A stretch of DNA of 64,000 nucleotides from Candidatus Zixiibacteriota bacterium (GCA_029860345.1 JAOUBJ010000002.1:1-64000), one strand, 5' to 3'. Shown: positions 1 to 64,000, counted from the stretch's first letter. The notes: generated by a model not told the origin, from the sequence alone. Numbers and translations: made by a program.

Positions 1-477
1 ATTCCGATGCGATCATTCAATAACAAAAGCAGTGCCGAGAGAATCATATATGGACTAATAGCTTACGTACTAAACAACCCAACGGATATGCCAAATACAG
101 AATTTACACAAAACCCTTGACAGTATGATTGGCCGCCGACGCAGGATTAGCGCTTGACAACAATGACTCAAAAGACTATTTTTATTGTGAAGCCGTAAGT
201 ACATGCACGGCATTGGCTGAGTCCGATGGCATCGCCGGTTCCCTCACAACCCGGAGGTGATAGTGCGGCGGCTGAGGGGAAGACAGGGCAGACGGGGTTT
301 GTATCTGGATGTTCTTCCTCAAGACAGCTTCGAGACAACCCACTTCCGATCCCATTCACTGCCGTCCTGGCAGAAGATCGACCGACTTGTGCTCCGGCCG
401 ATCACAACATGTGCTGCAAGATTCGTTGGGAGGGGCCCCACAGTTTCTGCGGACCGCAGTTAGCACGGAGGTGTGTT
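1..477. other. Non-coding leader of the six-gene array
   Basis: No convincing gene is seen here. The first 180 bases are AT-rich compared with the coding regions that follow. An open frame in phase with the first array gene runs back to position 226, but the encoded peptide has no signal peptide or repeat-family features. A good ribosome-binding site and signal peptide mark position 478 as the true start. The stretch most likely holds the promoter and a long 5' untranslated region for the array. Confidence 0.6.
154..182 (+). promoter_or_regulatory. Candidate promoter for the array
   Basis: TTGACA at 154-159 is followed after 17 bases by TATTTT at 177-182, a good -35 and a fair (4/6) -10 box for a housekeeping sigma factor. 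A second TTGACA lies at 117-122 without an obvious partner. If used, the transcript would carry a leader of about 290 nt before the start at 478. The box preferences of this phylum are not known from the sequence, so this is tentative. Confidence 0.3.
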
Positions 478-3400
478 ATGTTTATCAAAAGACTCCCAGT
501 GAATAGCCTGCTGGTTGCAGCGGCCCTCCTCATTACGTCCGCCTTTGGAGCAGAATCTCCGCCTACGAAAGAGCAATCGTTGGCGCCCGGTATCATGTCG
601 GGAACTTACGGTTATACGGATCACGATAAGACCGTGCGCGGTTGGGCAGACCAGCGACCAAGTGAGCGACTTTCACTCGGCTCGCCCTCACTCACCAGCC
701 CCTTTGTAGGCACGAAAATCGGTGATACTTATTTCGATCAGCAGCACTTTGGTCGTATGGCTCGCATGGTCGACTGGGGCAACGACGTGGCCGGCGGTGC
801 TGGCTTCATGATTCACTTTGAATGGATGAGGTTGGCTACCGAAGTCAATGAGAACCGTCACTACACCTATAATGTATACTACGCAGGAGGCGGTCAGGCC
901 GGCACAACGCTGGGTCAAGTGAAGATCCAACCGGATGGGGAGTATGCCGGGTATGTTTCTTTGGATGTTACCAACGATGGCCGCGCCGTGCTCGGCGGCC
1001 ACAACAATCAAGGCAGCGGCGATCAGGCACACACCTATTGGGATTTCGGCCCCGGCTTCGCCTTCTACGGAATGAATCGTCACGTGCCGGACTCGGTGTT
1101 AGCCGCCGGTCTCAACTGTGCTCCAACCGACTCACTCAAGTCGGCCATTTGGCCGTCCATTCGCTACCAGGAAGGTCCTGCCGACGATGTGTTGCATGTG
1201 TTCACGCAGGTCCGGCAAGAGAACCAGGGTGACCCGCAAGCGCTCATCTATTTCCGCAAGGTCGGGTCCGATGACACTGGTGAATGGGACTACCCGCCGT
1301 TCGTGGTCGACACCGTATTCGACATCGCCCAGGATGTGGCTTGCTCTAACGTCGACGGCAAAGTGGCGCTGGTCTGGATTGCTAATCTGCCCGATCCGGG
1401 AGACTGCGACACTTGCTCCAGCCAAAACGGTCGACCGTTCGTGCAATGGGACAACGACATTTACTATCAGATATCGCATGACTACGGCGCGACTTTTTCA
1501 CCCAGCGTGAACTTGACAATGAACGTCGACGGTGAAGAGGGCTATCGACCATACACCGATCTCTCAGCCCTAATGGGTTCCGACAACAATCTGCGCATTG
1601 CCTGGAACGGACGCTTCTGGCCGGCTGACGCCAATCAAGGGGGTGAAGCCGGGTTGTTGCGCTGTCGCATGCAGTATTGGGGGGAAAATCTTGGTACGGG
1701 TGGATATGATTTAGGCGGTGATCCGATAATACGTACCGTCTCCAGCCTTGAGTGGGATCAAACCGACTGCAACGGCGGCGTCTGGCAACTGAACGGCGCC
1801 AAGATGACAATTAGTGAATGTGACGGTAAACTGTATTACCTGTGGACTCAGTTCAACGATGTCCCGGCCGGAGTTGAAGACGATTGCGCCGAGCGCGCCT
1901 ACGGTGAGAATCCTGAAATCTACGGCTCGGCCAACGGTGAACTGTACTTTTCCGTCTCCGCTGATGGCGGTTTGACCTGGGATCAAGCTCACAATCTAAC
2001 CAACACATATACGCCGCACTGCGATCCCGGCGCGGGAGTCGACAGTGCTTGTCGTTCCGAGCATTGGGCTTCGATGGCCCGATTCGGTACCAACCTGTCC
2101 GGTGACATGTCGGGCGCCTACGTGCTTGATCCGAGCGGTGGCTATACCGGAGACTATTTCCTCGACGTCCAGTACATCGGAGACAAAGACCCCGGTTCCA
2201 TCGTGTATCTTGAAGGCAGTTGGCAGCAAGCCGATGTTATGTGGTTCCGTTTACCGTGCATCGAACCGAATGCGACTCCGTGCCTGGCCTCATCGTTGTA
2301 TCGCATCGGCTGGCCCACTCACACGAATCACGGCGTACCTTTGGATACACCGCTGGTACTTGAGAACCCCTGTCCGGAAGATGCCAACTTCACATTGACT
2401 GTTCGGGAGTATACCGGACCGCCAGGGTGGCTCACCACCAGCGGACTCGAAAGCGGCGTCGTTCCGTCCGGTGGAGCGCCTCTTGAAGGCACGATCAGTT
2501 TGAACAGTGGCGGAATTGTGAACCAACCGCCCACTGACGTCTATCTCAGTGGAGCGCTTATTCTCGATGGCAACTTCGTGGGTAGCCCCGACACACTGCC
2601 CATCGAGTGCTGGGTCACCGACGGGTTCGTCGATATGTTCCCGGATACGATCTCGACCGCTTGCCTGTCGCTGGTAGTAAGCAACAACGGCAACTTCGGC
2701 AACCAGGGGATGGGTCGGGTCAACATGGATTTCTTCAACTCGGGTGACTGCGATACGGTCGACTCCATCCCGGGCGGGACCGACATCTATTTATACGACG
2801 GTTCGCCGGTGATCTGCTGGCAGGACGGCGACACCATCCGCTGCAATTACTCGATCTATGGCCAAGGCATCACCGGTCCCAACGGGTTTATACAGACGGC
2901 TTATGAGCCACCGGTCGACTCAGGCGATATATACTTCTACCGTTCGGAGTTCATCACCCGCGACTCAGGACTCGGTTTGATCCACAGTTGGTACGCACCC
3001 AAGGACCAACCCACCCGCTGTCAGTACCTGATCCATCGGCTGCAAGTGTTTTCCAACGACGGCCAAACACATCCCGGACTGGCCATCGGTGAATTCGTCG
3101 ACTGGGACATTCCGGCCGATAGTGGTATCCGCAACAATTCAGGTTTTAGGCAGGCTGAGCGTCTGATTTATCAACAAGGGTCGGAGTACAATGACGATGA
3201 CGGCATCGAATGCCAGGAAAACTCCGATCGGTATGGCGGCATCTCGCTGCTGGAAATCAGAGAGATCAGCGGCGGCAACACAGTCACTACCACTGATCCC
3301 TACGGCGCCTACACGGCCGACAACGCGACCCAGGTGTATCCGACCGGTGGTCTCGTTCCGGATTCCATCTGGCACTACATCGGTGTCAACGAGGGATACG

Positions 3401-4509
3401 TCATGTCTCCATCGACCGATGCCGATCTGCATTCGGTCATGACCTACAAGTACAATTACACGCTGGCCCCGACCGACACCATCGATATCTTCACGATGTT
3501 GACAACCACCCGGTTCGGCTTTGCCGACTTTATAACATCCGTTCAGGAAGGCCAGGACTGGCATTGTGAGCGCGTCAGCCCCGACACCTGCGGTGGCACG
3601 CCGGACGCCATCTGTGGTGATATGAACGGAGACGGTGCTTATGACCTGTCTGATATGACATACATCGTTGATTACATCTACACGGGCGGACCCGGGCCGG
3701 TAGGAGGATTCGACACCGACGGATACGACCGCTGGACCCTGTATGACAAGTACCTGCTGTTCTGGGGACTCTTTTGCTACTATTGGCCCGATGTTTATTG
3801 TGCGGACAGCGTCGGACCGCCTTTGGGCCAGGCACTCACTTCAGACGTTTTGCTTTATTTGTCCAACTACAGTTTCCCGGCAAACACAACCACGATCATG
3901 CTGGATGTCTGGGTGGACACCGATCCCGGATTGCGGTTCGCCGTGATGCCGTTCAATGTCCGCGTCGATGGCGAGATTCCCGCGGCCAACCTGAACCCTG
4001 TGGATGATGCCTTTCGGCAGAACGCACGAGACTCCGCCAACGGAATAGTGCAAGTGGATATGTTCAATCCGTCGTGCCTGTTGGGTATCGGGGCAGGAAG
4101 GTACCACGCGGCTCAGTTGGAGTTGGTCATGCCGACGCCATCAAGCTCGGAAAGAGAAATCGTAATTGCATGGGATTCGCTGGAGACGAGGGAAGAACAC
4201 CATCCCTTCGTCATTATGTCTGATGGGTCCAACTGGCGGCCGACGATCAAAACATCGGGACCATGTTGTGTGGGACCTATGCGCGGCAATGTCGATTGCG
4301 GTGGCAATAATGAGATCGATATCGCCGATCTGGTATGGATGGTTGATTACATGTTCACCGGCGGACCGCTATGTTGCTTCGACGAAACCGACATCAATGG
4401 CGACGGCACAATCGACATCGCTGATCTCGTATGTATGGTTGAGTATATGTTCAGCAATCCGTCTGAGTGCGAACCGGCGGCCTGTCCGCTATCGGAGCCG
4501 CCGCAATGA
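478..4509 (+). CDS. Secreted propeller-dockerin protein, array copy 1 (longest)
   Basis: 1,343 residues. Start chosen at 478 because GGAGG lies 6 bases upstream and a classic signal peptide follows (MFIKRLP, hydrophobic core, SAFGA). The N-terminal half contains Asp-box-like motifs such as ISHDYGATF and SADGGLTW, as in sialidase-type beta-propellers, and a family-specific DCDTCSSQ motif. The next part is beta-rich and Ig-like. Unlike the other copies it has an early dockerin-like segment near residue 1046 (GDMNGDGAYDLSDM), an unassigned beta-rich insert of about 200 residues, then a normal paired dockerin at about 1267-1326 (DINGDGTIDIADLV). No type IX tail is present. It is likely exported and held at the surface or released. 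Catalytic function is not evident: the Asp-box fold alone does not prove glycosidase activity. It is the first of six paralogs in one orientation. Confidence 0.8.
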   Translation: MFIKRLPVNSLLVAAALLITSAFGAESPPTKEQSLAPGIMSGTYGYTDHDKTVRGWADQRPSERLSLGSPSLTSPFVGTKIGDTYFDQQHFGRMARMVDWGNDVAGGAGFMIHFEWMRLATEVNENRHYTYNVYYAGGGQAGTTLGQVKIQPDGEYAGYVSLDVTNDGRAVLGGHNNQGSGDQAHTYWDFGPGFAFYGMNRHVPDSVLAAGLNCAPTDSLKSAIWPSIRYQEGPADDVLHVFTQVRQENQGDPQALIYFRKVGSDDTGEWDYPPFVVDTVFDIAQDVACSNVDGKVALVWIANLPDPGDCDTCSSQNGRPFVQWDNDIYYQISHDYGATFSPSVNLTMNVDGEEGYRPYTDLSALMGSDNNLRIAWNGRFWPADANQGGEAGLLRCRMQYWGENLGTGGYDLGGDPIIRTVSSLEWDQTDCNGGVWQLNGAKMTISECDGKLYYLWTQFNDVPAGVEDDCAERAYGENPEIYGSANGELYFSVSADGGLTWDQAHNLTNTYTPHCDPGAGVDSACRSEHWASMARFGTNLSGDMSGAYVLDPSGGYTGDYFLDVQYIGDKDPGSIVYLEGSWQQADVMWFRLPCIEPNATPCLASSLYRIGWPTHTNHGVPLDTPLVLENPCPEDANFTLTVREYTGPPGWLTTSGLESGVVPSGGAPLEGTISLNSGGIVNQPPTDVYLSGALILDGNFVGSPDTLPIECWVTDGFVDMFPDTISTACLSLVVSNNGNFGNQGMGRVNMDFFNSGDCDTVDSIPGGTDIYLYDGSPVICWQDGDTIRCNYSIYGQGITGPNGFIQTAYEPPVDSGDIYFYRSEFITRDSGLGLIHSWYAPKDQPTRCQYLIHRLQVFSNDGQTHPGLAIGEFVDWDIPADSGIRNNSGFRQAERLIYQQGSEYNDDDGIECQENSDRYGGISLLEIREISGGNTVTTTDPYGAYTADNATQVYPTGGLVPDSIWHYIGVNEGYVMSPSTDADLHSVMTYKYNYTLAPTDTIDIFTMLTTTRFGFADFITSVQEGQDWHCERVSPDTCGGTPDAICGDMNGDGAYDLSDMTYIVDYIYTGGPGPVGGFDTDGYDRWTLYDKYLLFWGLFCYYWPDVYCADSVGPPLGQALTSDVLLYLSNYSFPANTTTIMLDVWVDTDPGLRFAVMPFNVRVDGEIPAANLNPVDDAFRQNARDSANGIVQVDMFNPSCLLGIGAGRYHAAQLELVMPTPSSSEREIVIAWDSLETREEHHPFVIMSDGSNWRPTIKTSGPCCVGPMRGNVDCGGNNEIDIADLVWMVDYMFTGGPLCCFDETDINGDGTIDIADLVCMVEYMFSNPSECEPAACPLSEPPQ

Positions 4510-4617
4510 GAGCACGAAAAATGATATGGTCCGGAATCTGTAACCCGGTTTCGAACCTGGACACTGAAATTATCGCCTGGAGACAACATAGAGACTGATT
4601 ACAACAAGGAGCACACA

Positions 4618-7600
4618 ATGACAGGGAGGTATCGAACGTTGGTGGGCATGCTGGTAGCGTGCTTTTTTGTTTCAACGACCGTGCTGGCCGCTCAACAGGC
4701 CAAACAGGTGTCTCGCCCGATCTCGCCGGTGGCAAAATCGGCGACAAATGTCACAGCGCATGGTCACGGTCCGTTGAGCACCGACGTTCACCAGCCGGGA
4801 CAACCGCTGGGCAGGGCAGAGACCGCATCGACGTCGCCAGGAAAACTGATCGGCGACACCTGGTACGATCTGCAACAGAACGGTTCGATGGGTCGCATGG
4901 TCGACTGGGGATGGGATGACAGCAATCAAGTGCTGGTGCACTTCACCTGGACGCGCTGGCCGGTTTACCCTGGGTCGGATCGAAGCGCGGCTTACAACTG
5001 CTACTATTCGGTGACGGACAGCATGCTGGGACTGACAATGGTGCAGGACCCGGCGACTTATGGCGGCTTCCCCAGTATTGATGCTGCTGTCGACAACCGA
5101 GCGGTCATTGCAGCCCACTCCAGCGGGCAACCCTGTGTGTATTGGGATGTCAGCCCGGGCTTCGGTTTTTTCGGTGACCATTCGTGTGTCCCGGATTCGG
5201 TGGGGTTCGGAATATGGCCCAAGATGCGTTATCAGGACATCGCCGGCCAGACTCCGGTGACTCATGTTTTCTCCCAGGTTTTGGAACCCGACGCCGGTGA
5301 TCCGCAGGCCATCTATTACAGTAGGAAAGTGGGCGTGGGAAGTGCCGGCGATTGGGACTACCCTGCGTATGTGGTCGATACAGTGTTCGATATCGCCCAG
5401 GACGTGGCCTGCTCAAATGTCGACGGCAAGATGGCTCTGGTCTGGATAGCCAACCGGCCCGACCCGGGCGATTGCGACACTTGTTCCAGCCAAAACGGTC
5501 AGAATTTCGCGCAGTGGGATAACGACGTTTACTACCAAATATCGAATGACTACGGCGCTACTTTCCAACCGCGCGTGAACATGACCATGAACGTCGACGG
5601 AGTCGATGGATATCGTCCATACACTGATCTGTCACCGCTGATTGGGAGTGACAACAATCTGCGAATCGCCTGGAACGGTCGTTTTTGGCCGGCCGACGCC
5701 AACAGCGGAGGAAACGCCGGCCTGTTGCGGTGTCGCATGTTCTACTGGGGTGAGAATCTCGGTTTCGGTGGCTTCGATACCAGCGGCAATGCGATCATTC
5801 GCACCGCGGCCAAACTGGACTGGGATCAGACGACATGCAACGGTGGCAGTTGGCAACTAAACGGCTCCAAAATGACATTGTCCGAGTGCGATGGCAACCT
5901 GTACTACCTCTGGACACAGTTCAACGATGTGGCCAACGGGATCGAAGACGACTGTGCCGAACGGGCTTTCGGCGCCGGTGGTGATGCTTTCGGTTCTGCC
6001 AACGGAGAGATATACCTGATCGTATCTGATGACGGTGGTTTTAGCTGGGACCTGCCGCGTAACCTGACCAACACCTATACACCACACTGTGACATCGAAG
6101 GCGGTCCCGGCGGACGGTGCCAGTCGGAACACTTTCCATCAATGTCGCGGTTCGGCACCAACCAGACTCTCCCCGGATCGGACTATGTGGTTATCGATCC
6201 CGGCTCCGGATACACCGGCGATTATTTCCTCGATGTCCAATACATCGACGATCCCAGCCCGGGCGTGATAGTTCAGGACGAAGGGAGTTGGATGTTGAAC
6301 GAGGTACGCTGGTTCCGTTTGCCATGTGTGGAGCCGGAGTTTCTCGCCTGTATAGGAACGAGCGGTGCGAATACGACCTCCACCGGTCACGGCCAACCCT
6401 CTTATCAGTGGGTCAGCTTCTTCAATGACTGTAATCTGGATGCCAATTATACGTTAACCATCACTGACCATACCGGTCCACCGGGGTGGCTGGAGTTCGG
6501 TCTTCCGGAAACGGGAGTGATCCAGGCAGGTGCGATATACGACGTCGGACTTATCATGAATGCCGGCGGCATCGTCAATGAGCCCGGTACTTGGGTAACA
6601 CTCAGGGCAACGCTTTTGTTTGAAGGCCCCTTCGAGAACAGTCCGCTCAGTTTTGACGCAGTTTGCCATGTAATCCCGGAGGCTTACGAGCTGTGGCCTG
6701 ATACGCTTGAGACAGGTTGTCTGTCACTGATCGTGCGAGGCAACGGCAACTACGGCAGCCAGGGAGCCGGTAAAGTCAATATGGATTTCTTCAACTACGG
6801 CGACTGCGATGACCTTGAATTCCCCGACGATACCATCCCCGGTTACTCCCAGGTATACTTGTATGACGCTTCTCCCGTGATTTGTTGGCCGGATGGTGAT
6901 TCGGTTTTGTGCAACTGGTCGATCTTCGGAAGCTCGCCATGGTTGTCACACGGATTCTTGCCCGTGTCGTATGAACCGCCGGTCGATTCAGGCGATTTCG
7001 TGTACTATGAATCCGAGTTCCAAACTCAGGACTCCGGAGTCGGAGTGCGGCAAAGCTGGTATGCACCCAAAGACCAGCCGGACACCTGCCAGTTCCTGGT
7101 CCATCGATTGCGAATCTTCTCCAACGACGGCCAAACGCATACTGACCTGTCAATCGGCGAAGTGATCGACTGGGATATCCCGTCCGATTCCGCCAGCCGG
7201 AATCTTTCAGGTTTTGACCACGGTACCCGAATGATCTATCAGGTCGGCTCTGAATATGATGAGGACCCTGAAGAGTGCATGGACAACGATGACCGCTTGG
7301 GAGGTATCTCGCTCGTCCAGATTATGGGAGAGGGGGAGTATCCGAGCCAGTCTTTCTACGGTGCTTATAGTGGCAGCAACGCTCTCTGGGTCTATCCGAA
7401 TGGCGGCTTCGATCCGGAACAGTTGGACAGTTTGATGACGGCTCGCGAAGGATTTGTCCTTTCGGATTCCGTGAACGCCGATCTGCACTCGACGATGACC
7501 TATCGGGTCGGCCATACGCTGCTGCCGGATGATACGCTCGACATCGTGAGTGTGCTGGCAACCTCGATGGGCGGTTATGCAGACTTCATGGCTGCCGTGC

Positions 7601-7890
7601 AAGCCGGACATCAGTGGAGCCGGGACCATATACTCCCACGTTATAGTTGCTGCCGCGGACAGCGCGGTAATGTCTGCTCTATGCCGGATGCAGGCATGGA
7701 CATCTCCGATCTGGTCTGTCTGGTCGACTTCATGTTCACCGGCGGACCGGAGCCGATGTGCTTTGAGGAAGCGGATGTCAACGGCGACGGTGTTATTAAC
7801 ATCGAAGATCTGATCTGTATTGTGGATGGCATGTTCCTGGGACTTGGCTTTGGTTGCATGGCCGAATGTCCACCGCCCGAGGACCCGTAA
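4618..7890 (+). CDS. Secreted propeller-dockerin protein, array copy 2
   Basis: 1,090 residues; AAGGAG lies 7 bases before the ATG. A signal peptide is visible (LVACFFVSTTVLAA). It shares with its neighbours the segment GSMGRMVDWG near the start of the mature protein, the motif DPGDCDTCSSQ, Asp-box-like SDDGGFSW and SNDYGATF, and the later YDASPVICW Ig-like region. A paired dockerin closes the protein at about residues 1014-1080; its second loop, DVNGDGVINIEDLI, has the full calcium-binding pattern. The 108-base gap from copy 1 and the same orientation suggest co-transcription or recent duplication. The molecular role is unknown; binding of a surface polymer or of a cohesin partner is inferred only from domain types. 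Confidence 0.8.
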   Translation: MTGRYRTLVGMLVACFFVSTTVLAAQQAKQVSRPISPVAKSATNVTAHGHGPLSTDVHQPGQPLGRAETASTSPGKLIGDTWYDLQQNGSMGRMVDWGWDDSNQVLVHFTWTRWPVYPGSDRSAAYNCYYSVTDSMLGLTMVQDPATYGGFPSIDAAVDNRAVIAAHSSGQPCVYWDVSPGFGFFGDHSCVPDSVGFGIWPKMRYQDIAGQTPVTHVFSQVLEPDAGDPQAIYYSRKVGVGSAGDWDYPAYVVDTVFDIAQDVACSNVDGKMALVWIANRPDPGDCDTCSSQNGQNFAQWDNDVYYQISNDYGATFQPRVNMTMNVDGVDGYRPYTDLSPLIGSDNNLRIAWNGRFWPADANSGGNAGLLRCRMFYWGENLGFGGFDTSGNAIIRTAAKLDWDQTTCNGGSWQLNGSKMTLSECDGNLYYLWTQFNDVANGIEDDCAERAFGAGGDAFGSANGEIYLIVSDDGGFSWDLPRNLTNTYTPHCDIEGGPGGRCQSEHFPSMSRFGTNQTLPGSDYVVIDPGSGYTGDYFLDVQYIDDPSPGVIVQDEGSWMLNEVRWFRLPCVEPEFLACIGTSGANTTSTGHGQPSYQWVSFFNDCNLDANYTLTITDHTGPPGWLEFGLPETGVIQAGAIYDVGLIMNAGGIVNEPGTWVTLRATLLFEGPFENSPLSFDAVCHVIPEAYELWPDTLETGCLSLIVRGNGNYGSQGAGKVNMDFFNYGDCDDLEFPDDTIPGYSQVYLYDASPVICWPDGDSVLCNWSIFGSSPWLSHGFLPVSYEPPVDSGDFVYYESEFQTQDSGVGVRQSWYAPKDQPDTCQFLVHRLRIFSNDGQTHTDLSIGEVIDWDIPSDSASRNLSGFDHGTRMIYQVGSEYDEDPEECMDNDDRLGGISLVQIMGEGEYPSQSFYGAYSGSNALWVYPNGGFDPEQLDSLMTAREGFVLSDSVNADLHSTMTYRVGHTLLPDDTLDIVSVLATSMGGYADFMAAVQAGHQWSRDHILPRYSCCRGQRGNVCSMPDAGMDISDLVCLVDFMFTGGPEPMCFEEADVNGDGVINIEDLICIVDGMFLGLGFGCMAECPPPEDP

Positions 7891-7986
7891 TGGCCGAGTA
7901 ATAATCTGTCCGGGTTGCAGGAAGTTGCCCGGTGTGTCGAAATATGACAATGGACCCGTGAGCGGGTCACGCCTGAGGAGGAGGGT

Positions 7987-10900
7987 ATGAGAGTACGACA
8001 TATTGTAATATCCAGCCTGTTGGTTGCATCGCTGGCCACCGCTGCTATCGGTGCGCGTCGACCGGTGACAATGAAGCAAGCCCTGAGACCGGCGGCGAGA
8101 ACAACCCAACCAGCGCTACCGCTGCACGACGAGCAACCCGCTACGTTCTGGCGGGGTGGTGACCGCCAATCGTTGGGACGCGCTGGCAGTACATCGATTG
8201 CTCCGGGTGTTGTGGTCGGCAACACCTATTACGATATGCAACATAACGGCAGCATGGGTCGCATGGTCGACTGGGGTGTGAACGAAGATGAAGACTTCCA
8301 GGTGCACTTCAGTTGGATGCGCCTTGCCACTTATGTAACGGAGAACCGCCATTACGCCCACAACTATTACCGAGCTCAGTCGGATTCTTTAGTGGGTATG
8401 GACAAGGTGCAACCTGATGGAGAGTACGCCGGGTACGTCGGGATAGACGTAACGGCTCAAGGCCGCGCCTGTGTTGGCGGACACAACAACCGGGGCTCCG
8501 GCTATCAATGCCACTTCTACTGGCATTCTCCGGGTTTTATTGACTGCTGGAACCCTCAAAATCGTCGCGTTCCCGATTCGGTGTCGGCCTGGGGCAGCGG
8601 TCTGGACTGGCAGACCGATTCGGTGATGTCGGTCATCTGGCCGAAATTCCGTTACCAGGATGTGCCCGGGCAGGACCACGTTCTGCACATCCTGGCGCGC
8701 CAGAGTGAACCATACACGGTGGGAAAACCGTTGTATTATTTCCGCAAGGTGGGACTGGATGCCACGGGCGACTGGGACTACCCGCCTTACATTGTCGACA
8801 CCGTGTACGGGTACGGCCACGACGTTGCCTGTTCCAACATTGACGGCAAATTCGCCATGGTCTGGATCGCCAATCTGCCCGACCCGGGTGATTGCGACAC
8901 CTGTTCCAGCCAGGACGGACGCCCTTTTTACGACATGGACAACGATATTTATTATCAGATATCGCACGATTACGGCGCTACGTTCGATCCGCGCGTCAAC
9001 CTGACCATGAACGTCGATGGAGAAGAAGGCTACAGACCGTTCAGCGATGCATCGGCGCTGATCGATTCCGACAATAATCTGCACATAGGATGGGGTGGGC
9101 GCTATTGGCCGGCCGATGCAAACATGGGTGGTCAGGTCGGTTTGTTGCGTGGTCGAATGTTTCATTGGGGAGAGAATCTGGGCTTAGGAGGATTCGATGG
9201 CAATGGAGATGCTATCATCAGAACTGCGGTCGATCTCGCATGGGATCAGACCGTTTGCAATGGTGGCATTTGGAACCTGAACGGCGCCAAAATGTCGGTC
9301 TCGGAGTGCGATGGTAAGCTGTACTTCCTTTGGACACAGTTCAATGACATCCCCAACGGTGTGGAAGACGATTGTCACGATCGCGCATTCGGAAGTAATT
9401 CTGATTATTCCGGGTCGGCCAACGGCGAACTGTATGTTGCCGTTTCCGATAACGGCGGCATGAACTGGGACTATCCGCGTAACCTCACCAACACTCGCAC
9501 GCCGCACTGTGATTCCATCGACGGCCCGGTCGGTCGCTGTCAATCGGAAATGTGGTCGTCGATGGCTCGGTTCGGAACCAACCACGCAGTCGGCTCGAAT
9601 GTCGTTATTGTCGATCCCAGTGGCGGCTACACCGGCGATTACTTCCTTGATGTGCAATACATCGACGATCCCGACCCCGGTGCCATTGTATATGACGAGG
9701 GGACCTGGCAGCAAAGCTCTGTCCGATGGTTTCGTATGCCCTGTGTCGAGCCGGTTCCGACTCCGGGCTGGGCTCCTTCCTGGCAGGAAATCGACTATCC
9801 TGAGTACACCAAACATGGTACTCAGTATGACAAGTCGCTGACTATCGAGAATGACGGCAATACGACCACCAACTTTACCATGACCCTAAACGAAGATGCC
9901 GGTCCCCACTCAGGTTGGCTGTCGGTATCAGCTTCACTGTCGGCTGGAACCATCGGTTTTGGTGAGGATAATACCGTCAGTGGCACTGTTACCATCAACG
10001 CAGGTGGCACCATCAATCTTCCCGGTACGCTTGTGAACCTGAGAGGTAACATGACTGCAACCGGTAACCTGGTTGGTTCGCCGTATGTCTTTCCGATCAA
10101 CTTCTTCATCGTTGACACCGTGGTGCCGCCGATGTTCGATACCATTTCGACCGGTTGCTTTTCATTGGTCGTGTCCAACCTGGGTAACTGGGGCAACCAG
10201 GGCGCCGGTCATGTCAATCTCGACTTTTTCGACTACGGCGACTGCGACAATTCCGAAGGTGAGCAGGATACTATCCCCGGCGATGCGACCGTCTACGTCA
10301 ACGACGCCTCCCCGGTCATCTGCTGGCCGGACGGTGATTCCGTGATTTGCAATTGGTCGATCTACGGTAACGGCCCTTCGTCTGAGAACAGTTTCATACC
10401 AGTGGGTCATATCGCATCGGTTCCGTTCTTCGTCGGTGTCTGCTGTGACAGCCCGACCGAATCTCTTTTCGTTGAGGATACTTATTTCTCGCAGTTCGTG
10501 ACACGTGATACCGGTATCCTGATCGAGAAGTGGTGGGTCCATCCCGATCAAAGCGCCGACCAGGGTTCCAACTGGATCATTCAGATTTTGAGGATCACAG
10601 TGATCGATGGTCAGACACATATCGGTTTGAATATCGGTGAAGCTATCGACTGGGATATCCCGGCTGACACCGCCATGCGCAACCGGTCCGGTTTTGATGC
10701 CGGCCTCAAGTTGGTTTACCAGCAGGGTTCTGAGTACGACGAAGACCCCGAAGAGTGTATGGACAACTCAGACCGCTACGGTGGAATTGAATTGCTGGGT
10801 ATCAGAGAAGACGATGATGGAACCGTCACCGAGAGTTCCTATCCTTACGGCGCCTGGTCCGGTAGTAACAGTCTGTGGGTCCATCCTGGTGGCGGTTTTG

Positions 10901-11367
10901 ACCCGGAAGAACTCGATAGCTTGATGACGGCTCGCGAGGGATACGTCCTTTCGGACTCGCTTGATGCCGATCTATACTCAATGATGACTTTCAAGAGCGG
11001 CTACACATTGACCCCGACCAAGACACTGTGGGTCTACAAATGTCTGATTACAAGTCGTCTGGGTTATGCAGCCTTTATCGCCTCGGCGCAGGAGTGCCAT
11101 GACTGGTATTATGAGTATTTTGTAAGTGGGCTCATCGGCCCCTGCTGCATCCCGCCGCTCCGCGGTAATGTCGACTATGACGGCGCCGATGCCATCGATA
11201 TCTCCGACTTGGTTTACCTGGTTGACTTTATGTTCGCAGGTGGGCAGGAGCCGCCTTGTTTCGAAGAAGCCGATATCAATGGCGACGGCGTGATCGATAT
11301 ATCAGATCTCGTTTGGTTTGTTGATTTCATGTTCAGCTTCGGCGCCCCGCCTGCGCCGTGTCCTTAG
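7987..11367 (+). CDS. Secreted propeller-dockerin protein, array copy 3
   Basis: 1,126 residues, preceded by a strong GAGGAGGAGGG ribosome-binding site. The signal peptide is at residues 1-22. Architecture is as in copy 2: propeller-like half with DCDTCSSQ, SHDYGATF and SDNGGMNW, then an Ig-like region, then TISTGCFSLVVSN and NDASPVICW segments, then a dockerin at about 1058-1124 with loops YDGADAIDISDLV and DINGDGVIDISDLV. It is closest to copies 4 and 5 in its middle region (the GWAPSW...YTKHGTQYDK stretch recurs in copy 5). There is no type IX tail. No catalytic residues can be assigned. Confidence 0.8.
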   Translation: MRVRHIVISSLLVASLATAAIGARRPVTMKQALRPAARTTQPALPLHDEQPATFWRGGDRQSLGRAGSTSIAPGVVVGNTYYDMQHNGSMGRMVDWGVNEDEDFQVHFSWMRLATYVTENRHYAHNYYRAQSDSLVGMDKVQPDGEYAGYVGIDVTAQGRACVGGHNNRGSGYQCHFYWHSPGFIDCWNPQNRRVPDSVSAWGSGLDWQTDSVMSVIWPKFRYQDVPGQDHVLHILARQSEPYTVGKPLYYFRKVGLDATGDWDYPPYIVDTVYGYGHDVACSNIDGKFAMVWIANLPDPGDCDTCSSQDGRPFYDMDNDIYYQISHDYGATFDPRVNLTMNVDGEEGYRPFSDASALIDSDNNLHIGWGGRYWPADANMGGQVGLLRGRMFHWGENLGLGGFDGNGDAIIRTAVDLAWDQTVCNGGIWNLNGAKMSVSECDGKLYFLWTQFNDIPNGVEDDCHDRAFGSNSDYSGSANGELYVAVSDNGGMNWDYPRNLTNTRTPHCDSIDGPVGRCQSEMWSSMARFGTNHAVGSNVVIVDPSGGYTGDYFLDVQYIDDPDPGAIVYDEGTWQQSSVRWFRMPCVEPVPTPGWAPSWQEIDYPEYTKHGTQYDKSLTIENDGNTTTNFTMTLNEDAGPHSGWLSVSASLSAGTIGFGEDNTVSGTVTINAGGTINLPGTLVNLRGNMTATGNLVGSPYVFPINFFIVDTVVPPMFDTISTGCFSLVVSNLGNWGNQGAGHVNLDFFDYGDCDNSEGEQDTIPGDATVYVNDASPVICWPDGDSVICNWSIYGNGPSSENSFIPVGHIASVPFFVGVCCDSPTESLFVEDTYFSQFVTRDTGILIEKWWVHPDQSADQGSNWIIQILRITVIDGQTHIGLNIGEAIDWDIPADTAMRNRSGFDAGLKLVYQQGSEYDEDPEECMDNSDRYGGIELLGIREDDDGTVTESSYPYGAWSGSNSLWVHPGGGFDPEELDSLMTAREGYVLSDSLDADLYSMMTFKSGYTLTPTKTLWVYKCLITSRLGYAAFIASAQECHDWYYEYFVSGLIGPCCIPPLRGNVDYDGADAIDISDLVYLVDFMFAGGQEPPCFEEADINGDGVIDISDLVWFVDFMFSFGAPPAPCP

Positions 11368-11423
11368 CGGTGCAAGTGATGGATAGTAAGTAGTGTCGAT
11401 ATAGAGCATCTTAGGAGGAAAGG

Positions 11424-14400
11424 ATGACGACCAGACTTCTCACCATAGTCGTAACAATCATCACGGTGACCGCCACCAATGTGATGGCTGCGAGTCGGCC
11501 GGTTACGACTCAGAAAGTGAACCCACGCGTGGCAAAGAGCCTTGACGACCTGTTGCCGACAGCCGATGAAAACCCGCTTGACCCTGCTTCGGCTGGACAC
11601 CAGGATATGTCGCTCGGTCGTGCATCGAGCAATTCGACAGCACCCGGCCTGGTCGTAGGCAACACCTGGTACGACATCCAGCGCAATGGGTCGATGGGTC
11701 GAATGATTGACTGGGGGTGGGATTCCGAGAACCAACTGATAGTACACTTTGTGTGGACAAGATTGGAAACAAACGTTTCAGCCAATCGCCATTATGCCTA
11801 CAACGCATATCTCTCGCAGAGTGACGAGTTGCTCGGCCTAACGAGTGTGCAAGGCCCGGGTGAATATGCGGGCTACGTGGGTATCGATGCCTCCGCCGAC
11901 AACAGAGCGGCACTGGCAGGACACAACAACTCAGGCGGAGGACATCAGGCGCATCTTTACTGGGATTTTGCTCCCGGCTTTGGCTTCTTCGGTATGAACA
12001 GGCGGGTCGAAGATTCCGTGGTGGCCGCAGGCACCGGCCAAGACTGGGAGACCGACTCGCTAAAGTCTGCTATCTGGCCGAGATTTCGGTATCAGGAGAT
12101 AGCGGGTCATGATCCCGTTTCGCATGTCTTCACGCAGGTTTCAGAACCCGGCGCTGGTGATCCACAAGCGGTCATCTACTTTCGCAAGGTCGGCGCCGAC
12201 GACACGGGCGATTGGGACTACCCGCCGTATGTCGTAGATACCGTGTTCAACATTGCGCAGGATGTTGCTTGTTCCAACACCGACGGAAAGGTGGCTTTGA
12301 CCTGGTTTGCCAACCGTCCGGACGACGGCGACTGCGACACTTGTTCCAGCCAAAGCGGCCACAACTTTGTCCAGTGGGACAACGACGTCTACTATCAGAT
12401 TTCTTATGACTATGGCGCAACATGGACGCCGCGCGTGAATCTCACCATGAACGTCGATGGCGTGGACGGATACCGACCATACACCGACGAGTCAGCCCTG
12501 ATCGATTCCGACAACAATCTGCACATTGGCTGGGGTGTCCGCTTTTGGCCGGCTGACGCCAACTCGGGTGGTCAGGCCGGTCTGTTGCGCGGTCGTATGT
12601 TTCATTGGGGAGAAAACTTGGGCCTAGGAGGGTTCGACGCCAACGGGGATGCTATCATTACGACCGCGGCCAACTTGGAATGGGATCAAACAACCTGCAA
12701 CGGCGGCGCCTGGCAATTGAACGGTTCCAAAATGTCCGTTTCCGAGTGTGACGGCAAGATGTACTTCTTGTGGACGCAGTTCAACGATATACCGAATGGT
12801 ATCGATGACGACTGTCACAATCGTGCCTTCGGCGCCGGTGGTGATGCTTTCGGCTCGGCCAATGGGGAACTGTACGTGGCCGTCTCCGATGACGGCGGCA
12901 ACACCTGGGACCTGCCGCGAGACCTGACCAATGCGCGCTCGCCCCATTGTGACTCGGCCAGTGGTGCGGTGGGACGGTGTCAATCGGAACACTGGCCGTC
13001 CATGGCTCGTTTCGGCACCAATCACACCTTTGGACCCAGTCCGGTGGTAATCGATCCCAGTGGCTCCTATTCGGGCGACTGGTTTCTCGATGTTCAGTAC
13101 ATTGACGACGCCGATCCCGGCGCTATCACCAAGGACGAGGGTACCTGGACTTCAAGCGACGTTCGTTGGTTCCGGATGGCTTGTGTCGAGCCGGTGCCTT
13201 GGAGTACTTTGGAGCCGTCGTGGTCCGAGTTGGGTTTTCCCGCCTGGATTCACCACGGCGCCACCATGGACACTCAGTTGGTAATCACTAACTCAGGCAA
13301 TTGGACCACCGACTTTGTATTTACCATCGAAGAAGATTCCGGCACATACTCGGGATGGTTGACCTTGTCGCCTGAGTTGCAGGGGACGGTATCGTGTGGT
13401 ACCGGTATGGACAACACCGTCACCGGATTGGTCACGGTAAACGCCGGCGGCATGGTAAACGATCCCGGCACGGTAGTGCACTTGGGAGGTCGTCTGATCG
13501 CGGTGGGAAACCAGATGACCAGCCCGGACACGCTGCCGATCAATGTCTGGGTGATGGATACGATGCATGTCCCCGCCTGGGATACCATTTCGACCGGATG
13601 TCTGGCTTTGACCGTCAGCAATCACGGGAACTTCGGCAATCAGGGTATCGGCAAGGTGAATATGGATTTCTTCGACTACGGCGACTGCGACGATCTCGAA
13701 CAACCCCAGGACACAATACCGGGTAACTCCGCCGTCTACTTGAACGATGCCTCTCCGGTTATATGCTGGCGGGACCAAAGCGAAACGGTGCATTGCAACT
13801 GGTCGATATTCAACGACGGCTTTCCGTCGGAGCACGGCTTTATCCCCCTCGGGCATGCGGACTCGGTTCCCTTCTTCTACGGAATGTCGTGTGATTCGGT
13901 ACCTGAGTCACTGTTTGTCGACGACACATATATGTCACGGTTCGCGACTCATGACACCAGTATCCAGATTGAGCAGTGGTGGGTCCATCCGGATCAGAGT
14001 GCGTCCCAGGGTGCCAACTGGATCATCCAAATACTGAGGATCAAATCGGCTGACGGCCAGACGCACACCGGCCTCAACATCGGGGAAGCGATTGACTGGG
14101 ATATACCGGCTGATTCTGCGGTGCGTAATCTCTCCGGATTCAGTGCGTCCGAGCGAATGGTCTATCAGCAGGGTGCTGAGTACAATGATGACTACGAAGA
14201 GTGCCAGGAGAATTCAGATCGCTACGGTGGTGTCGCGCTGTTGAACATTAAAGAAGACGACGGGGGGACTGTCACTGAGAGTCCCGATCCCTACGGCGGC
14301 TGGTCCGGCAGTAACTCCCTGTGGGTCTATCCAAACGAAGGCTTTGTCCCCTCCGAACTGGACAGTCTTATGACGGCCCGCGATGGATATGTATTGTCCG

Positions 14401-14810
14401 ATTCCATCTATGCCGATCTGTTTTCGGTGATGACTTTCAAGTCCGGCTACACTCTGACGCCGACCAGGGAGTTGTGGGTGTTCAAGTGTCTGATCACCAG
14501 TAGGCTGGGCTTTGCAGCGTTTATGGCCACGGTTCAGGAATGCCAGGATTGGTATGTCGACAACCTTAAGACACCGGTTTGCGGCTGTTGTATGCCGCCG
14601 ATCCGCGGTAACGTCGACTATGACCCGGATGATCAGGTTACTATTGCCGACCTGGTCTGCTTTGTAGATTTCATGTTCTTCTTCGCGTGCTCGATGGAGT
14701 GTTTCGAGGAATCCGATCTAACCGGTGATGGAGCCATAGACATCTCCGATCTGGTCTGGATGGTGGACTTTATGTTCACCGGAGGGCCGCCGCCGGTGGC
14801 CTGCCCCTGA
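11424..14810 (+). CDS. Secreted propeller-dockerin protein, array copy 4
   Basis: 1,128 residues, only 56 bases after copy 3, with TAGGAGGAAAGG ahead of the ATG. The signal peptide is MTTRLLTIVVTIITVTATNVMA. The same modules follow in order: GSMGRMIDWGW, DCDTCSSQ, SYDYGATW, SDDGGNTW, an Ig-like region, NDASPVICW and a C-terminal dockerin at about 1058-1127. The first dockerin loop is degenerate (YDPDDQVTIADLV) and the second is intact in pattern (LTGDGAIDISDLV). It probably shares a transcript with copy 3. The function is not recognised beyond being an exported, calcium-loop-bearing surface protein. Confidence 0.8.
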   Translation: MTTRLLTIVVTIITVTATNVMAASRPVTTQKVNPRVAKSLDDLLPTADENPLDPASAGHQDMSLGRASSNSTAPGLVVGNTWYDIQRNGSMGRMIDWGWDSENQLIVHFVWTRLETNVSANRHYAYNAYLSQSDELLGLTSVQGPGEYAGYVGIDASADNRAALAGHNNSGGGHQAHLYWDFAPGFGFFGMNRRVEDSVVAAGTGQDWETDSLKSAIWPRFRYQEIAGHDPVSHVFTQVSEPGAGDPQAVIYFRKVGADDTGDWDYPPYVVDTVFNIAQDVACSNTDGKVALTWFANRPDDGDCDTCSSQSGHNFVQWDNDVYYQISYDYGATWTPRVNLTMNVDGVDGYRPYTDESALIDSDNNLHIGWGVRFWPADANSGGQAGLLRGRMFHWGENLGLGGFDANGDAIITTAANLEWDQTTCNGGAWQLNGSKMSVSECDGKMYFLWTQFNDIPNGIDDDCHNRAFGAGGDAFGSANGELYVAVSDDGGNTWDLPRDLTNARSPHCDSASGAVGRCQSEHWPSMARFGTNHTFGPSPVVIDPSGSYSGDWFLDVQYIDDADPGAITKDEGTWTSSDVRWFRMACVEPVPWSTLEPSWSELGFPAWIHHGATMDTQLVITNSGNWTTDFVFTIEEDSGTYSGWLTLSPELQGTVSCGTGMDNTVTGLVTVNAGGMVNDPGTVVHLGGRLIAVGNQMTSPDTLPINVWVMDTMHVPAWDTISTGCLALTVSNHGNFGNQGIGKVNMDFFDYGDCDDLEQPQDTIPGNSAVYLNDASPVICWRDQSETVHCNWSIFNDGFPSEHGFIPLGHADSVPFFYGMSCDSVPESLFVDDTYMSRFATHDTSIQIEQWWVHPDQSASQGANWIIQILRIKSADGQTHTGLNIGEAIDWDIPADSAVRNLSGFSASERMVYQQGAEYNDDYEECQENSDRYGGVALLNIKEDDGGTVTESPDPYGGWSGSNSLWVYPNEGFVPSELDSLMTARDGYVLSDSIYADLFSVMTFKSGYTLTPTRELWVFKCLITSRLGFAAFMATVQECQDWYVDNLKTPVCGCCMPPIRGNVDYDPDDQVTIADLVCFVDFMFFFACSMECFEESDLTGDGAIDISDLVWMVDFMFTGGPPPVACP

Positions 14811-14889
14811 CTTTGACAAATGGAGTAAGGAGCCGACACTGTGTATCCACCGTTCACGATTTGTGAGCTGAATCGACCGCGAGGACTGG

Positions 14890-17800
14890 ATGTACATGAG
14901 ACGTAGATCAATAATAGTAGTCTGCCTTCTGATAGTCGGAATCTGCTCGGACATTCATTCGGCCGGCGATGCCGACGAAGCCCGCAGGTCGAGCCGCTTG
15001 GTAGACCGGTCGCTGCACTATTCTTTCCCGGCAGGCAGAGTTGATGGAGAAACTGGTCAGCCTCTCGGACTGGTTGATGCATCCACCGACGCAGTTGGAA
15101 CCTTGGTCGGTGACACCTGGTGGGATATGCAGCACTACGGCTCGATGGGGCGCATGGTCGACTGGGGTCACGACTCACTCGGCGGCTTGGGGTTCATGGT
15201 TCATTTCAATTGGATGCGCCTTGAAACGAGCTCGGACCAAAACCGTCATTATGCTTACAACGCGTACTACTCGGAAGGCGGTTCCGCAGGGACTTTCCTG
15301 GGACAGGAAAAGATTCAACCGAACGGAGAGTACGCCGGTTTTGTCGGAATCGATGTAACTTCCGATGGCCGCGTGGTGCTCGGCGGACACAACAACTACG
15401 CAGGCTACAACGAGGCCAGCCATTTCTACTGGGATTTCGGGCCGGGTTTTGCGTTCTTCGGTATGAACCGACGAATCCCGGATTCAACCGGATGGATCAA
15501 TCACGGCGGCGATACGCTGGTAGCTTCGAGGTGGCCCAAGTTCCGCTATCAAGATTCGCCGGGGCACGATCCGGTGTTGCATGTTTTGGTTGTATCGTCT
15601 GAGGGCGTCCCGGAGATTCCGAAAAAGCTGACCTACTGGCGCAAGGTCGGTGCCGACGACACGGGGGACTGGGACTGGCCGTCCTGGTCGGTCGACACCG
15701 TGTTCAACATCGCCTATGACCTGGCCTGTTCCAATACCAGCGCCAAGGTAGCGCTGGTCTGGTTGGCCAACCTGCCCGATCCGGGCGACTGCGATACTTG
15801 TTCGAGCCAACAGGGGCGACCGTTCCCAAATAGCGATAACGATCTGTATTTCCAGATATCCCACAACCATGGCGCCCCAACCAGTTGGCAACCACGGGTC
15901 AACCTGACTCAGAACGTCGATGGTCAGGAGGGCTATCGACCATACACCGACGTCTCGGCCCTAATCGACACACAGGATGACTTTCATGTGGCCTGGGGGG
16001 GGAGAGTCTGGCCGGCTGACGCCAACAGTGGGGGTGACGTGGATCAGACAAGGAGTCGGGTGTTTCACTGGGGCGAAAACTTAGGCTATTATTCGGGTGG
16101 CGGAAACGTGCGTACTGTTGCTCATCTGGAGTATGATCAATCCAACTGCGATGGTGGCGCCTGGCAATTGAATGGATCAAAAATGTCTCTGTCCGAATGT
16201 GAGGGCAAGCTTTACTGCCTATGGACACAGTTCATCGATCCCTATAACGAGGCGTATGACGACTGCGCAGAACGCGCCTTCGGCGGGTCGGGAATATCCC
16301 CGGGTGCGGCCAATGGCGATCTTCATTTGGCCATTTCCGATGACGGCGGGTTGACCTGGTCTTCCAACTACAATCTTACCAACACCTACACACCCCACTG
16401 TGATTCGGCATCCGGATCGGGTGGGCGTTGCCGCTCCGAGCATTGGGCTTCGATGGCGCGGTTCGGCACCAATCTGACCGGTTCCGATATGTCGCAGAGT
16501 GTGACAATCGATCCCAGCGGGCAGTACACTGGCGACCACTTTCTCGATGTAATGTTCATCGACGATGCCGACCCCGGTGCGGCGGTTTTGGGTGAAGGAA
16601 GTTATCAGCAGGCGGAAGTTCGTTGGTTTCGACTGGCCTGCATTGAGCCAAGGCAGGGTTCGGGCTGGCGTGTCAACTGGACGGACATTGACTATCCCGA
16701 GTACACCAAGCACGGAACTCAGTATGACAAGTTGCTGACTATCGAAAACCTCGGCAACATTACCACCGATTTCTCGACGACGTTGAACGAAGACCCTGGT
16801 CCTTACTCAGATTGGTTGTCGATATCACCCGAACTTCAGTCGGGGTCTATTCCTCCAGGCGCCAATAACATTCTTAGCGGAACTGTTACCATAAACGCCG
16901 GTGGTACTATCAACCTTCCCGGTACGATTATCAGTCTGACAGGCAGTATGACCTTCGAAGGTAACATGATTGGTTCACCGTATGTATTCCCGATCGACTT
17001 TCTAATTGTGGACACAATCTACCTGCCTGCGTTCGACACGGTCACCACCGGATGTCTCTCGTTGGTGGTATCCAACAGCGGTAACTTCGGCAACCAGGGC
17101 GTCGGCCACGTCAACCTCGATTTCTTCGACTATGGTGACTGCGACGACTTAGAGGATGCCGAAGATACTATCCCCGGCAACGCCACGGTCTATCTGTACG
17201 ATGCCTCGCCGGTGATTTGCTGGACCGATGCTACCGATACGGTCCGATGCAACTTCTCGATTTGGGGAACTACTTACTTGAGCGATGACGGTTTTGTCCC
17301 GTTGGATCATTCTGTCTCGACTCAGTTCCTCTACGGTACGGACCTAGACGACAATCCTCTTTACTACCCGGATGTTTACATGTCTCGTTTTGTGACTCAT
17401 GACACCAGTTTACTGATCGAGAAATGGTGGATACATCCGGACCAAAGCGCCTCCCAGGGTTCCAACTTCATCATTCAAGCTATGCGGATCACATCGGCCG
17501 ACGGCCAGACGCACACCGGGTTGAACATCGGTGAGGCTATCGACTGGGATATCCCCTCAGACAGCGCATCGCGCAACCGTTCCGGTTTCAGCGCTGCCGT
17601 CCGACTGGTTTACCAGTGGGGCACTGAGTACCATGACGATCCTGAAGAGTGCCAGGAAAACTCAGACCGTTATGGCGGTATCGAACTTCTGCGGATCATC
17701 GAGTGCGATGGTCAGACCGGGAACGCGATTCATGAACCTTACGGCGCCTGGACGGGCAGTAGCCCACTGTGGGTCTATCCCGCCGGTGGGTTTATCCCGG

Positions 17801-18279
17801 AAGAGTTAGACAGTCTAATGACCAACCGTGAGGGTTATGTCTTATCGGATTCGGTCGACTCTGACCTGCACTCAGTGATGACGTATCTTTCCGGATACAC
17901 CTTGGCTCCTTCCGATCTCATCATGATATACAGTTGCCTGATCACTTCGCGATTGGGCTACGCAGCATTTATAGCTTCAGCCCAGGATTGTCGCGAATGG
18001 TACAGAATGAATCTGATACCTCCGTCCAACGGTTGCTGCATGGGACCAGGCAATGTGAACTATGACCCTGGGGGAGCTATAGACATATCTGATCTTGTCT
18101 ACCTGGTTGACTACATGTTCAGCGGTGGCCCGCCGCCACCCTGCTTTGAGGAAGGGGACATGAATGCCGATGGTTTAATCGATATTAGCGACCTGGTATA
18201 CTTTGTTGATTTCATGTTCACCGGTGGTCCACCGCCGCAGCCGTGTGGGGCTATCGCCCCCTGTTCTGGATTTCAGTAA
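14890..18279 (+). CDS. Secreted propeller-dockerin protein, array copy 5
   Basis: 1,129 residues. GAGG lies 6 bases before the ATG at 14890; a second ATG two codons on is also possible. The signal peptide follows (RRSIIVVCLLIVGICSDIHSA). It has the family modules GSMGRMVDWG, DCDTCSSQ, SHNHGAPTSW (a looser Asp-box with two extra residues), SDDGGLTW, the Ig-like half, YDASPVICW, and a dockerin at about 1051-1117 (DMNADGLIDISDLV). Glycine-rich SGGG replaces part of the mid-propeller loop. An unrelated frame overlaps its end, but the next gene starts downstream at 18353, so there is no true overlap. Confidence 0.8.
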   Translation: MYMRRRSIIVVCLLIVGICSDIHSAGDADEARRSSRLVDRSLHYSFPAGRVDGETGQPLGLVDASTDAVGTLVGDTWWDMQHYGSMGRMVDWGHDSLGGLGFMVHFNWMRLETSSDQNRHYAYNAYYSEGGSAGTFLGQEKIQPNGEYAGFVGIDVTSDGRVVLGGHNNYAGYNEASHFYWDFGPGFAFFGMNRRIPDSTGWINHGGDTLVASRWPKFRYQDSPGHDPVLHVLVVSSEGVPEIPKKLTYWRKVGADDTGDWDWPSWSVDTVFNIAYDLACSNTSAKVALVWLANLPDPGDCDTCSSQQGRPFPNSDNDLYFQISHNHGAPTSWQPRVNLTQNVDGQEGYRPYTDVSALIDTQDDFHVAWGGRVWPADANSGGDVDQTRSRVFHWGENLGYYSGGGNVRTVAHLEYDQSNCDGGAWQLNGSKMSLSECEGKLYCLWTQFIDPYNEAYDDCAERAFGGSGISPGAANGDLHLAISDDGGLTWSSNYNLTNTYTPHCDSASGSGGRCRSEHWASMARFGTNLTGSDMSQSVTIDPSGQYTGDHFLDVMFIDDADPGAAVLGEGSYQQAEVRWFRLACIEPRQGSGWRVNWTDIDYPEYTKHGTQYDKLLTIENLGNITTDFSTTLNEDPGPYSDWLSISPELQSGSIPPGANNILSGTVTINAGGTINLPGTIISLTGSMTFEGNMIGSPYVFPIDFLIVDTIYLPAFDTVTTGCLSLVVSNSGNFGNQGVGHVNLDFFDYGDCDDLEDAEDTIPGNATVYLYDASPVICWTDATDTVRCNFSIWGTTYLSDDGFVPLDHSVSTQFLYGTDLDDNPLYYPDVYMSRFVTHDTSLLIEKWWIHPDQSASQGSNFIIQAMRITSADGQTHTGLNIGEAIDWDIPSDSASRNRSGFSAAVRLVYQWGTEYHDDPEECQENSDRYGGIELLRIIECDGQTGNAIHEPYGAWTGSSPLWVYPAGGFIPEELDSLMTNREGYVLSDSVDSDLHSVMTYLSGYTLAPSDLIMIYSCLITSRLGYAAFIASAQDCREWYRMNLIPPSNGCCMGPGNVNYDPGGAIDISDLVYLVDYMFSGGPPPPCFEEGDMNADGLIDISDLVYFVDFMFTGGPPPQPCGAIAPCSGFQ

Positions 18280-18352
18280 AGGTGGGCCTCTATTTGAGTT
18301 CCCAGCGCACCAGCGCAGCCGATGCGGAGACGAAACTCGCTATGGAGGCATC

Positions 18353-20086
18353 ATGTACTCAGTCTGCCGATGGTTGTTCAATACAATAGTTCTGATAGTT
18401 GTCCTCTGTGGCCAACCACTCGCGGTTAGTGCGCCGACGACAACGGACTCGCGTTGTCCCGACTTCTGGGTAGAGCCGATGGGTGGGTACGACTGGCCAA
18501 CCTGGACCCGGCATGGTGAGCAACTGGACGCACCCATTTCGTTCAGCAACAGCGGCGACTCGGACATCGTGTTTTCGATAATTCCCCTGGAGGAAACAGG
18601 CCCTTCAGGATGGCTTTCGCTACCTCCTGAATTGCAGGGGACAATCGTGCTTCCACCCGGCGGCAACCGGTTGGCGAGTACGATTAGTCTGAACTCGGGC
18701 GGCATTGTCAACGCGCCGGGGACAATCGTTTATCTGAAAGGCCGGCTCGTCTTGGATCATGATTACCCTCTGGAGGACTCGGTGACTCTCGGCATTGAGT
18801 GCTGGGTGGCCGACACGCTCTACCTGCCCACGTTCGATACGGTCACCACCGGATGTTTCTCGTTGGTTGTATCTAACAATGGCAATTTCGGCAACCAGGG
18901 GGACGGACATGTCAACCTGGACTTCTTCGACTATGGTGACTGCGACGATCTCGAAGGCGCCGAAGACACAATCCCCGGTGACGCCACGGTTTATCTGTAC
19001 GATGCCTCACCGGTAATCTGCTGGCCGGATGGTGACTCTGTCATTTGTAACTGGTCGATCTTTGGTCAGGGTCCTCAGAGCGATAACGGCTTTATTCCGA
19101 TGGGTCATGCGACATCGGTTCGTTTCTTGGTTGGAGTGATCCCCGAATGCCCGACCTGTTCTGTCTATGTCGACGATGCCTACATGTCACGGTTCGTGAC
19201 TCGCGACACCGGTATCCAGATCGAGAAATGGTGGATTCATCCGGATCAGACCGGTTCCCCGGGTACCAACTTTGTCATTCAGGTCCTGATGATATCGTCG
19301 GCTGACGGCCAAACGCACACCAACCTGAACATCGGTGAAATAATCGACTGGGATATCCCTTCCGACACTGCTTCCCGCAATCGTTCCGGCTTCAGCCCTG
19401 CCGAGCGGCTGATCTACCAGCGCGGTTCAGAGTACGATGAAGACCCGGAAGAGTGTCAACAGAACAACGACCGCTACGGTGGGATTGAGCTTTTGGAAAT
19501 CATCCATTGCGGTTTCCAGCCGGGATCTCCGACCGACCTTTATGGCGCCTGGACGGGGAGTAATTCTCTTTGGGTCTATCCCGCCGGTGGGTTTGTTCCT
19601 AACGAGCTGGATAGTCTGATGACAGCGCGCGAGGGGTACGTTCTGTCTGATTCCCTTGACGCCGACCTGCACTCGGTGATGACATTTGTGTCCGGTCGCA
19701 CCATTGTTCCGGGTGATCCGCTTGTCGTGTTTACCTGCCTTATCACCTCGCGACTCGGTTGGGCCGCATTCATAGCCTCAGCCCAAGAGTGCCACACTTT
19801 TTACCAAGAATACCTCTGTCTTCCGGTAACCGCCGACTGCCTTCCGCCGATCCGGGGCAATGTTGACTATGACTGGGGGGATGCTGTGGACATTTCCGAC
19901 CTAATCTATCTGGTGGACTACATGTTCACCGCTGGCCCGTCCCCGCCTTGCTTTAAGGAAGCGGACATGAACATGGATTTTGAAATCGATATCAGTGACC
20001 TCGTCTACCTCGTTGACTTCATGTTCACTGGCGGTCCGCCGCCGCTGCCCTGTGATTGTGATCCCTACTGTGCGGATTGTCAGTAG
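18353..20086 (+). CDS. Short dockerin protein, array copy 6, lacking the propeller half
   Basis: 577 residues. The start at 18353 is chosen for the signal peptide (MYSVCRWLFNTIVLIVVLCG, ending QPLAVSA) and a GGAGG six bases upstream. After the signal peptide it begins directly in the Ig-like region that in the other copies follows the propeller (CPDFWVEPMGG..., GPSGWLSLPPELQG), then has TVTTGCFSLVVSN, YDASPVICW, and a dockerin at about 499-566 with the family ending VDFMFTGGPPP. The first half shared by copies 1-5, including DCDTCSSQ and the Asp boxes, is absent. The gene looks intact, with clean start, signal peptide and stop, so it is better seen as a domain-loss form than a pseudogene. Confidence 0.8.
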   Translation: MYSVCRWLFNTIVLIVVLCGQPLAVSAPTTTDSRCPDFWVEPMGGYDWPTWTRHGEQLDAPISFSNSGDSDIVFSIIPLEETGPSGWLSLPPELQGTIVLPPGGNRLASTISLNSGGIVNAPGTIVYLKGRLVLDHDYPLEDSVTLGIECWVADTLYLPTFDTVTTGCFSLVVSNNGNFGNQGDGHVNLDFFDYGDCDDLEGAEDTIPGDATVYLYDASPVICWPDGDSVICNWSIFGQGPQSDNGFIPMGHATSVRFLVGVIPECPTCSVYVDDAYMSRFVTRDTGIQIEKWWIHPDQTGSPGTNFVIQVLMISSADGQTHTNLNIGEIIDWDIPSDTASRNRSGFSPAERLIYQRGSEYDEDPEECQQNNDRYGGIELLEIIHCGFQPGSPTDLYGAWTGSNSLWVYPAGGFVPNELDSLMTAREGYVLSDSLDADLHSVMTFVSGRTIVPGDPLVVFTCLITSRLGWAAFIASAQECHTFYQEYLCLPVTADCLPPIRGNVDYDWGDAVDISDLIYLVDYMFTAGPSPPCFKEADMNMDFEIDISDLVYLVDFMFTGGPPPLPCDCDPYCADCQ

Positions 20087-20101
20087 TGGTAAAACTCGGC
20101 G

Positions 20102-20932
20102 TCACTGCGGAATAAACAGCGCCGTGAAGTCCTGAAAGAAGTGGGCGATTATGCACGGCCACAAACTGCGCGTCCGAATGTAAAGCAGGGCGAACATCAA
20201 TCCATAGACAGACAGGATGATTACGCCCGGCAGGCTTTGATAGGCGTGCAGTATGCCGAAAGTTAGCGACGACACCACCACCGGCATCAGCCAGGTTTTG
20301 GTCTTCCCCAGAATGCGCAGCCGGGTCATAAGGTAGCCGCGGAAAGCGATTTCTTCGCAGAAGCCGGCCGTCGCCGACACCATCACCCAGACAATGCGTC
20401 CGGTGGTATCCTCCGGAATCAAAAACTGAATCTCGCCCGGCATCGGCATGCCCAATTGCGCCAGTATCCAGGCGAGAGCAAGCAGTATCAAATTGGCCAC
20501 CAATAAAAAGCTGATCGCCCAGGCGATATCTGTCCCGCGCAGTTTCTTCAGCCCCAATCCGCGCAGGAATGTCTGCTCCCGATATGTCGCAACATAAAGC
20601 AGCAGGAACATCATCCACTGCATCATAATAGTAGCGATCAGTGTGAATAGCAGCACGGTGTCGTTCTCTAGCAGTTTCAGGTCTTCCGGATCACCGGCAA
20701 AGGCGACGGAAAAGATGGGGTAGGCGATCAGTAGTAAGAAAAGAGCTATCCCGGTCGCTTTGGACCGACGGAACTCAACATTGCCGGACCAATCCAGAAA
20801 CTGCTGATAGGGACCACCAGGTTGGCTTTCAACCTCATAGGCGGAATATCTTTGGTAGTCGGGACTGTCCAGCGCGACCTCATGGGCGGAAGGTTCTGTT
20901 GTCAACGTTTCACCTCCCAAAATAACTAACAC
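20102..20932 (-). CDS. CPBP-family intramembrane metalloprotease
   Basis: 276 residues, multi-pass membrane protein. The CPBP (type II CAAX prenyl endopeptidase-like, Abi) signature is clear: EE at residues 193-194 within CEEIAFRGYL, then FGILHAYQ and HFFQDFTA, which supply the conserved Glu and His residues of this family. At least five hydrophobic segments are visible from about residue 60. The family includes CAAX-type proteases, bacteriocin-immunity proteins and scaffold-like members; which applies here cannot be told. It converges with array copy 6, with only 15 bases between stops, and faces away from the regulator at 21118. The start Met is uncertain: MLVILGG begins the frame, and a later Met is not obvious before the first helix. 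Confidence 0.85.
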   Translation of the reverse strand: MLVILGGETLTTEPSAHEVALDSPDYQRYSAYEVESQPGGPYQQFLDWSGNVEFRRSKATGIALFLLLIAYPIFSVAFAGDPEDLKLLENDTVLLFTLIATIMMQWMMFLLLYVATYREQTFLRGLGLKKLRGTDIAWAISFLLVANLILLALAWILAQLGMPMPGEIQFLIPEDTTGRIVWVMVSATAGFCEEIAFRGYLMTRLRILGKTKTWLMPVVVSSLTFGILHAYQSLPGVIILSVYGLMFALLYIRTRSLWPCIIAHFFQDFTALFIPQ

Positions 20933-20985
20933 GGCCAGAGAACGCGAGTCAAAAATCTTTTTCCCATGAAACCGCCAATACGTGT

Positions 20986-21009
20986 ATCACATGACTCATA
21001 AAATGTGAT
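20986..21009. promoter_or_regulatory. Inverted repeat in the divergent promoter region
   Basis: ATCACAT at 20986-20992 and ATGTGAT at 21003-21009 form a perfect 7-bp inverted repeat around 10 AT-rich bases, between the divergent CPBP protease and sigma-like regulator genes. A further TTACATTGAAGTGAT lies just downstream. The spacing suits a dimeric repressor or activator. The ribbon-helix-helix protein at 21726 or the regulator at 21118 are natural but unproven candidates. Confidence 0.4.
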
Positions 21010-21117
21010 GTTACATTGAAGTGATACGACCTGCGCGGTATGGCGCAACGCCGTCTTTGGTAGCATTTTGGAAGGGCAACGACAGGCGTATTCTCAGACC
21101 CGTGAAAGGGGGTGTTA

Positions 21118-21627
21118 ATGTCAGGCAATCGAATTGTCTACCAAAACTGGATAGTTGATCTCGGCCGCGATCCGGAAACTCAATGCCAGGCGTCTGATAG
21201 TATCGATGCTGACCAATCTGACAGGCGGGCGGAGCAAATCTGTCAGACGGTCGACGTCGCTTTGTACCGACTGGATGACGAGGAACGGGAATTCATAATC
21301 CGCTTCCACTATATGGGAGAGAGTTATCGACAGATTTCGGATAAGTCCGGCCGACCGGTGCACAAACTGGAAGCCTTGCACAAGCGTAGTCTGAAGAAAC
21401 TCAGAAGGCTGCTGGCCCCGTTGGCCGATGAGGTTTTCGGTCTTAGGGCCGGACAGGAGCAGGCATGTCCGGTGTGTAACTCGAAGTACCTCGTTCAGTT
21501 GAATGAGATTATCCGTAATCGCGACCGCAGGCAGACCTGGAAACCGGTGCTGAATCTGTTTCGCACCAAGTACAATCTGACCATCAGCTCACCCCAGCTC
21601 TTGGTCGGGCATGAAAAGTATCACTAA
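21118..21627 (+). CDS. Sigma-region-4-like regulator with C-terminal CxxC/His zinc-binding segment
   Basis: 169 residues. The ATG at 21118 is preferred over an in-frame GTG two codons earlier because GAAAGGGGG lies at the right distance. Residues about 45-98 resemble sigma-70 region 4 or a related helix-turn-helix (ALYRLDDEEREFI, YMGESYRQISDKSG, HKRSLKKLRRLL). No region 2 is present, so it is not a complete sigma factor. The C-terminal part has ACPVC and ends GHEKYH, a C-x2-C and H-x3-H arrangement around a helix like that of small zinc-binding DNA-binding domains. It is probably cytoplasmic and DNA-binding. It lies divergent from the CPBP protease and upstream of a ribbon-helix-helix gene. 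Target and signal are unknown. Confidence 0.55.
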   Translation: MSGNRIVYQNWIVDLGRDPETQCQASDSIDADQSDRRAEQICQTVDVALYRLDDEEREFIIRFHYMGESYRQISDKSGRPVHKLEALHKRSLKKLRRLLAPLADEVFGLRAGQEQACPVCNSKYLVQLNEIIRNRDRRQTWKPVLNLFRTKYNLTISSPQLLVGHEKYH

Positions 21628-21725
21628 CAATGGCAACAACAAGGCACCGATGGGAGCGGCCGATGGGTGGCCGCCTGAACTTAAAGCAAAACGAACACAA
21701 AACAACGGATTAACAAGGAGAAACC

Positions 21726-21983
21726 ATGACTGAAAAGCCCGGCGAAACTCAGCGCGTGCGAGGTGACCACTGCCTCAACGTTTTTGTGTCTTTTGAGCTG
21801 AAGGAGCAGCTTAAGAATCTGGCCAGGAGGTACGACCGCACAACCTCGGACATGGTGCGGGCCGTTCTCCGTATCGGTATCCCGATGATGGAGGGTCTTT
21901 CGGCGGCCGAGGAGATAATGGTCAAAGAATATATCTCACTGTTTCGAAAATTGCGAAAGGTGAAATCTCTTAAAGAGATTTAG
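21726..21983 (+). CDS. Ribbon-helix-helix type small DNA-binding protein
   Basis: 85 residues, preceded by AAGGAGAAACC. The central part, [18 protein letters not shown], followed by [14 protein letters not shown], fits a ribbon-helix-helix fold: a short strand, a first helix, a turn, then a second helix. The C-terminal third is a charged helix ([16 protein letters not shown]). Such proteins bind operators as dimers and are common as autorepressors or as antitoxins. No toxin gene is adjacent, so a stand-alone regulator is more likely. It sits between the sigma-like regulator and lpxC-fabZ. Confidence 0.6.
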
Positions 21984-22090
21984 ACCTCAGCCGGACGGGA
22001 AGCCCCGTACTTTTGCGCCCTGAAAAAGTTCTTGAGGGCTTGGGCCGTTCTTCGTATACTCCAGCCGATCTCTCGCTGGAATTATTGAGA

Positions 22091-23479
22091 ATGTATGTAA
22101 AACAAAGAACAGCCAAACAGGCATCGTCGATAACCGGCGCCGGGTTGCATACCGGCAACGAGTGTACGATGCGATTCAAACCGGCGCCGCCCGATACCGG
22201 GATTCGATTTGTGCGCACCGATCTGCCCGACAAACCATGGGTGCAGGCCGACATCGATCATGTTGTCGATATCTCACGCGGCACCACGCTGCAGGAGGGT
22301 GAAGCCAGAGTCCATACTGTGGAGCACGTATTGGCCGCCATTGCCGGTCTGCAAATCGACAATCTGATGGTCGAGCTGGACAACAACGAGCCACCGGTGG
22401 CCGATGGTTCCGCCCGACCGTATGTCGACAAGTTGCTCGAAGCCGGCATAACAGATCAGGATGCCGACAAAGTCTACCTTGAGATCGACACGCCGATGGC
22501 CTACAGTGAACCGGAACGAGGGGTGGACGTTGTTGTGACACCCTCCGATGAAATGCGCATCACTTTTATGATCGATTACAAGAACCCGGCCCTGGGCACC
22601 CAGTATACGACATTGGTCGACCTGGCCCAGGAGTTTGTCGACGAGTTTGCACCGGCTCGTACTTTTTGTTTTCTGTCCGAAGTCGAACAGCTTAAAGGCG
22701 CCGGACTGATTAAGGGGGGTGGGCTTCATAACGCTGTCGTTATCTATGATTCCGATGGCGGTCAGATCGAGGTTGACCGCATAAGGAAGGCGCTGGACCT
22801 CAAAGACGAAGCGTTTGTCGGCGAGACCGGAATCATCAACGACATCCCGCTCAGGTTTCCTAACGAGCCGGTGCGTCACAAAGCGCTGGACCTATTGGGT
22901 GATCTGGCCTTAATCGGTGTGCCGTTCAAAGGGCACGTGATGGCGGCCCGGTCCGGACACAAAGCCAATGTCGCACTAGCCCGCAAGATGCGTGAGTTGT
23001 ACAAAAAGAAGAAGCTGGCCGGGCGTTATTCAGGCGGTGGTGAGGTCTTTTTTGATATTAACGCTATCCTGAAAATCATGCCGCATCGATACCCGTTCCT
23101 CTTGATCGATCGAATTCTCGATCTCGACCCGGGCAAGAGCGTGGTGGCTATGAAAAACGTCACCATAAACGAGCCGTTTTTTCAGGGGCACTTTCCGGGT
23201 CATCCGATAATGCCGGGCGTATTGATTCTTGAGGCGCTGGCTCAGGCCGGTGGGGTGCTGCTGTTGCACGAGATCGAACAGCCGGAAACCAAGGTCGTCT
23301 ATTTTATGGGTATCGACAAAGCCAAGTTTCGCCGACCGGTGATGCCGGGCGATCAACTGCGCTTTGAACTTGAGATGAAGAGTTTCCGTCGCATGACCTG
23401 CAAGATGTCCGGCAAAGCCTTCGTGGATGACAATCTTGTGGCCAGCGCCGACTTTATGGCCATGGTGATGGACCGATGA
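22091..23479 (+). CDS. lpxC-fabZ: Bifunctional UDP-3-O-acyl-GlcNAc deacetylase / (3R)-hydroxyacyl-ACP dehydratase
   Basis: 462 residues. The start at 22091 fits LpxC proteins, which begin xxxQRTxxxxxSITGxGLHTG; the frame is open further upstream, but the extra peptide has no match to the family. The LpxC part (residues 1 to about 310) has VEHVLAA with the zinc-site Glu-His, and HKALDLLGD supplying the second His and the Asp ligand. It catalyses the committed step of lipid A synthesis. The FabZ part (about 315-462) has [14 protein letters not shown] and the active-site [11 protein letters not shown] with the following Glu in LILEALAQ. It dehydrates hydroxyacyl-ACP for fatty-acid elongation. 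This fusion is known from Bacteroidetes and relatives. The stop overlaps the lpxA start, so translation is probably coupled. Confidence 0.92.
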
Positions 23480-24249
23480 ACGACATTCATTCCACTGCGA
23501 TTGTGTCCTCAAAAGCAGAACTGGCCGACGATGTCACGGTTGGCCCTTATACGATCATCGAAGCCAATGTACAGATAGACTCCGGGAGCAAAGTTGCGTC
23601 ATCGGCGCTGATAGCAAGCGGCGCGCGATTGGGAAAAAACATCACGGTGGCCCACGGCGCAGTGATCGGCAGTGTGCCGCAGGATTTGAAATTCGAGGGG
23701 GAAGAATCCACCGCAGTTATCGGGGATGGCACCGTCGTTCGCGAATATGCAACGGTCAACCGGGGCACCAAAGATCGCGGCGAGACGACCGTTGGCTCAG
23801 GCTGTCTATTGATGGCCTACTCGCATGTGGCGCACGATTGCCTTATAGGCAACAACGTCATCCTGGCCAACTCGGTGAATCTGGCCGGGCATATTGAGAT
23901 CGGTGACAATGCCATTCTCGGTGGCGTCCTGCCGGTCCATCAGTTTGTAAAGATCGGAGCGCATTCCATGATCGGCGGCGGCTTCCGGGTGCAACAGGAT
24001 ATCTGTCCTTATGCTCTGGCCGGAGGATACCCTCTGAAGATAATGGGTCTCAATGCCGTCGGACTCAAAAGGCGCGGCTTTTCCAAAGAAACGCTGGCCG
24101 GGCTGCAAGCGGCTTTCAAACTGCTCTTCTCAAGCGGGCTTAATACTACTCAGGCGGTCGAACGAATTACTTCCGAGCTTGAGGTCACGCCTGAGCTTCA
24201 AGTAATGCTCGATTTCATCGCCCAATCGACACGCGGTCTGGTTAAGTAG
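23476..24249 (+). CDS. lpxA: Acyl-ACP--UDP-N-acetylglucosamine O-acyltransferase
   Basis: 257 residues, the usual LpxA length. The N-terminal two-thirds show the hexapeptide repeat of a left-handed beta-helix (for example [16 protein letters not shown]). [13 protein letters not shown] carries the catalytic His region, and VHQFVKIG with [17 protein letters not shown] are family motifs. The C-terminal helical part is [15 protein letters not shown]. It transfers the first hydroxyacyl chain to UDP-GlcNAc, the step before LpxC. Its ATG overlaps the end of lpxC-fabZ by four bases. This confirms a lipopolysaccharide-type outer membrane in the host. Confidence 0.95.
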
Positions 24250-24565
24250 GCACCCTGCTTTCCGGGCCTTAGTCATCGACCCCGGCCCCAGCAGAATTGT
24301 CGACAGACCACTTGAACCGACAGGTGACTTGCCTGGCTGTATAGGTGCTGTCAGGCGACTCGCCTGACAGCCAATGGAGTGACCGCCAGGTGTCGGGCGG
24401 GGTCGCCCAACACCACCCGTGAACTGCGGGCTTATAAACAAGCCCCAAAACCCGGTCCACTTTGGACTGTACAAATCGGGGCTCTCATTGTATACTTAAG
24501 TTTGGTGGCCGATCACTCTGTCTTGTGAACGCCGAGGGGAGGTCACAAACCTTAGGTCAATACTA
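24250..24565. other. Intergenic region holding a dispersed repeat
   Basis: There is no gene here. The stretch separates lpxA from the first CHAT gene and contains the palindrome and GC-rich repeat at 24347-24416. The last 60 bases, rich in G and A with GGGGAGG near 24537, may hold the promoter and leader of the CHAT gene. No clear -35/-10 pair was found. Confidence 0.5.
24347..24416 (+). repeat. Dispersed intergenic repeat, copy A (with perfect palindrome)
   Basis: 24347-24371 is a perfect inverted repeat: GCTGTCAGGCGA, one central C, then its exact complement. After a 17-base spacer comes a 27-base GC-rich block at 24390-24416 beginning GTGTCGGGCGGGGTCGCCC. The same half-palindrome, 17-base spacer and block recur inverted at 45678-45738. 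The block alone recurs at 50867-50893. It resembles a REP/BIME-like dispersed element. Confidence 0.65.
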
Positions 24566-27409
24566 ATGACTCGTAACCTGTCATCGTATGGAGAGACTCC
24601 AAAGTGCAGAGCGTGCTGTGCGCGGCTGAGCAATTCGGTCGTTGGCCTGTTTTTCTCGGCGGCTCTCAGCCTGCTTACGTGGGGGACAGCGACCGCAAAT
24701 GATGACGTGCATAAGATGTGGAGCAGGGTCGACTCATTGGCCAAGTCCGGTAACGCCGATTCGGCGATAGTGGTCGGGCTGGAATGCATTCGCCTGGCTG
24801 AGAATTCGCAGTTGGATGATTCGACGACCGGGGCGTGGTTGTTGACGGTGGGCCGGATAAGCAACAGTCTGCAAAAGTACGGCCAGGCCGCGTCTCTATT
24901 CGGTCGCGCCATCAAGCTCTGGGAGACGGCGTTCAAAGACAATAATCCGCTGATGTTGACTCTGTTCAGTTATCACTCCTACGCCCTCATCTACGCCGGA
25001 CAGTACGCGCCGGCCGAAGTGACGCTTAATAGAGGTCTCGCCGGTTGGGAGCGGTCCGTGGAACCAGACACCTCCTACGCAGCTAAACTGTTTACACGCA
25101 TCGGCGTAATCTGTATGAACCAAGGCCGGATTGACGATGCCCAGGCAGCTTACGAGCGCGCGCATACTCTTATCATGGCTGAGTCCGCGCCAAATGTCAC
25201 AGTCCTGCGGGGGTTAATGAACAACTATGCATATCTACACCTATATCAGAAGCGATTCGATGAAGCCGAGCAAATTCTGCTTTCGTTAGTCGAGGTTCTG
25301 GAGAACGCAGACAGTGTCAATGTCTCTTATCTGTCGTCCGCTCTTCATAATCTCGCAGTATTGTACAGTGACTTGGAGCAGTTTGATAAGTCCGAAGCCT
25401 ATTTTAACAAGACCATCCAACTAGAAAGTTCGATGAATGGTCCCGATAGCTATCCGGTTGCGATGGCCTTGACCAGTTTGGGAAATGTGTTGATGTTGCA
25501 GGGCAAGCTCGTCCAGGCTGGTGAAGCATACGAGAGGGCGTTGAAGATCAAGAAAGAGCGGTCCGGGACATCCGACCGCAGCATTGCCAACACTCTGATT
25601 ATGTACAGTCAGTTAGAGCGGGAGAAGGGCAACACCGAACACGCTCTGCAATTGGCGGCCGAGTCGTTTGAATTTCGTCGAGCCAACTTTGTCAACAACT
25701 CCTGGGCTCTGGCCGAAGGGAATGCCATCAAATATTCTCAAGTCATGCGTGGATCAGCCAACTCGTTCTTTGCCTCGTTTGCTGATCGGGCAGAGTGGGA
25801 TGACAAGTATGTAAGTACTGCTGCCAACATAATCCTGGCCACAAAAGGGCAGGTTACCGATTGCATGTTCGACCGGCGAGAATCCCTGGGGCAGGTCGAC
25901 GATTCAGCTTTGACAAGTTTGACGGAACGTTATCGTTCAACGGCCAAGGCTCTTTCCGGCCTCTATTTCCGAGGTCCCGGCAAAGCCGATCCGGTAGCAT
26001 TTCGAGAGAAGATGGACTCTCTCGGTCGTGTGTCGAAGGCCTTGGAGTCGGAGCTTGCCGCGGCAAGTGTCGATTTCCGAACCAATAGGGACCTTCAGGA
26101 TGTACGTTTCGAACAAGTTCGACAACTGTTGCCTTCAAACTCGGTGCTGATCGAGTACGTGGAGTTTGAACAACCGAAGATTGGCGACAGCATTGCCTCC
26201 CGTAGTTACTTTGCCCTGGTGTTGAGTCCGAGTGCCGATCCGGTCGTGGTTGACCTCGGCTCGGCTGAGCAGATCGAGTCTGTCGTGGTCGAATACCGTC
26301 AAAACTACGAGGCCGTTTCGCACTCGTGGCCGGAAACCGATCCCGAACTGGTTGAGCAAAGCCGAGCGATCCATGAAAAGCTTCACTCACACCTGATCGC
26401 GCCCGTCAAAGAGTATTTGCACGACATGGAGTTGGTGTTAATTGCGCCGGACGGTGCGCTGAACCTGGTGTCCTTCGGTGGCCTTCAGGATTCATCGGGC
26501 GACTACATGATCGAGAAGTACGCGCTGCACTATCTGGCGACCGGTCGCGACCTGGTCAGGCTTCAGCACGGCCCGCAAAGCGGCAGTGGGTTGCTGGCTT
26601 TCGGCGGCATCGATTTCGAGTCCGGATCGGTGACCAGCGAGCAAGCGGACGCCGAGGATGAGTCAGCGCTACGTTCGACCGAGTCAGGAGAGACTGAGAT
26701 AACTCTCTATGCCGGCCCGACGATCAGAGACGGACTTGACCCGCTGCCGTACACCCGACGTGAAGTGTCCCGGGTGGCCAGGATATGGGAGCAAACACGA
26801 AACGAGGCGACCTTCGTGGTCACCGGTGGCGAGGCCAGCGAGGAACGATTCAAACAGCATGCTCCCGGCAACCGAGTAATCCACTGTGCCACTCACGGGT
26901 TTTTCGGTGGACAGCAACTCAGCGACGCTTTGGGCGAAGGTTCCGCCAAGAACTCAGGCAGCGGTCATGACAACCCCTTGGTGAAGTCGGGATTGTTTTT
27001 CGCCGGTGTCATTGAAAGGGCGGCTGCCGACCAGGTCGGCGACGACGATGACGGTTTCCTCACCGCTCTGGAGGTGGGCAACATAGACCTGAGGGGTGTC
27101 GAATGGGTGGTGTTATCCGCCTGTGGTTCAGGCCTGGGTGAAGTACAGCGAGGCGAGGGTGTCTATGGGCTCAGACGTGGCTTTATTATGGCTGGAGCGC
27201 GCACCGTGATCAGCGCTCTTTGGGCCGTGCCAGACAAACAGTCGCAATCGATGATGGAGCAATTGTACTCAAGCGGTGAGACCAACCTCGCCCACGCCAT
27301 GCAGCGGATGGCCCTGAAGGAGATCACGGATCTCAGGTCGCGCGGCCTTTCGACGCACCCTTTTAGTTGGGCGGCGTTCGTGGCGGTGGGAGATTGGCGG
27401 GCGCGCTGA
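24566..27409 (+). CDS. Secreted TPR-CHAT (caspase-like) protein 1
   Basis: 947 residues. A signal peptide is visible (SNSVVGLFFSAALSLLTWG, then TATA). From about residue 80 to 400 it has tetratricopeptide repeats (for example SSALHNLAVLYSDLEQFDKS, with similar ~42-residue units). The C-terminal 300 residues form a CHAT domain, a caspase-fold peptidase. The His-Cys dyad is present: H777 in CATHGFF and C853 in LSACGSG, followed by GEGVYGLRRGF and GARTVISALW. The dyad suggests an active cysteine protease, probably in the periplasm or outside the cell. The substrate is unknown. The paralog lies directly downstream, and an ECF sigma/anti-sigma pair faces it. The ribosome-binding site is weak; the start rests on the signal peptide. 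Confidence 0.85.
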   Translation: MTRNLSSYGETPKCRACCARLSNSVVGLFFSAALSLLTWGTATANDDVHKMWSRVDSLAKSGNADSAIVVGLECIRLAENSQLDDSTTGAWLLTVGRISNSLQKYGQAASLFGRAIKLWETAFKDNNPLMLTLFSYHSYALIYAGQYAPAEVTLNRGLAGWERSVEPDTSYAAKLFTRIGVICMNQGRIDDAQAAYERAHTLIMAESAPNVTVLRGLMNNYAYLHLYQKRFDEAEQILLSLVEVLENADSVNVSYLSSALHNLAVLYSDLEQFDKSEAYFNKTIQLESSMNGPDSYPVAMALTSLGNVLMLQGKLVQAGEAYERALKIKKERSGTSDRSIANTLIMYSQLEREKGNTEHALQLAAESFEFRRANFVNNSWALAEGNAIKYSQVMRGSANSFFASFADRAEWDDKYVSTAANIILATKGQVTDCMFDRRESLGQVDDSALTSLTERYRSTAKALSGLYFRGPGKADPVAFREKMDSLGRVSKALESELAAASVDFRTNRDLQDVRFEQVRQLLPSNSVLIEYVEFEQPKIGDSIASRSYFALVLSPSADPVVVDLGSAEQIESVVVEYRQNYEAVSHSWPETDPELVEQSRAIHEKLHSHLIAPVKEYLHDMELVLIAPDGALNLVSFGGLQDSSGDYMIEKYALHYLATGRDLVRLQHGPQSGSGLLAFGGIDFESGSVTSEQADAEDESALRSTESGETEITLYAGPTIRDGLDPLPYTRREVSRVARIWEQTRNEATFVVTGGEASEERFKQHAPGNRVIHCATHGFFGGQQLSDALGEGSAKNSGSGHDNPLVKSGLFFAGVIERAAADQVGDDDDGFLTALEVGNIDLRGVEWVVLSACGSGLGEVQRGEGVYGLRRGFIMAGARTVISALWAVPDKQSQSMMEQLYSSGETNLAHAMQRMALKEITDLRSRGLSTHPFSWAAFVAVGDWRAR

Positions 27410-27516
27410 TGCTCCCTTGTGAATTTCGAGTATAGGTCAAAAAGTCAAACCTGTGGAAAAATGCCAGACCAATCCAGTAATCAGCAATTGCACATGAATC
27501 TTTGTGAAAACAAGAT

Positions 27517-30300
27517 ATGATGTTGCGTCGAGTTACTTTGGTTCTACTGTTCTTCGTTGCAGGCCTTCTGCAGGCCAATGCGGAGTTGTCATGGCGGGAA
27601 CTGCTTGATCAGGCGGACGCGCGTTCAGAAGAATTGCGACAGGATACGGCCATCGCGCTGGGTAGATTGGCCTTGTCGACGGCTGAGGCAGAGTTCGGTT
27701 CCGAGGATACGGCCGTGGCTCGCACCCTTCTCAGGATTGGTTACTATCATTTCTGCAAACAGGAGTACATGGAAGCGGAGCCGCTCAATATACGGGCCCT
27801 GGCTATTCATGAAAAGGCTCTCGGTCCCAGACATGCGTTAGTGGGGAAAAGCTCAACAAGTCTGGGCGTTCTCTACCGACGACTGGGCCGGTACGCCGAA
27901 GCCGAACCGCTACATGAGCGGGCTTTAGATATTTGGCAGGCGGTATACGGAGCAGACCACGAGTTTGTAGCGTGGATTCACCACAACCTGGTCTCTTTGT
28001 ATGAGTGTCAGGGCAGATTCGCCGAGGCGGAAATCCATTGTCAGCGAGCAATAGCCATTTGGGAGAACCACAACGGTGGGGATCATTCCATGATGACCGA
28101 AGGTCTCGGCACCCTGGCCAAGTTGCGTCAGGAGCAGGGTAGATACGATGAGGCGGAGTCGTTACTTGTGAAGGTATTGGCCATACGAGAGAAGACTCAT
28201 GGCCCGGACAATTCGTGGGTGGCTTCCACGCTGAACGGCTTGGCAAATCTCTATCGGGTTCAGGGCAGAGTATCCGAGGCCGAGAACATCGGTCGTCGCG
28301 CTCTGGCCATGGCCGAGAGAGGTCAGGGGCCTGATCATCCCCTTGTGGCGAGGTACCTGCATGACCTGGCCAATGTGTACTGTGACCAAGGTAAGCTTAA
28401 AGAAGCTGAGCCTCTGCTGGAGCGTGCGCTGGTTCTCATGAGGGGTGTGCTGGGAAATGAGAGCTACGGTGTGGCGACCATTGAAGAAACCTACTCAAAG
28501 CTATTCCGTTTGCGAGGCGATACCGTCAAGGCGATGGAGATGGCCGCGCGAGCCTGTAAAACAATGCACCGGAACTTCGTCGACAATGCCATGGTGCTGC
28601 CGGAAAAACACGCCCTTGCCTTCTCACAACTACTGCACAACTCGGTGGACAACTTAATAAGCTGCTACACGGAGCTTGGCTCCGGTGACATTCCAGTGAT
28701 GAAAACAGCCGCAGATATCATCCTCGCCACCAAGGGACGAGTATCCGATGGATTGTTTGATCGTCAGAGGTCTTTGGTGCAAGAGACAGATTCAACTACC
28801 ATGGCCGTGGCGGAAGAACTAAGGGTGGCCAAAGTACGATTGTCGCAACGATATGTTGAAGGTCTCGGCGAAGATTCAGACAATTATCGAAATAGTCTGG
28901 ATACGCTCACTATCCTGTTGAACGATCTGGAGACAGATCTTTCTCGCCGCAGCGCCAGTTTTAGGAAAAAACGGATTCTTAGAGACTTTAACGCAGACAG
29001 CATCCGTGCATCGCTTCCGGAAAACTCATGTCTGATAGAATACCTGAAGTACGACTATCTCCGGCTCCAACCGGACAGCGCCATACCTCATTACCTGGCC
29101 ATCGTATTGACCGCAAGTGCCGAGCCGGTGATTCTGAATATAGGGCCGGCGGAACCGATCGATCGCCTTATTGACCTATACCGGCAGCACATGCTTAGAG
29201 TGCCGCTGGCCGGGTTACCGTCGAATGATGATGTGGATGAGTATCGTGGCCTCGCTACAGAACTGTACCGGAGGATTTGGAAACCTGTCGAAGACCACAC
29301 TTCAAACAGGGAGTTGGTTCTGATCGCCCCTGACGGTGGGTTGAACCTGGTTTCGTTTGCGGCCTTGCTTGATGATGCCGGAACCTACCTGATAGAAAGG
29401 CACCCGATACACTATCTGTCGGTCGGACGTGATCTGGTCAGGCCAAAGGACGTTGCGACACCTGCAGTAGGTCTGTTTGCGCTGGGGGACCCCGACTACG
29501 ATGCCTCGATTGCCGACCGGCTGTCGAGTCTGGCATCTCTTGGGGACACTGTCACAAACTATCAATACAGCGTACCGGCGATTACTCGCATGGGTCGGGG
29601 TGAATTCAGAATGCTGAAGGTCAGCCCCCTGCCCTGGACGCGCCGAGAAGTGAATCGAATTGCTCAGGCATGGGCGGCTGCGTGGCAGGAACCGGCCCAT
29701 GTGCTTTGCGGCTCGGATGCCAGCGAAGAGAGATTAAAAGCCGAAGCGCCCGGCAAACGAGTGATACATCTGGCTACCCACGGCTACTTTCTTCAGGACA
29801 CCGCCGCCTCTGGGCACTCCGGCGGCGAAATCGGGCAGGAAGTGGGTATCGAGGTGAGAAACCCGCTGTTGAGGTCCGGTCTGTTCCTGGCAGGGGCCAA
29901 TCGGCGTGGTCAGACAGGGGATAGCGACAGGCTGGACGACGGTATCCTCACCGCTTTCGAAGTGTCGGCGATGAATCTTCAGGGCACAGAGTGGGTGGTG
30001 TTATCGGCCTGCGAGTCGGGACTCGGTGAAGTCAAAGCGGGCGAAGGCGTCTGGGGACTCAGGCGGGCTTTTCAAATGGCCGGGGCGCGAACAGTGATAA
30101 GTTCGCTATGGTCCATACCGGACAAGCAAACTGTGTCGATCATGGAGCAGCTATATTCCTCGGGCGACGACGATCTGGCCCGGGTCATGCATCAAATGGC
30201 CAAAAATGAAATTGAGAAAACTCGCAGCCGCGGCTTGCCTGATCATCCCTTTGCCTGGGCTGCCTTTGTGGCCGTTGGTGATCGGCGCGTGGGTAGATAG
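27517..30300 (+). CDS. Secreted TPR-CHAT (caspase-like) protein 2
   Basis: 927 residues, paralog of the preceding gene after a 107-base gap. The signal peptide is MMLRRVTLVLLFFVAGLLQANA. The tetratricopeptide repeats are here the kinesin-light-chain type, about 42 residues each (AEPLHERALDIWQAVYG, SLLVKVLAIREKTHG, NIGRRALAMAERGQG), covering residues 60-340. The CHAT domain follows with its dyad conserved: H755 in LATHGYF and C832 in LSACESG. Both paralogs thus keep catalytic residues. The gene ends one base before the end of the convergent anti-sigma gene. It may act as a partner or alternative sensor to protein 1; the substrate is unknown. Confidence 0.85.
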   Translation: MMLRRVTLVLLFFVAGLLQANAELSWRELLDQADARSEELRQDTAIALGRLALSTAEAEFGSEDTAVARTLLRIGYYHFCKQEYMEAEPLNIRALAIHEKALGPRHALVGKSSTSLGVLYRRLGRYAEAEPLHERALDIWQAVYGADHEFVAWIHHNLVSLYECQGRFAEAEIHCQRAIAIWENHNGGDHSMMTEGLGTLAKLRQEQGRYDEAESLLVKVLAIREKTHGPDNSWVASTLNGLANLYRVQGRVSEAENIGRRALAMAERGQGPDHPLVARYLHDLANVYCDQGKLKEAEPLLERALVLMRGVLGNESYGVATIEETYSKLFRLRGDTVKAMEMAARACKTMHRNFVDNAMVLPEKHALAFSQLLHNSVDNLISCYTELGSGDIPVMKTAADIILATKGRVSDGLFDRQRSLVQETDSTTMAVAEELRVAKVRLSQRYVEGLGEDSDNYRNSLDTLTILLNDLETDLSRRSASFRKKRILRDFNADSIRASLPENSCLIEYLKYDYLRLQPDSAIPHYLAIVLTASAEPVILNIGPAEPIDRLIDLYRQHMLRVPLAGLPSNDDVDEYRGLATELYRRIWKPVEDHTSNRELVLIAPDGGLNLVSFAALLDDAGTYLIERHPIHYLSVGRDLVRPKDVATPAVGLFALGDPDYDASIADRLSSLASLGDTVTNYQYSVPAITRMGRGEFRMLKVSPLPWTRREVNRIAQAWAAAWQEPAHVLCGSDASEERLKAEAPGKRVIHLATHGYFLQDTAASGHSGGEIGQEVGIEVRNPLLRSGLFLAGANRRGQTGDSDRLDDGILTAFEVSAMNLQGTEWVVLSACESGLGEVKAGEGVWGLRRAFQMAGARTVISSLWSIPDKQTVSIMEQLYSSGDDDLARVMHQMAKNEIEKTRSRGLPDHPFAWAAFVAVGDRRVGR

Positions 30301-30301
30301 T

Positions 30302-31159
30302 TCAACTCTTCCGGCGGATTTCAAAAGGTCGGGGTATCGTTATGCTGTCTGACTCCACGATATCGTAGAGAACGAGTTCATACAATCCCGGCGACATGAT
30401 TAGCTCAACAGTGGCAAAACCCAGACTGTCAAAAGTAATCAGGTTGGCTACGTGGAAAATGAGTGAGTCAAGGGCCACGTCCCGGATCAGAATACTGTAA
30501 TCATGATTCTCTTCAGGATCGACATAAACGCGCCCGGCGAAAGTGAAACTCTCAGTATTGCACTCAAAGACCGTTGGTGTCGATACGTTGCGAGTGACGG
30601 CCGGAAACGTCCCCTCGACCCTGGCCATCGGTTCTGTCCCATCGTTGGTCATCAAAGTCATGCTGACTACAACGATCACGGCCGCGGCGGCGACAGCAGC
30701 AAACGGTCGCCAAACCCGCTTTGTAAGATCGGTTATGTTGGAACGGCTCGGAGTTTTAAGGGATAGCCCATCCGACTCGGAGATAAGTGGAAGCTGGTCG
30801 GTCGATGTCAGCCCCGATAAGTCTGAAGGCAAAGCTGCCAGCTTCTCGACCGCTTCCCGGCAGAGTTGACACTCAGCCAGGTGCGCTTCGAATTCCGACC
30901 TTTGGGCCGTTTCCAGCGAATCACGGTCATTCACAAACTGATCCAACAGTGCGCTGTCAGCATGAGAATCCAGTCCGCAGCTGGGTAAATCGCTGGTGGC
31001 CAGGGCAAAAAGGACTTTTTCCCTTGCATATTCAGTTCGGCAAGCCTGGCATTGGAGTAAGTGCGATTCTACAGCCTCAGCCTCCTCCTTTGTTAGCTCA
31101 CTTTTGAAGAAAGGGGGCAAAAGTTCGCTGATTTGGCGGCATTTATTATGATCACTCAT
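30302..31159 (-). CDS. Zinc-finger anti-sigma factor (two zf-HC2-like modules, one membrane segment)
   Basis: 285 residues. The first module (residues about 1-50) has the H-x3-C-x2-C pattern in ESHLLQCQACRTEY; a second is in FEAHLAECQLCREAVE near residue 95. A single hydrophobic segment (FAAVAAAAVIVVVSMTLMT) near 150-170 puts the C-terminal 110 residues in the periplasm. This is the layout of membrane anti-sigma factors that hold an ECF sigma factor in the cytoplasm. It lies 80 bases downstream of the ECF sigma gene on the same strand. The doubled zinc module is unusual, since one is typical. The C-terminal part has no recognised sensor domain. Confidence 0.8.
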   Translation of the reverse strand: MSDHNKCRQISELLPPFFKSELTKEEAEAVESHLLQCQACRTEYAREKVLFALATSDLPSCGLDSHADSALLDQFVNDRDSLETAQRSEFEAHLAECQLCREAVEKLAALPSDLSGLTSTDQLPLISESDGLSLKTPSRSNITDLTKRVWRPFAAVAAAAVIVVVSMTLMTNDGTEPMARVEGTFPAVTRNVSTPTVFECNTESFTFAGRVYVDPEENHDYSILIRDVALDSLIFHVANLITFDSLGFATVELIMSPGLYELVLYDIVESDSITIPRPFEIRRKS

Positions 31160-31239
31160 CTTCCCAACCTCGGTAAACTCTGTCGTTTCAGAATTCTCTC
31201 ATCTACACCTGATTAGTCCGTTACTGGGGCAAAAGGTTC

Positions 31240-31848
31240 TCATTTTTCGAAAAGCTCCACCTTCTCTTTGGCCATCTGGCGGCAGTGCCACATCTTGCGC
31301 TTCACGCTACCCTCGCTAAGTCCAAGTTGTTCTGCGACTTGCTTGTAGTTGCGCTTGCCAAAAAAGACCGCCCGCCAGAGACTCCGGCACTCTTTTGGAA
31401 GCGACATCAGTACCCGGTAAGCGGTCTTGCGCTGCTCTTGAGCCATTATCTGATCTTCCTGTGAACAGGCGGCATCAACCACCGTAACCTTATCGATGTC
31501 AGCCAATTCTACTGCTCGCGCCGATTTGTAGTAGTCAATGCAGGTTCGGCGGGCTATTGTGTAAACATAGGTCTTGAAAGAGGAGCGCCCCTCGAATTTC
31601 TTCTTGGTCAAACTTTCAATTACCTTAATGAAGCAGTCCTGAGCAATGTCATCGGCCGATTGCACATCGGTCCAGTTCCACTTATGCACGATCATATCTA
31701 TGATCTGCCTCAATTCCGCGATGAACTGCCGGTCGTTCTCACGGATGCGACGCAACAACTGATCTGCAATTAGTTCTACCACAACATCAGTATACAAATT
31801 GCTCCAATCAATGCCAACCGATTTGGTGCTAGTTTCTGATCCGATCAA
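31240..31848 (-). CDS. ECF-type RNA polymerase sigma factor
   Basis: About 202 residues. Region 2 is at about 45-110 (DDIAQDCFIKVIESLTKKKFEG, then FKTYVYTIARRTCIDYYKSA). Region 4 is at 140-195 (VLMSLPKECRSLWRAVFFG, YKQVAEQLGLSEGSVKRKMW). The frame begins with TTG at 31848, and no ATG is available near the front; a start at a later TTG or GTG around codons 18-23 is possible. The relic copy at 36087-36203 keeps the same TTG and reading frame, which supports translation from near there. It pairs with the adjacent anti-sigma factor. Target promoters may include the CHAT genes or the divergent dockerin gene at 32156; this is inference. Confidence 0.85.
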   Translation of the reverse strand: MIGSETSTKSVGIDWSNLYTDVVVELIADQLLRRIRENDRQFIAELRQIIDMIVHKWNWTDVQSADDIAQDCFIKVIESLTKKKFEGRSSFKTYVYTIARRTCIDYYKSARAVELADIDKVTVVDAACSQEDQIMAQEQRKTAYRVLMSLPKECRSLWRAVFFGKRNYKQVAEQLGLSEGSVKRKMWHCRQMAKEKVELFEK

Positions 31849-31906
31849 TAATAGATCTGTCCACTTTTCTGCGAACCATTTGTCCGGATCGTGGACAAAC
31901 TAGTTG
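31748..31906. repeat. Duplicated block, copy 1 (5' end of ECF sigma gene plus promoter region)
   Basis: These 159 bases align without gaps to 36103-36261, at roughly 80% identity by eye over the first 100 bases. The block covers the first 34 codons of the ECF sigma gene and the adjoining intergenic sequence. It is the left edge of a tandem duplication about 4.35 kb long that gave rise to the two dockerin genes at 32156 and 36510. Confidence 0.8.
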
Positions 31907-32155
31907 GGCAACCTGGAGACAACAGCAAAGATATAGTGGAGCGGGACGTCAGCTACTTGGTAGGTGCGGAGAGGAGAGATATGGATGGTGGATTAACTCT
32001 ATGCGAAAACAGAGTCGGGAGAGGGCTCAAACTAGACGCCAGGTGCTCAGGCGTTTAGAAAACATGAAAGTAGAATGCGGAGGCATCAGATGTTGAAAAT
32101 GGACTATTTAACGAGGGGTATTCGGGGGCGATCATATCACGACTGGAGTCATGTT
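31849..32155. other. Divergent intergenic region between ECF sigma and dockerin genes
   Basis: 307 bases with no gene. The first 60 hold the inverted repeats described separately. The rest is purine-rich (GGAGAGGAGAGATATGGATGG near 31970) with several GA-rich stretches but no clear second promoter. Its length is almost the same as in the duplicated copy before 36510. Confidence 0.5.
31858..31899. promoter_or_regulatory. Inverted repeats between the ECF sigma gene and the dockerin gene
   Basis: TGTCCAC at 31858-31864 pairs with GTGGACA at 31891-31897. Inside it TTTGTCC (31879-31885) pairs with GGACAAA (31893-31899). GCGAACC at 31871-31877 resembles an ECF -35 element. The outer repeat is kept in the duplicated copy at 36213-36251 while surrounding bases have drifted, which hints at function as an operator or an ECF promoter. 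Direction of control is unknown. Confidence 0.4.
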
Positions 32156-35100
32156 ATGTGCAAGTATACTCTCAGTTTACTATTCGTTGCCGCAGCCATG
32201 CTGGCGGCGACACCCGCCGCGCAGGCCGGGACTTTCCAAGACAAGAACAGTTCGGCGAAAACCGTGGATGAAGGTCGCTCTGCGAAGCCCGGCTGGCGAT
32301 ACCAGCAGGCAGAGTTACCCGAGGTTTCGTCTCAGGACGCTGGTTTTCAGGATGAGCGTGACGATTGTAGCAGCGTTTACTACTACAACGATAGCTCTTC
32401 GAATGTCTTCATCTGGCCCCTGCCGCAGGACAGCGTCGACTGGCTGGCCGTCCGTTTCGACAACGATGGTGCCAGCGAGTGCACGCTTAAGGTGGCCAGG
32501 GTCACGCTCAACCGTGGGTATATGGCAGGTGCGCCCGACCTGCAAATCGGTGTCTTTGATGATGACGGCTTCGGCCTCCCGGGTAGCCTTCTCGCGTCCG
32601 AGACTGTTCCGTATGATTCCTTGCCGACTGGGAACTACGGGTGGGCGGAGGCGGATTTCTCTTCCTACAATCTGGTTTTCGGAACGGGAGAGAACTATCA
32701 CATAGGTGTGAGTGTGATCCCCCAGGTGGGAGATACGTTGTTCCCGGTGAGTGATGTCGGAGACGGTGTTCACTCCGGCGAGCAGCGGTCGACCTACCAG
32801 GGCTATGGTGTCTGGTCGACGATCTACTCGGCAACGGGCACCGACTATGTATTCTGGATCGAGGCGGAAATGTGCTGCTCCATTATCGAATGTGTCCCGC
32901 CGCCAGCCGGTATGGTCGCCTGGTGGCCGCTGGATGAAACGTCGGGACAGACTTCAGATGACATAGCAGGTGCCGCCAATAATGCGGGTACCTGGATGAA
33001 CAGCCCGATTCCAGTGACTGGAAAGGTCGATGGCGCATTAAGCTTCAACGGGTCAAACTCTGTTGATGTGCCCAACGATCCCGAATTGAACTTCGGCACA
33101 AGCGATTATTCCGTCGATTTGTGGATCAAGTCCACAGATGTTTCCACAACGCCGAGCACAATCCTGGACAAACGAACGGGCTCTGTTCCTAATATAACTG
33201 GCTACGTACTCTTCCTGTACAACGGTTACCTGGGTTCGCAAATTGGTGACGGGAGTGGGTATATGAGCTGGACCTCGACAGGGTTCGTCGCTGATGGAAA
33301 CTGGCATCATGTCGCGGTCACTGTGGACAGAGACAATCCGTCGGGTTGGCTCTATTATGTGGATGGTAGTGCCGTCGGGCCCCCAGCCAATCCAACGGCT
33401 TATCAAGGGAGTCTGACCAACACCGCCCCATTAGTAATGGCGAGAAACCTGGTGACTCCCGGTCATGTGTTTACCGGTACACTTGACGAGATTGAGCTTT
33501 TCAACCGTGTCCTCGATCCTTTGGAGATTTATTCCATTTGGGAAGCAGACAGTTTCGGCAAGTGCAAAGATACCTGCTATGCCGACGGTGATGCCAACGG
33601 CGACGGCATCTTCCTGTCGGTGGCGGACCTGGTTTATCTTATTGCTTATTTGAACGGAGCCGGTCCTGCTCCGCCAATACCGTACAAGGCGGACCTCACC
33701 GGTGACGGCGTCATTGACGGCGGCGATGTTCAGTTGTACAAGAACTATTTCATCTACGGCATAGGCGTCTTCCCCAGATTCCCGGTTCCCTGCCCGTGCG
33801 ACCCGGTTCTGGCGCCGGCGGCTGTTTATCTTCACAGTGTGGATGGCGGGGGTGGTCGGGGGCCCGGCGAAGTGATAGCGGGACTCCCCTTCATCATGAA
33901 CATTGGCCTTCGGAATTACGCCGAGACGAATGCAACTTCCATCTCACATGGCCTGAAAATCTACTCGCCCGATGGAGCGATCTGGGAGCCGCCGATGGTC
34001 GGTTACCTGGAGTCATTCCCGGCGGAATCGTTCTTCGATGTTACTTGGACCGGCGACTTCGAGTGTACCGGCTCCGGCGTTGACACCGTAGCGTTTTCGG
34101 CTCAAGCTACCAGCTTGTCGGGCCTCCCCCAGGGATATGATGATGCCGTATTTGGCGTGGCCTCTGTCGTGAATCATGAGCAGATAGGGAAGACCATTTG
34201 CATCGATTCGACCTTTTTCCCTCCGGATGGTGCATGGCAGTGGGAGACGTCCCTTTCCACCGTCGAGCCAGTGTGGGGCGGTCCCTACTGCTTCGACATC
34301 CTTGGGTACGCCTATGATACCGTTCTTGCGTATGGTGCGCTTATGACGTCTGTGGGAACAGCCGAGCTTGGCGTAAACCCGGACAGTTCCGTCTCAGTCT
34401 CCAATCTTGGTGACGGTGGTACAGATGGTGTTAGGCTGGGATTCGGCGAGGCGCTGACGGCTACAATCGGGTTCGGTGGCCCAGACCTCATTCCAGCGAA
34501 GGGTGCCATCGCAGTCTTTTGTCCCCTGGGTCTTGAATACATGTGCTGCTGGAATCCGGCCGATCCCCACAAAAACTGCCTCTACCCTGGAACTGACTGC
34601 TACGACCTTCACCAGTGTGTCGTCTACGGTAAACCCAAATACTGGGGGGTTTGCGAGCCCGCCTTCGAAGTCATGACCGACCCCATGCGCGGACCGGAAG
34701 ACCTACGCTGCCTGATCTTCGTGCCACCGGGTAGCGACAGCGCCACAGTCCGCATGGACGGCTACCATGACGCGGCCGGTTTCACACTGTACGTGTACGA
34801 AGGCGGCGGTCTGGTTGATTCCGTTGACTGCGAGAGTGGTACGGACATCATCACGGGCAGGGCTATGCCGACAGCAATGTCGGTTGGGGAAATGTCCGCC
34901 CTGACCTGGACCTCAAGCATGGACTTCGCCATCGAAGGTGGTGGAGTGCTCCACGGAGATGAACTACGCTCCAGGCCACACAGCGCGACACGAACGGATG
35001 AAGTTGTGTCACGGGTGATTGTCCTGGGTGCCGGGCTCTCGGAGTTCGTCATCGACGGCGTGGAGACGATCTCCTGCTGCGAACTCCGCGGCGATTTCAC

Positions 35101-35938
35101 CCATAACGGCCAGGTCGACATATCCGACCTGGTGGACCTCGTAGATTACATGTTCACCGGTGGTCCCGCGCCGTTGTGCGATGAAGAAGCCGACCTGAAC
35201 GGTGACGGTGGCATTGACATCGCCGACCTGGTCTACATGGTCGACTTCATGTTCACCGGCGGTCCGGCGCCGGTGCCGTGCGATCAGCCAGCGCCGGTTT
35301 CCAGAGTGGTAGGTAAGGTGTCGAACATCTCCTTCGATATTGAGTATGCCGATGGAATCTCTACCGTAATCATGAACTCGCCGATCGACCTGCGTGGTAT
35401 CCAGTTGGAACTCAAAGGCGCCGGTCCAGTGCCCGAGAATCTGGTCGGTGAACATGTCGACATGGTCCACGGCCGTGACGGTTGGGTGGTCAAGGTTGGC
35501 TTGCTCGATCTTGACGGCAGTGAAGTTGTCACGTCCGACGTGACTCGAATCATCCGATTTGAGGGTGAGTACACGCTGGAATCGGTCATTGTGGCCGATG
35601 AGCAAGCTCGTTCGATCACACCGACTATTGGGCAGTCCGCCAAGCGCAACGAATTGCCGACGGACTACGCGCTGGGTCAAAACTATCCAAACCCGTTCAA
35701 CCCGAATACTTCTATCGCCTTTGCCTTGCCTGAAGCCACCGAGGTCATGTTGGAGGTGTACAATCTCTTGGGCCAGCGGGTCAAGACACTGATAAACCGG
35801 CGGCTGGAGGCCGGACACCATGCGGCAGTATGGGATAGCCGTAACGAGTCTGGTCAAACTGTGTCTTCAGGCGTTTACTTCTACCGTATGGAGACGCCGA
35901 ACTACATGGAAAGTAGGAAGATGGTCCTGCTTAAATAA
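32156..35938 (+). CDS. Secreted LamG-like / dockerin protein with type IX sorting tail, copy 1
   Basis: 1,260 residues. The start at 32156 is set by GGAG 7 bases upstream and a signal peptide (MCKYTLSLLFVAAAML...AQA); the frame is open 27 codons further upstream. A beta-rich segment is followed at about 255-453 by a LamG/concanavalin-like domain (MVAWWPLDETSGQ, WHHVAVTVD, GTLDEIELFNRVL). A dockerin-like segment lies at about 474-538 (DANGDGIFLSVADLVYLI, DLTGDGVIDGGDV). An approximately 165-residue module (IYSPDGAIWEPP ... WGGPYCFDI), a second dockerin at about 976-1041 and a type IX sorting domain from about 1165 (LGQNYPNPFNP, YNLLGQRVK, GVYFYRMET) follow. It is probably moved across the outer membrane by a type IX system and attached to the surface. 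Confidence 0.85.
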   Translation: MCKYTLSLLFVAAAMLAATPAAQAGTFQDKNSSAKTVDEGRSAKPGWRYQQAELPEVSSQDAGFQDERDDCSSVYYYNDSSSNVFIWPLPQDSVDWLAVRFDNDGASECTLKVARVTLNRGYMAGAPDLQIGVFDDDGFGLPGSLLASETVPYDSLPTGNYGWAEADFSSYNLVFGTGENYHIGVSVIPQVGDTLFPVSDVGDGVHSGEQRSTYQGYGVWSTIYSATGTDYVFWIEAEMCCSIIECVPPPAGMVAWWPLDETSGQTSDDIAGAANNAGTWMNSPIPVTGKVDGALSFNGSNSVDVPNDPELNFGTSDYSVDLWIKSTDVSTTPSTILDKRTGSVPNITGYVLFLYNGYLGSQIGDGSGYMSWTSTGFVADGNWHHVAVTVDRDNPSGWLYYVDGSAVGPPANPTAYQGSLTNTAPLVMARNLVTPGHVFTGTLDEIELFNRVLDPLEIYSIWEADSFGKCKDTCYADGDANGDGIFLSVADLVYLIAYLNGAGPAPPIPYKADLTGDGVIDGGDVQLYKNYFIYGIGVFPRFPVPCPCDPVLAPAAVYLHSVDGGGGRGPGEVIAGLPFIMNIGLRNYAETNATSISHGLKIYSPDGAIWEPPMVGYLESFPAESFFDVTWTGDFECTGSGVDTVAFSAQATSLSGLPQGYDDAVFGVASVVNHEQIGKTICIDSTFFPPDGAWQWETSLSTVEPVWGGPYCFDILGYAYDTVLAYGALMTSVGTAELGVNPDSSVSVSNLGDGGTDGVRLGFGEALTATIGFGGPDLIPAKGAIAVFCPLGLEYMCCWNPADPHKNCLYPGTDCYDLHQCVVYGKPKYWGVCEPAFEVMTDPMRGPEDLRCLIFVPPGSDSATVRMDGYHDAAGFTLYVYEGGGLVDSVDCESGTDIITGRAMPTAMSVGEMSALTWTSSMDFAIEGGGVLHGDELRSRPHSATRTDEVVSRVIVLGAGLSEFVIDGVETISCCELRGDFTHNGQVDISDLVDLVDYMFTGGPAPLCDEEADLNGDGGIDIADLVYMVDFMFTGGPAPVPCDQPAPVSRVVGKVSNISFDIEYADGISTVIMNSPIDLRGIQLELKGAGPVPENLVGEHVDMVHGRDGWVVKVGLLDLDGSEVVTSDVTRIIRFEGEYTLESVIVADEQARSITPTIGQSAKRNELPTDYALGQNYPNPFNPNTSIAFALPEATEVMLEVYNLLGQRVKTLINRRLEAGHHAAVWDSRNESGQTVSSGVYFYRMETPNYMESRKMVLLK

Positions 35939-35956
35939 ACAGGGGATGGTGAGAGT

Positions 35957-36028
35957 TTCCCGCCAACCTCTGCGGCGGGAAGCATGTAACCCGGCGACGT
36001 TAGTGCTCAGCGTCGCCGGGTTTTGTTT
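35957..36028 (+). terminator. Double-hairpin rho-independent terminator of copy 1
   Basis: The first hairpin has stem TTCCCGCC (35957-35964) and GGCGGGAA (35974-35981). The second has the perfect 12-bp stem AACCCGGCGACG (35988-35999) and its complement (36011-36022), followed by a T-rich run. The pair recurs after the duplicated gene at 39504-39572. Confidence 0.85.
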
Positions 36029-36086
36029 GATACGGTTCTTGTTCGAGGTTCTGTTGTTTCAACGCGCGGTCCTGAACGTTTTTCCC

Positions 36087-36203
36087 TTAATCGACTCGGG
36101 CACGACGCAGCAACTGATCTGCGATTAATTCTACGCCCACATTAATATGCAAACTGCTCGAATCATTGCCAGACGATTCAGCGCCAGTTTCTGATCCAAT
36201 CAA
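36087..36203 (-). pseudogene. Relic of the ECF sigma factor 5' end
   Basis: Read on the minus strand from TTG at 36203, the frame matches the start of the ECF sigma gene at 31848: IGSET at the front and VELIADQLLRR at codons 24-34, with many changes between. Similarity stops at the junction (36103), and the frame ends in TAA at 36087 after 38 codons. It is a by-product of the tandem duplication. It lacks both DNA-binding regions, so it cannot act as a sigma factor. Confidence 0.75.
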
Positions 36204-36509
36204 TAATAAATTTGTCCACTTTTCTGCGAACCTTCTGAGCCGATCGTGGACTAATCAGTTGTGATGAATAAGAACGACTACAACGATGCGAGGAATAGAG
36301 AACATGAGAACGCAACTATTCCGAAAGGAGGGAGATGGATGGACAACTATCTCAACGGCATCCCCGAGCTGGGCAACGGCTCGATCACTACGCCTGACCT
36401 ATAGGCGATAACCAATCAAGACAAAAGAAAGCAGAGGCTACAAGTGTTGAGAACAGACTATTCGATAAGGGCTACACGGGGGCAACCAAAACAAGAATGG
36501 AGTCATGTT

Positions 36510-39485
36510 ATGTATAGATACATTTTCAGTTTACTGATTGTTGCCGCAGCCATGCTGTCGGCGACACCCGCAGCTCAGGCCGGGGTTTATGTCGAACTGG
36601 TCGACAGCATCACTGATTTAGATTACGACTATATCCCGTTCGACACGTCGGTTACGATCAAGGTCAAGATGGACAACGACGTCGGCGAAAACGTCACCTA
36701 TATCTCTAACGCCGTTCGCATCTACTCACCACAAGGTGCAACATGGCAAACGCCCACCTTCGCGGCCGGCGACAGCCTTGATGTATACTTCGACTTCATG
36801 CAAGAACCTGAGGGATTCGACCTGGACGGCTCAGGCGATGATACAATTGGTATCCAAGGTTGGGCCTTTGGAACACCTGGCGTCCCAGACGGCTATGAGG
36901 GACTGGAACTCATGCGAATCTACATACGGGTCCCTACCAGTGGTGGTGGAGATACGCTCTGTATCGATTCGGTCGAATACCCGCCTTCGGGCGTCTGGCA
37001 ATGGGACACCCCGACCCAGAGTGTGACACCCGGCTGGGGCGGGCCTTACTGCTATGCCGTCGGTGACCCAAGCTGCTATGCCAATGGTGACGCGAACAAC
37101 GATGGTCTCGGCCTCTCGGTGAGCGACCTGAGCTATCTGATTGCCTACTTAAGCGGCAATGGTCCAGCCCCGCCGGTCCCGTACAAAGTCGATCTCAACG
37201 GGGACGGCGTCATCGACGCCGGCGATCTGCAGGTGTACAAAGACTACTTCATCTATGGACTTTCCGTTTTTGCACCTTACGGCGGTTATCCGGTCGCCTG
37301 TCCGTGCAATCCGGTCCTTGCCCCGGTGGCTGTGTACCTGCACAGTGTTGAAGGCGGCGGCAATCGAGGACCGGGTGAAATCGTGGCCGGCATCCCATTT
37401 GTCTTAAACATCGGTATCGGGAATCACTCCGAATCGAGTGTTACCGACATCTCAAGCGCCTTCAGAGTTTATTCACCCGATGGCGCGATTTGGGAGCCGT
37501 TGGCCTATGGTTTTCATTGGTCGTTCCCGGTAGAGTCGTTCTTTGACGTCTCTGCCATGGGTGAGTTCAGCAACGACGGCGTTGGTGAAGATATCGTCAC
37601 CGTGTCCGCCCAGGCTACCGGCGCTTCGGGGCTACCAGCCGGCTACACCGGTCAGGAGGCGATTTGGCTTTCTACGGTGGTCGGTGCCTCGGAAGTGGGT
37701 AGAACCATCTGCATTGATTCCAGTTTTCATCCGCCGGACTTCACCTGGCAATGGCAGATGCCCTCAGTCGAGATGACGCCGGTATGGGACGGCCCACATT
37801 GCTTTGAGATTGTCGAATACACGTGGGATACACTGTACGCGCACGACGGCGAATATGCCACCTACGGAACTGCCCAAATTGCTCTTGATGGTGATTCGGT
37901 CAGTGTTGCCAATGTTGGCGCGGGTGGTAACGATGGAGTCACCATCGGTTTTGAGGAAACAGCCGGTGTCACCGTTCGTTTCGGTGAACAGGGTCCAATC
38001 CCAATGGGTACTGCCGTCAAGGGACTCAAACTTGTTCCGTTTCCGGAGTACTGCTGTGCCTATGACAACTACTCGGGCGGTGGTGCCACGCCGTGTATTG
38101 ACCAGTATCCGTGCCCCAATGGATTCAGTCCACTGCCAGACCACACTTGTGCACCGGGAGCCAACAATCCGCACCTCTATTGCGCGCCGTTAATCGCAGT
38201 CGAAAACCGCGTTGCTGACAGATCCGTCGCAAGCGGTGCCGGCCTATCCATCTTCGGCGGGCCGAACAATGAAAGCGCGACCATAGTGCCCGATGGATGT
38301 GACGATCCGCTCGGATACACTCTCTATGTCTACAATAACACAGTTCTGGTTGATACTGTCGTCTGTGACAGCGGCACCACGATTACCACCGACAATGCTA
38401 TGCCGACCGCGATGATCTTCGGCGACATGATTGGTCTATCCTACTCATCCACGATGGACTTTGTGGTCGGAGGCGACGTGTACATTGGTGATGAAATCCG
38501 CTCCCGCCCCAAGTCTGCCCAGCGCTCCGAGCTGATCTCGCGTATCGGAATCGTAGGGCGAGGTCTTGTCGCTGATCCCGAGCTGGCCTCTTTCAGCATT
38601 ATTGACATTGAAACTGCGTCCTGCTGTGTAGTCCGCGGCGACTTCACCCATAACGGGAACGTCGACATCTCCGACTTGGTGAGTCTGGTCGACTTCATGT
38701 TTACCGGCGGACCCGGGCCGTTGTGCGATGAAGAAGCCGACCTCAACGATGACGATGGAGTCGATATAGCCGATCTGGTCTACTTCGTAGAGTTCATGTT
38801 CAACGGCGGTCCGACTCCGGTGCCGTGCGGTCAGTCAGCACCGATCAATAAACTGGTCGGTGAGGTGCCGGATATCTCGTTCGGTATCGAATACAACGGT
38901 GAGGCATCAACAGTCCTCATGAACTCAGCGATCGATCTGCGAGGTATCCAGCTTGAACTCAAAGGTGTCGGCCCGGCGCCTGAGAATCTGGTCGGCGATC
39001 ATGTCGACATGGTTCATGGTCGGGACGGTTGGGTAGTGAGAGTCGGTTTGCTCGATCTTGACGGCGGCCAAGTGGTCAAATCCGATGTGAGGCAAATCAT
39101 CCGGCTGGATGGTGAGTACACGCTGGAATCGGTAACCGTTGCCGATGAGCAGGCTCGCTCGATCAGGCCGAGAATTGGGCCGATAGCCAAGCACGAAGGG
39201 TTGCCTGCGGACTACGCGCTTGGCCAGAACTATCCAAACCCGTTCAACCCCAGCACTTCAATCGGCTTTGCGCTTCCCGAAGCGGCCGAGGTTCGGTTGG
39301 AAGTGTACAATCTTCTGGGGCAGCGGGTGGTATCATTGATAAATCAGCGGCTGGAGGCCGGTAACCACACCGTCCAATGGGACAGCCGCAACGAATCGGG
39401 CCAGGCGATTTCTTCGGGTGTCTATTTCTACCGCCTGGAGACGCCACGGTATACCAAGAGTAAGAAGATGATTCTGCTCAAGTAA
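36510..39485 (+). CDS. Secreted dockerin protein with type IX sorting tail, copy 2
   Basis: 991 residues. The start at 36510 is supported by GGAG at the proper distance and a signal peptide nearly the same as copy 1 (SLLIVAAAMLSATPAAQAG). It lacks the LamG part. In its place is a module (residues 24-184) of the same kind as the internal one (IYSPQGATWQTP ... WGGPYCYAV), so the protein carries two such modules, the second at about 269-435. Dockerin-like segments lie at about 189-253 (DLNGDGVIDAGDL) and 706-772 (FTHNGNVDISDLV, LNDDDGVDIADLV). The type IX sorting domain runs from about 896 (LGQNYPNPFNP, GVYFYRLET). From the first dockerin onward it is colinear with copy 1. Confidence 0.85.
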   Translation: MYRYIFSLLIVAAAMLSATPAAQAGVYVELVDSITDLDYDYIPFDTSVTIKVKMDNDVGENVTYISNAVRIYSPQGATWQTPTFAAGDSLDVYFDFMQEPEGFDLDGSGDDTIGIQGWAFGTPGVPDGYEGLELMRIYIRVPTSGGGDTLCIDSVEYPPSGVWQWDTPTQSVTPGWGGPYCYAVGDPSCYANGDANNDGLGLSVSDLSYLIAYLSGNGPAPPVPYKVDLNGDGVIDAGDLQVYKDYFIYGLSVFAPYGGYPVACPCNPVLAPVAVYLHSVEGGGNRGPGEIVAGIPFVLNIGIGNHSESSVTDISSAFRVYSPDGAIWEPLAYGFHWSFPVESFFDVSAMGEFSNDGVGEDIVTVSAQATGASGLPAGYTGQEAIWLSTVVGASEVGRTICIDSSFHPPDFTWQWQMPSVEMTPVWDGPHCFEIVEYTWDTLYAHDGEYATYGTAQIALDGDSVSVANVGAGGNDGVTIGFEETAGVTVRFGEQGPIPMGTAVKGLKLVPFPEYCCAYDNYSGGGATPCIDQYPCPNGFSPLPDHTCAPGANNPHLYCAPLIAVENRVADRSVASGAGLSIFGGPNNESATIVPDGCDDPLGYTLYVYNNTVLVDTVVCDSGTTITTDNAMPTAMIFGDMIGLSYSSTMDFVVGGDVYIGDEIRSRPKSAQRSELISRIGIVGRGLVADPELASFSIIDIETASCCVVRGDFTHNGNVDISDLVSLVDFMFTGGPGPLCDEEADLNDDDGVDIADLVYFVEFMFNGGPTPVPCGQSAPINKLVGEVPDISFGIEYNGEASTVLMNSAIDLRGIQLELKGVGPAPENLVGDHVDMVHGRDGWVVRVGLLDLDGGQVVKSDVRQIIRLDGEYTLESVTVADEQARSIRPRIGPIAKHEGLPADYALGQNYPNPFNPSTSIGFALPEAAEVRLEVYNLLGQRVVSLINQRLEAGNHTVQWDSRNESGQAISSGVYFYRLETPRYTKSKKMILLK

Positions 39486-39503
39486 ATCAGGGGTGGTGAG
39501 AGT

Positions 39504-39572
39504 TTCCCGTCAACCCCTTCGGCGGGAAGCATGTAACCCGGCGACGTTGGTGTTCAGCGTCGTCGGGTTTTT
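39504..39572 (+). terminator. Double-hairpin rho-independent terminator of copy 2
   Basis: This is a copy of the terminator after 35938. The first hairpin is at 39504-39528. The second has stem AACCCGGCGACG (39535-39546) with CGTCGTCGGGTT (39558-39569), which contains one G-T pair, and a T-rich tail. It separates the dockerin gene from the kinase operon. Confidence 0.85.
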
Positions 39573-39627
39573 GTTGTTGGGCACCCTTTCAAGATTTTGT
39601 TGTTTCGATATAGGACCTTGTTGTATA

Positions 39628-41145
39628 ATGAAAGCCATGAATCAGGAATTTATAGGCAGCTACAAAATCCTTGAGAAGAAGGGTGAGGGGGGCATGGCCC
39701 AGGTATATCTGGCCGTGCACCAGGACGTGCCAAACCTGAAAGTCATACTGAAGGTCCTCTCCGATCCACGGCTCGGCGAGCGGTTCAAACAAGAGGCCGA
39801 TAAGCTGGCCCTGTTGGATGGACATCCGAGCATCTGTCGGATCAAACACTTTTTCAGCCACGGTGACAATATCGTTATCGCCATGGAGTACATAGACGGC
39901 GCCACCCTTGAAGACAAAATCAAGTCGATGAATCGCTTTGAAGTGGGGGAGGCTGTCCAGGTAGCCAACGATGTTCTGGACATTCTCGCCTTTGCTCATC
40001 AGAAAGATATCTACCATCGTGACATAAAGCCCGGCAATATCATGATCGACAATGTCGGTCAGACCAAGGTGATCGATTTTGGAATCGCCAAAGGGAAGAC
40101 CGATCCCAATCTGACCATTGCCGGTACCGCCTGCGGCACCCCGGCCTATATGGCCCCGGAACAATTCAACCCGACCGAGCAGGCCAACTATGCCCTGTGG
40201 GATATCTATGCCGTCGGCACCACGCTATACATGATGCTCTGCGGTCAGGTGCCGTTCACCGATGAGAATCCGTTCGCCATTCGCGATGCGAAGTTGTTTA
40301 ACGATCCGCCCGCCCCGAGCGCACTGAATTCGAGTATCCCCAAACCGCTGGAAGAAGTAATCCTGAAATCTCTGGCTCGCGATGCCGACCGGCGCTACCA
40401 AACCGCCGAGCAGATGCAGGATGGCCTAAGCCCCTTCCTGTCCGGCGGCCCTACGAAGCGCCGAACGCCGTCCGGCGGGATGACAATACAGATACCGCCA
40501 CCCAAACCGGGCGAATCAAAAAGGCGGTGGCTGGTGGTCGTAACCGTCGCTGCCGCGCTGGCTCTCACAGCTCCAATCTACCACTATGTAATCAAAGATA
40601 AATCGGCTTCGGATCAGTCTGACCCTGACGGCTCAGGCGATACTACCCTCGTTATCGACCAAACGGACCCGCCTTTCGAACCGCCGCAGGGGATTTTGGA
40701 AATCAGCGTCAAGCCTGAAGGCGATATCTACCTTGATGGCTCACTTCTGAAAGCAGGCGCGGATGCCTGGATGGTCGATGTCGACTCCGGACAGCACATC
40801 GTGCGTGTGGAAAACAATAAGGCCACTACAAAGGTCTTTGCAGATACATTTGCGATCTTGCCCGACTCGACTCAACGTCTCAACTATGCTTTTTCGATTC
40901 CGGAACCTCCACCACCACCACCGGAAGTGAAAGTATATAAGGTCAAAATCGGTTCACAATGGCGGAAAAAGGCCGAGGTCCTTATTGATAATGTGGCGCA
41001 AGCAGATAGTGCTCCATGGACGTATACCATTGTGGAAGGCGAACATAACATTCGCATTAAGTTTGATGATGAAACCGGAAGGCCACAAGACCTGGACACT
41101 ACAGTCCAAATCGATTCTGACACACGTATCACTTTCCCCAAATAG
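39628..41145 (+). CDS. Membrane Ser/Thr protein kinase with periplasmic PEGA domains
   Basis: 505 residues from the ATG at 39628; an ATG three codons later is equally possible. The kinase domain (about 10-275) has every key residue: loop GEGGMAQVY, Lys in VILKVL, Glu in FKQEADKL, HRDIKPGNIM, DFGIAK and PAYMAPEQ. A membrane segment (WLVVVTVAAALALTAPIYHY) is at about 300-322. The remainder lies outside the inner membrane as two PEGA-like beta modules (ILEISVKPEGDIYLDG; VKIGSQWRKKAEVLIDN). It probably senses an envelope signal and phosphorylates cytoplasmic targets. TATAAT at 39624-39629 with TTGTTT 18 bases upstream could be its promoter, which would favour the second ATG with almost no leader. 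It is first in an apparent operon with CsgG-like, barrel and cohesin-like genes. Confidence 0.9.
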   Translation: MKAMNQEFIGSYKILEKKGEGGMAQVYLAVHQDVPNLKVILKVLSDPRLGERFKQEADKLALLDGHPSICRIKHFFSHGDNIVIAMEYIDGATLEDKIKSMNRFEVGEAVQVANDVLDILAFAHQKDIYHRDIKPGNIMIDNVGQTKVIDFGIAKGKTDPNLTIAGTACGTPAYMAPEQFNPTEQANYALWDIYAVGTTLYMMLCGQVPFTDENPFAIRDAKLFNDPPAPSALNSSIPKPLEEVILKSLARDADRRYQTAEQMQDGLSPFLSGGPTKRRTPSGGMTIQIPPPKPGESKRRWLVVVTVAAALALTAPIYHYVIKDKSASDQSDPDGSGDTTLVIDQTDPPFEPPQGILEISVKPEGDIYLDGSLLKAGADAWMVDVDSGQHIVRVENNKATTKVFADTFAILPDSTQRLNYAFSIPEPPPPPPEVKVYKVKIGSQWRKKAEVLIDNVAQADSAPWTYTIVEGEHNIRIKFDDETGRPQDLDTTVQIDSDTRITFPK

Positions 41146-41231
41146 GGTGAGTTGTAAGTACTTTACTCGCGCCGGGACATGGTCTATATTAATCTGATAA
41201 TCAGAGGAAAACAATTCTCAAGGAGTTCATT

Positions 41232-42284
41232 ATGACGAAACTCAGCGATTGCCGTGGGTTGTTCCCTGTGTTCCTGATAATCATCGCTGGATCATTGGCT
41301 GTGCCGTCGATTGCGTTTGGGCAGGATGCCGATTCGTTAATCGCCAAATTGGCCAAGTGCGCTGATCACTATTGGGAGGCAGAATTCGAGGAAGGCATAG
41401 AGCTTGCACAGGAGCTTTTGACTTATGACGGTCTCTTGGCTCGGGACAGTATTGCCATTTATGAGACGTTAAGCATCCTAAGCTATGCCAATGGTGAGTC
41501 TTATCGCCAGAAGTCAATCGAATACCTTAACAAAATGTCCCAGATAGGCCCCTGCGCCGTCCCGCTGCCCAGACATCCGTGGCCGCAGGAACTGCGCGAC
41601 AAGTGGTACGAGATTGTCAACGGTACCGATGCCTTCGTTTGTTCGAGCGAATCCAAACCGGGCGTGAAAACAATTGCCATTATGGAATTCGATAACTTCT
41701 CGGTTACAAAATACAAAGAGGAGTTGGGGCCGATAGGCAAGGGTCTGGCCGATTGGTTCGAACACGACTTTGGCAAAATCAGTTCCCTTACGGTGATCGA
41801 GCGTGACAAGATCAATTTCGTTCTTGACGAACTCAAGCTGCAGGAGTCCGGTGCGGTAGACCGGGCTACGGCCGTGAAAGCCGGTAAACTGTTAGGTGCG
41901 CAGTTCATGGTCTTCGGATCGATCACCCAGATGGACAGCAAAAACACCGGCATGGTGGTCAGAGTTGTCAGTGTGGAAACATCCGAGATCGTGGCATCGG
42001 TCGACAAGCGCGGCAAGCCGGATTACTCCAAAATGGAGCAGGAGTTGGTGGTGGAATTGGCCGGACAACTCGATATCATGCTCGGCGACGACGTCAAGAA
42101 ACTCATCGAAGAAGGCGGCACAGAATCGATGGATGCCACTACCTTCTATTCCAAAGGTCTTGAGTACTCGGATCGCTACGATTATCGGCAAGCCTACGAG
42201 TATTTCAAGAAAGCATACGAGCTTGACTCAAGTTTTACCGAGGCCAAGCAGAAGATGGATCTTTTGCAGCCTTTGGCGACTTGA
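41232..42284 (+). CDS. CsgG-like secreted protein with TPR tail
   Basis: 350 residues, with AAGGAG before the ATG. A signal peptide is visible (FPVFLIIIAGSLAVPSIAFG); there is no lipobox Cys, unlike classic CsgG. Residues about 147-290 match the CsgG/FlgO fold (KTIAIMEFDNFSV, LGPIGKGLADWFEHDF, LTVIERDKINFVLDELKLQE, GKLLGAQFMVFGSI). The end has a tetratricopeptide-like unit (YDYRQAYEYFKKAYELDSSF). CsgG proteins form outer-membrane export pores for curli, while related proteins act in flagellar outer-membrane assembly. No curli genes are nearby. TCTGAT-A-ATCAGA at 41193-41205 is a small palindrome in its leader. Confidence 0.8.
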   Translation: MTKLSDCRGLFPVFLIIIAGSLAVPSIAFGQDADSLIAKLAKCADHYWEAEFEEGIELAQELLTYDGLLARDSIAIYETLSILSYANGESYRQKSIEYLNKMSQIGPCAVPLPRHPWPQELRDKWYEIVNGTDAFVCSSESKPGVKTIAIMEFDNFSVTKYKEELGPIGKGLADWFEHDFGKISSLTVIERDKINFVLDELKLQESGAVDRATAVKAGKLLGAQFMVFGSITQMDSKNTGMVVRVVSVETSEIVASVDKRGKPDYSKMEQELVVELAGQLDIMLGDDVKKLIEEGGTESMDATTFYSKGLEYSDRYDYRQAYEYFKKAYELDSSFTEAKQKMDLLQPLAT

Positions 42285-42322
42285 TTCATGCAGAAGGTGT
42301 TTGAACACGCTAGCGAGAGGTC

Positions 42323-43618
42323 ATGATGCAAATCAAGACGATTACTTTTATGGTGCTCATCGCCGTGGCTGTGGTGGGATGTTCGCAGAGCCTGTACATG
42401 CAGGGGCGGCGGCATCTTCAGGCTGAGCGCTTTGATCCGGCGATTGATGCTTTCTACAAAGAAATCAGCGTCAACCCGAAAAACTCTGCTGCCTGGCGGG
42501 AGTTGGGCGTGGCCTACTATCAAAAGGGTGACCTCATCAAGTCTGAAGAAGCCCTCAAGCAGGCCAGCAACATCAAGCCGGATGCACGCACCCAACTCTA
42601 TCTGGGCTTGGTCTACGAAAAACAGGAGTCGTTTGATCGAGCCATTATCGCCTACACCGCGTCTTTGAGCCTTGGGTCCAGCGGCAGGACGGCGGATGTG
42701 ACGCGCGATCATCTCAAGCGGCTTGTGCATAAGAGTCAGCAGGTGGAGATCGCCAACGCTCTGGAGAATGAGGCGGAGATTGACGTCGGCTCCATCCCTG
42801 ACAATACCATCGCTGTGCCCAGTTTCGACGGGACCCATCTACCGCCCGAATTAGCGCCGATCGCCCTCGGACTGGCCGAGTTTACGGCGGCCGATCTGGC
42901 CAAAGTGCGGGCTCTCACGGTTGTCGAGCGAGCCAAACTGAACATGCTTCTGGACGAACTCAAACTGAGTGCCTCCGGTGCGGTAGACCTCTCCAGCGCA
43001 CCCCGGGTGGGGCGCATCATGAAAAGCAATCGCATCGTCACGGCCACTGTTCTTGCACTCGGTGAGGAAGGGCTCAAGCTTGACGGCACCGTCGTTTATA
43101 CCTCCGACAGCTCCACTCGCGTTCCTCAGGGTGTCGAGGGTGAACTGAAAGACATCTTTGAATTGCAGAAGAGATTCGTGTTTAACATCATTGACAGTCT
43201 GGGCATAACGTTGACCGCCGACGAGCGGGATGCCATCGCCGAAGTCCCCACCGAATCCTACCTGGCCTTCCTGGCCTACTGCCGGGGGCTCGATTATCGC
43301 AACCGCGGCATGGAGTCGGCCGCTCGTTCCGAGTTTAACTCAGCTGTCGAGATGGATGCCGGGTTTGATGCGGCCAACACCGAGTTGAACACCGACGCCG
43401 GTTTCACATCAGGCGGTAACTACGAGCAGTCTTTTGAAACACTCGAAGGCGTCATCGGTCAATCCGGTGGATCAACCCAGGGTGACCCGGGGCTGGATTC
43501 TCGACTCACCGGTGTACTGGCAAACGGCGGTACAACTACCAACCCGAACTCGGACCAGACGCCGGCCCAGGCCGACAACGCTACGGTGATCATCAGGGGG
43601 GACCTCGATGCCGAATAA
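42323..43618 (+). CDS. TPR / CsgG-like lipoprotein
   Basis: 431 residues. The lipobox VVGC places the lipidated Cys at residue 20. Tetratricopeptide repeats follow at 22-135 (PKNSAAWRELGVAYYQKGDL, TQLYLGLVYEKQES). A CsgG-like domain is at about 160-300 (LALGLAEFTAADLAKV appears as ALGLAEFTAADLAKVRALTV, then ERAKLNMLLDELKLSASG), clearly related to the preceding gene's domain. The last 80 residues are glycine- and threonine-rich and probably unstructured. It is likely on the periplasmic face of the outer membrane. The final 11 bases overlap the start of the next gene, a sign of translational coupling. Confidence 0.8.
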   Translation: MMQIKTITFMVLIAVAVVGCSQSLYMQGRRHLQAERFDPAIDAFYKEISVNPKNSAAWRELGVAYYQKGDLIKSEEALKQASNIKPDARTQLYLGLVYEKQESFDRAIIAYTASLSLGSSGRTADVTRDHLKRLVHKSQQVEIANALENEAEIDVGSIPDNTIAVPSFDGTHLPPELAPIALGLAEFTAADLAKVRALTVVERAKLNMLLDELKLSASGAVDLSSAPRVGRIMKSNRIVTATVLALGEEGLKLDGTVVYTSDSSTRVPQGVEGELKDIFELQKRFVFNIIDSLGITLTADERDAIAEVPTESYLAFLAYCRGLDYRNRGMESAARSEFNSAVEMDAGFDAANTELNTDAGFTSGGNYEQSFETLEGVIGQSGGSTQGDPGLDSRLTGVLANGGTTTNPNSDQTPAQADNATVIIRGDLDAE

Positions 43619-44741
43619 AAAGCTTGTTATGATCCTAACCCTGCTGGCAATCACGGGATTGTTCAAAGCAGAATCCGTTCAGGGGCAGATTGTCTATGGA
43701 CGCCCGGCATCCGGCACCGCTGGTTTTGTCTACACGAGTTTCAGCCTCGAACAAAACTCGGCCAAGACCGACATTACACAGTCCGGGTTTCCGTTGCGCG
43801 GGTTTATTCCGCTTCAGGACAACATGGAAGCCACGGTGTATGTGGTGGCCTCATCGAACAGCATGGACATTGCCGGAAGCGATCACAGCTTATCCGGGCT
43901 GGGCGACCTAAGGTTGCAGGTCAGTCGTTCGTTCAGCGAAGACCAGCTGCTGCTCAGCGTAGGCGCCAATCTTCCGACCGGTAAAACAAAGCTGAATCGC
44001 GCAGATGAAACACCGGTGCTACAGATGCTGGCGCGGGATTTTTTGAATTTCTCACAACGCCGTTTTGGTGAAGGGTTTGGATTCAGTATTCTGCTGGGTG
44101 GAGCCAGGATGATTAGTGGTCTTCGTTGCGGCGCTGGTCTGACCTATCGCTTTATCGGCGAGTATGACCCGTATGAAGGAGTCGAAGGATACAACCCCGG
44201 CGATCTGATAAACTTCAACGCCGGTGCCGACTGGGAGAACGGTCCCACGACCGTCTCCGGCAATATCGTCGTCAGTTTCTATGGCAAGGACAAATGGAAC
44301 GACAACGAAGTGTTCAAGGAAAGTTCGCAACTCAGCTTTGGCGCGGGCGTGAATCACTCGCTTGAGCGCTTCCGGGCAAACGGGTCGTTGAACTATATTC
44401 TGCGCGGACGGAACACGCTGTTCACGAAGGACACGTCGTCCGCATCGGCTGAGACGGAGGTGAAAATCTACGGCAACGAACTGGCCATGGCCGGCAATGT
44501 GATGTGGCTCTCACCCAACGGATGGTCGTATGGACCGTCTGCAATGCTGCGGATGATCGCAGCCAACGAGCAGGATTTCGAAAGCTCCACGATCATCGGA
44601 TTCGGCGGTACCATCGGACGCAAGCTGGGTGACCGAGGCTCAGTGGAACTCGGTCTGAAATACTTCACCGGCTCAGCCGACGGCGGTGACATCGACCTCA
44701 GTGGATTGCAGATATCCACCGGGATCAGGATAACGAGGTAA
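43608..44741 (+). CDS. Predicted outer-membrane beta-barrel protein
   Basis: 377 residues with a signal peptide ending near SVQGQ. The mature part has alternating polar and hydrophobic strands throughout (LGDLRLQVSRSF, QLLLSVGANLPTG, RCGAGLTYRFIGEY, TTVSGNIVVSFYG, SVELGLKYFTGS) and closes with LQISTGIRITR, a typical last strand, though it lacks the usual terminal aromatic residue. The pattern SVGANLPTGKTKL is like that of transporter-type barrels. Its place between a CsgG-like lipoprotein and a cohesin-like lipoprotein suggests that it belongs to one envelope assembly. The substrate is unknown. Confidence 0.7.
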   Translation: MPNKKLVMILTLLAITGLFKAESVQGQIVYGRPASGTAGFVYTSFSLEQNSAKTDITQSGFPLRGFIPLQDNMEATVYVVASSNSMDIAGSDHSLSGLGDLRLQVSRSFSEDQLLLSVGANLPTGKTKLNRADETPVLQMLARDFLNFSQRRFGEGFGFSILLGGARMISGLRCGAGLTYRFIGEYDPYEGVEGYNPGDLINFNAGADWENGPTTVSGNIVVSFYGKDKWNDNEVFKESSQLSFGAGVNHSLERFRANGSLNYILRGRNTLFTKDTSSASAETEVKIYGNELAMAGNVMWLSPNGWSYGPSAMLRMIAANEQDFESSTIIGFGGTIGRKLGDRGSVELGLKYFTGSADGGDIDLSGLQISTGIRITR

Positions 44742-44752
44742 AGGAGGGCGAT

Positions 44753-45586
44753 ATGTTGAAACCACCTGTTCTTAAAGCTGTTCGGTTGATCGCCCTTGTG
44801 GCGCTGGTGCTCTCTGCCTCAGGCTGTTCTGAAAAGGGATTGAATAACCATGACAGTAACACTTCGGTTGGGATGAGTCTCAAGATCACATCGCCCGGTC
44901 TTATCGACGAGGTTAGTGCCTTTCGGGTGATCGTTACCGCCGATGACATCGACCCGCCGATTGAGAGCCCCTTGACTATGACGGGTCGATACCTTGAGGG
45001 TAGCGTGGAGGTGCCGCCGGGTCCTGCCCGTACTTTTACGGTCGAAGCCGAGAACGTAGTCGGCGTCGTTCTGTATCGCGGTGACACCACGGTCAATATC
45101 GATCCCGATTCGGAAGTTGAACTAATGATCAGTCTGTTCCCCCAGGTATCGTTGACACGAGTATCGCCGCGTTATCTGGAGGTCCTGCCGAACTCGCAAT
45201 TCGGTGTCGATGTAAGAGTTTTCAATATACCGGATTTGTACGGCATTGCCTTTCGTCTTCACTGGCAGGGCACGATTGTCTATCCCGACAGCGCCGCTTC
45301 ATTGTTGCCGCTGGGTGTAGATCCGATTTTCGTGGATCGTATTGAACCCAATCTGGGATACTACGCCATCAGCGTCACCCAGACTGCCCAAGGTGTGCCG
45401 ATTGTCGATGCTACCGGTCATGCCGATATTGCTCGCGTGTACTTCACCGGTTTCACACCGGATGTAGCCGCCGATACAGCATCGTTGACGGTAGAGGTGA
45501 CCGGGTTGACCGACGCCCTCGGTGGCGAGATACCGATTGGAGACGTCTCTATCGACGGCAGTACGGTGGTGGTGGGAACGCCGTAG
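44753..45586 (+). CDS. Lipoprotein with C-terminal cohesin-like domain
   Basis: 277 residues, with AGGAGG starting one base after the previous stop. The lipobox SASGC puts the lipidated Cys at residue 25. Residues about 40-130 form a beta-sandwich of unknown type. Residues about 138-277 follow the cohesin pattern: a VxVxVFNIPDLYGIAFRLHW first sheet, then YPDSAA, a Phe-containing loop, GVPIVDATGHADIARVYFTG in the place of the GxGxLAxIxF segment, and TASLTVEVTGLTDALGGEIP before a last strand. Cohesins bind dockerins, which are abundant in the same window. The assignment rests on pattern and fold logic without a profile search. It is the last gene of the kinase operon and is followed by a strong terminator. 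Confidence 0.6.
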   Translation: MLKPPVLKAVRLIALVALVLSASGCSEKGLNNHDSNTSVGMSLKITSPGLIDEVSAFRVIVTADDIDPPIESPLTMTGRYLEGSVEVPPGPARTFTVEAENVVGVVLYRGDTTVNIDPDSEVELMISLFPQVSLTRVSPRYLEVLPNSQFGVDVRVFNIPDLYGIAFRLHWQGTIVYPDSAASLLPLGVDPIFVDRIEPNLGYYAISVTQTAQGVPIVDATGHADIARVYFTGFTPDVAADTASLTVEVTGLTDALGGEIPIGDVSIDGSTVVVGTP

Positions 45587-45621
45587 TTGTAGTTTTGGAT
45601 CGGTGATATAAGCTGGCATAG

Positions 45622-45654
45622 AAAAGTCAGGACCGCGAAAGTCCTGACTTTTTC
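45622..45654 (+). terminator. Rho-independent terminator of the kinase operon
   Basis: The stem is AAAAGTCAGGAC (45622-45633) with its perfect complement (45641-45652) around a 7-base loop; the T-run is part of and just beyond the stem. Confidence 0.85.
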
Positions 45655-45677
45655 TGTAAGCAACAATGTAGGGTCCC

Positions 45678-45738
45678 GTGGTGTCGGTGCGACCCCACCC
45701 GACACCCGCCGTGCGACCCAAAGGCTGTCAGGCGAGTC
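45678..45738 (-). repeat. Dispersed intergenic repeat, copy B (inverted)
   Basis: Read on the minus strand this gives GACTCGCCTGACAGCC (45723-45738), a 17-base spacer, and a GC-rich block at 45678-45705 that differs from copy A at a few bases (starts GTGTCGGGTGGGGTCGC). The order and spacing are as in copy A, but only half of the palindrome is kept. Confidence 0.65.
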
Positions 45739-45875
45739 AGCAAACCACGTCGGCTTTGCTACCTCATGGTGAGCGGAGTCGAACCATGAAGGCATGGTAA
45801 GATTCACCCTGCGACTCCGCTCAGGGTGAGGTCTGAAGTAGCTGCCCGCTACATTTCAGTGCACCCTCTGCTACG

Positions 45876-45905
45876 AAATAAAGGCACGTCTCGGAAAGAC
45901 GTGCC
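45876..45905 (-). terminator. Rho-independent terminator of the beta-helix gene
   Basis: The stem GGCACGTCT (45883-45891) pairs with AGACGTGCC (45897-45905) around a 5-base loop. On the minus strand the hairpin is followed by TTTATTTC. It lies just past the stop of the gene at 45942. Confidence 0.8.
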
Positions 45906-45941
45906 CTGCACTCGTTTGGATGTACTGTTTTGCAGTCAGTC

Positions 45942-48900
45942 CTACTTCAGCAACAACATCCGCTTGGTCTCGCTGAAGTTGGATGTTTCCAGCCGGTATA
46001 AGTAGATGCCACTGGCTACCGGACTACCCCCCTGGTCGGCTCCGTCCCAGTCGGCTTCTGAGTAACCAGCCTTCACCGTAGCACTGATCAAAGTTGCGAC
46101 TCGCTGTCCCAGCATGTTATAGATCGACAGGGTTACCTGACCGGATGACGGCAGGTAGAAGCGAATTGTCGTGAAGGGGTTGAACGGGTTGGGGTAGTTT
46201 TGATAGAGTTCCACATCGGTCGGCAGAGCCGCTTCAGTAGCCGGTGAATTCAGCAGCGCCTGTAGCATCTCACGCATGGCTGTCTTGCCCGCACCTTCCG
46301 GGCATGTAACCACGGCCTCATACAGAGCCGTTAATACTGTCTGATCCTGAGTAGCCAACGATGCTGCCAGGTTGTCGGGGGGCGCTTTGTCATTGTCTGA
46401 CACGGTATGGGAAGACGACCAGTTTTCTGTTATGCCGCAAATGTCATCGGCATCGACAACACCGGAACCGTCGCCGTCGGCGTAAGCTCCACCGGCCGGG
46501 CTCCAGCGTTCACCGCCGAAGGCGATGTGCCCCGGTGCCATGGCCCAATTCAGGTCGGGGATTTCATTGCGAGCCGGTCCCGTGTTGCCCCAGAAAAGTC
46601 CCAACGGTAAGACATCGCGTTCATCGACGATGCCGTCATCGTTGGCGTCACCCGGATAAACCGCTGTGCCGGTGGCAAACGTTTCAACGTAAAGCTGATC
46701 CAACGAATAACCAGCCAGATCGTGCAGGCCGGGATTCAAAGTAATGCCGATAGTGTCTTCAGATTCCAGGTAGCCTGATGCAGCGCCAATCAACAGGTGT
46801 CTCTGGTCGGCTATGTAGCGGTAACCGAGCGTCGTGCCCTTGGCACTGCTGAAGACGAGATTTGCCGAGAGCGTGGTCTGATCAATGCCTTCGTTAAACT
46901 GAATCTGGATCGAATCAGAGACCAGGATATCGTCGGCCGCTCCGGGGGAGGGTTGCATGGCCTGCACGGTCAGTTGGCGATTGGATACCGTTATCACCAG
47001 CGATTCGGTGACCGATGCGATGCCGTCGGATGCTGTGAATTCAGCTTGGTAAGTGGCATCGACGTCGTTGTGGTCCGGCGTAAAGCGCAATGTGCCCGTG
47101 CCCGGCGTACCGTTGTCGAATGTAGCTGTTGACGGTACTCCGTTCCAGTCAATCGTCGGCTGAATGGCGTCATTGTCAGTTGCCGTTACCACAAATGTCA
47201 GCGGTTCTGCTTCAATGAGGTTCTCATCGCTGAAGTCGGAGGTGAACTGCGGTATGCTGTTGATCGTTATGCCGACTACAAGATCGGTTGTCTGATAATC
47301 ATCGTCGGCTGTGACCGTTATATAGTGTGTGCCGCCAAGCTCAGGCACCGGCGACCACTCAAATCGTGAAACACCGTCACTGACCGGCAGGAAGACCGAC
47401 CCGGACGGCGGGTCGAATATTCCCAGAAGTGGGACCACCCCCGGCAGTGGTGTTGTCGCCGTGAATGTTATGCTCAGGTTGTCTCCAACATTGACCGCTA
47501 TCATCAAGGGATCACTTCCAGTGATCGGATGCGATGAGCTTCCCACCAGGAGGGTAGGCGGATCGACATCGGTGATAGTCAGAGTCACGCCGACATACTG
47601 CGGTGAGTTGAGCGCATCGTCGCTCATGATCACAATAGTGTCTTCATAGATTCCCGGCAGCAGGCCGATTGGGTCGACGCTGACCGAAACATCACGCGGC
47701 GGATTCACCGAGAACTGAGATTCAGAGAGTTGCAGCCAACTCTGCCCATGACTAAGTTGACAAGAGAGCATACCGCTACCGGAGTTGGAGATCGTTAACA
47801 CTTGTGGGTCCGGTGATGAATTTGCACCGTATTGTGACTCGAAGTTCAACAGCGAAGGTGCGACCGATATCTCACCGGCCGTCAGAGTCAGAGTCACCGG
47901 AACGATTTGCGGCGAGTTGATTGCATCGTCGCCGACTACGACCAGGGTGTCGTAATAGATGCCACCGGGCAGGCCGCCCTTGTCGACGCTTACCAGTACG
48001 GACGACGGAGCAACCCCGGCAAGGAGGTTGACATTCAGCCAGCCGCTCTTTTTTGTAAGTGTCCAGTAGAGAATGCTGCCGCCGAGATTGCTGATCTGCA
48101 GGTTCTGTGCAGCCGGGTTGGGACCATCAGCCGCCGCAGCGAAGGTAAGGGGTGTGGGGGAGAGGCTCAGCTCCATAGCGCCACAACCGATGTCATAGGC
48201 GCCGATTGTTGCACATGGATTATTGACATCGGCCACCGGCGAGTTTGCGGTTACCTGGTAGTCGTCGTTAGCGGCATTGCAGAAGAGAGGATCAGCCGAA
48301 ATGTTTCCGTTCAGCCCGAGTTGAGACGCCAGGCTCCCGGTCCAGTCACCGCCGGCATTGCCGTAGATATCGGTGCAGCCGATTTCGATCCAGGCAAAAG
48401 ACTCCAGGTAGATTGCCTGGCCTTCGGTCGCGAAGGCCAATAAACACCGAGAGATACCTGCTCCAGCCAGTGCTTGTGTCTGCCCCGTGCGATCTTTTGA
48501 TATGCTGGCATCAGATTCGATATAGAAAGCACTCCCCGTATCGGCGGCATTGTTCACGAATGTACAGCCAACGGCCGATGCAGTCGAAGACCAACTCAGG
48601 TACACAGCGCCGCCTCTGTACTGGGCCGTGTTGCCGTCGAACAGGCCGCCGAGAATGTCGACATCAACACCCGAGGCATAGATGCCGCCGCCATAGTAGC
48701 CCTGATTGCTTTCAAGAGTACAGTCGTCCACCGTTATGAGATTGCTGCCGGAGTTGCCGCTGATGTACATCCCGCCGCCATAGTCCCACTGGCTACCATT
48801 GCTTGAGAAAGTGCAGACGTTCAGAATGACCGAGCTGTTCCAGGTGTAAAGACCGTGGCCCTCGTTGTTCTGGAAAGTGCAGTGTGCAAAACTGGGTGTC

Positions 48901-50561
48901 GAGGAGTTGTAGATTTCAACTCCTGTCCCTTCACCTTCATAGCCGATGCTGTTAGAGAAGGTGGAATTAGTGACCTGAGTGGTGCCATTGGTGCCACTAA
49001 GGCTCAGGGCGTAAGCCTGGTTTTGGAAAAAATTACATTCATCTATCACGACGTTGCCGCCGTTGTCGGCACGTACTCCCCACCATTGATTGTTGCGAAT
49101 GTTGCAATTGGTAACAGTCGGACGGGCGCCGTTGGTGGCGTAGATGCCACCTTGCGTACACTGTTCGATTACACAATTCTCGATCGTCGGCCATGCGCTT
49201 TCGCACAGGATTGCACCGCTGCTGAAGGTTCCGTTGGTGCCGTTACGGATGGTGAAGCCATTCACAACCGTTCCCGCGCCGGTGTACAAGTCAAAGTAGA
49301 AGGCGCGGCCGGCATTCTGGCAATCGATGACTGTCGAGGCGGGCCCGCTCTCGGACCGAACCTGTATTGACTTGTCACCGAACCCGCTCAGATTGCGGTT
49401 ACCGGTCCCGGTGTAGGTGCCGGGGGCAACCAGTACTTCACCGCCGCGGAAGATAGGTATGGCCGATATAGCCGACTGGATGGTTGGAAACTCCGAGGGA
49501 ACCCGGTAAGGTCCATCGACCGCGAACTTATTGGCCTGAGACCAGCCGCTCCAATCTTCTGTCGGACCCCAGGCCGCTACCCGCCAATAGTAGGTGCCGT
49601 TTGGCATGTAAGCTGAATCGTAGCTGGTACCTTCGTACCATCCCTGCCAGACATTGGGGCTGGCAAAACTCGGGTCATCGTCGACCTGTAAATCATAGGC
49701 CACGGCACCGGCACTGGGTTGCCAATTGAAGGCAGGGTAGTGGGCTTCGGTGCTTGATCCGTCGCCGGGAGATATTAGAACCGGCACGGCCGGCGGGACG
49801 AGATCACCTTGGACAATCACCCGGACATAGTCAAGCGAGAAGGGATCGAAGAATGGTGAGACGTCGATAAATTGCATGTCAAATCGAGCATCAAGAATAC
49901 CATCAGCGATCAGAGCTGGACTGACGCCATAAGTAAAAACGCCTGATCCCCAAGCACCCTGATTCGGAATGGCGGCAAAGCCCGTAGCTTCAACTCCGTC
50001 CAGGTACAACCGGGTAGGACCGAGGCCGAAGTTGGACCAGGCGTTTTGCTGAAGTCCCGATACATCGATACTGATCCAGGCTGTGTCGACATTGGTAAAC
50101 ATTTGTGGATCGAAGCTAAATCGTAGCGTGAAATCGCTTTGAGAAAACGACTGGTAGTCGGTGTGTCTGGCATACGTGTCGTTTCTCTCAGCCGTCGTTC
50201 GATTGTCGAACAACCAGTTAAAATCGGGGTCGTTAGAAAACGGCAGGGTCGCTCCGTCGGGGTAATTGAACCCATAGCCGTAACCGTCGTTATCACCGAC
50301 CGTAATCCAGAGGCTGTATTTGGCCGCCGACAGGTGCCTGAGTTCAGTCTTGCTTTCGATGGCCAGGTCGGAATCCGGACCGAGCATTTCGACATCAAGC
50401 AGTTGATCGCTGGTTGGAGCGTATATGGCCGCACCTTCAAATTCAGGACGCGGACCGGCTGCTTGCACAAGGCTGGCTGAAGCCAGTGTCAGAACCAATC
50501 CGAGCGCAAGAAAGCCCATCTGAGACATTCGGTGAGATCGCATAAAGCGTTGTAAATCCAT
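45942..50561 (-). CDS. Large secreted beta-helix protein with type IX sorting tail
   Basis: 1,539 residues. The signal peptide is MGFLALGLVLTLASASLVQA after a short charged lead; the first Met is uncertain. A jelly-roll-like N-terminal part (to about 250) is followed by a fibronectin-III-like stretch (about 260-345, YDLQVDDDPSFASP, GTYYWRVAAWG). A right-handed parallel beta-helix lies at about 350-740 with Asn-rich turns (NCNIRNNQWWG, GCTFVNNAAD). Two BACON-like repeats follow (DDAINSPQIVPVTLT, DDALNSPQYVGVTLT), then Ig/cadherin-like and Big_5-like parts, a degenerate dockerin near 1302 (GDANDDGIVDERDV, DGDGSGVVDADDI) and a type IX sorting domain from about 1444 (YQNYPNPFNPFTTI). It is probably a surface carbohydrate-binding or adhesin-like protein; no lyase catalytic residues could be assigned. 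It is transcribed alone. Confidence 0.85.
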   Translation of the reverse strand: MDLQRFMRSHRMSQMGFLALGLVLTLASASLVQAAGPRPEFEGAAIYAPTSDQLLDVEMLGPDSDLAIESKTELRHLSAAKYSLWITVGDNDGYGYGFNYPDGATLPFSNDPDFNWLFDNRTTAERNDTYARHTDYQSFSQSDFTLRFSFDPQMFTNVDTAWISIDVSGLQQNAWSNFGLGPTRLYLDGVEATGFAAIPNQGAWGSGVFTYGVSPALIADGILDARFDMQFIDVSPFFDPFSLDYVRVIVQGDLVPPAVPVLISPGDGSSTEAHYPAFNWQPSAGAVAYDLQVDDDPSFASPNVWQGWYEGTSYDSAYMPNGTYYWRVAAWGPTEDWSGWSQANKFAVDGPYRVPSEFPTIQSAISAIPIFRGGEVLVAPGTYTGTGNRNLSGFGDKSIQVRSESGPASTVIDCQNAGRAFYFDLYTGAGTVVNGFTIRNGTNGTFSSGAILCESAWPTIENCVIEQCTQGGIYATNGARPTVTNCNIRNNQWWGVRADNGGNVVIDECNFFQNQAYALSLSGTNGTTQVTNSTFSNSIGYEGEGTGVEIYNSSTPSFAHCTFQNNEGHGLYTWNSSVILNVCTFSSNGSQWDYGGGMYISGNSGSNLITVDDCTLESNQGYYGGGIYASGVDVDILGGLFDGNTAQYRGGAVYLSWSSTASAVGCTFVNNAADTGSAFYIESDASISKDRTGQTQALAGAGISRCLLAFATEGQAIYLESFAWIEIGCTDIYGNAGGDWTGSLASQLGLNGNISADPLFCNAANDDYQVTANSPVADVNNPCATIGAYDIGCGAMELSLSPTPLTFAAAADGPNPAAQNLQISNLGGSILYWTLTKKSGWLNVNLLAGVAPSSVLVSVDKGGLPGGIYYDTLVVVGDDAINSPQIVPVTLTLTAGEISVAPSLLNFESQYGANSSPDPQVLTISNSGSGMLSCQLSHGQSWLQLSESQFSVNPPRDVSVSVDPIGLLPGIYEDTIVIMSDDALNSPQYVGVTLTITDVDPPTLLVGSSSHPITGSDPLMIAVNVGDNLSITFTATTPLPGVVPLLGIFDPPSGSVFLPVSDGVSRFEWSPVPELGGTHYITVTADDDYQTTDLVVGITINSIPQFTSDFSDENLIEAEPLTFVVTATDNDAIQPTIDWNGVPSTATFDNGTPGTGTLRFTPDHNDVDATYQAEFTASDGIASVTESLVITVSNRQLTVQAMQPSPGAADDILVSDSIQIQFNEGIDQTTLSANLVFSSAKGTTLGYRYIADQRHLLIGAASGYLESEDTIGITLNPGLHDLAGYSLDQLYVETFATGTAVYPGDANDDGIVDERDVLPLGLFWGNTGPARNEIPDLNWAMAPGHIAFGGERWSPAGGAYADGDGSGVVDADDICGITENWSSSHTVSDNDKAPPDNLAASLATQDQTVLTALYEAVVTCPEGAGKTAMREMLQALLNSPATEAALPTDVELYQNYPNPFNPFTTIRFYLPSSGQVTLSIYNMLGQRVATLISATVKAGYSEADWDGADQGGSPVASGIYLYRLETSNFSETKRMLLLK

Positions 50562-51001
50562 TATTTAAGACCCGGTTATAGGGTGAGGAAGACTCCTTAT
50601 CAATTCATTATAAGCTAACAGGTTTGACGGATCAGTCAAGATCATTGTTTGAACAAACTGAGGCTACCTGGCAGTAATCTGATGCCCCGGAAACCGAGAT
50701 GCGGCGGGGGTACGAAAGCCATTCATGGCCGCAAAGCGAGGTTTCGACACCCTTGGCTGATGCGCGTTGTCTTCGTAGGTCAGGAGCCCTGTGCACCTGA
50801 CATTGTCGGCGGGTTCACGCCGCGGCGCGCAGGCGAAGACGGACCCGCCCTACTTGTCGCTTGGCCGTGTCAGGCGGGGTCGCCCAACACCACCTACGAA
50901 ACTGGCTAACCCGGCAGAACTGACCTGGTTATGAAAACGCGCGAAGCGCAAAAGACCCATTTATGGGCTGGCCTCAGCCAGTCAATCAGCTAATCACTTT
51001 T
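50562..51001. other. Intergenic region upstream of the beta-helix gene
   Basis: 440 bases without a convincing gene; an open frame at 50649-50909 is made of repeat-like GC-rich DNA and lacks a ribosome-binding site. It contains repeat copy C. Near 50966-50983 a GGCTGGC/GCCAGTC hairpin and a nearby run TCTTTT on the minus strand may end the type VI operon. AAGGAG at about 50596-50601, read on the minus strand, lies too far from the beta-helix start to be its ribosome-binding site. Confidence 0.45.
50867..50893 (+). repeat. Dispersed intergenic repeat, copy C (block only)
   Basis: This 27-base block differs from the block of copy A (24390-24416) at one base: it begins GTGTCAGGCGGGGTCGCCC where copy A has GTGTCGGG. 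The palindrome half is missing. Confidence 0.6.
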
Positions 51002-51520
51002 TTAGTCCATCAGGATGACAATGTCCTCAGCGATTTCAGCCTTGAACGGCTGGTCGGCCGGTATTTCACCCTGTCCACCCTTGATAAACAGGCCGAAAAT
51101 CAACAGCCAGGAGACCAGCTTTTTGCTCTTTCCAGCCGCCGAAATCTCGTCAACGGCTTTAAGCATGATTTTTTTGTCCCCTTCAGCCTCGTAGCTTGAG
51201 CCCGGTTCCAACTCCAACAGTTCGAGTTCAATACTACCCGGCTTGCCACCTCGTCCGGCCGGCGTTACCGACTTAACCCGCGCCGATCCGGAGGTACCTT
51301 CCTTAACCACCGTGAAGCCGCCAAAAGTAATCGGCGAGCTGAGACGGATAGGAACCAGATCGCCGGGAGCAACGTACTTGGACGAGACGTCCTGGCTGAA
51401 TACAATTTCGACGGCATGGCCGGCGGGAAGTTCGATGTCGGCGGAGACATTTCCAGTGACAGCTACAATTAGGGCCAGGGCCATCAAGAGACTGCTTAGT
51501 ATGCTGCGAATTCCTTGCAT
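51002..51520 (-). CDS. Small secreted protein at the end of the type VI operon
   Basis: 172 residues with a signal peptide (ILSSLLMALALIVAVTGNVSA) and no lipobox. The mature part looks all-beta: HAVEIVFSQDVSSKYVAPGD, IRLSSPITFGGFTVVKEGT, SARVKSVTPAGRGGKPGSIE, and an end GEIPADQPFKAEIAEDIVIL. A moderately hydrophobic segment (LVSWLLIFGLFI) occurs at about 137-148. Not recognised as a named family. It lies 37 bases after the TssM-like gene on the same strand, so it probably belongs to the operon. In a canonical type VI system the outer-membrane partner of TssM is the lipoprotein TssJ; this could fill a similar periplasmic place, but there is no sequence evidence for that. Confidence 0.6.
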   Translation of the reverse strand: MQGIRSILSSLLMALALIVAVTGNVSADIELPAGHAVEIVFSQDVSSKYVAPGDLVPIRLSSPITFGGFTVVKEGTSGSARVKSVTPAGRGGKPGSIELELLELEPGSSYEAEGDKKIMLKAVDEISAAGKSKKLVSWLLIFGLFIKGGQGEIPADQPFKAEIAEDIVILMD

Positions 51521-51557
51521 AGGTCACTCCTTATTAGACTTCATCGAGACCCCGAAC

Positions 51558-53768
51558 TTACCATTTCGGCAGACGTTTTTTTGGGTCTTCTTCGAAGCTA
51601 AAACTGATTTGCTGACCGGACGCGGCCATGGTAATGATCTCTGTCATCTCGACTATGGCGAAATCACTGGTCAACTCGGCCAGCGCTTTGTATGATTCGC
51701 CCCAGCTTTCATCGCTGCCGCCGTGGTCTTTTTCGTGGAGAGCGATGAAAATGCGGTCACCCTTTTTCCAGATAATACTGGCCGGGCGGTTGATCCTGAT
51801 CTGTTGCGGACGCGGCCATTCACCCGCTTTGCCTGCGCCTTCGATTTTGATATGAACGTGATGACCGGGGGGACAGTTGGACAGCGTAAAACGATACTCC
51901 CGGTCTTTGTCAAACGCCTTGGCATCTTTCAGATATTGATCGATCCTTGCCACGTCCTCCTGGCGATCGGGGTCGGAAGCCAATTGACCACGGTAGCTTC
52001 GGAGTTTCTTGACCGCTGTGCCCAGAAGGTACTCGGCGTCGGTTCGTTCTGACAGTTGGGCCGAGAAACTATCGAACTCGCCGGTCGTCTTCTGATGAAC
52101 GACCTCGCGCTTCTGCTCAAGTTCACGCGAGTTGACGATATCCAGCATGGCCTGCCCAAGCTGCTTGATCTCGGCCGATGGTTTGGGCGTCATTGTCGGA
52201 TAGACATCGACCTGCCGGACAATCGCATTCCAGGCATCAGCCGACTGGTTCTGCACCAGTGCAGCTTTGAACAGACCCCAAAGTTCGATGGCGCGGCTAC
52301 TGGGGGAGAGCAGCGATGAGCCTTCGGGTGATTGCGCGTAGTGCGCGATGGCTGTCTCAATCGAGACCACCTGCTCAGTCGACACCACAGTGTCACCGGT
52401 TGCGGCAGGTTTGGGCCAACGGGTGGAGTCGCGCACGATATTTGTCAGATCACCGATTGACTTGGCCAGCCGGGAAAGATCGGCTGCTTCTGAAATGTTC
52501 TTGTAGAAGTCGTGCAGGTATCCGGCCTGTACGGCGTGGTCGGGAAATACCCAGGTGGCAAACTTTGATCGCGCAAACGAATTGTATTGATCGCGAAGGT
52601 CATTGCGTGCTTTCTTTGGTATCTCGGCTACAGTGATTCTCCCCTCCCAATGGCGGTCCTCAAGCGCCGAGATGCGATTGAGCTTCAGGTGGAAGTTGTA
52701 CAGATGCGGTACCGACCAGACGACGGCAAACAGGATGCTCAGAGTGACCACCCACCGCGACAGTTTGCGGAATGCTTTCAGTCGTCGGTTGCGTATGATC
52801 GACTTAAGAAGCCAATAGAACGGTTCACGCACACCCACCGGTTGCATCTTGTCGGGTGGTTTGTAAAGTGACCGGCCGACATCGGTGCCTATCTTGACCG
52901 GCGCCACGCCGGTGTTTGACGAGAAGAACACCTGAAAATCGAGCGTCCGTCCAACGATCAGTTTCAGAAAATCCTTCAGCTTGACCAGCACATCGCGCAC
53001 CGAACCGGCCCAGGCAGAATTGGAGGCGATTCGGTTGGAAGAGAGAATTTTCTCCAGGAAAATTTCGTAGTCTTCGGCCAGAAAGTGCTCCTGATCGGCT
53101 GAGACCAGAACAGTCTGACCCTCCCCGGAGAATCCGGGCAGCACGTCGGCTTTGGTGACCACCAGGGCGACCGGTATGGGCAGCCGACCACCGCCCGGCG
53201 CTAAGGCTTCGCACATATTAACAAACGAGGCTACGTGCGCCTGACACTGCAACTCGGCGCCGAGCATCTTGGGATCGAAGAAGAACAAAATCCCCTGACA
53301 GCCCTGCATAAAGTCTTTGACCTTTTCGGCCAGCTCGTGGTGCTCCTGAATGGAGACTGCTTTGCCATTGTAGTCGAAGGCCACCACCGGAATATTCTTC
53401 GCACGATCCAGAATAGTATTGAATTGCAGAATCTTCTCGCCGGGTGTGGCCGGGGGAAACTTCTTGTCTTCTCTGAGGTCGACCATAGTACCGGCCGTGT
53501 CCGATGTGCCCAATCCCCAGATGGCGCGATAGTTGGACAGGAACTCGCCGGCCGTGGGGTTGTCGGTAACCGAAAGACCGAGGTCCTTGGATACTTTGCA
53601 TTCTTCGTTGAGAACCGTGAAGTAAACTGTCTTGCCGGAATTGGCGTGACCGAAAACACCGATCCGCATTCCGGGCGGCCACTCAATACCGGACGAAGCT
53701 GCCGGGGCGCCTCCTTTGGGAACGTGTTTGGCGCCCTTCTTGCCCAGCTTTAGTATCTTCTTAAACAC
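51558..53768 (-). CDS. TssM-like membrane GTPase, short form
   Basis: 736 residues. A G domain occupies about 34-300: P-loop GHANSGKT at residues 40-47, a DxxG-like FDYNGK, and LVVTKAD in the place of the NKxD base-recognition motif. A single membrane segment (WVVTLSILFAVVWSVPHLYNF) is at about 339-360, with some 375 residues after it. Canonical TssM/IcmF is over 1,100 residues with three membrane segments, so this is much shorter and differently arranged. Assignment rests on the GTPase-membrane-periplasm order and on the operon. The N-terminal P-loop context is also like that of bacterial double-GTPase families, an alternative origin. Its stop lies 37 bases before the small secreted protein. 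Confidence 0.6.
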   Translation of the reverse strand: MFKKILKLGKKGAKHVPKGGAPAASSGIEWPPGMRIGVFGHANSGKTVYFTVLNEECKVSKDLGLSVTDNPTAGEFLSNYRAIWGLGTSDTAGTMVDLREDKKFPPATPGEKILQFNTILDRAKNIPVVAFDYNGKAVSIQEHHELAEKVKDFMQGCQGILFFFDPKMLGAELQCQAHVASFVNMCEALAPGGGRLPIPVALVVTKADVLPGFSGEGQTVLVSADQEHFLAEDYEIFLEKILSSNRIASNSAWAGSVRDVLVKLKDFLKLIVGRTLDFQVFFSSNTGVAPVKIGTDVGRSLYKPPDKMQPVGVREPFYWLLKSIIRNRRLKAFRKLSRWVVTLSILFAVVWSVPHLYNFHLKLNRISALEDRHWEGRITVAEIPKKARNDLRDQYNSFARSKFATWVFPDHAVQAGYLHDFYKNISEAADLSRLAKSIGDLTNIVRDSTRWPKPAATGDTVVSTEQVVSIETAIAHYAQSPEGSSLLSPSSRAIELWGLFKAALVQNQSADAWNAIVRQVDVYPTMTPKPSAEIKQLGQAMLDIVNSRELEQKREVVHQKTTGEFDSFSAQLSERTDAEYLLGTAVKKLRSYRGQLASDPDRQEDVARIDQYLKDAKAFDKDREYRFTLSNCPPGHHVHIKIEGAGKAGEWPRPQQIRINRPASIIWKKGDRIFIALHEKDHGGSDESWGESYKALAELTSDFAIVEMTEIITMAASGQQISFSFEEDPKKRLPKW

Positions 53769-53782
53769 AGTTCAACCGTTCC

Positions 53783-54724
53783 TCATCCGCCGCCCTTGAG
53801 TTCGGTAAGGTGGGTGCGCATTTTTTCAAGTTTGTCCTGCCGGTATTGACTCCACTTGAGCGGCACGTACAAAGCCAGCAACAGAAACAGTATGATGACA
53901 ACTCCATAGAACCCATAGGCAGGATTACGTTGCGACAGCGACATCCTGAAATAGCGCGAGCTTGAGAACACACCCGTGAGTTTCCCGCCCAGTCCACCCA
54001 GGAAGGCCCCCACCCGAGTCCAGAAACCGCCGGACTTGACCACGTATCGCCACTGCTTGAGATGATAATCAAAGAGCGGACTGCGGTCGGCCAGTTTGGC
54101 AAAACCTTCTATCCGGTGAACATGAAACTCAAGGCTGGACCGATCCTGCATCAGTTCTTTACCCATCTGGAGTCTTCTGCGAGCCAGTTCCAGGAACTTC
54201 AAAGGATCGGCCAGGGCGTTAAAGGCCTCCGGGCTGATCGACGTTTGCAGCGGCTTACCAAAGGTATTCATATACCGCGCCATCTCACCAAGGAAAAACA
54301 TACATAGCGGATAGTTGTTGTTCATCGACCCATCGCGAAACAACAGCGGTGTCAGATGTTTTTCAATGAACGGTACATCCTGTTTTACGGCGCGCAGGCC
54401 GCGAACGTATGTGTAGGCGCGGTTGGACTGGCCGTCGATATCGGCCTCGGCTTCGAAAAATGCAACCAACACCTGTACCGTAGTCTGGCGGAGATCGGAA
54501 CTTGTCAGGGGTGCCTGTTTGATTTTCTCAAGCAGGAACTGATCCAGTTCCACCGCCTTATCACGTTGCTGACGCAACGCCTGAAAAACGGCGCCGATGC
54601 CTGAGTAGGTTTGCAGAAACGCTTCCGTTGCAAATTGCTGCGGGTTGGTTTCGAAGTTCTCCAGGTATCTGAAGAGGTCCTCGACATAAGATTTGACAGC
54701 GAGTCGGTTATCCATCACTACCAT
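53783..54724 (-). CDS. TssL/DotU-like protein with C-terminal membrane segment
   Basis: 313 residues. The first ~265 residues are helical and cytoplasmic in character (AVKSYVEDLFRYLENF, VQVLVAFFEAEADIDG, PLCMFFLGEMARYMNTFG). One membrane segment (FYGVVIILFLLLALYVPL) is at about 274-293, followed by a short charged tail. TssL of type VI systems has this order: a helical cytoplasmic domain, then one C-terminal membrane helix. Sequence similarity to TssL is not obvious to the eye, so the call is positional: it lies between tssK and the TssM-like gene with gaps of 1 and 14 bases. No peptidoglycan-binding domain is present. Confidence 0.5.
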   Translation of the reverse strand: MVVMDNRLAVKSYVEDLFRYLENFETNPQQFATEAFLQTYSGIGAVFQALRQQRDKAVELDQFLLEKIKQAPLTSSDLRQTTVQVLVAFFEAEADIDGQSNRAYTYVRGLRAVKQDVPFIEKHLTPLLFRDGSMNNNYPLCMFFLGEMARYMNTFGKPLQTSISPEAFNALADPLKFLELARRRLQMGKELMQDRSSLEFHVHRIEGFAKLADRSPLFDYHLKQWRYVVKSGGFWTRVGAFLGGLGGKLTGVFSSSRYFRMSLSQRNPAYGFYGVVIILFLLLALYVPLKWSQYRQDKLEKMRTHLTELKGGG

Positions 54725-54725
54725 C

Positions 54726-56174
54726 CTATATGGCGTAAACGATCAAGTCCATTTTTCCAAGAGCCGCAAACCGGTCAACATCGCCCGCCCCACGGAAAAC
54801 CAGAGTGATCTGGCTGACCGAGGGCGACCTCAACATATCCTGCGGATGCAGTGCCACTTTATTACCATAGGTCACGACATCAATCTCCACCGGGTCGGTC
54901 TCACCCAGACCGCGAGCTTCGTTAAGCCCCAGGCGCACCTGCATGCTGGTCCATCGGGCGGTGTCGACAAGGTCCTTGTTCAAGAGCACCACGGTATCTG
55001 TCACGGCGGCCGGGTTGGCGATGTCGATTGTCAGGTAAGTGAGTTCCCCCACTTGCTCGGTGTGACAACTGCCGTAGTCGACCACGCGGTAAGTCTGGCC
55101 ATGGTAGGTCAGGGTATCGGTGGCTACCGCCTGTTCGCCCAGTTGCTCTTTCTTGACTTGAGCCAGATAGCCGAACACGCCGCGTACCTGGGTGAGGATA
55201 TCGTCGATAGCCCGAATATGGCCACCGAGGTCGTTGTGGTTGTAATCGGCCAGAAGGAAGGCATCTACATGCGACATGAACCGACCGACATCGGAGTTCA
55301 TCTCCTTGACAAAGAACCGCTCGTTGAGCAGGTCTTTCAGACCCGGTTGCAGGTTCAAGAGAGTCGTGAACGACCTGAACAGTTTCTTGAAAAACATGAC
55401 CAGTTGGATCGGATGGCCGGCATTTTTCCCCACAATGTAATCGTCCAGAGTGGAGCTGAGATGGTAGGCAAACTGATATATGGTATCCTTGAACGCCTGC
55501 TGCAAATCCGTCTTCTCGCCGGACAACGCACCCCCCGAGCAGACTGCCATGTAGGCGCGCGAGGACAACGATAAGAGGTTTTCCAGACGGTTACGATAAT
55601 CCAGCGCCTTGGCCGTCAGTTGTTCGTCGGCATACAAAGAAATGCAGGGTGGATAGTAATACTCCGCCGGGGCGACATCGGATGAGCCTACCGTGAGCGA
55701 TGCGATTTGGAAGTACTGTCCGGTCGGCAGGTCGGGCGGTGAGCCCAAAGCCAGTTTGTAGTTACCGGCCAGGTAGGGCAGACGGGGCAGGTCATCCTGC
55801 GGGTCCGGCTCGCCGACCGGTTGCCGGACGCTGGTATCGATTCCGATGTAAACCGGCACTTCGTTCGATCCAACATCACTTTCGGCCCGAACTTGTTCCC
55901 TGGTAGCTTCGTTAATCTCGATAACGCCGCCGTCGGGGGTGATGGCTTGGCATCTGACAACCTCGACTCGCAAACGGTTTCCCGATACGGAAAGGTTCAA
56001 GCTCAAAGCCGGCTGGCCGGAGAAAGACTTGCGCACCAGGCCATAACGATCACCCACGTCAAGGGCATACCAGCGGGCCAGTTCTTCAAAGTACTTTTCC
56101 TGATCTTTGAGATGCTGTTGCGTTATCAGCATCCCATCCTGCCAGTTTACCGAATATAAGTTCAAGTCAGTCAT
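54726..56174 (-). CDS. tssK: Type VI secretion baseplate protein TssK
   Basis: 482 residues, within the usual range. The N-terminal motif NWQDGMLITQQHLKDQEKYF matches the TssK signature (W-x-E/D-G-M-x2-x-x-Q-H). Further along are RLPYLAGNYKLALG and FQIASLTVGSS, then a helical part (about 215-345), then a C-terminal beta domain (GELTYLTIDI, VALHPQDMLRSPSVSQITLV). TssK links the baseplate wedges to the membrane complex and is a hallmark of type VI systems, absent from phage tails and extracellular contractile systems. It sits 67 bases after the TssG-like gene and one base before the TssL-like gene. Confidence 0.85.
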   Translation of the reverse strand: MTDLNLYSVNWQDGMLITQQHLKDQEKYFEELARWYALDVGDRYGLVRKSFSGQPALSLNLSVSGNRLRVEVVRCQAITPDGGVIEINEATREQVRAESDVGSNEVPVYIGIDTSVRQPVGEPDPQDDLPRLPYLAGNYKLALGSPPDLPTGQYFQIASLTVGSSDVAPAEYYYPPCISLYADEQLTAKALDYRNRLENLLSLSSRAYMAVCSGGALSGEKTDLQQAFKDTIYQFAYHLSSTLDDYIVGKNAGHPIQLVMFFKKLFRSFTTLLNLQPGLKDLLNERFFVKEMNSDVGRFMSHVDAFLLADYNHNDLGGHIRAIDDILTQVRGVFGYLAQVKKEQLGEQAVATDTLTYHGQTYRVVDYGSCHTEQVGELTYLTIDIANPAAVTDTVVLLNKDLVDTARWTSMQVRLGLNEARGLGETDPVEIDVVTYGNKVALHPQDMLRSPSVSQITLVFRGAGDVDRFAALGKMDLIVYAI

Positions 56175-56241
56175 TGTTTTGCCTTTGGCTTATCGGGGAA
56201 ATCTATGTCTGAGATCATCGTGTGTCAAGGTTATATTCCCG

Positions 56242-57186
56242 TCATGCTCGCAACTGGGTGGGATGGCGGTCTTTTGTTACAAAGGCCGAGTAACCAAGCA
56301 GGCTTCCGGCTTTTGATGAACCGAGTTCCAAGTCGCCTCCGGCTACCTTAATGCGGACAATACAATCCAGATTGGTCGGCATGCAGATACTCAGGATCCA
56401 CTCCAGTTTCCGACGCTGCGGTTTACCCGGCAGCAGTTCGCTCGCCTCGTCGGCAGGAACGCCGCTGATTGTCAGTTGGTAGCTGGAGTCACATTCACTG
56501 AACGAGCGGCCGATTATCAGATCTTCCCCAAGACGGCTGGAGTCCTCTCCCAGGCGACAACGAATACCTTCCGGGATGTCGTACCGGGCGGCAACGTTCT
56601 CTTCGAAATCAAATGTGTAACCGAACAAGTAGCGCAGCACTCCGGCTACGAATTGAGGACTGCCCGCCCACATGTGGAACCCCGGCATGATAGCCGACCA
56701 CAGAAGAGGTTCGCGCACACTGTCGGGCGCTTCAGGCAACACGAACTCGAACAGCTTCAGAAACCTAAGCAGGTAATCCAGGTTTACCAAAGCCAGTGAA
56801 TACTCCAGTTTCTCGTGGGTGGCGACGGCGTTGTAGCGTGCCACCGAACCGTCGAACGGTGCCATCAAATGACGAGCATCATTCTCCCAACCATCGCCGC
56901 GCGCCTGACCGGAATGCCACCCGTAAAAGAATTGATATGGTAGAAAGTCAACGGCCGACACCATACCGACATCAAGGACAACCGGCGTGTCGGTATCGAG
57001 CGGCTGTCCGGCGGCCGGCTGTTGACTGAGAATCTCTCCCAGATAGTTGCGGTGTTCACCCACCGCCCGGATGGATACGTTGTGGATATCAACACCGAGT
57101 TTCATCAACAGGGTCAAGGCTGTGGCATAGTGGAAGGGGTGGTGCCGGTCGGTCAATTGGGGCATGCTGGCACGATCTGAGTTCAT
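56242..57186 (-). CDS. TssG-like baseplate protein with N-terminal PASTA-like segment
   Basis: 314 residues. Its place after tssF (4-base ATGA overlap) and before tssK fits TssG. The last 110 residues agree with the TssG C-terminal part: RLGEDLIIGRSFSE, then SGVPADEASELLPG, then RRKLEWILSICMPTNLD and LLGYSAFV. Residues about 16-75 instead look like a PASTA domain: ATALTLLMKLG, then GEILSQQPAAGQPLDTDTPV followed by VLDVG. PASTA modules are typically found in kinases and penicillin-binding proteins outside the cytoplasm, so one inside a cytoplasmic baseplate protein is unexpected. The middle part is not recognised. Start chosen at 57186; a second Met at codon 8 is possible. Confidence 0.65.
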   Translation of the reverse strand: MNSDRASMPQLTDRHHPFHYATALTLLMKLGVDIHNVSIRAVGEHRNYLGEILSQQPAAGQPLDTDTPVVLDVGMVSAVDFLPYQFFYGWHSGQARGDGWENDARHLMAPFDGSVARYNAVATHEKLEYSLALVNLDYLLRFLKLFEFVLPEAPDSVREPLLWSAIMPGFHMWAGSPQFVAGVLRYLFGYTFDFEENVAARYDIPEGIRCRLGEDSSRLGEDLIIGRSFSECDSSYQLTISGVPADEASELLPGKPQRRKLEWILSICMPTNLDCIVRIKVAGGDLELGSSKAGSLLGYSAFVTKDRHPTQLRA

Positions 57187-58847
57187 CTTAGATCGATCTC
57201 GACGGCAAACTGGGTGTTGACCGGAGTACGCGCTTTAAGAAAGCTCGCCAGGCGATGTTCTAACAGGCCGGTCTCTTCATCCGAATGAAAGTCATCTTTG
57301 TTGGCGGCAACGGTGACCACGATGCACCTTCGGACACCACGCTCGAATCGTTGCACACCATTATGGCACGTCACATTCTGAATACGTGGATCGAACGATT
57401 TTGTCCACTTGGCAATCTCGTCGAAAGTCAAGGCACGGTCCCTGCTGCGCAGACGTGAAGATGCCTCGGAGATCACTTGTTCTTCCGTCTTGGCCGGAAT
57501 GGCCCCACTGACCGAGATTATGTTTAGGGCCTCATCGATGCCGGGATGGTTCTCATACAATTCGGTAATACTTCCGGCCGAAATCCCATTGGCCTCCACG
57601 CCGGCCGTGATGGTGTAAGCTACTTTGATAGCGTCCGGCGGGTTATCGATCTGTGTCGTGAAATCGAACCACAGGGCAAGACGATCGGAGCGCTCCTCCA
57701 GCGAATAGTGGCCTAACTCGCGATCAGACAGCACCTCATGGGTGGGGACATATTCGCGATTATTGGAATCGATCACGCTGGTGACCTCGAAAATGGTGCT
57801 TATACTCTCAGGCAACTCCAGTTCGACCAGGCGGCTGCCGCCGGTATGTTTGAACGATGTCTGCTCGGTCTTGTTGACAACCACAAAACAGTCGAAGTGA
57901 ATTCCCAGCGGCTCCAGAAGTTTGGCTCGGTCGCCACCCGGCGGAAGATCGATGCGAATCCACCAGAGGTTATCCTCGGTCGGTGGCTCAATGCCGTATT
58001 TGGCAATCAAACTCGCCAGAGTCTCGCTGGGTGGACCGGCATCCCAGGTTGTACTGAATTCCTCCGGAAGAACGGCAAAACTGTCGGCCAACGGCTGGAA
58101 CAAATCAGCGGTCGACCTGAGTCCGCCCCAGTCAAGAGCGTTGCCGTTGGTTTGATACAACTCCTCAAGCGTACAACCGAGGCCGGGGCAGAAGCTGCTA
58201 TCTTCGTAAAACGATCCGAAGTGCGTTCCCGGGTACCAGCGTCCCCAGCGAATCTGCTTGAGCGCCGCCGGGTCGCCGTTCAGGAAGGCAACAGCCTTGC
58301 TCAGGTGAGCGCTGGGTCCATCATATTCTATAGCTATAAAAAGTTGGTCATTGCCACCATTGGTAGTATCGGGCTGGGCTGAGGCCGCCTGGGACGGCGA
58401 GTCCGAGGATAGTTTGACCAGCTTGTCACCGCTCTTGAGGTAGACGTGCTTGACCAGCGCTTTCAGCAGTTTCTCCGTTCGCAAAGGGGAGAAGAAAAAG
58501 GTCTGACCACCTTCTCGTTTTTCTTTATGGAAGAAGCGTGTGTGCGGGTCCACCTCAACGGCCGGATCGGACGGTTGGCATTTCATTACGGTGAAAGCAG
58601 GTACCGGCCAGCGACGGCATTCCGGCGCCAGTGAGCGTATCAACGATGCTTTGGCCACCTCCCAGGTGCTGCCGACTTTGCGATCAATGTTGGCCAGTTG
58701 GTTCGCGTACATCTGCAATAGAATCCGCAGGATAGGATCCATGCGCTCCGATGACTCCGGCACTTCCGGGTTGAAGGCGCGCAACTCGCGGTGCATCTGG
58801 GCGAAAATAGTGTCGGCCGATCTAGGTTCGTGAGTATCCATGGTCAA
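57183..58847 (-). CDS. tssF: Type VI secretion baseplate protein TssF
   Basis: 554 residues, within the TssF range. The N-terminus has the expected helical start with RMDPILRILLQMYANQLANI, then SLIRSLAPECRRWPVPAF and the beta-rich part with DPHTRFFHKEKREGG. The C-terminal section resembles baseplate J/gp6-like proteins (VSGAIPAKTEEQVISEASSR, RDRALTFDEIAKWTKSFDP, FLKARTPVNTQFAVEID). TssF and TssG form the wedge with TssE and TssK. It overlaps the TssG-like gene by four bases and follows tssE by 22. Confidence 0.85.
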   Translation of the reverse strand: MTMDTHEPRSADTIFAQMHRELRAFNPEVPESSERMDPILRILLQMYANQLANIDRKVGSTWEVAKASLIRSLAPECRRWPVPAFTVMKCQPSDPAVEVDPHTRFFHKEKREGGQTFFFSPLRTEKLLKALVKHVYLKSGDKLVKLSSDSPSQAASAQPDTTNGGNDQLFIAIEYDGPSAHLSKAVAFLNGDPAALKQIRWGRWYPGTHFGSFYEDSSFCPGLGCTLEELYQTNGNALDWGGLRSTADLFQPLADSFAVLPEEFSTTWDAGPPSETLASLIAKYGIEPPTEDNLWWIRIDLPPGGDRAKLLEPLGIHFDCFVVVNKTEQTSFKHTGGSRLVELELPESISTIFEVTSVIDSNNREYVPTHEVLSDRELGHYSLEERSDRLALWFDFTTQIDNPPDAIKVAYTITAGVEANGISAGSITELYENHPGIDEALNIISVSGAIPAKTEEQVISEASSRLRSRDRALTFDEIAKWTKSFDPRIQNVTCHNGVQRFERGVRRCIVVTVAANKDDFHSDEETGLLEHRLASFLKARTPVNTQFAVEIDLR

Positions 58848-58869
58848 TTTATCGCTTCAGGCCCGACTT

Positions 58870-59244
58870 TTAACCCAGGCCATAGGAGGCTTCGAATTTC
58901 AGTTCCTCCTTGCCGTCCTTGAAATTCCCGGACACCTTTACGGTGATGCCAAGGATGTGCGGGGCCGACTCCGTGGCTAGTCCGAACGACACGGTGACGT
59001 TGTAGAGTCGCTTTTCAAAACTGTCGATGGCGTTTCGCAAACTGGCTCGTACATCGGCTTTGTTGGCAGCGTACAAGTCGGCGTATTCTTTATCCCAGAG
59101 ATCGCAACCGAAGTCCGGGCTGAAGCCTATCGAGCCGATACGGGTGCTGATAATCAGCCCCACCGAGTGTCTGATTGAATCGTCTAAGTCCGATCGGGCC
59201 AGGTAGCCGTCGCGCATTACCAGGGGGAGGGACAAATATTCCAT
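58870..59244 (-). CDS. tssE: Type VI secretion baseplate protein TssE (gp25-like)
   Basis: 124 residues, typical of gp25-like proteins. SIRHSVGLIISTRIGSIGFS holds the conserved helix with the family's R-x-G-S-x-x-x-x-P-x-F-G pattern, completed by PDFGCDLWDKEY. The C-terminal part is a beta strand set (ITVKVSGNFKDGKEELKFEA). It starts the sheath at the baseplate. Its ATG overlaps the TGA of vgrG (TGATG), so the two are probably translated together. Confidence 0.85.
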   Translation of the reverse strand: MEYLSLPLVMRDGYLARSDLDDSIRHSVGLIISTRIGSIGFSPDFGCDLWDKEYADLYAANKADVRASLRNAIDSFEKRLYNVTVSFGLATESAPHILGITVKVSGNFKDGKEELKFEASYGLG

Positions 59245-61031
59245 CAGTTTATCTTAACGAGACCGCCCTTGATTTCTGTCATGGCATCACCCTGGACCTT
59301 AGCAGTCGGCGCCTTGATGCTGATCTGGGCGCCACCTTTGGATTCGTGGTTGATGCTGCCTTCGCTTGAGAAATTTCCACCCGCCTTGATTTTTGTATCC
59401 ATCGTGCTCTCGGCTTCCAGACCGCCGCCAGACTTGAGCGTAATATCGCCGGTTGTGCTTTCGAGACTGATGTTGGCGCCTTTGAGGCTGATGTCACCGT
59501 CGGTCTCGATGGTGATCTTGGGGCCGTCGGCGCTGAGTGTGATGGTGTTGCCGGACGGTTGCGTGATACAGATGGTCTCGCTGCCGTCAGCATCGTGGAA
59601 GTAAATCTCGTTGCCGCTCTTGGTGCGGAAGAGCTTCAGATCGTTCTGAGCGGCATCAAATCCGGCATCGTGGTCGTTCGGCGGTTTGTCGACGCCGTTA
59701 TACAGAGCGCCGATCACCAGCGGACGATCCGGATCACCGTGTTCGAAAGCTATCAACACCTCGTCATCGATCTCCGGCAGGCAAAAGAATCCCTTTTCAC
59801 TCCCGGCGTGCGGCGCCATTACCCGTAGCCAGCGCTCAGGTTCGGCCGCAGTGGTTCCGTCGCTCCATTCCAACTTGACCTTCACGCGACCCAGGTTCTC
59901 GGGGTCTTCAGTGCTGGTGACGAGCGCGCTCTGAATATCGGTTAACGGATTGCGTTGGTGTCTTTTCGTCGGGTAGGCGGTCTCCAGCGGCGTGCAGGTG
60001 AAACTGTTGGTGTATTCACCTCTGATATATCGATGGCCGACGGACTTGATCCAGTGTGGTCCGTGGAAATCGCTGGGCATACCGGATATCTTGACGCAGG
60101 CGCCGATCTTAAGTCTGGGATCACGCGACCGTCCCGAACAATGCACCATGCGCCCAACCGATGCTTCACGCGCACTCTCAATTGATTTGTCCAACGACGA
60201 TTGACTGTCCGGTTTGAGCCCGGAAACAAAACTGCCTTCCGGGTACAGGTTCTTGGAAGCATCGTGCGACAACTTGGCCAGACCCGAGATGGACGTTTGT
60301 AGCGAGCCGGAAGTCTCGCCGTCGTACACTTCCTTTCTGACTTGATCATAAGACTGCGCGGCGAATTTCTCTGTCCGGGTTCCGAGTCCCATTTTGAACT
60401 CGAACAGCATCTGACGAAAAGTCAACTCCACGTCACTGCTTGAGGCGGCGGCTTTGCCGACCGTGAACTCGGAGCCGTCGTAATATGCAAACAGACCGCT
60501 GAGTCCGGCCAGGCGCATGACAAACTGGAAGTCACTTTCGCGGTACTGAACGCAGTGGGCCAACTGGGCCTCGGTCGACGCGACGGAGCCGACGGTAATG
60601 GGATGGTTGTTCAGCACTTGAGTGATGATTTCACTGGCCTTCATGTCATGATACAGTTTGTTGCGCAGCGGACCGTCCATGACATTCGTCGGGCTGTGGG
60701 CTGTGATGGTGATCGAGTTTATCATGTCGACCGTGTTTTCATGGCGGACTTCGGTAACCACCCCGATGAATTCCATGGCTGTAATGGGACGGGGTTCGTC
60801 AGCGACCTCGTCCGTCTCCACCTTCAACGAAATCGTCTCACCGAGGAAGCCCGAGAACTCCTGCGTCCCGGAGAATTCGCTCAGGTCCGCCTCTGCACCC
60901 AGGCCGTGCAGCTCGATTTTAAGAACATGGTGCCGATCAACATACTGGTCCAGTTTGATACTGGAGACAGACGACAGGAACTCACGGTCGATCTCTTGGT
61001 CGGCAACTTTGATCTTAAAATCGTAGGCCAT
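59244..61031 (-). CDS. vgrG: Type VI secretion spike protein VgrG
   Basis: 595 residues. gp27-like region first (about 1-340: ISMKVETD-type strands, YRESDFQFVMRLAGLSGLFA, GRMVHCSGRSRDPRLKIGAC). The gp5-like OB fold follows (ALVTSTEDPENLGRVKVKLEW, then HAGSEKGFFCLPEIDDEVLI and HGDPDRPLVIGALYN). A repetitive triple-helix needle runs from about 480 to the end (ITLSADGPKITIETDGDISL, MTEIKGGLVKIN). There is no C-terminal effector extension. No PAAR-like tip gene lies next to it. It sits between hcp (83 bases) and tssE (overlap). Confidence 0.95.
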   Translation of the reverse strand: MAYDFKIKVADQEIDREFLSSVSSIKLDQYVDRHHVLKIELHGLGAEADLSEFSGTQEFSGFLGETISLKVETDEVADEPRPITAMEFIGVVTEVRHENTVDMINSITITAHSPTNVMDGPLRNKLYHDMKASEIITQVLNNHPITVGSVASTEAQLAHCVQYRESDFQFVMRLAGLSGLFAYYDGSEFTVGKAAASSSDVELTFRQMLFEFKMGLGTRTEKFAAQSYDQVRKEVYDGETSGSLQTSISGLAKLSHDASKNLYPEGSFVSGLKPDSQSSLDKSIESAREASVGRMVHCSGRSRDPRLKIGACVKISGMPSDFHGPHWIKSVGHRYIRGEYTNSFTCTPLETAYPTKRHQRNPLTDIQSALVTSTEDPENLGRVKVKLEWSDGTTAAEPERWLRVMAPHAGSEKGFFCLPEIDDEVLIAFEHGDPDRPLVIGALYNGVDKPPNDHDAGFDAAQNDLKLFRTKSGNEIYFHDADGSETICITQPSGNTITLSADGPKITIETDGDISLKGANISLESTTGDITLKSGGGLEAESTMDTKIKAGGNFSSEGSINHESKGGAQISIKAPTAKVQGDAMTEIKGGLVKIN

Positions 61032-61114
61032 GTTGCTTGGTATCCTCGCGGTTCCAGGTCTTCAGTCGGTGCCGGGCAGGCAATTATACCCGCCCGACAC
61101 ACTACAACAGTGTC

Positions 61115-61525
61115 TTATTCCTGCCAACGGTTGTCGACTTCGGCGTCGCCGACGACCACCTTGTGGCACGAAATCTCGAAATAGATAAATATCTGATCCT
61201 GCGGACGATCTTTGACGTGCGGGATGGTCTCGACAAACTTGGTCACGAAACCTTCCTCCCAGGTCAATTCTTTCATGATGGCGTCATCAGGATTATGGAA
61301 GGTGACCTTGCCGGCCTTCCAGTTCGGTTTGCTCGAATCCATCGCCCAACGAGCGATGTCAACGTTGCCCTCAGGGTCACTCTCGATGGTAACCTTGATC
61401 GTTCCGGCGTGAGCACGGTCCGACGGGCGACCGGTCTCGTCGCGGGCGGTGTACAATTCGTATGATATCTCGTAAACGTTGTCATACTTCACACCGTCGA
61501 TTTCCAAAAATGGTCTTCTGGCCAT
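61115..61525 (-). CDS. hcp: Type VI secretion tube protein Hcp (TssD)
   Basis: 136 residues, with AAGGAGAAGG before the ATG. The sequence is of the Bacteroidetes-like tube type: YELYTARDETGRPSDRAHAG, then TIKVTIESDPEGNVDIARWA, then FHNPDDAIMKELTWEEGFVT and IFIYFEISCHKVVVGDAEV. It should form stacked hexameric rings inside the sheath. The strong ribosome-binding site fits a highly made subunit. It follows tssC by 68 bases. Confidence 0.85.
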   Translation of the reverse strand: MARRPFLEIDGVKYDNVYEISYELYTARDETGRPSDRAHAGTIKVTIESDPEGNVDIARWAMDSSKPNWKAGKVTFHNPDDAIMKELTWEEGFVTKFVETIPHVKDRPQDQIFIYFEISCHKVVVGDAEVDNRWQE

Positions 61526-61593
61526 GGCCTTCTCCTTTTAGCCTCAGCGTTTTCGTTACAGTATAGTTGTTTGCTTACTTTCTGTTCAGGTTC

Positions 61594-63015
61594 CTACTTA
61601 TCCTTCACATTGGTAGCGTCGCCTTCGTTCCAGGCTTCGAATTCGATGACAAATGTACGCGCCGGATACTTCGGGTTCAAAGCGACTTTGATGCCCACTT
61701 CCTGACGTTTGCGCATCTCTTCGTCTGCGAAAATCTGCACGTCATAGTCCTGAAGGATATTGTCACCACCCGAAATCGCTTTCATGAACTTGTCAATGTC
61801 CTTCCGCATGGTATCGATAAACTTCTGATCAATCACCGAGAAGGTCTGTTTGTTGAGATATTGACGCAAGTTCTTGTAAACATAGTCATAGGTGCGACGG
61901 ATCGAATAGACGTCAAATGTCTCCTTTGTGAACAGGGTCGAAGCACCCATGGCTACGGCTGAACCTTCGAAGTCAACCATAGGGATCAGGCCTTTCTCGA
62001 CGATCTTGGAAGCATCGACCTGATTGGCCCGGAAACGTATGTACTTGGCTTCAGCAACTTTGCCATACTTGAAGCCGGCCGACGGTTGCTGCATGCCAGT
62101 CGTGGTATCACCTTTGTACATCATACCGGCCACAGCCGCCGAGGGTGGTATCCACATGTCATCGTCTTCATACTGGTTGGCGCCACGCGCCTGCAGATAG
62201 TTGGCGAAGACGGATACATACTGCTTGTAGTCGTCGATACCGGACAAGTTGGCGTAGTTCGGGTCGTCAAGCATCTCCATGATATCTTCAAAAGTCTCAA
62301 AGTTCGGCAGGTCGGTCATGACATGCACCTTATTGGGGAGTCCCAACTGGCGAGCGACCGTGTCGATATTCTCCACACTGCCAAGGTAACCGGGGACAAC
62401 AGCCATTGAGAAACAGTCTTTAATGCCCCACTCACGATACAAGTCGGCCACCGCCTTGGCCACTTCCTCGAACTTGTCTTTGTCGTCCGGATCGGTCAGT
62501 TCCTCAGCCGAGACATTGGCGAAATAGACGTTGACCTTTTCGTCCGGCTCCTGCTGGGCATTGGCAAAAAACTTGTCAATGGCCCGATAGGTGGTTTCCA
62601 GTTCGCGGCTGGACTGATGCACCTTTTTCATGTTCTTGTCGAGGTTGGTTTCAAGCTTGGTCGCCTGTTCGTTCAGCGACTTGCGGACCTCATCCAGATT
62701 GTCACTCTGACTGAGATACTGCACCCACAATTTCAACCTCTCACCCAGGAGTTTGCGTTGCACCGCGAACTCTTTTTTGGTCAGGAACTCTTTGCGCTGA
62801 AAGTCCTTCTTGGGATCAAGCCATTCGATACCCCGAACCAGATCACCGTCGGCTGTTTTGAACGACGGCAGGAGATTAGCCAGTTTCTTGAAATCCCCGA
62901 AAGAATCGCTCAACAATGACGCGAAATCTTCATCGGAGATCTTTTCCGCCGCGGCCGGCTGCGCCGGTGCTGCTTCGGCTGCCTGCGGTTGAGCTTGTTT
63001 TTCTTCTTCACCCAT
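61594..63015 (-). CDS. tssC: Type VI secretion sheath large subunit TssC
   Basis: 473 residues. An Ala/Gln/Pro-rich front (residues 1-25) precedes a helical segment, FLTKKEFAVQRKLLGERLKL, of the kind found in Bacteroidetes TssC. The sheath core follows: WGIKDCFSMAVVPGYLG, MWIPPSAAVAGMMYKGD, GLIPMVDFEGSAVAMGAST, SIRRTYDYVYKNLRQYLNKQ, and an end PARTFVIEFEAWNEGD. It pairs with TssB to make the contractile sheath. The gap to tssB is 24 bases. Confidence 0.92.
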   Translation of the reverse strand: MGEEEKQAQPQAAEAAPAQPAAAEKISDEDFASLLSDSFGDFKKLANLLPSFKTADGDLVRGIEWLDPKKDFQRKEFLTKKEFAVQRKLLGERLKLWVQYLSQSDNLDEVRKSLNEQATKLETNLDKNMKKVHQSSRELETTYRAIDKFFANAQQEPDEKVNVYFANVSAEELTDPDDKDKFEEVAKAVADLYREWGIKDCFSMAVVPGYLGSVENIDTVARQLGLPNKVHVMTDLPNFETFEDIMEMLDDPNYANLSGIDDYKQYVSVFANYLQARGANQYEDDDMWIPPSAAVAGMMYKGDTTTGMQQPSAGFKYGKVAEAKYIRFRANQVDASKIVEKGLIPMVDFEGSAVAMGASTLFTKETFDVYSIRRTYDYVYKNLRQYLNKQTFSVIDQKFIDTMRKDIDKFMKAISGGDNILQDYDVQIFADEEMRKRQEVGIKVALNPKYPARTFVIEFEAWNEGDATNVKDK

Positions 63016-63039
63016 TTATTCATTTCCTCGTTTTGTCAT

Positions 63040-63480
63040 CTATTCGGTGAGCAGGTCAATGTAATAGTTGGCCGCCTTCAAAAGCGCTTCCTTCTTTTCT
63101 TTTTCAGCCAGCGTCTTCTTGAGTGCGTTGTTCTTCTTGAGCTGCTTGTCGAGATCGGCCATCATCTCCTTCGAGTAGTACGTCTTCTGGAGGAAGTCGT
63201 TCTTTTCGATGAGTTCCTTGGAAGTGAAGTCTTTCATCCCTTTGACCTCAAACTCAGCGTTGACCGGTTCGCCTTCGGCCGACTCAAGTTCAGCCGAAAA
63301 TCCGGGACGGAATTTCTCAAACACTTCTTTTAGGTTATTGCAGCGGGTTGGGGAGACATCGGCGTCCTCTTCGGCATTAAGACGCGCCATGTAGAGCATC
63401 TTGTTGGAAGGGAGCAATTCAACAGGTATCGAATCGTCTTTCTTGATCCTTTCCGTTGCTCCGAGAATAAACTTGGCCAT
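63040..63480 (-). CDS. tssB: Type VI secretion sheath small subunit TssB
   Basis: 146 residues. The N-terminal strands (MAKFILGATERIKKDDSIPV) and the central VKGMKDFTSKELIEKNDFLQ fit TssB, whose F-x-x-M-x-D-F motif is clear. The C-terminal half is helical and lysine-rich (LDKQLKKNNALKKTLAEKEK), the part that in TssB presents a recognition helix to ClpV or packs with TssC. It lies 36 bases after clpV. Confidence 0.85.
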   Translation of the reverse strand: MAKFILGATERIKKDDSIPVELLPSNKMLYMARLNAEEDADVSPTRCNNLKEVFEKFRPGFSAELESAEGEPVNAEFEVKGMKDFTSKELIEKNDFLQKTYYSKEMMADLDKQLKKNNALKKTLAEKEKKEALLKAANYYIDLLTE

Positions 63481-63516
63481 TCAATCCTCCGTTTTGCTAA
63501 TTCATTTTGCCTTAGT

Positions 63517-64000
63517 CTAAGAAGTCACCGTAAAGACGAAGGCATCATCTTTGACATCGATTGTCACATTGTCACCGGCCGAAACACAGCCGGTGATTAT
63601 ATCTACTGATAGCTTGTTTACAATTTCCTGTTCAATGATGCGTTGGATCGGTCGCGCACCCAGTTCGATAGTGTAGCCGTCCACAGCCAGCTTGTGCCTC
63701 GCTTCGTCCGACAGGGTTGCCGTTATGTTCTGATCCTCCAGCAGCTTGCACAGGCCTTTGAATTCTAAACCGGCGATCTTCTCGACTTGTTCCTGGGTGA
63801 ACGAGTGAAAGACAATTATATCCGTCAGCCGGTTGAGGAACTCAGGACGGAACTTGGTGAACAGAAAGCCTCGCACCTCCTCCATGTCGACCTCGCGCCC
63901 TTCCCGGTCGGCATCCAGGATTTTGTCGGCGGCATAGTTGGACGTGAGCACAACCACACAGTTGGAAAAGTCGACCGTGCGGTTCTGGCCATCGGTCAGG
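63517..64000 (-). CDS. clpV: ClpV/ClpB-type AAA+ ATPase, C-terminal part (cut by window edge)
   Basis: Only the last 160 codons are inside the window; the frame continues past 64000. LTDGQNRTVDFSNCVVVLTS is the sensor-1 region of the second ATPase ring, followed by FLFTKFRPEFLNRLTDIIVF and, later, the sensor-2 motif GARPIQRIIEQEI. These are shared by ClpB, ClpC and ClpV. Its place immediately before tssB-tssC favours ClpV (TssH), which recycles contracted sheaths, but the distinguishing N-terminal domain is out of view. Confidence 0.8.
   Translation of the reverse strand, partial: LTDGQNRTVDFSNCVVVLTSNYAADKILDADREGREVDMEEVRGFLFTKFRPEFLNRLTDIIVFHSFTQEQVEKIAGLEFKGLCKLLEDQNITATLSDEARHKLAVDGYTIELGARPIQRIIEQEIVNKLSVDIITGCVSAGDNVTIDVKDDAFVFTVTS

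Follow-up and report, generated by a model that had tools for sequence, protein, structure and literature searches.

A 13-gene operon in Candidatus Zixiibacteriota (candidate division GN15/Zixibacteria) probably encodes a complete contractile type VI secretion system (T6SS) that belongs to a separate lineage, sister to T6SS-iii, that is anchored by three proteins designated here p313, p736 and p172, and whose GTPase, p736, would have been recruited from a system of the DO-GTPase/GAP1 type. A more far-reaching formulation, on which our judgment is evenly balanced, holds that these proteins make up a T6SS membrane complex of a third kind that is independent of both TssJLM and TssNOPQR, its inner-membrane core being a DO-GTPase (with GAP1 in the early-branching clades) captured from a bacterial conflict (immunity-like) system, and that the ClpV of this machine is permanently split. 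In the papers found, T6SSs of Zixibacteria are mentioned only in passing.

The operon and its place among T6SS lineages

The stretch of DNA analysed, referred to below as the window, comprises 64,000 nucleotides (G000:C2:1-64000) of a 4.76 Mb genome in 35 contigs which, like all genomes compared here, is an assembly from an uncultured organism. The operon is complete and lies on the minus strand with its 5' end past position 64,000; in the order of transcription it encodes the ClpV N-half, the ClpV C-half, TssB, TssC, Hcp, VgrG, TssE, TssF, TssG, TssK, p313, p736 and p172. By coordinates, the features are:

51002..51520, minus strand: p172, small secreted protein with a signal peptide and without a lipobox; final gene of the operon, conserved after p736
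51558..53768, minus strand: p736, membrane GTPase of the DO-GTPase2 type in the TssM slot (Pfam/HHalign, AF2 model)
53783..54724, minus strand: p313, helical cytoplasmic domain plus one C-terminal transmembrane segment (TM), in the TssL slot (AF2, co-occurrence with TssC)
54726..56174, minus strand: TssK, baseplate adaptor (weak NCBIfam/Pfam match plus profile comparison)
56242..57186, minus strand: TssG, baseplate (PF06996, 1.7e-17; profile matches to T6SS-i and T6SS-iii)
57183..58847, minus strand: TssF, baseplate, iii-like (HHalign 99.7% to TssF-iii, 5.5e-26 as a single comparison, 499 columns)
58870..59244, minus strand: TssE, gp25-like (PF04965, 4.3e-13)
59244..61031, minus strand: VgrG/TssI, spike (Pfam/NCBIfam plus profile comparison)
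61115..61525, minus strand: Hcp/TssD, tube, Bacteroidota kind (PF17642, 1.9e-20; no Hcp-i match)
61594..63015, minus strand: TssC, sheath, Bacteroidota kind (PF17541, 5.6e-75)
63040..63480, minus strand: TssB, sheath (HHalign 99.7% to TssB-iii)
63517..64608, minus strand, in the window to 64000 (L001:1517-2608): ClpV C-terminal half (second AAA+ module), 363 aa
G000:C2:64605-66068, minus strand, outside the window (L001:2605-4068): ClpV N-terminal half (first AAA+ module), 487 aa

The original prediction, made from the window, had placed sheath, tube, spike and baseplate genes on one strand of an unusual phylum with small gaps between them, and had called Hcp and TssC Bacteroidetes-like; all of this holds, with intergenic distances of -4 to +83 bases and with the Pfam matches given above, and the genes that remained to be sought past position 64,000 turned out to be tssH (ClpV), as two ORFs, and, further upstream, a PAAR/DcrB cargo cluster. 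The T6SS core set is present in its entirety (TssB/C sheath, Hcp tube, VgrG spike, TssE/F/G/K baseplate and ClpV), and the order of the 13 genes is kept in about 20 loci of Candidatus Zixiibacteriota as well as in Krumholzibacteriota.

Two neighboring regions deserve mention. The likely cargo cluster upstream of clpV (L001:4243-16808, corresponding to G000:C2:66243-78808) contains a PAAR protein bearing a long extension (427 aa), a DcrB/Eag-type chaperone, a beta-propeller protein, a protein of 1320 aa that includes an OmpA domain, and several proteins assigned to no family, and relatives of the extended PAAR protein sit upstream of clpV in many related genomes. Just downstream of the operon (45942-50561, minus strand), a secreted protein of 1539 aa is encoded that contains repeats and a dockerin-like stretch and carries a FlgD/type-9-like sorting region at its C terminus; it is not conserved together with the operon.

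Pfam and NCBIfam assign TssC, Hcp, VgrG, TssE and TssG and recognize TssK weakly, while TssF is clear by profile-profile comparison only. Where do these proteins belong among the known T6SS types? Profiles based on about 20 relatives were set against collections of T6SS-i and T6SS-iii proteins drawn from annotated plasmids (the E-values of profile comparisons quoted in this text are those of single comparisons). HHalign favored T6SS-iii over T6SS-i for TssB (99.7% vs 88%), TssC (100 vs 5.5), Hcp (99.2 vs 0.1) and TssF (99.7 vs 16), and T6SS-iii was also clearly ahead for TssE, VgrG and TssK, so that seven proteins have their best matches there; no TssA was found in the operon. The TssG profile matches both sets, and for TssG and TssK the i and iii profiles barely match one another directly. 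When TssC was compared with plasmid-encoded proteins, the matches were Bacteroidota T6SSs plus four Deinococcus phage-like sheaths, and no others. That the sheath lies far from T6SS-i might be taken to mean that the operon encodes an extracellular or cytoplasmic phage-tail-like injection device and not an envelope-anchored T6SS, but ClpV, TssK, TssG and Hcp are all present and match T6SS families, and two integral membrane proteins are encoded within the operon, which leaves this reading barely credible.

A tree of five genes (TssB, TssC, TssI, TssE and TssK), in which T6SS-iii and T6SS-i were represented by five loci each, recovered the lineage (93/96), T6SS-iii (100/99) and a clade joining the two against T6SS-i (100/100); under the present sampling it thus places the lineage as sister to T6SS-iii and outside the Bacteroidota clade. 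Together with the profiles, it supports a separate T6SS lineage beside T6SS-iii rather than membership in it. The earlier alternative of an intermediate or a separate subtype is therefore retained in its second form, the locus falling beside and not inside a known subtype; the first finds little support, given that tail and baseplate stand on the iii side and that a bridge between i and iii is provided by the profiles of TssG and TssK alone. Within the tree, the Krumholzibacteriota loci L091 and L092 nest among those of Zixiibacteriota, which suggests either transfer or mis-binned contigs.

Proteins in the TssL and TssM positions

Directly after TssK, i.e. in the gene positions of TssL and TssM, come p313 and p736, corresponding to the predicted helical protein at the TssL position and to the predicted short GTPase with one membrane segment, respectively. 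p313 is helical with a single membrane segment near its C terminus (residues 271-289; AF2 pLDDT 84), a topology that it shares with TssL. HHalign against DotU (TssL) gave 0.4%, and neither a DotU nor a TssN profile matched it; a PDB fold search returned nothing below E 0.2 and no fold match among the 50 matches listed, a PDB sequence search yielded only coiled-coil noise, and no relatives were seen in viral contigs. The third protein, p172, belongs to no Pfam family; its place behind p736 is conserved in main-clade and Krumholzibacteriota loci. Its identification as TssJ was rejected, as no TssJ profile matched and a lipobox-like pattern occurred in just 2 of 31 sequences; it is a candidate for a periplasmic or outer-membrane part.

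About half of the approximately 130 Zixiibacteriota genomes searched carry the system. TssC was found in 65 of them, p736 in 65 of 133 and p313 in 63 of 130 (62 of these with TssC), with joint presence in 62-63 genomes (Fisher p about 1e-31); the exceptions are mostly incomplete assemblies. In three genomes (G079, G115 and G116; loci L037, L051 and L052) p736 is unlinked from the remaining operon and yet kept. In the latter two, a PAAR gene lies close downstream of the unlinked p736.

The known membrane complexes were sought in the same genomes. No operon protein matched TssN-R profiles, DotU or full-length IcmF. The Pfam model of TssN, which picks up a known TssN at 3e-67, found none in 130 genomes, and DotU is absent from the genome of the window and from 64 of the 65 carriers of the system. 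DotU does occur in 11 genomes, ten of them without an iii-like TssC, and the examined ones among the DotU loci are of the ordinary T6SS-i kind, encoding TssL and a 1100-aa TssM. The remaining genome, G084, carries both the Zixiibacteriota-type system and a canonical T6SS-i with TssLM (L141, L142). With DotU and TssN so distributed, no membrane complex of either known kind turned up for this system, which supports the predicted non-canonical membrane complex, one that by sequence is neither TssJLM nor TssNOPQR. Could the real complex be encoded elsewhere, with p313, p736 and p172 as accessory or regulatory proteins? Membrane complex genes of T6SS-iii can be split off (PMC10781749), and p736 itself is unlinked in the three genomes just named; against this stand the distribution of TssN and DotU and the fact that genomes with TssC hardly ever lack p313 or p736, and we regard the idea as improbable.

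TssK itself may carry the imprint of a different partner. Its residues 11-359 align to TssK-iii and 17-207 to TssK-i, whereas the final 120 residues, conserved in the lineage, match neither, as would be expected if they bound a different membrane partner.

The Zixiibacteriota system thus differs from T6SS-iii of Bacteroidota in having p313, p736 and p172 in place of TssN, in its split ClpV and in its compact single operon. With T6SS-i it has in common the K-L-M gene order, the membrane topology of the two proteins in the L and M positions, and matches in TssG and a portion of TssK; its Hcp and TssC, by contrast, do not match those of T6SS-i, no DotU, TssJ or full TssM was found for it, and its GTPase protein is much shorter than TssM, with one TM.

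The GTPase p736 and its relatives

p736 comprises 736 residues with a P-loop GTPase domain, one membrane segment (336-354) and a C-terminal half, predicted to be periplasmic, that is helical and then folds into a beta-sandwich (AF2 pLDDT 84.5). Its G1 (GHANSGKT), G3 (DYNG) and G4 (TKAD) motifs are conserved, and nucleotide binding is therefore to be expected. The DO-GTPase2 family (PF19993) matched all 42 homologues of p736, several above the gathering score and many near or under it (the p736 of the window reached 23.6 bits, with a cut-off of 27); the same search also picks up FtsY, weakly. In HHalign, p736 matched Planctomycetota DO-GTPase2 at 98.8% (4e-17) over 158 GTPase columns, a comparison with two sequences (L111 and L112), as against 48-87% for TssM, confined to the G4 region (75% over 55 columns), and 11-13% for a control set made up mostly of FtsY. 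The two Planctomycetota proteins have the same GTPase-TM-helical-beta layout as p736. They are encoded outside any T6SS (L111:9917-12118 and L112:6029-9835), and no Planctomycetota GTPase of this kind was found on plasmids. A PDB sequence search with p736 gave nothing except P-loop noise, and a fold search only generic TRAFAC GTPases, a domain that masks the C-terminal half. In sequence, p736 resembles DO-GTPase2 more than TssM, and its nearest relatives are the DO-GTPase2 proteins of Planctomycetota.

The genes next to p736 point in the same direction. In DO-GTPase/GAP1 conflict systems, GAP1 typically lies directly downstream of the GTPase (PMC7159879). In divergent clades of the T6SS described here (L054, L055, L056, L057, L058 and L060; two clades), a GAP1-N2-like gene directly follows p736; all six proteins match GAP1-N2 (1e-4 to 9e-4), many near or under the Pfam gathering scores, and the family occurs in only 7 of 129 genomes, all of them carriers of this T6SS. 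The gene after DO-GTPase2 in Planctomycetota L112 is likewise GAP1-N2-like. p736 thus shares with the DO-GTPase/GAP1-N2 conflict systems (PMC7159879) its GTPase family, its GTPase-TM-extension layout and, in the divergent clades, its downstream neighbor; it differs in lying within a T6SS operon, where no FNIII component was noticed, and in that the main clade, including the genome of the window, has no GAP1, the slot after p736 being occupied by p172. In L059 (G055), of the same family as the genome of the window, a divergent 627-aa p736 has neither GAP1 nor p172 detected directly after it.

The most serious alternative, though one that we consider unlikely, is that p313 and p736 are a genuine TssL and a genuine TssM that have diverged to an extreme degree, the TssM being shortened and without the N-terminal membrane hairpin, and that they represent an ancestral K-L-M block later replaced by TssN-R in Bacteroidota. 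The K-L-M order is indeed that of T6SS-i loci of the same phylum; p313 has its single C-terminal TM and p736 the GTPase-TM-helical-beta layout; and p736 retains a TssM-like stretch (TKAD.L.GF, then FF.S.TG), with a weak match to IcmF-related_N in 26 of 42 homologues. However, p736 has no full-length TssM match, its HHalign match to TssM stays within G4 whereas that to DO-GTPase2 extends across the GTPase core, p313 has neither a profile nor a fold match to TssL, and a GAP1-N2-like protein is paired with p736 in the divergent clades. The DO-GTPase2 alignment, the GAP1-N2-like neighbors and the published GAP1 order make capture of a DO-GTPase module the best reading.

Divided ClpV, proposed architecture and significance

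ClpV (TssH) is encoded by two coupled ORFs with an ATGA overlap and one AAA+ module each. All 18 main-clade loci sampled are split at the same boundary, the halves meeting at ATGA or TAATG and the P-loops being intact; two genomes of a second clade (L057 and L148) have the split as well, while L054 and L060 have an unsplit ClpV of 813-816 aa. A sequencing error or recent pseudogene was rejected on the grounds of the shared split and the intact P-loops, and a programmed frameshift is not favored, as the downstream ORF starts on its own, its N-terminal residues are conserved and the bases preceding it are rich in purines. In trees of the ClpV halves, long branches were too numerous for the split to be dated. 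The two halves may work together as a two-piece hexamer.

By homology, the TssB/C sheath, the Hcp tube and the VgrG/PAAR spike would assemble on the TssE/F/G/K baseplate, and the two-piece ClpV would recycle the contracted sheath. Through the C-terminal portion of TssK that is peculiar to this lineage, the baseplate may dock on an envelope complex of p313, p736 and p172, to which p736 would contribute a cytoplasmic GTPase, one TM and a periplasmic stalk with a beta-sandwich. p313 and p736 would then perform the tasks of TssL and TssM, whose K-L-M gene order they share. The most likely source of the GTPase module is a membrane system of the DO-GTPase/GAP1 type, and one might speculate that the GTPase cycle gates assembly or firing.

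T6SS-iii has been reported as confined to Bacteroidota, and its membrane complex as a case of convergence with TssJLM whose origin is not known (PMC10781749). A differently anchored sister lineage makes it possible to ask which of the anchors is the ancestral one and how often anchors have been swapped. It also opens the question of whether the docking of contractile tails to membranes has repeatedly been solved with GTPases, suggests that secretion systems are connected, both physically and in evolution, with DO-GTPase conflict systems, and provides a natural example of a ClpV that is divided between the two ATPase rings.
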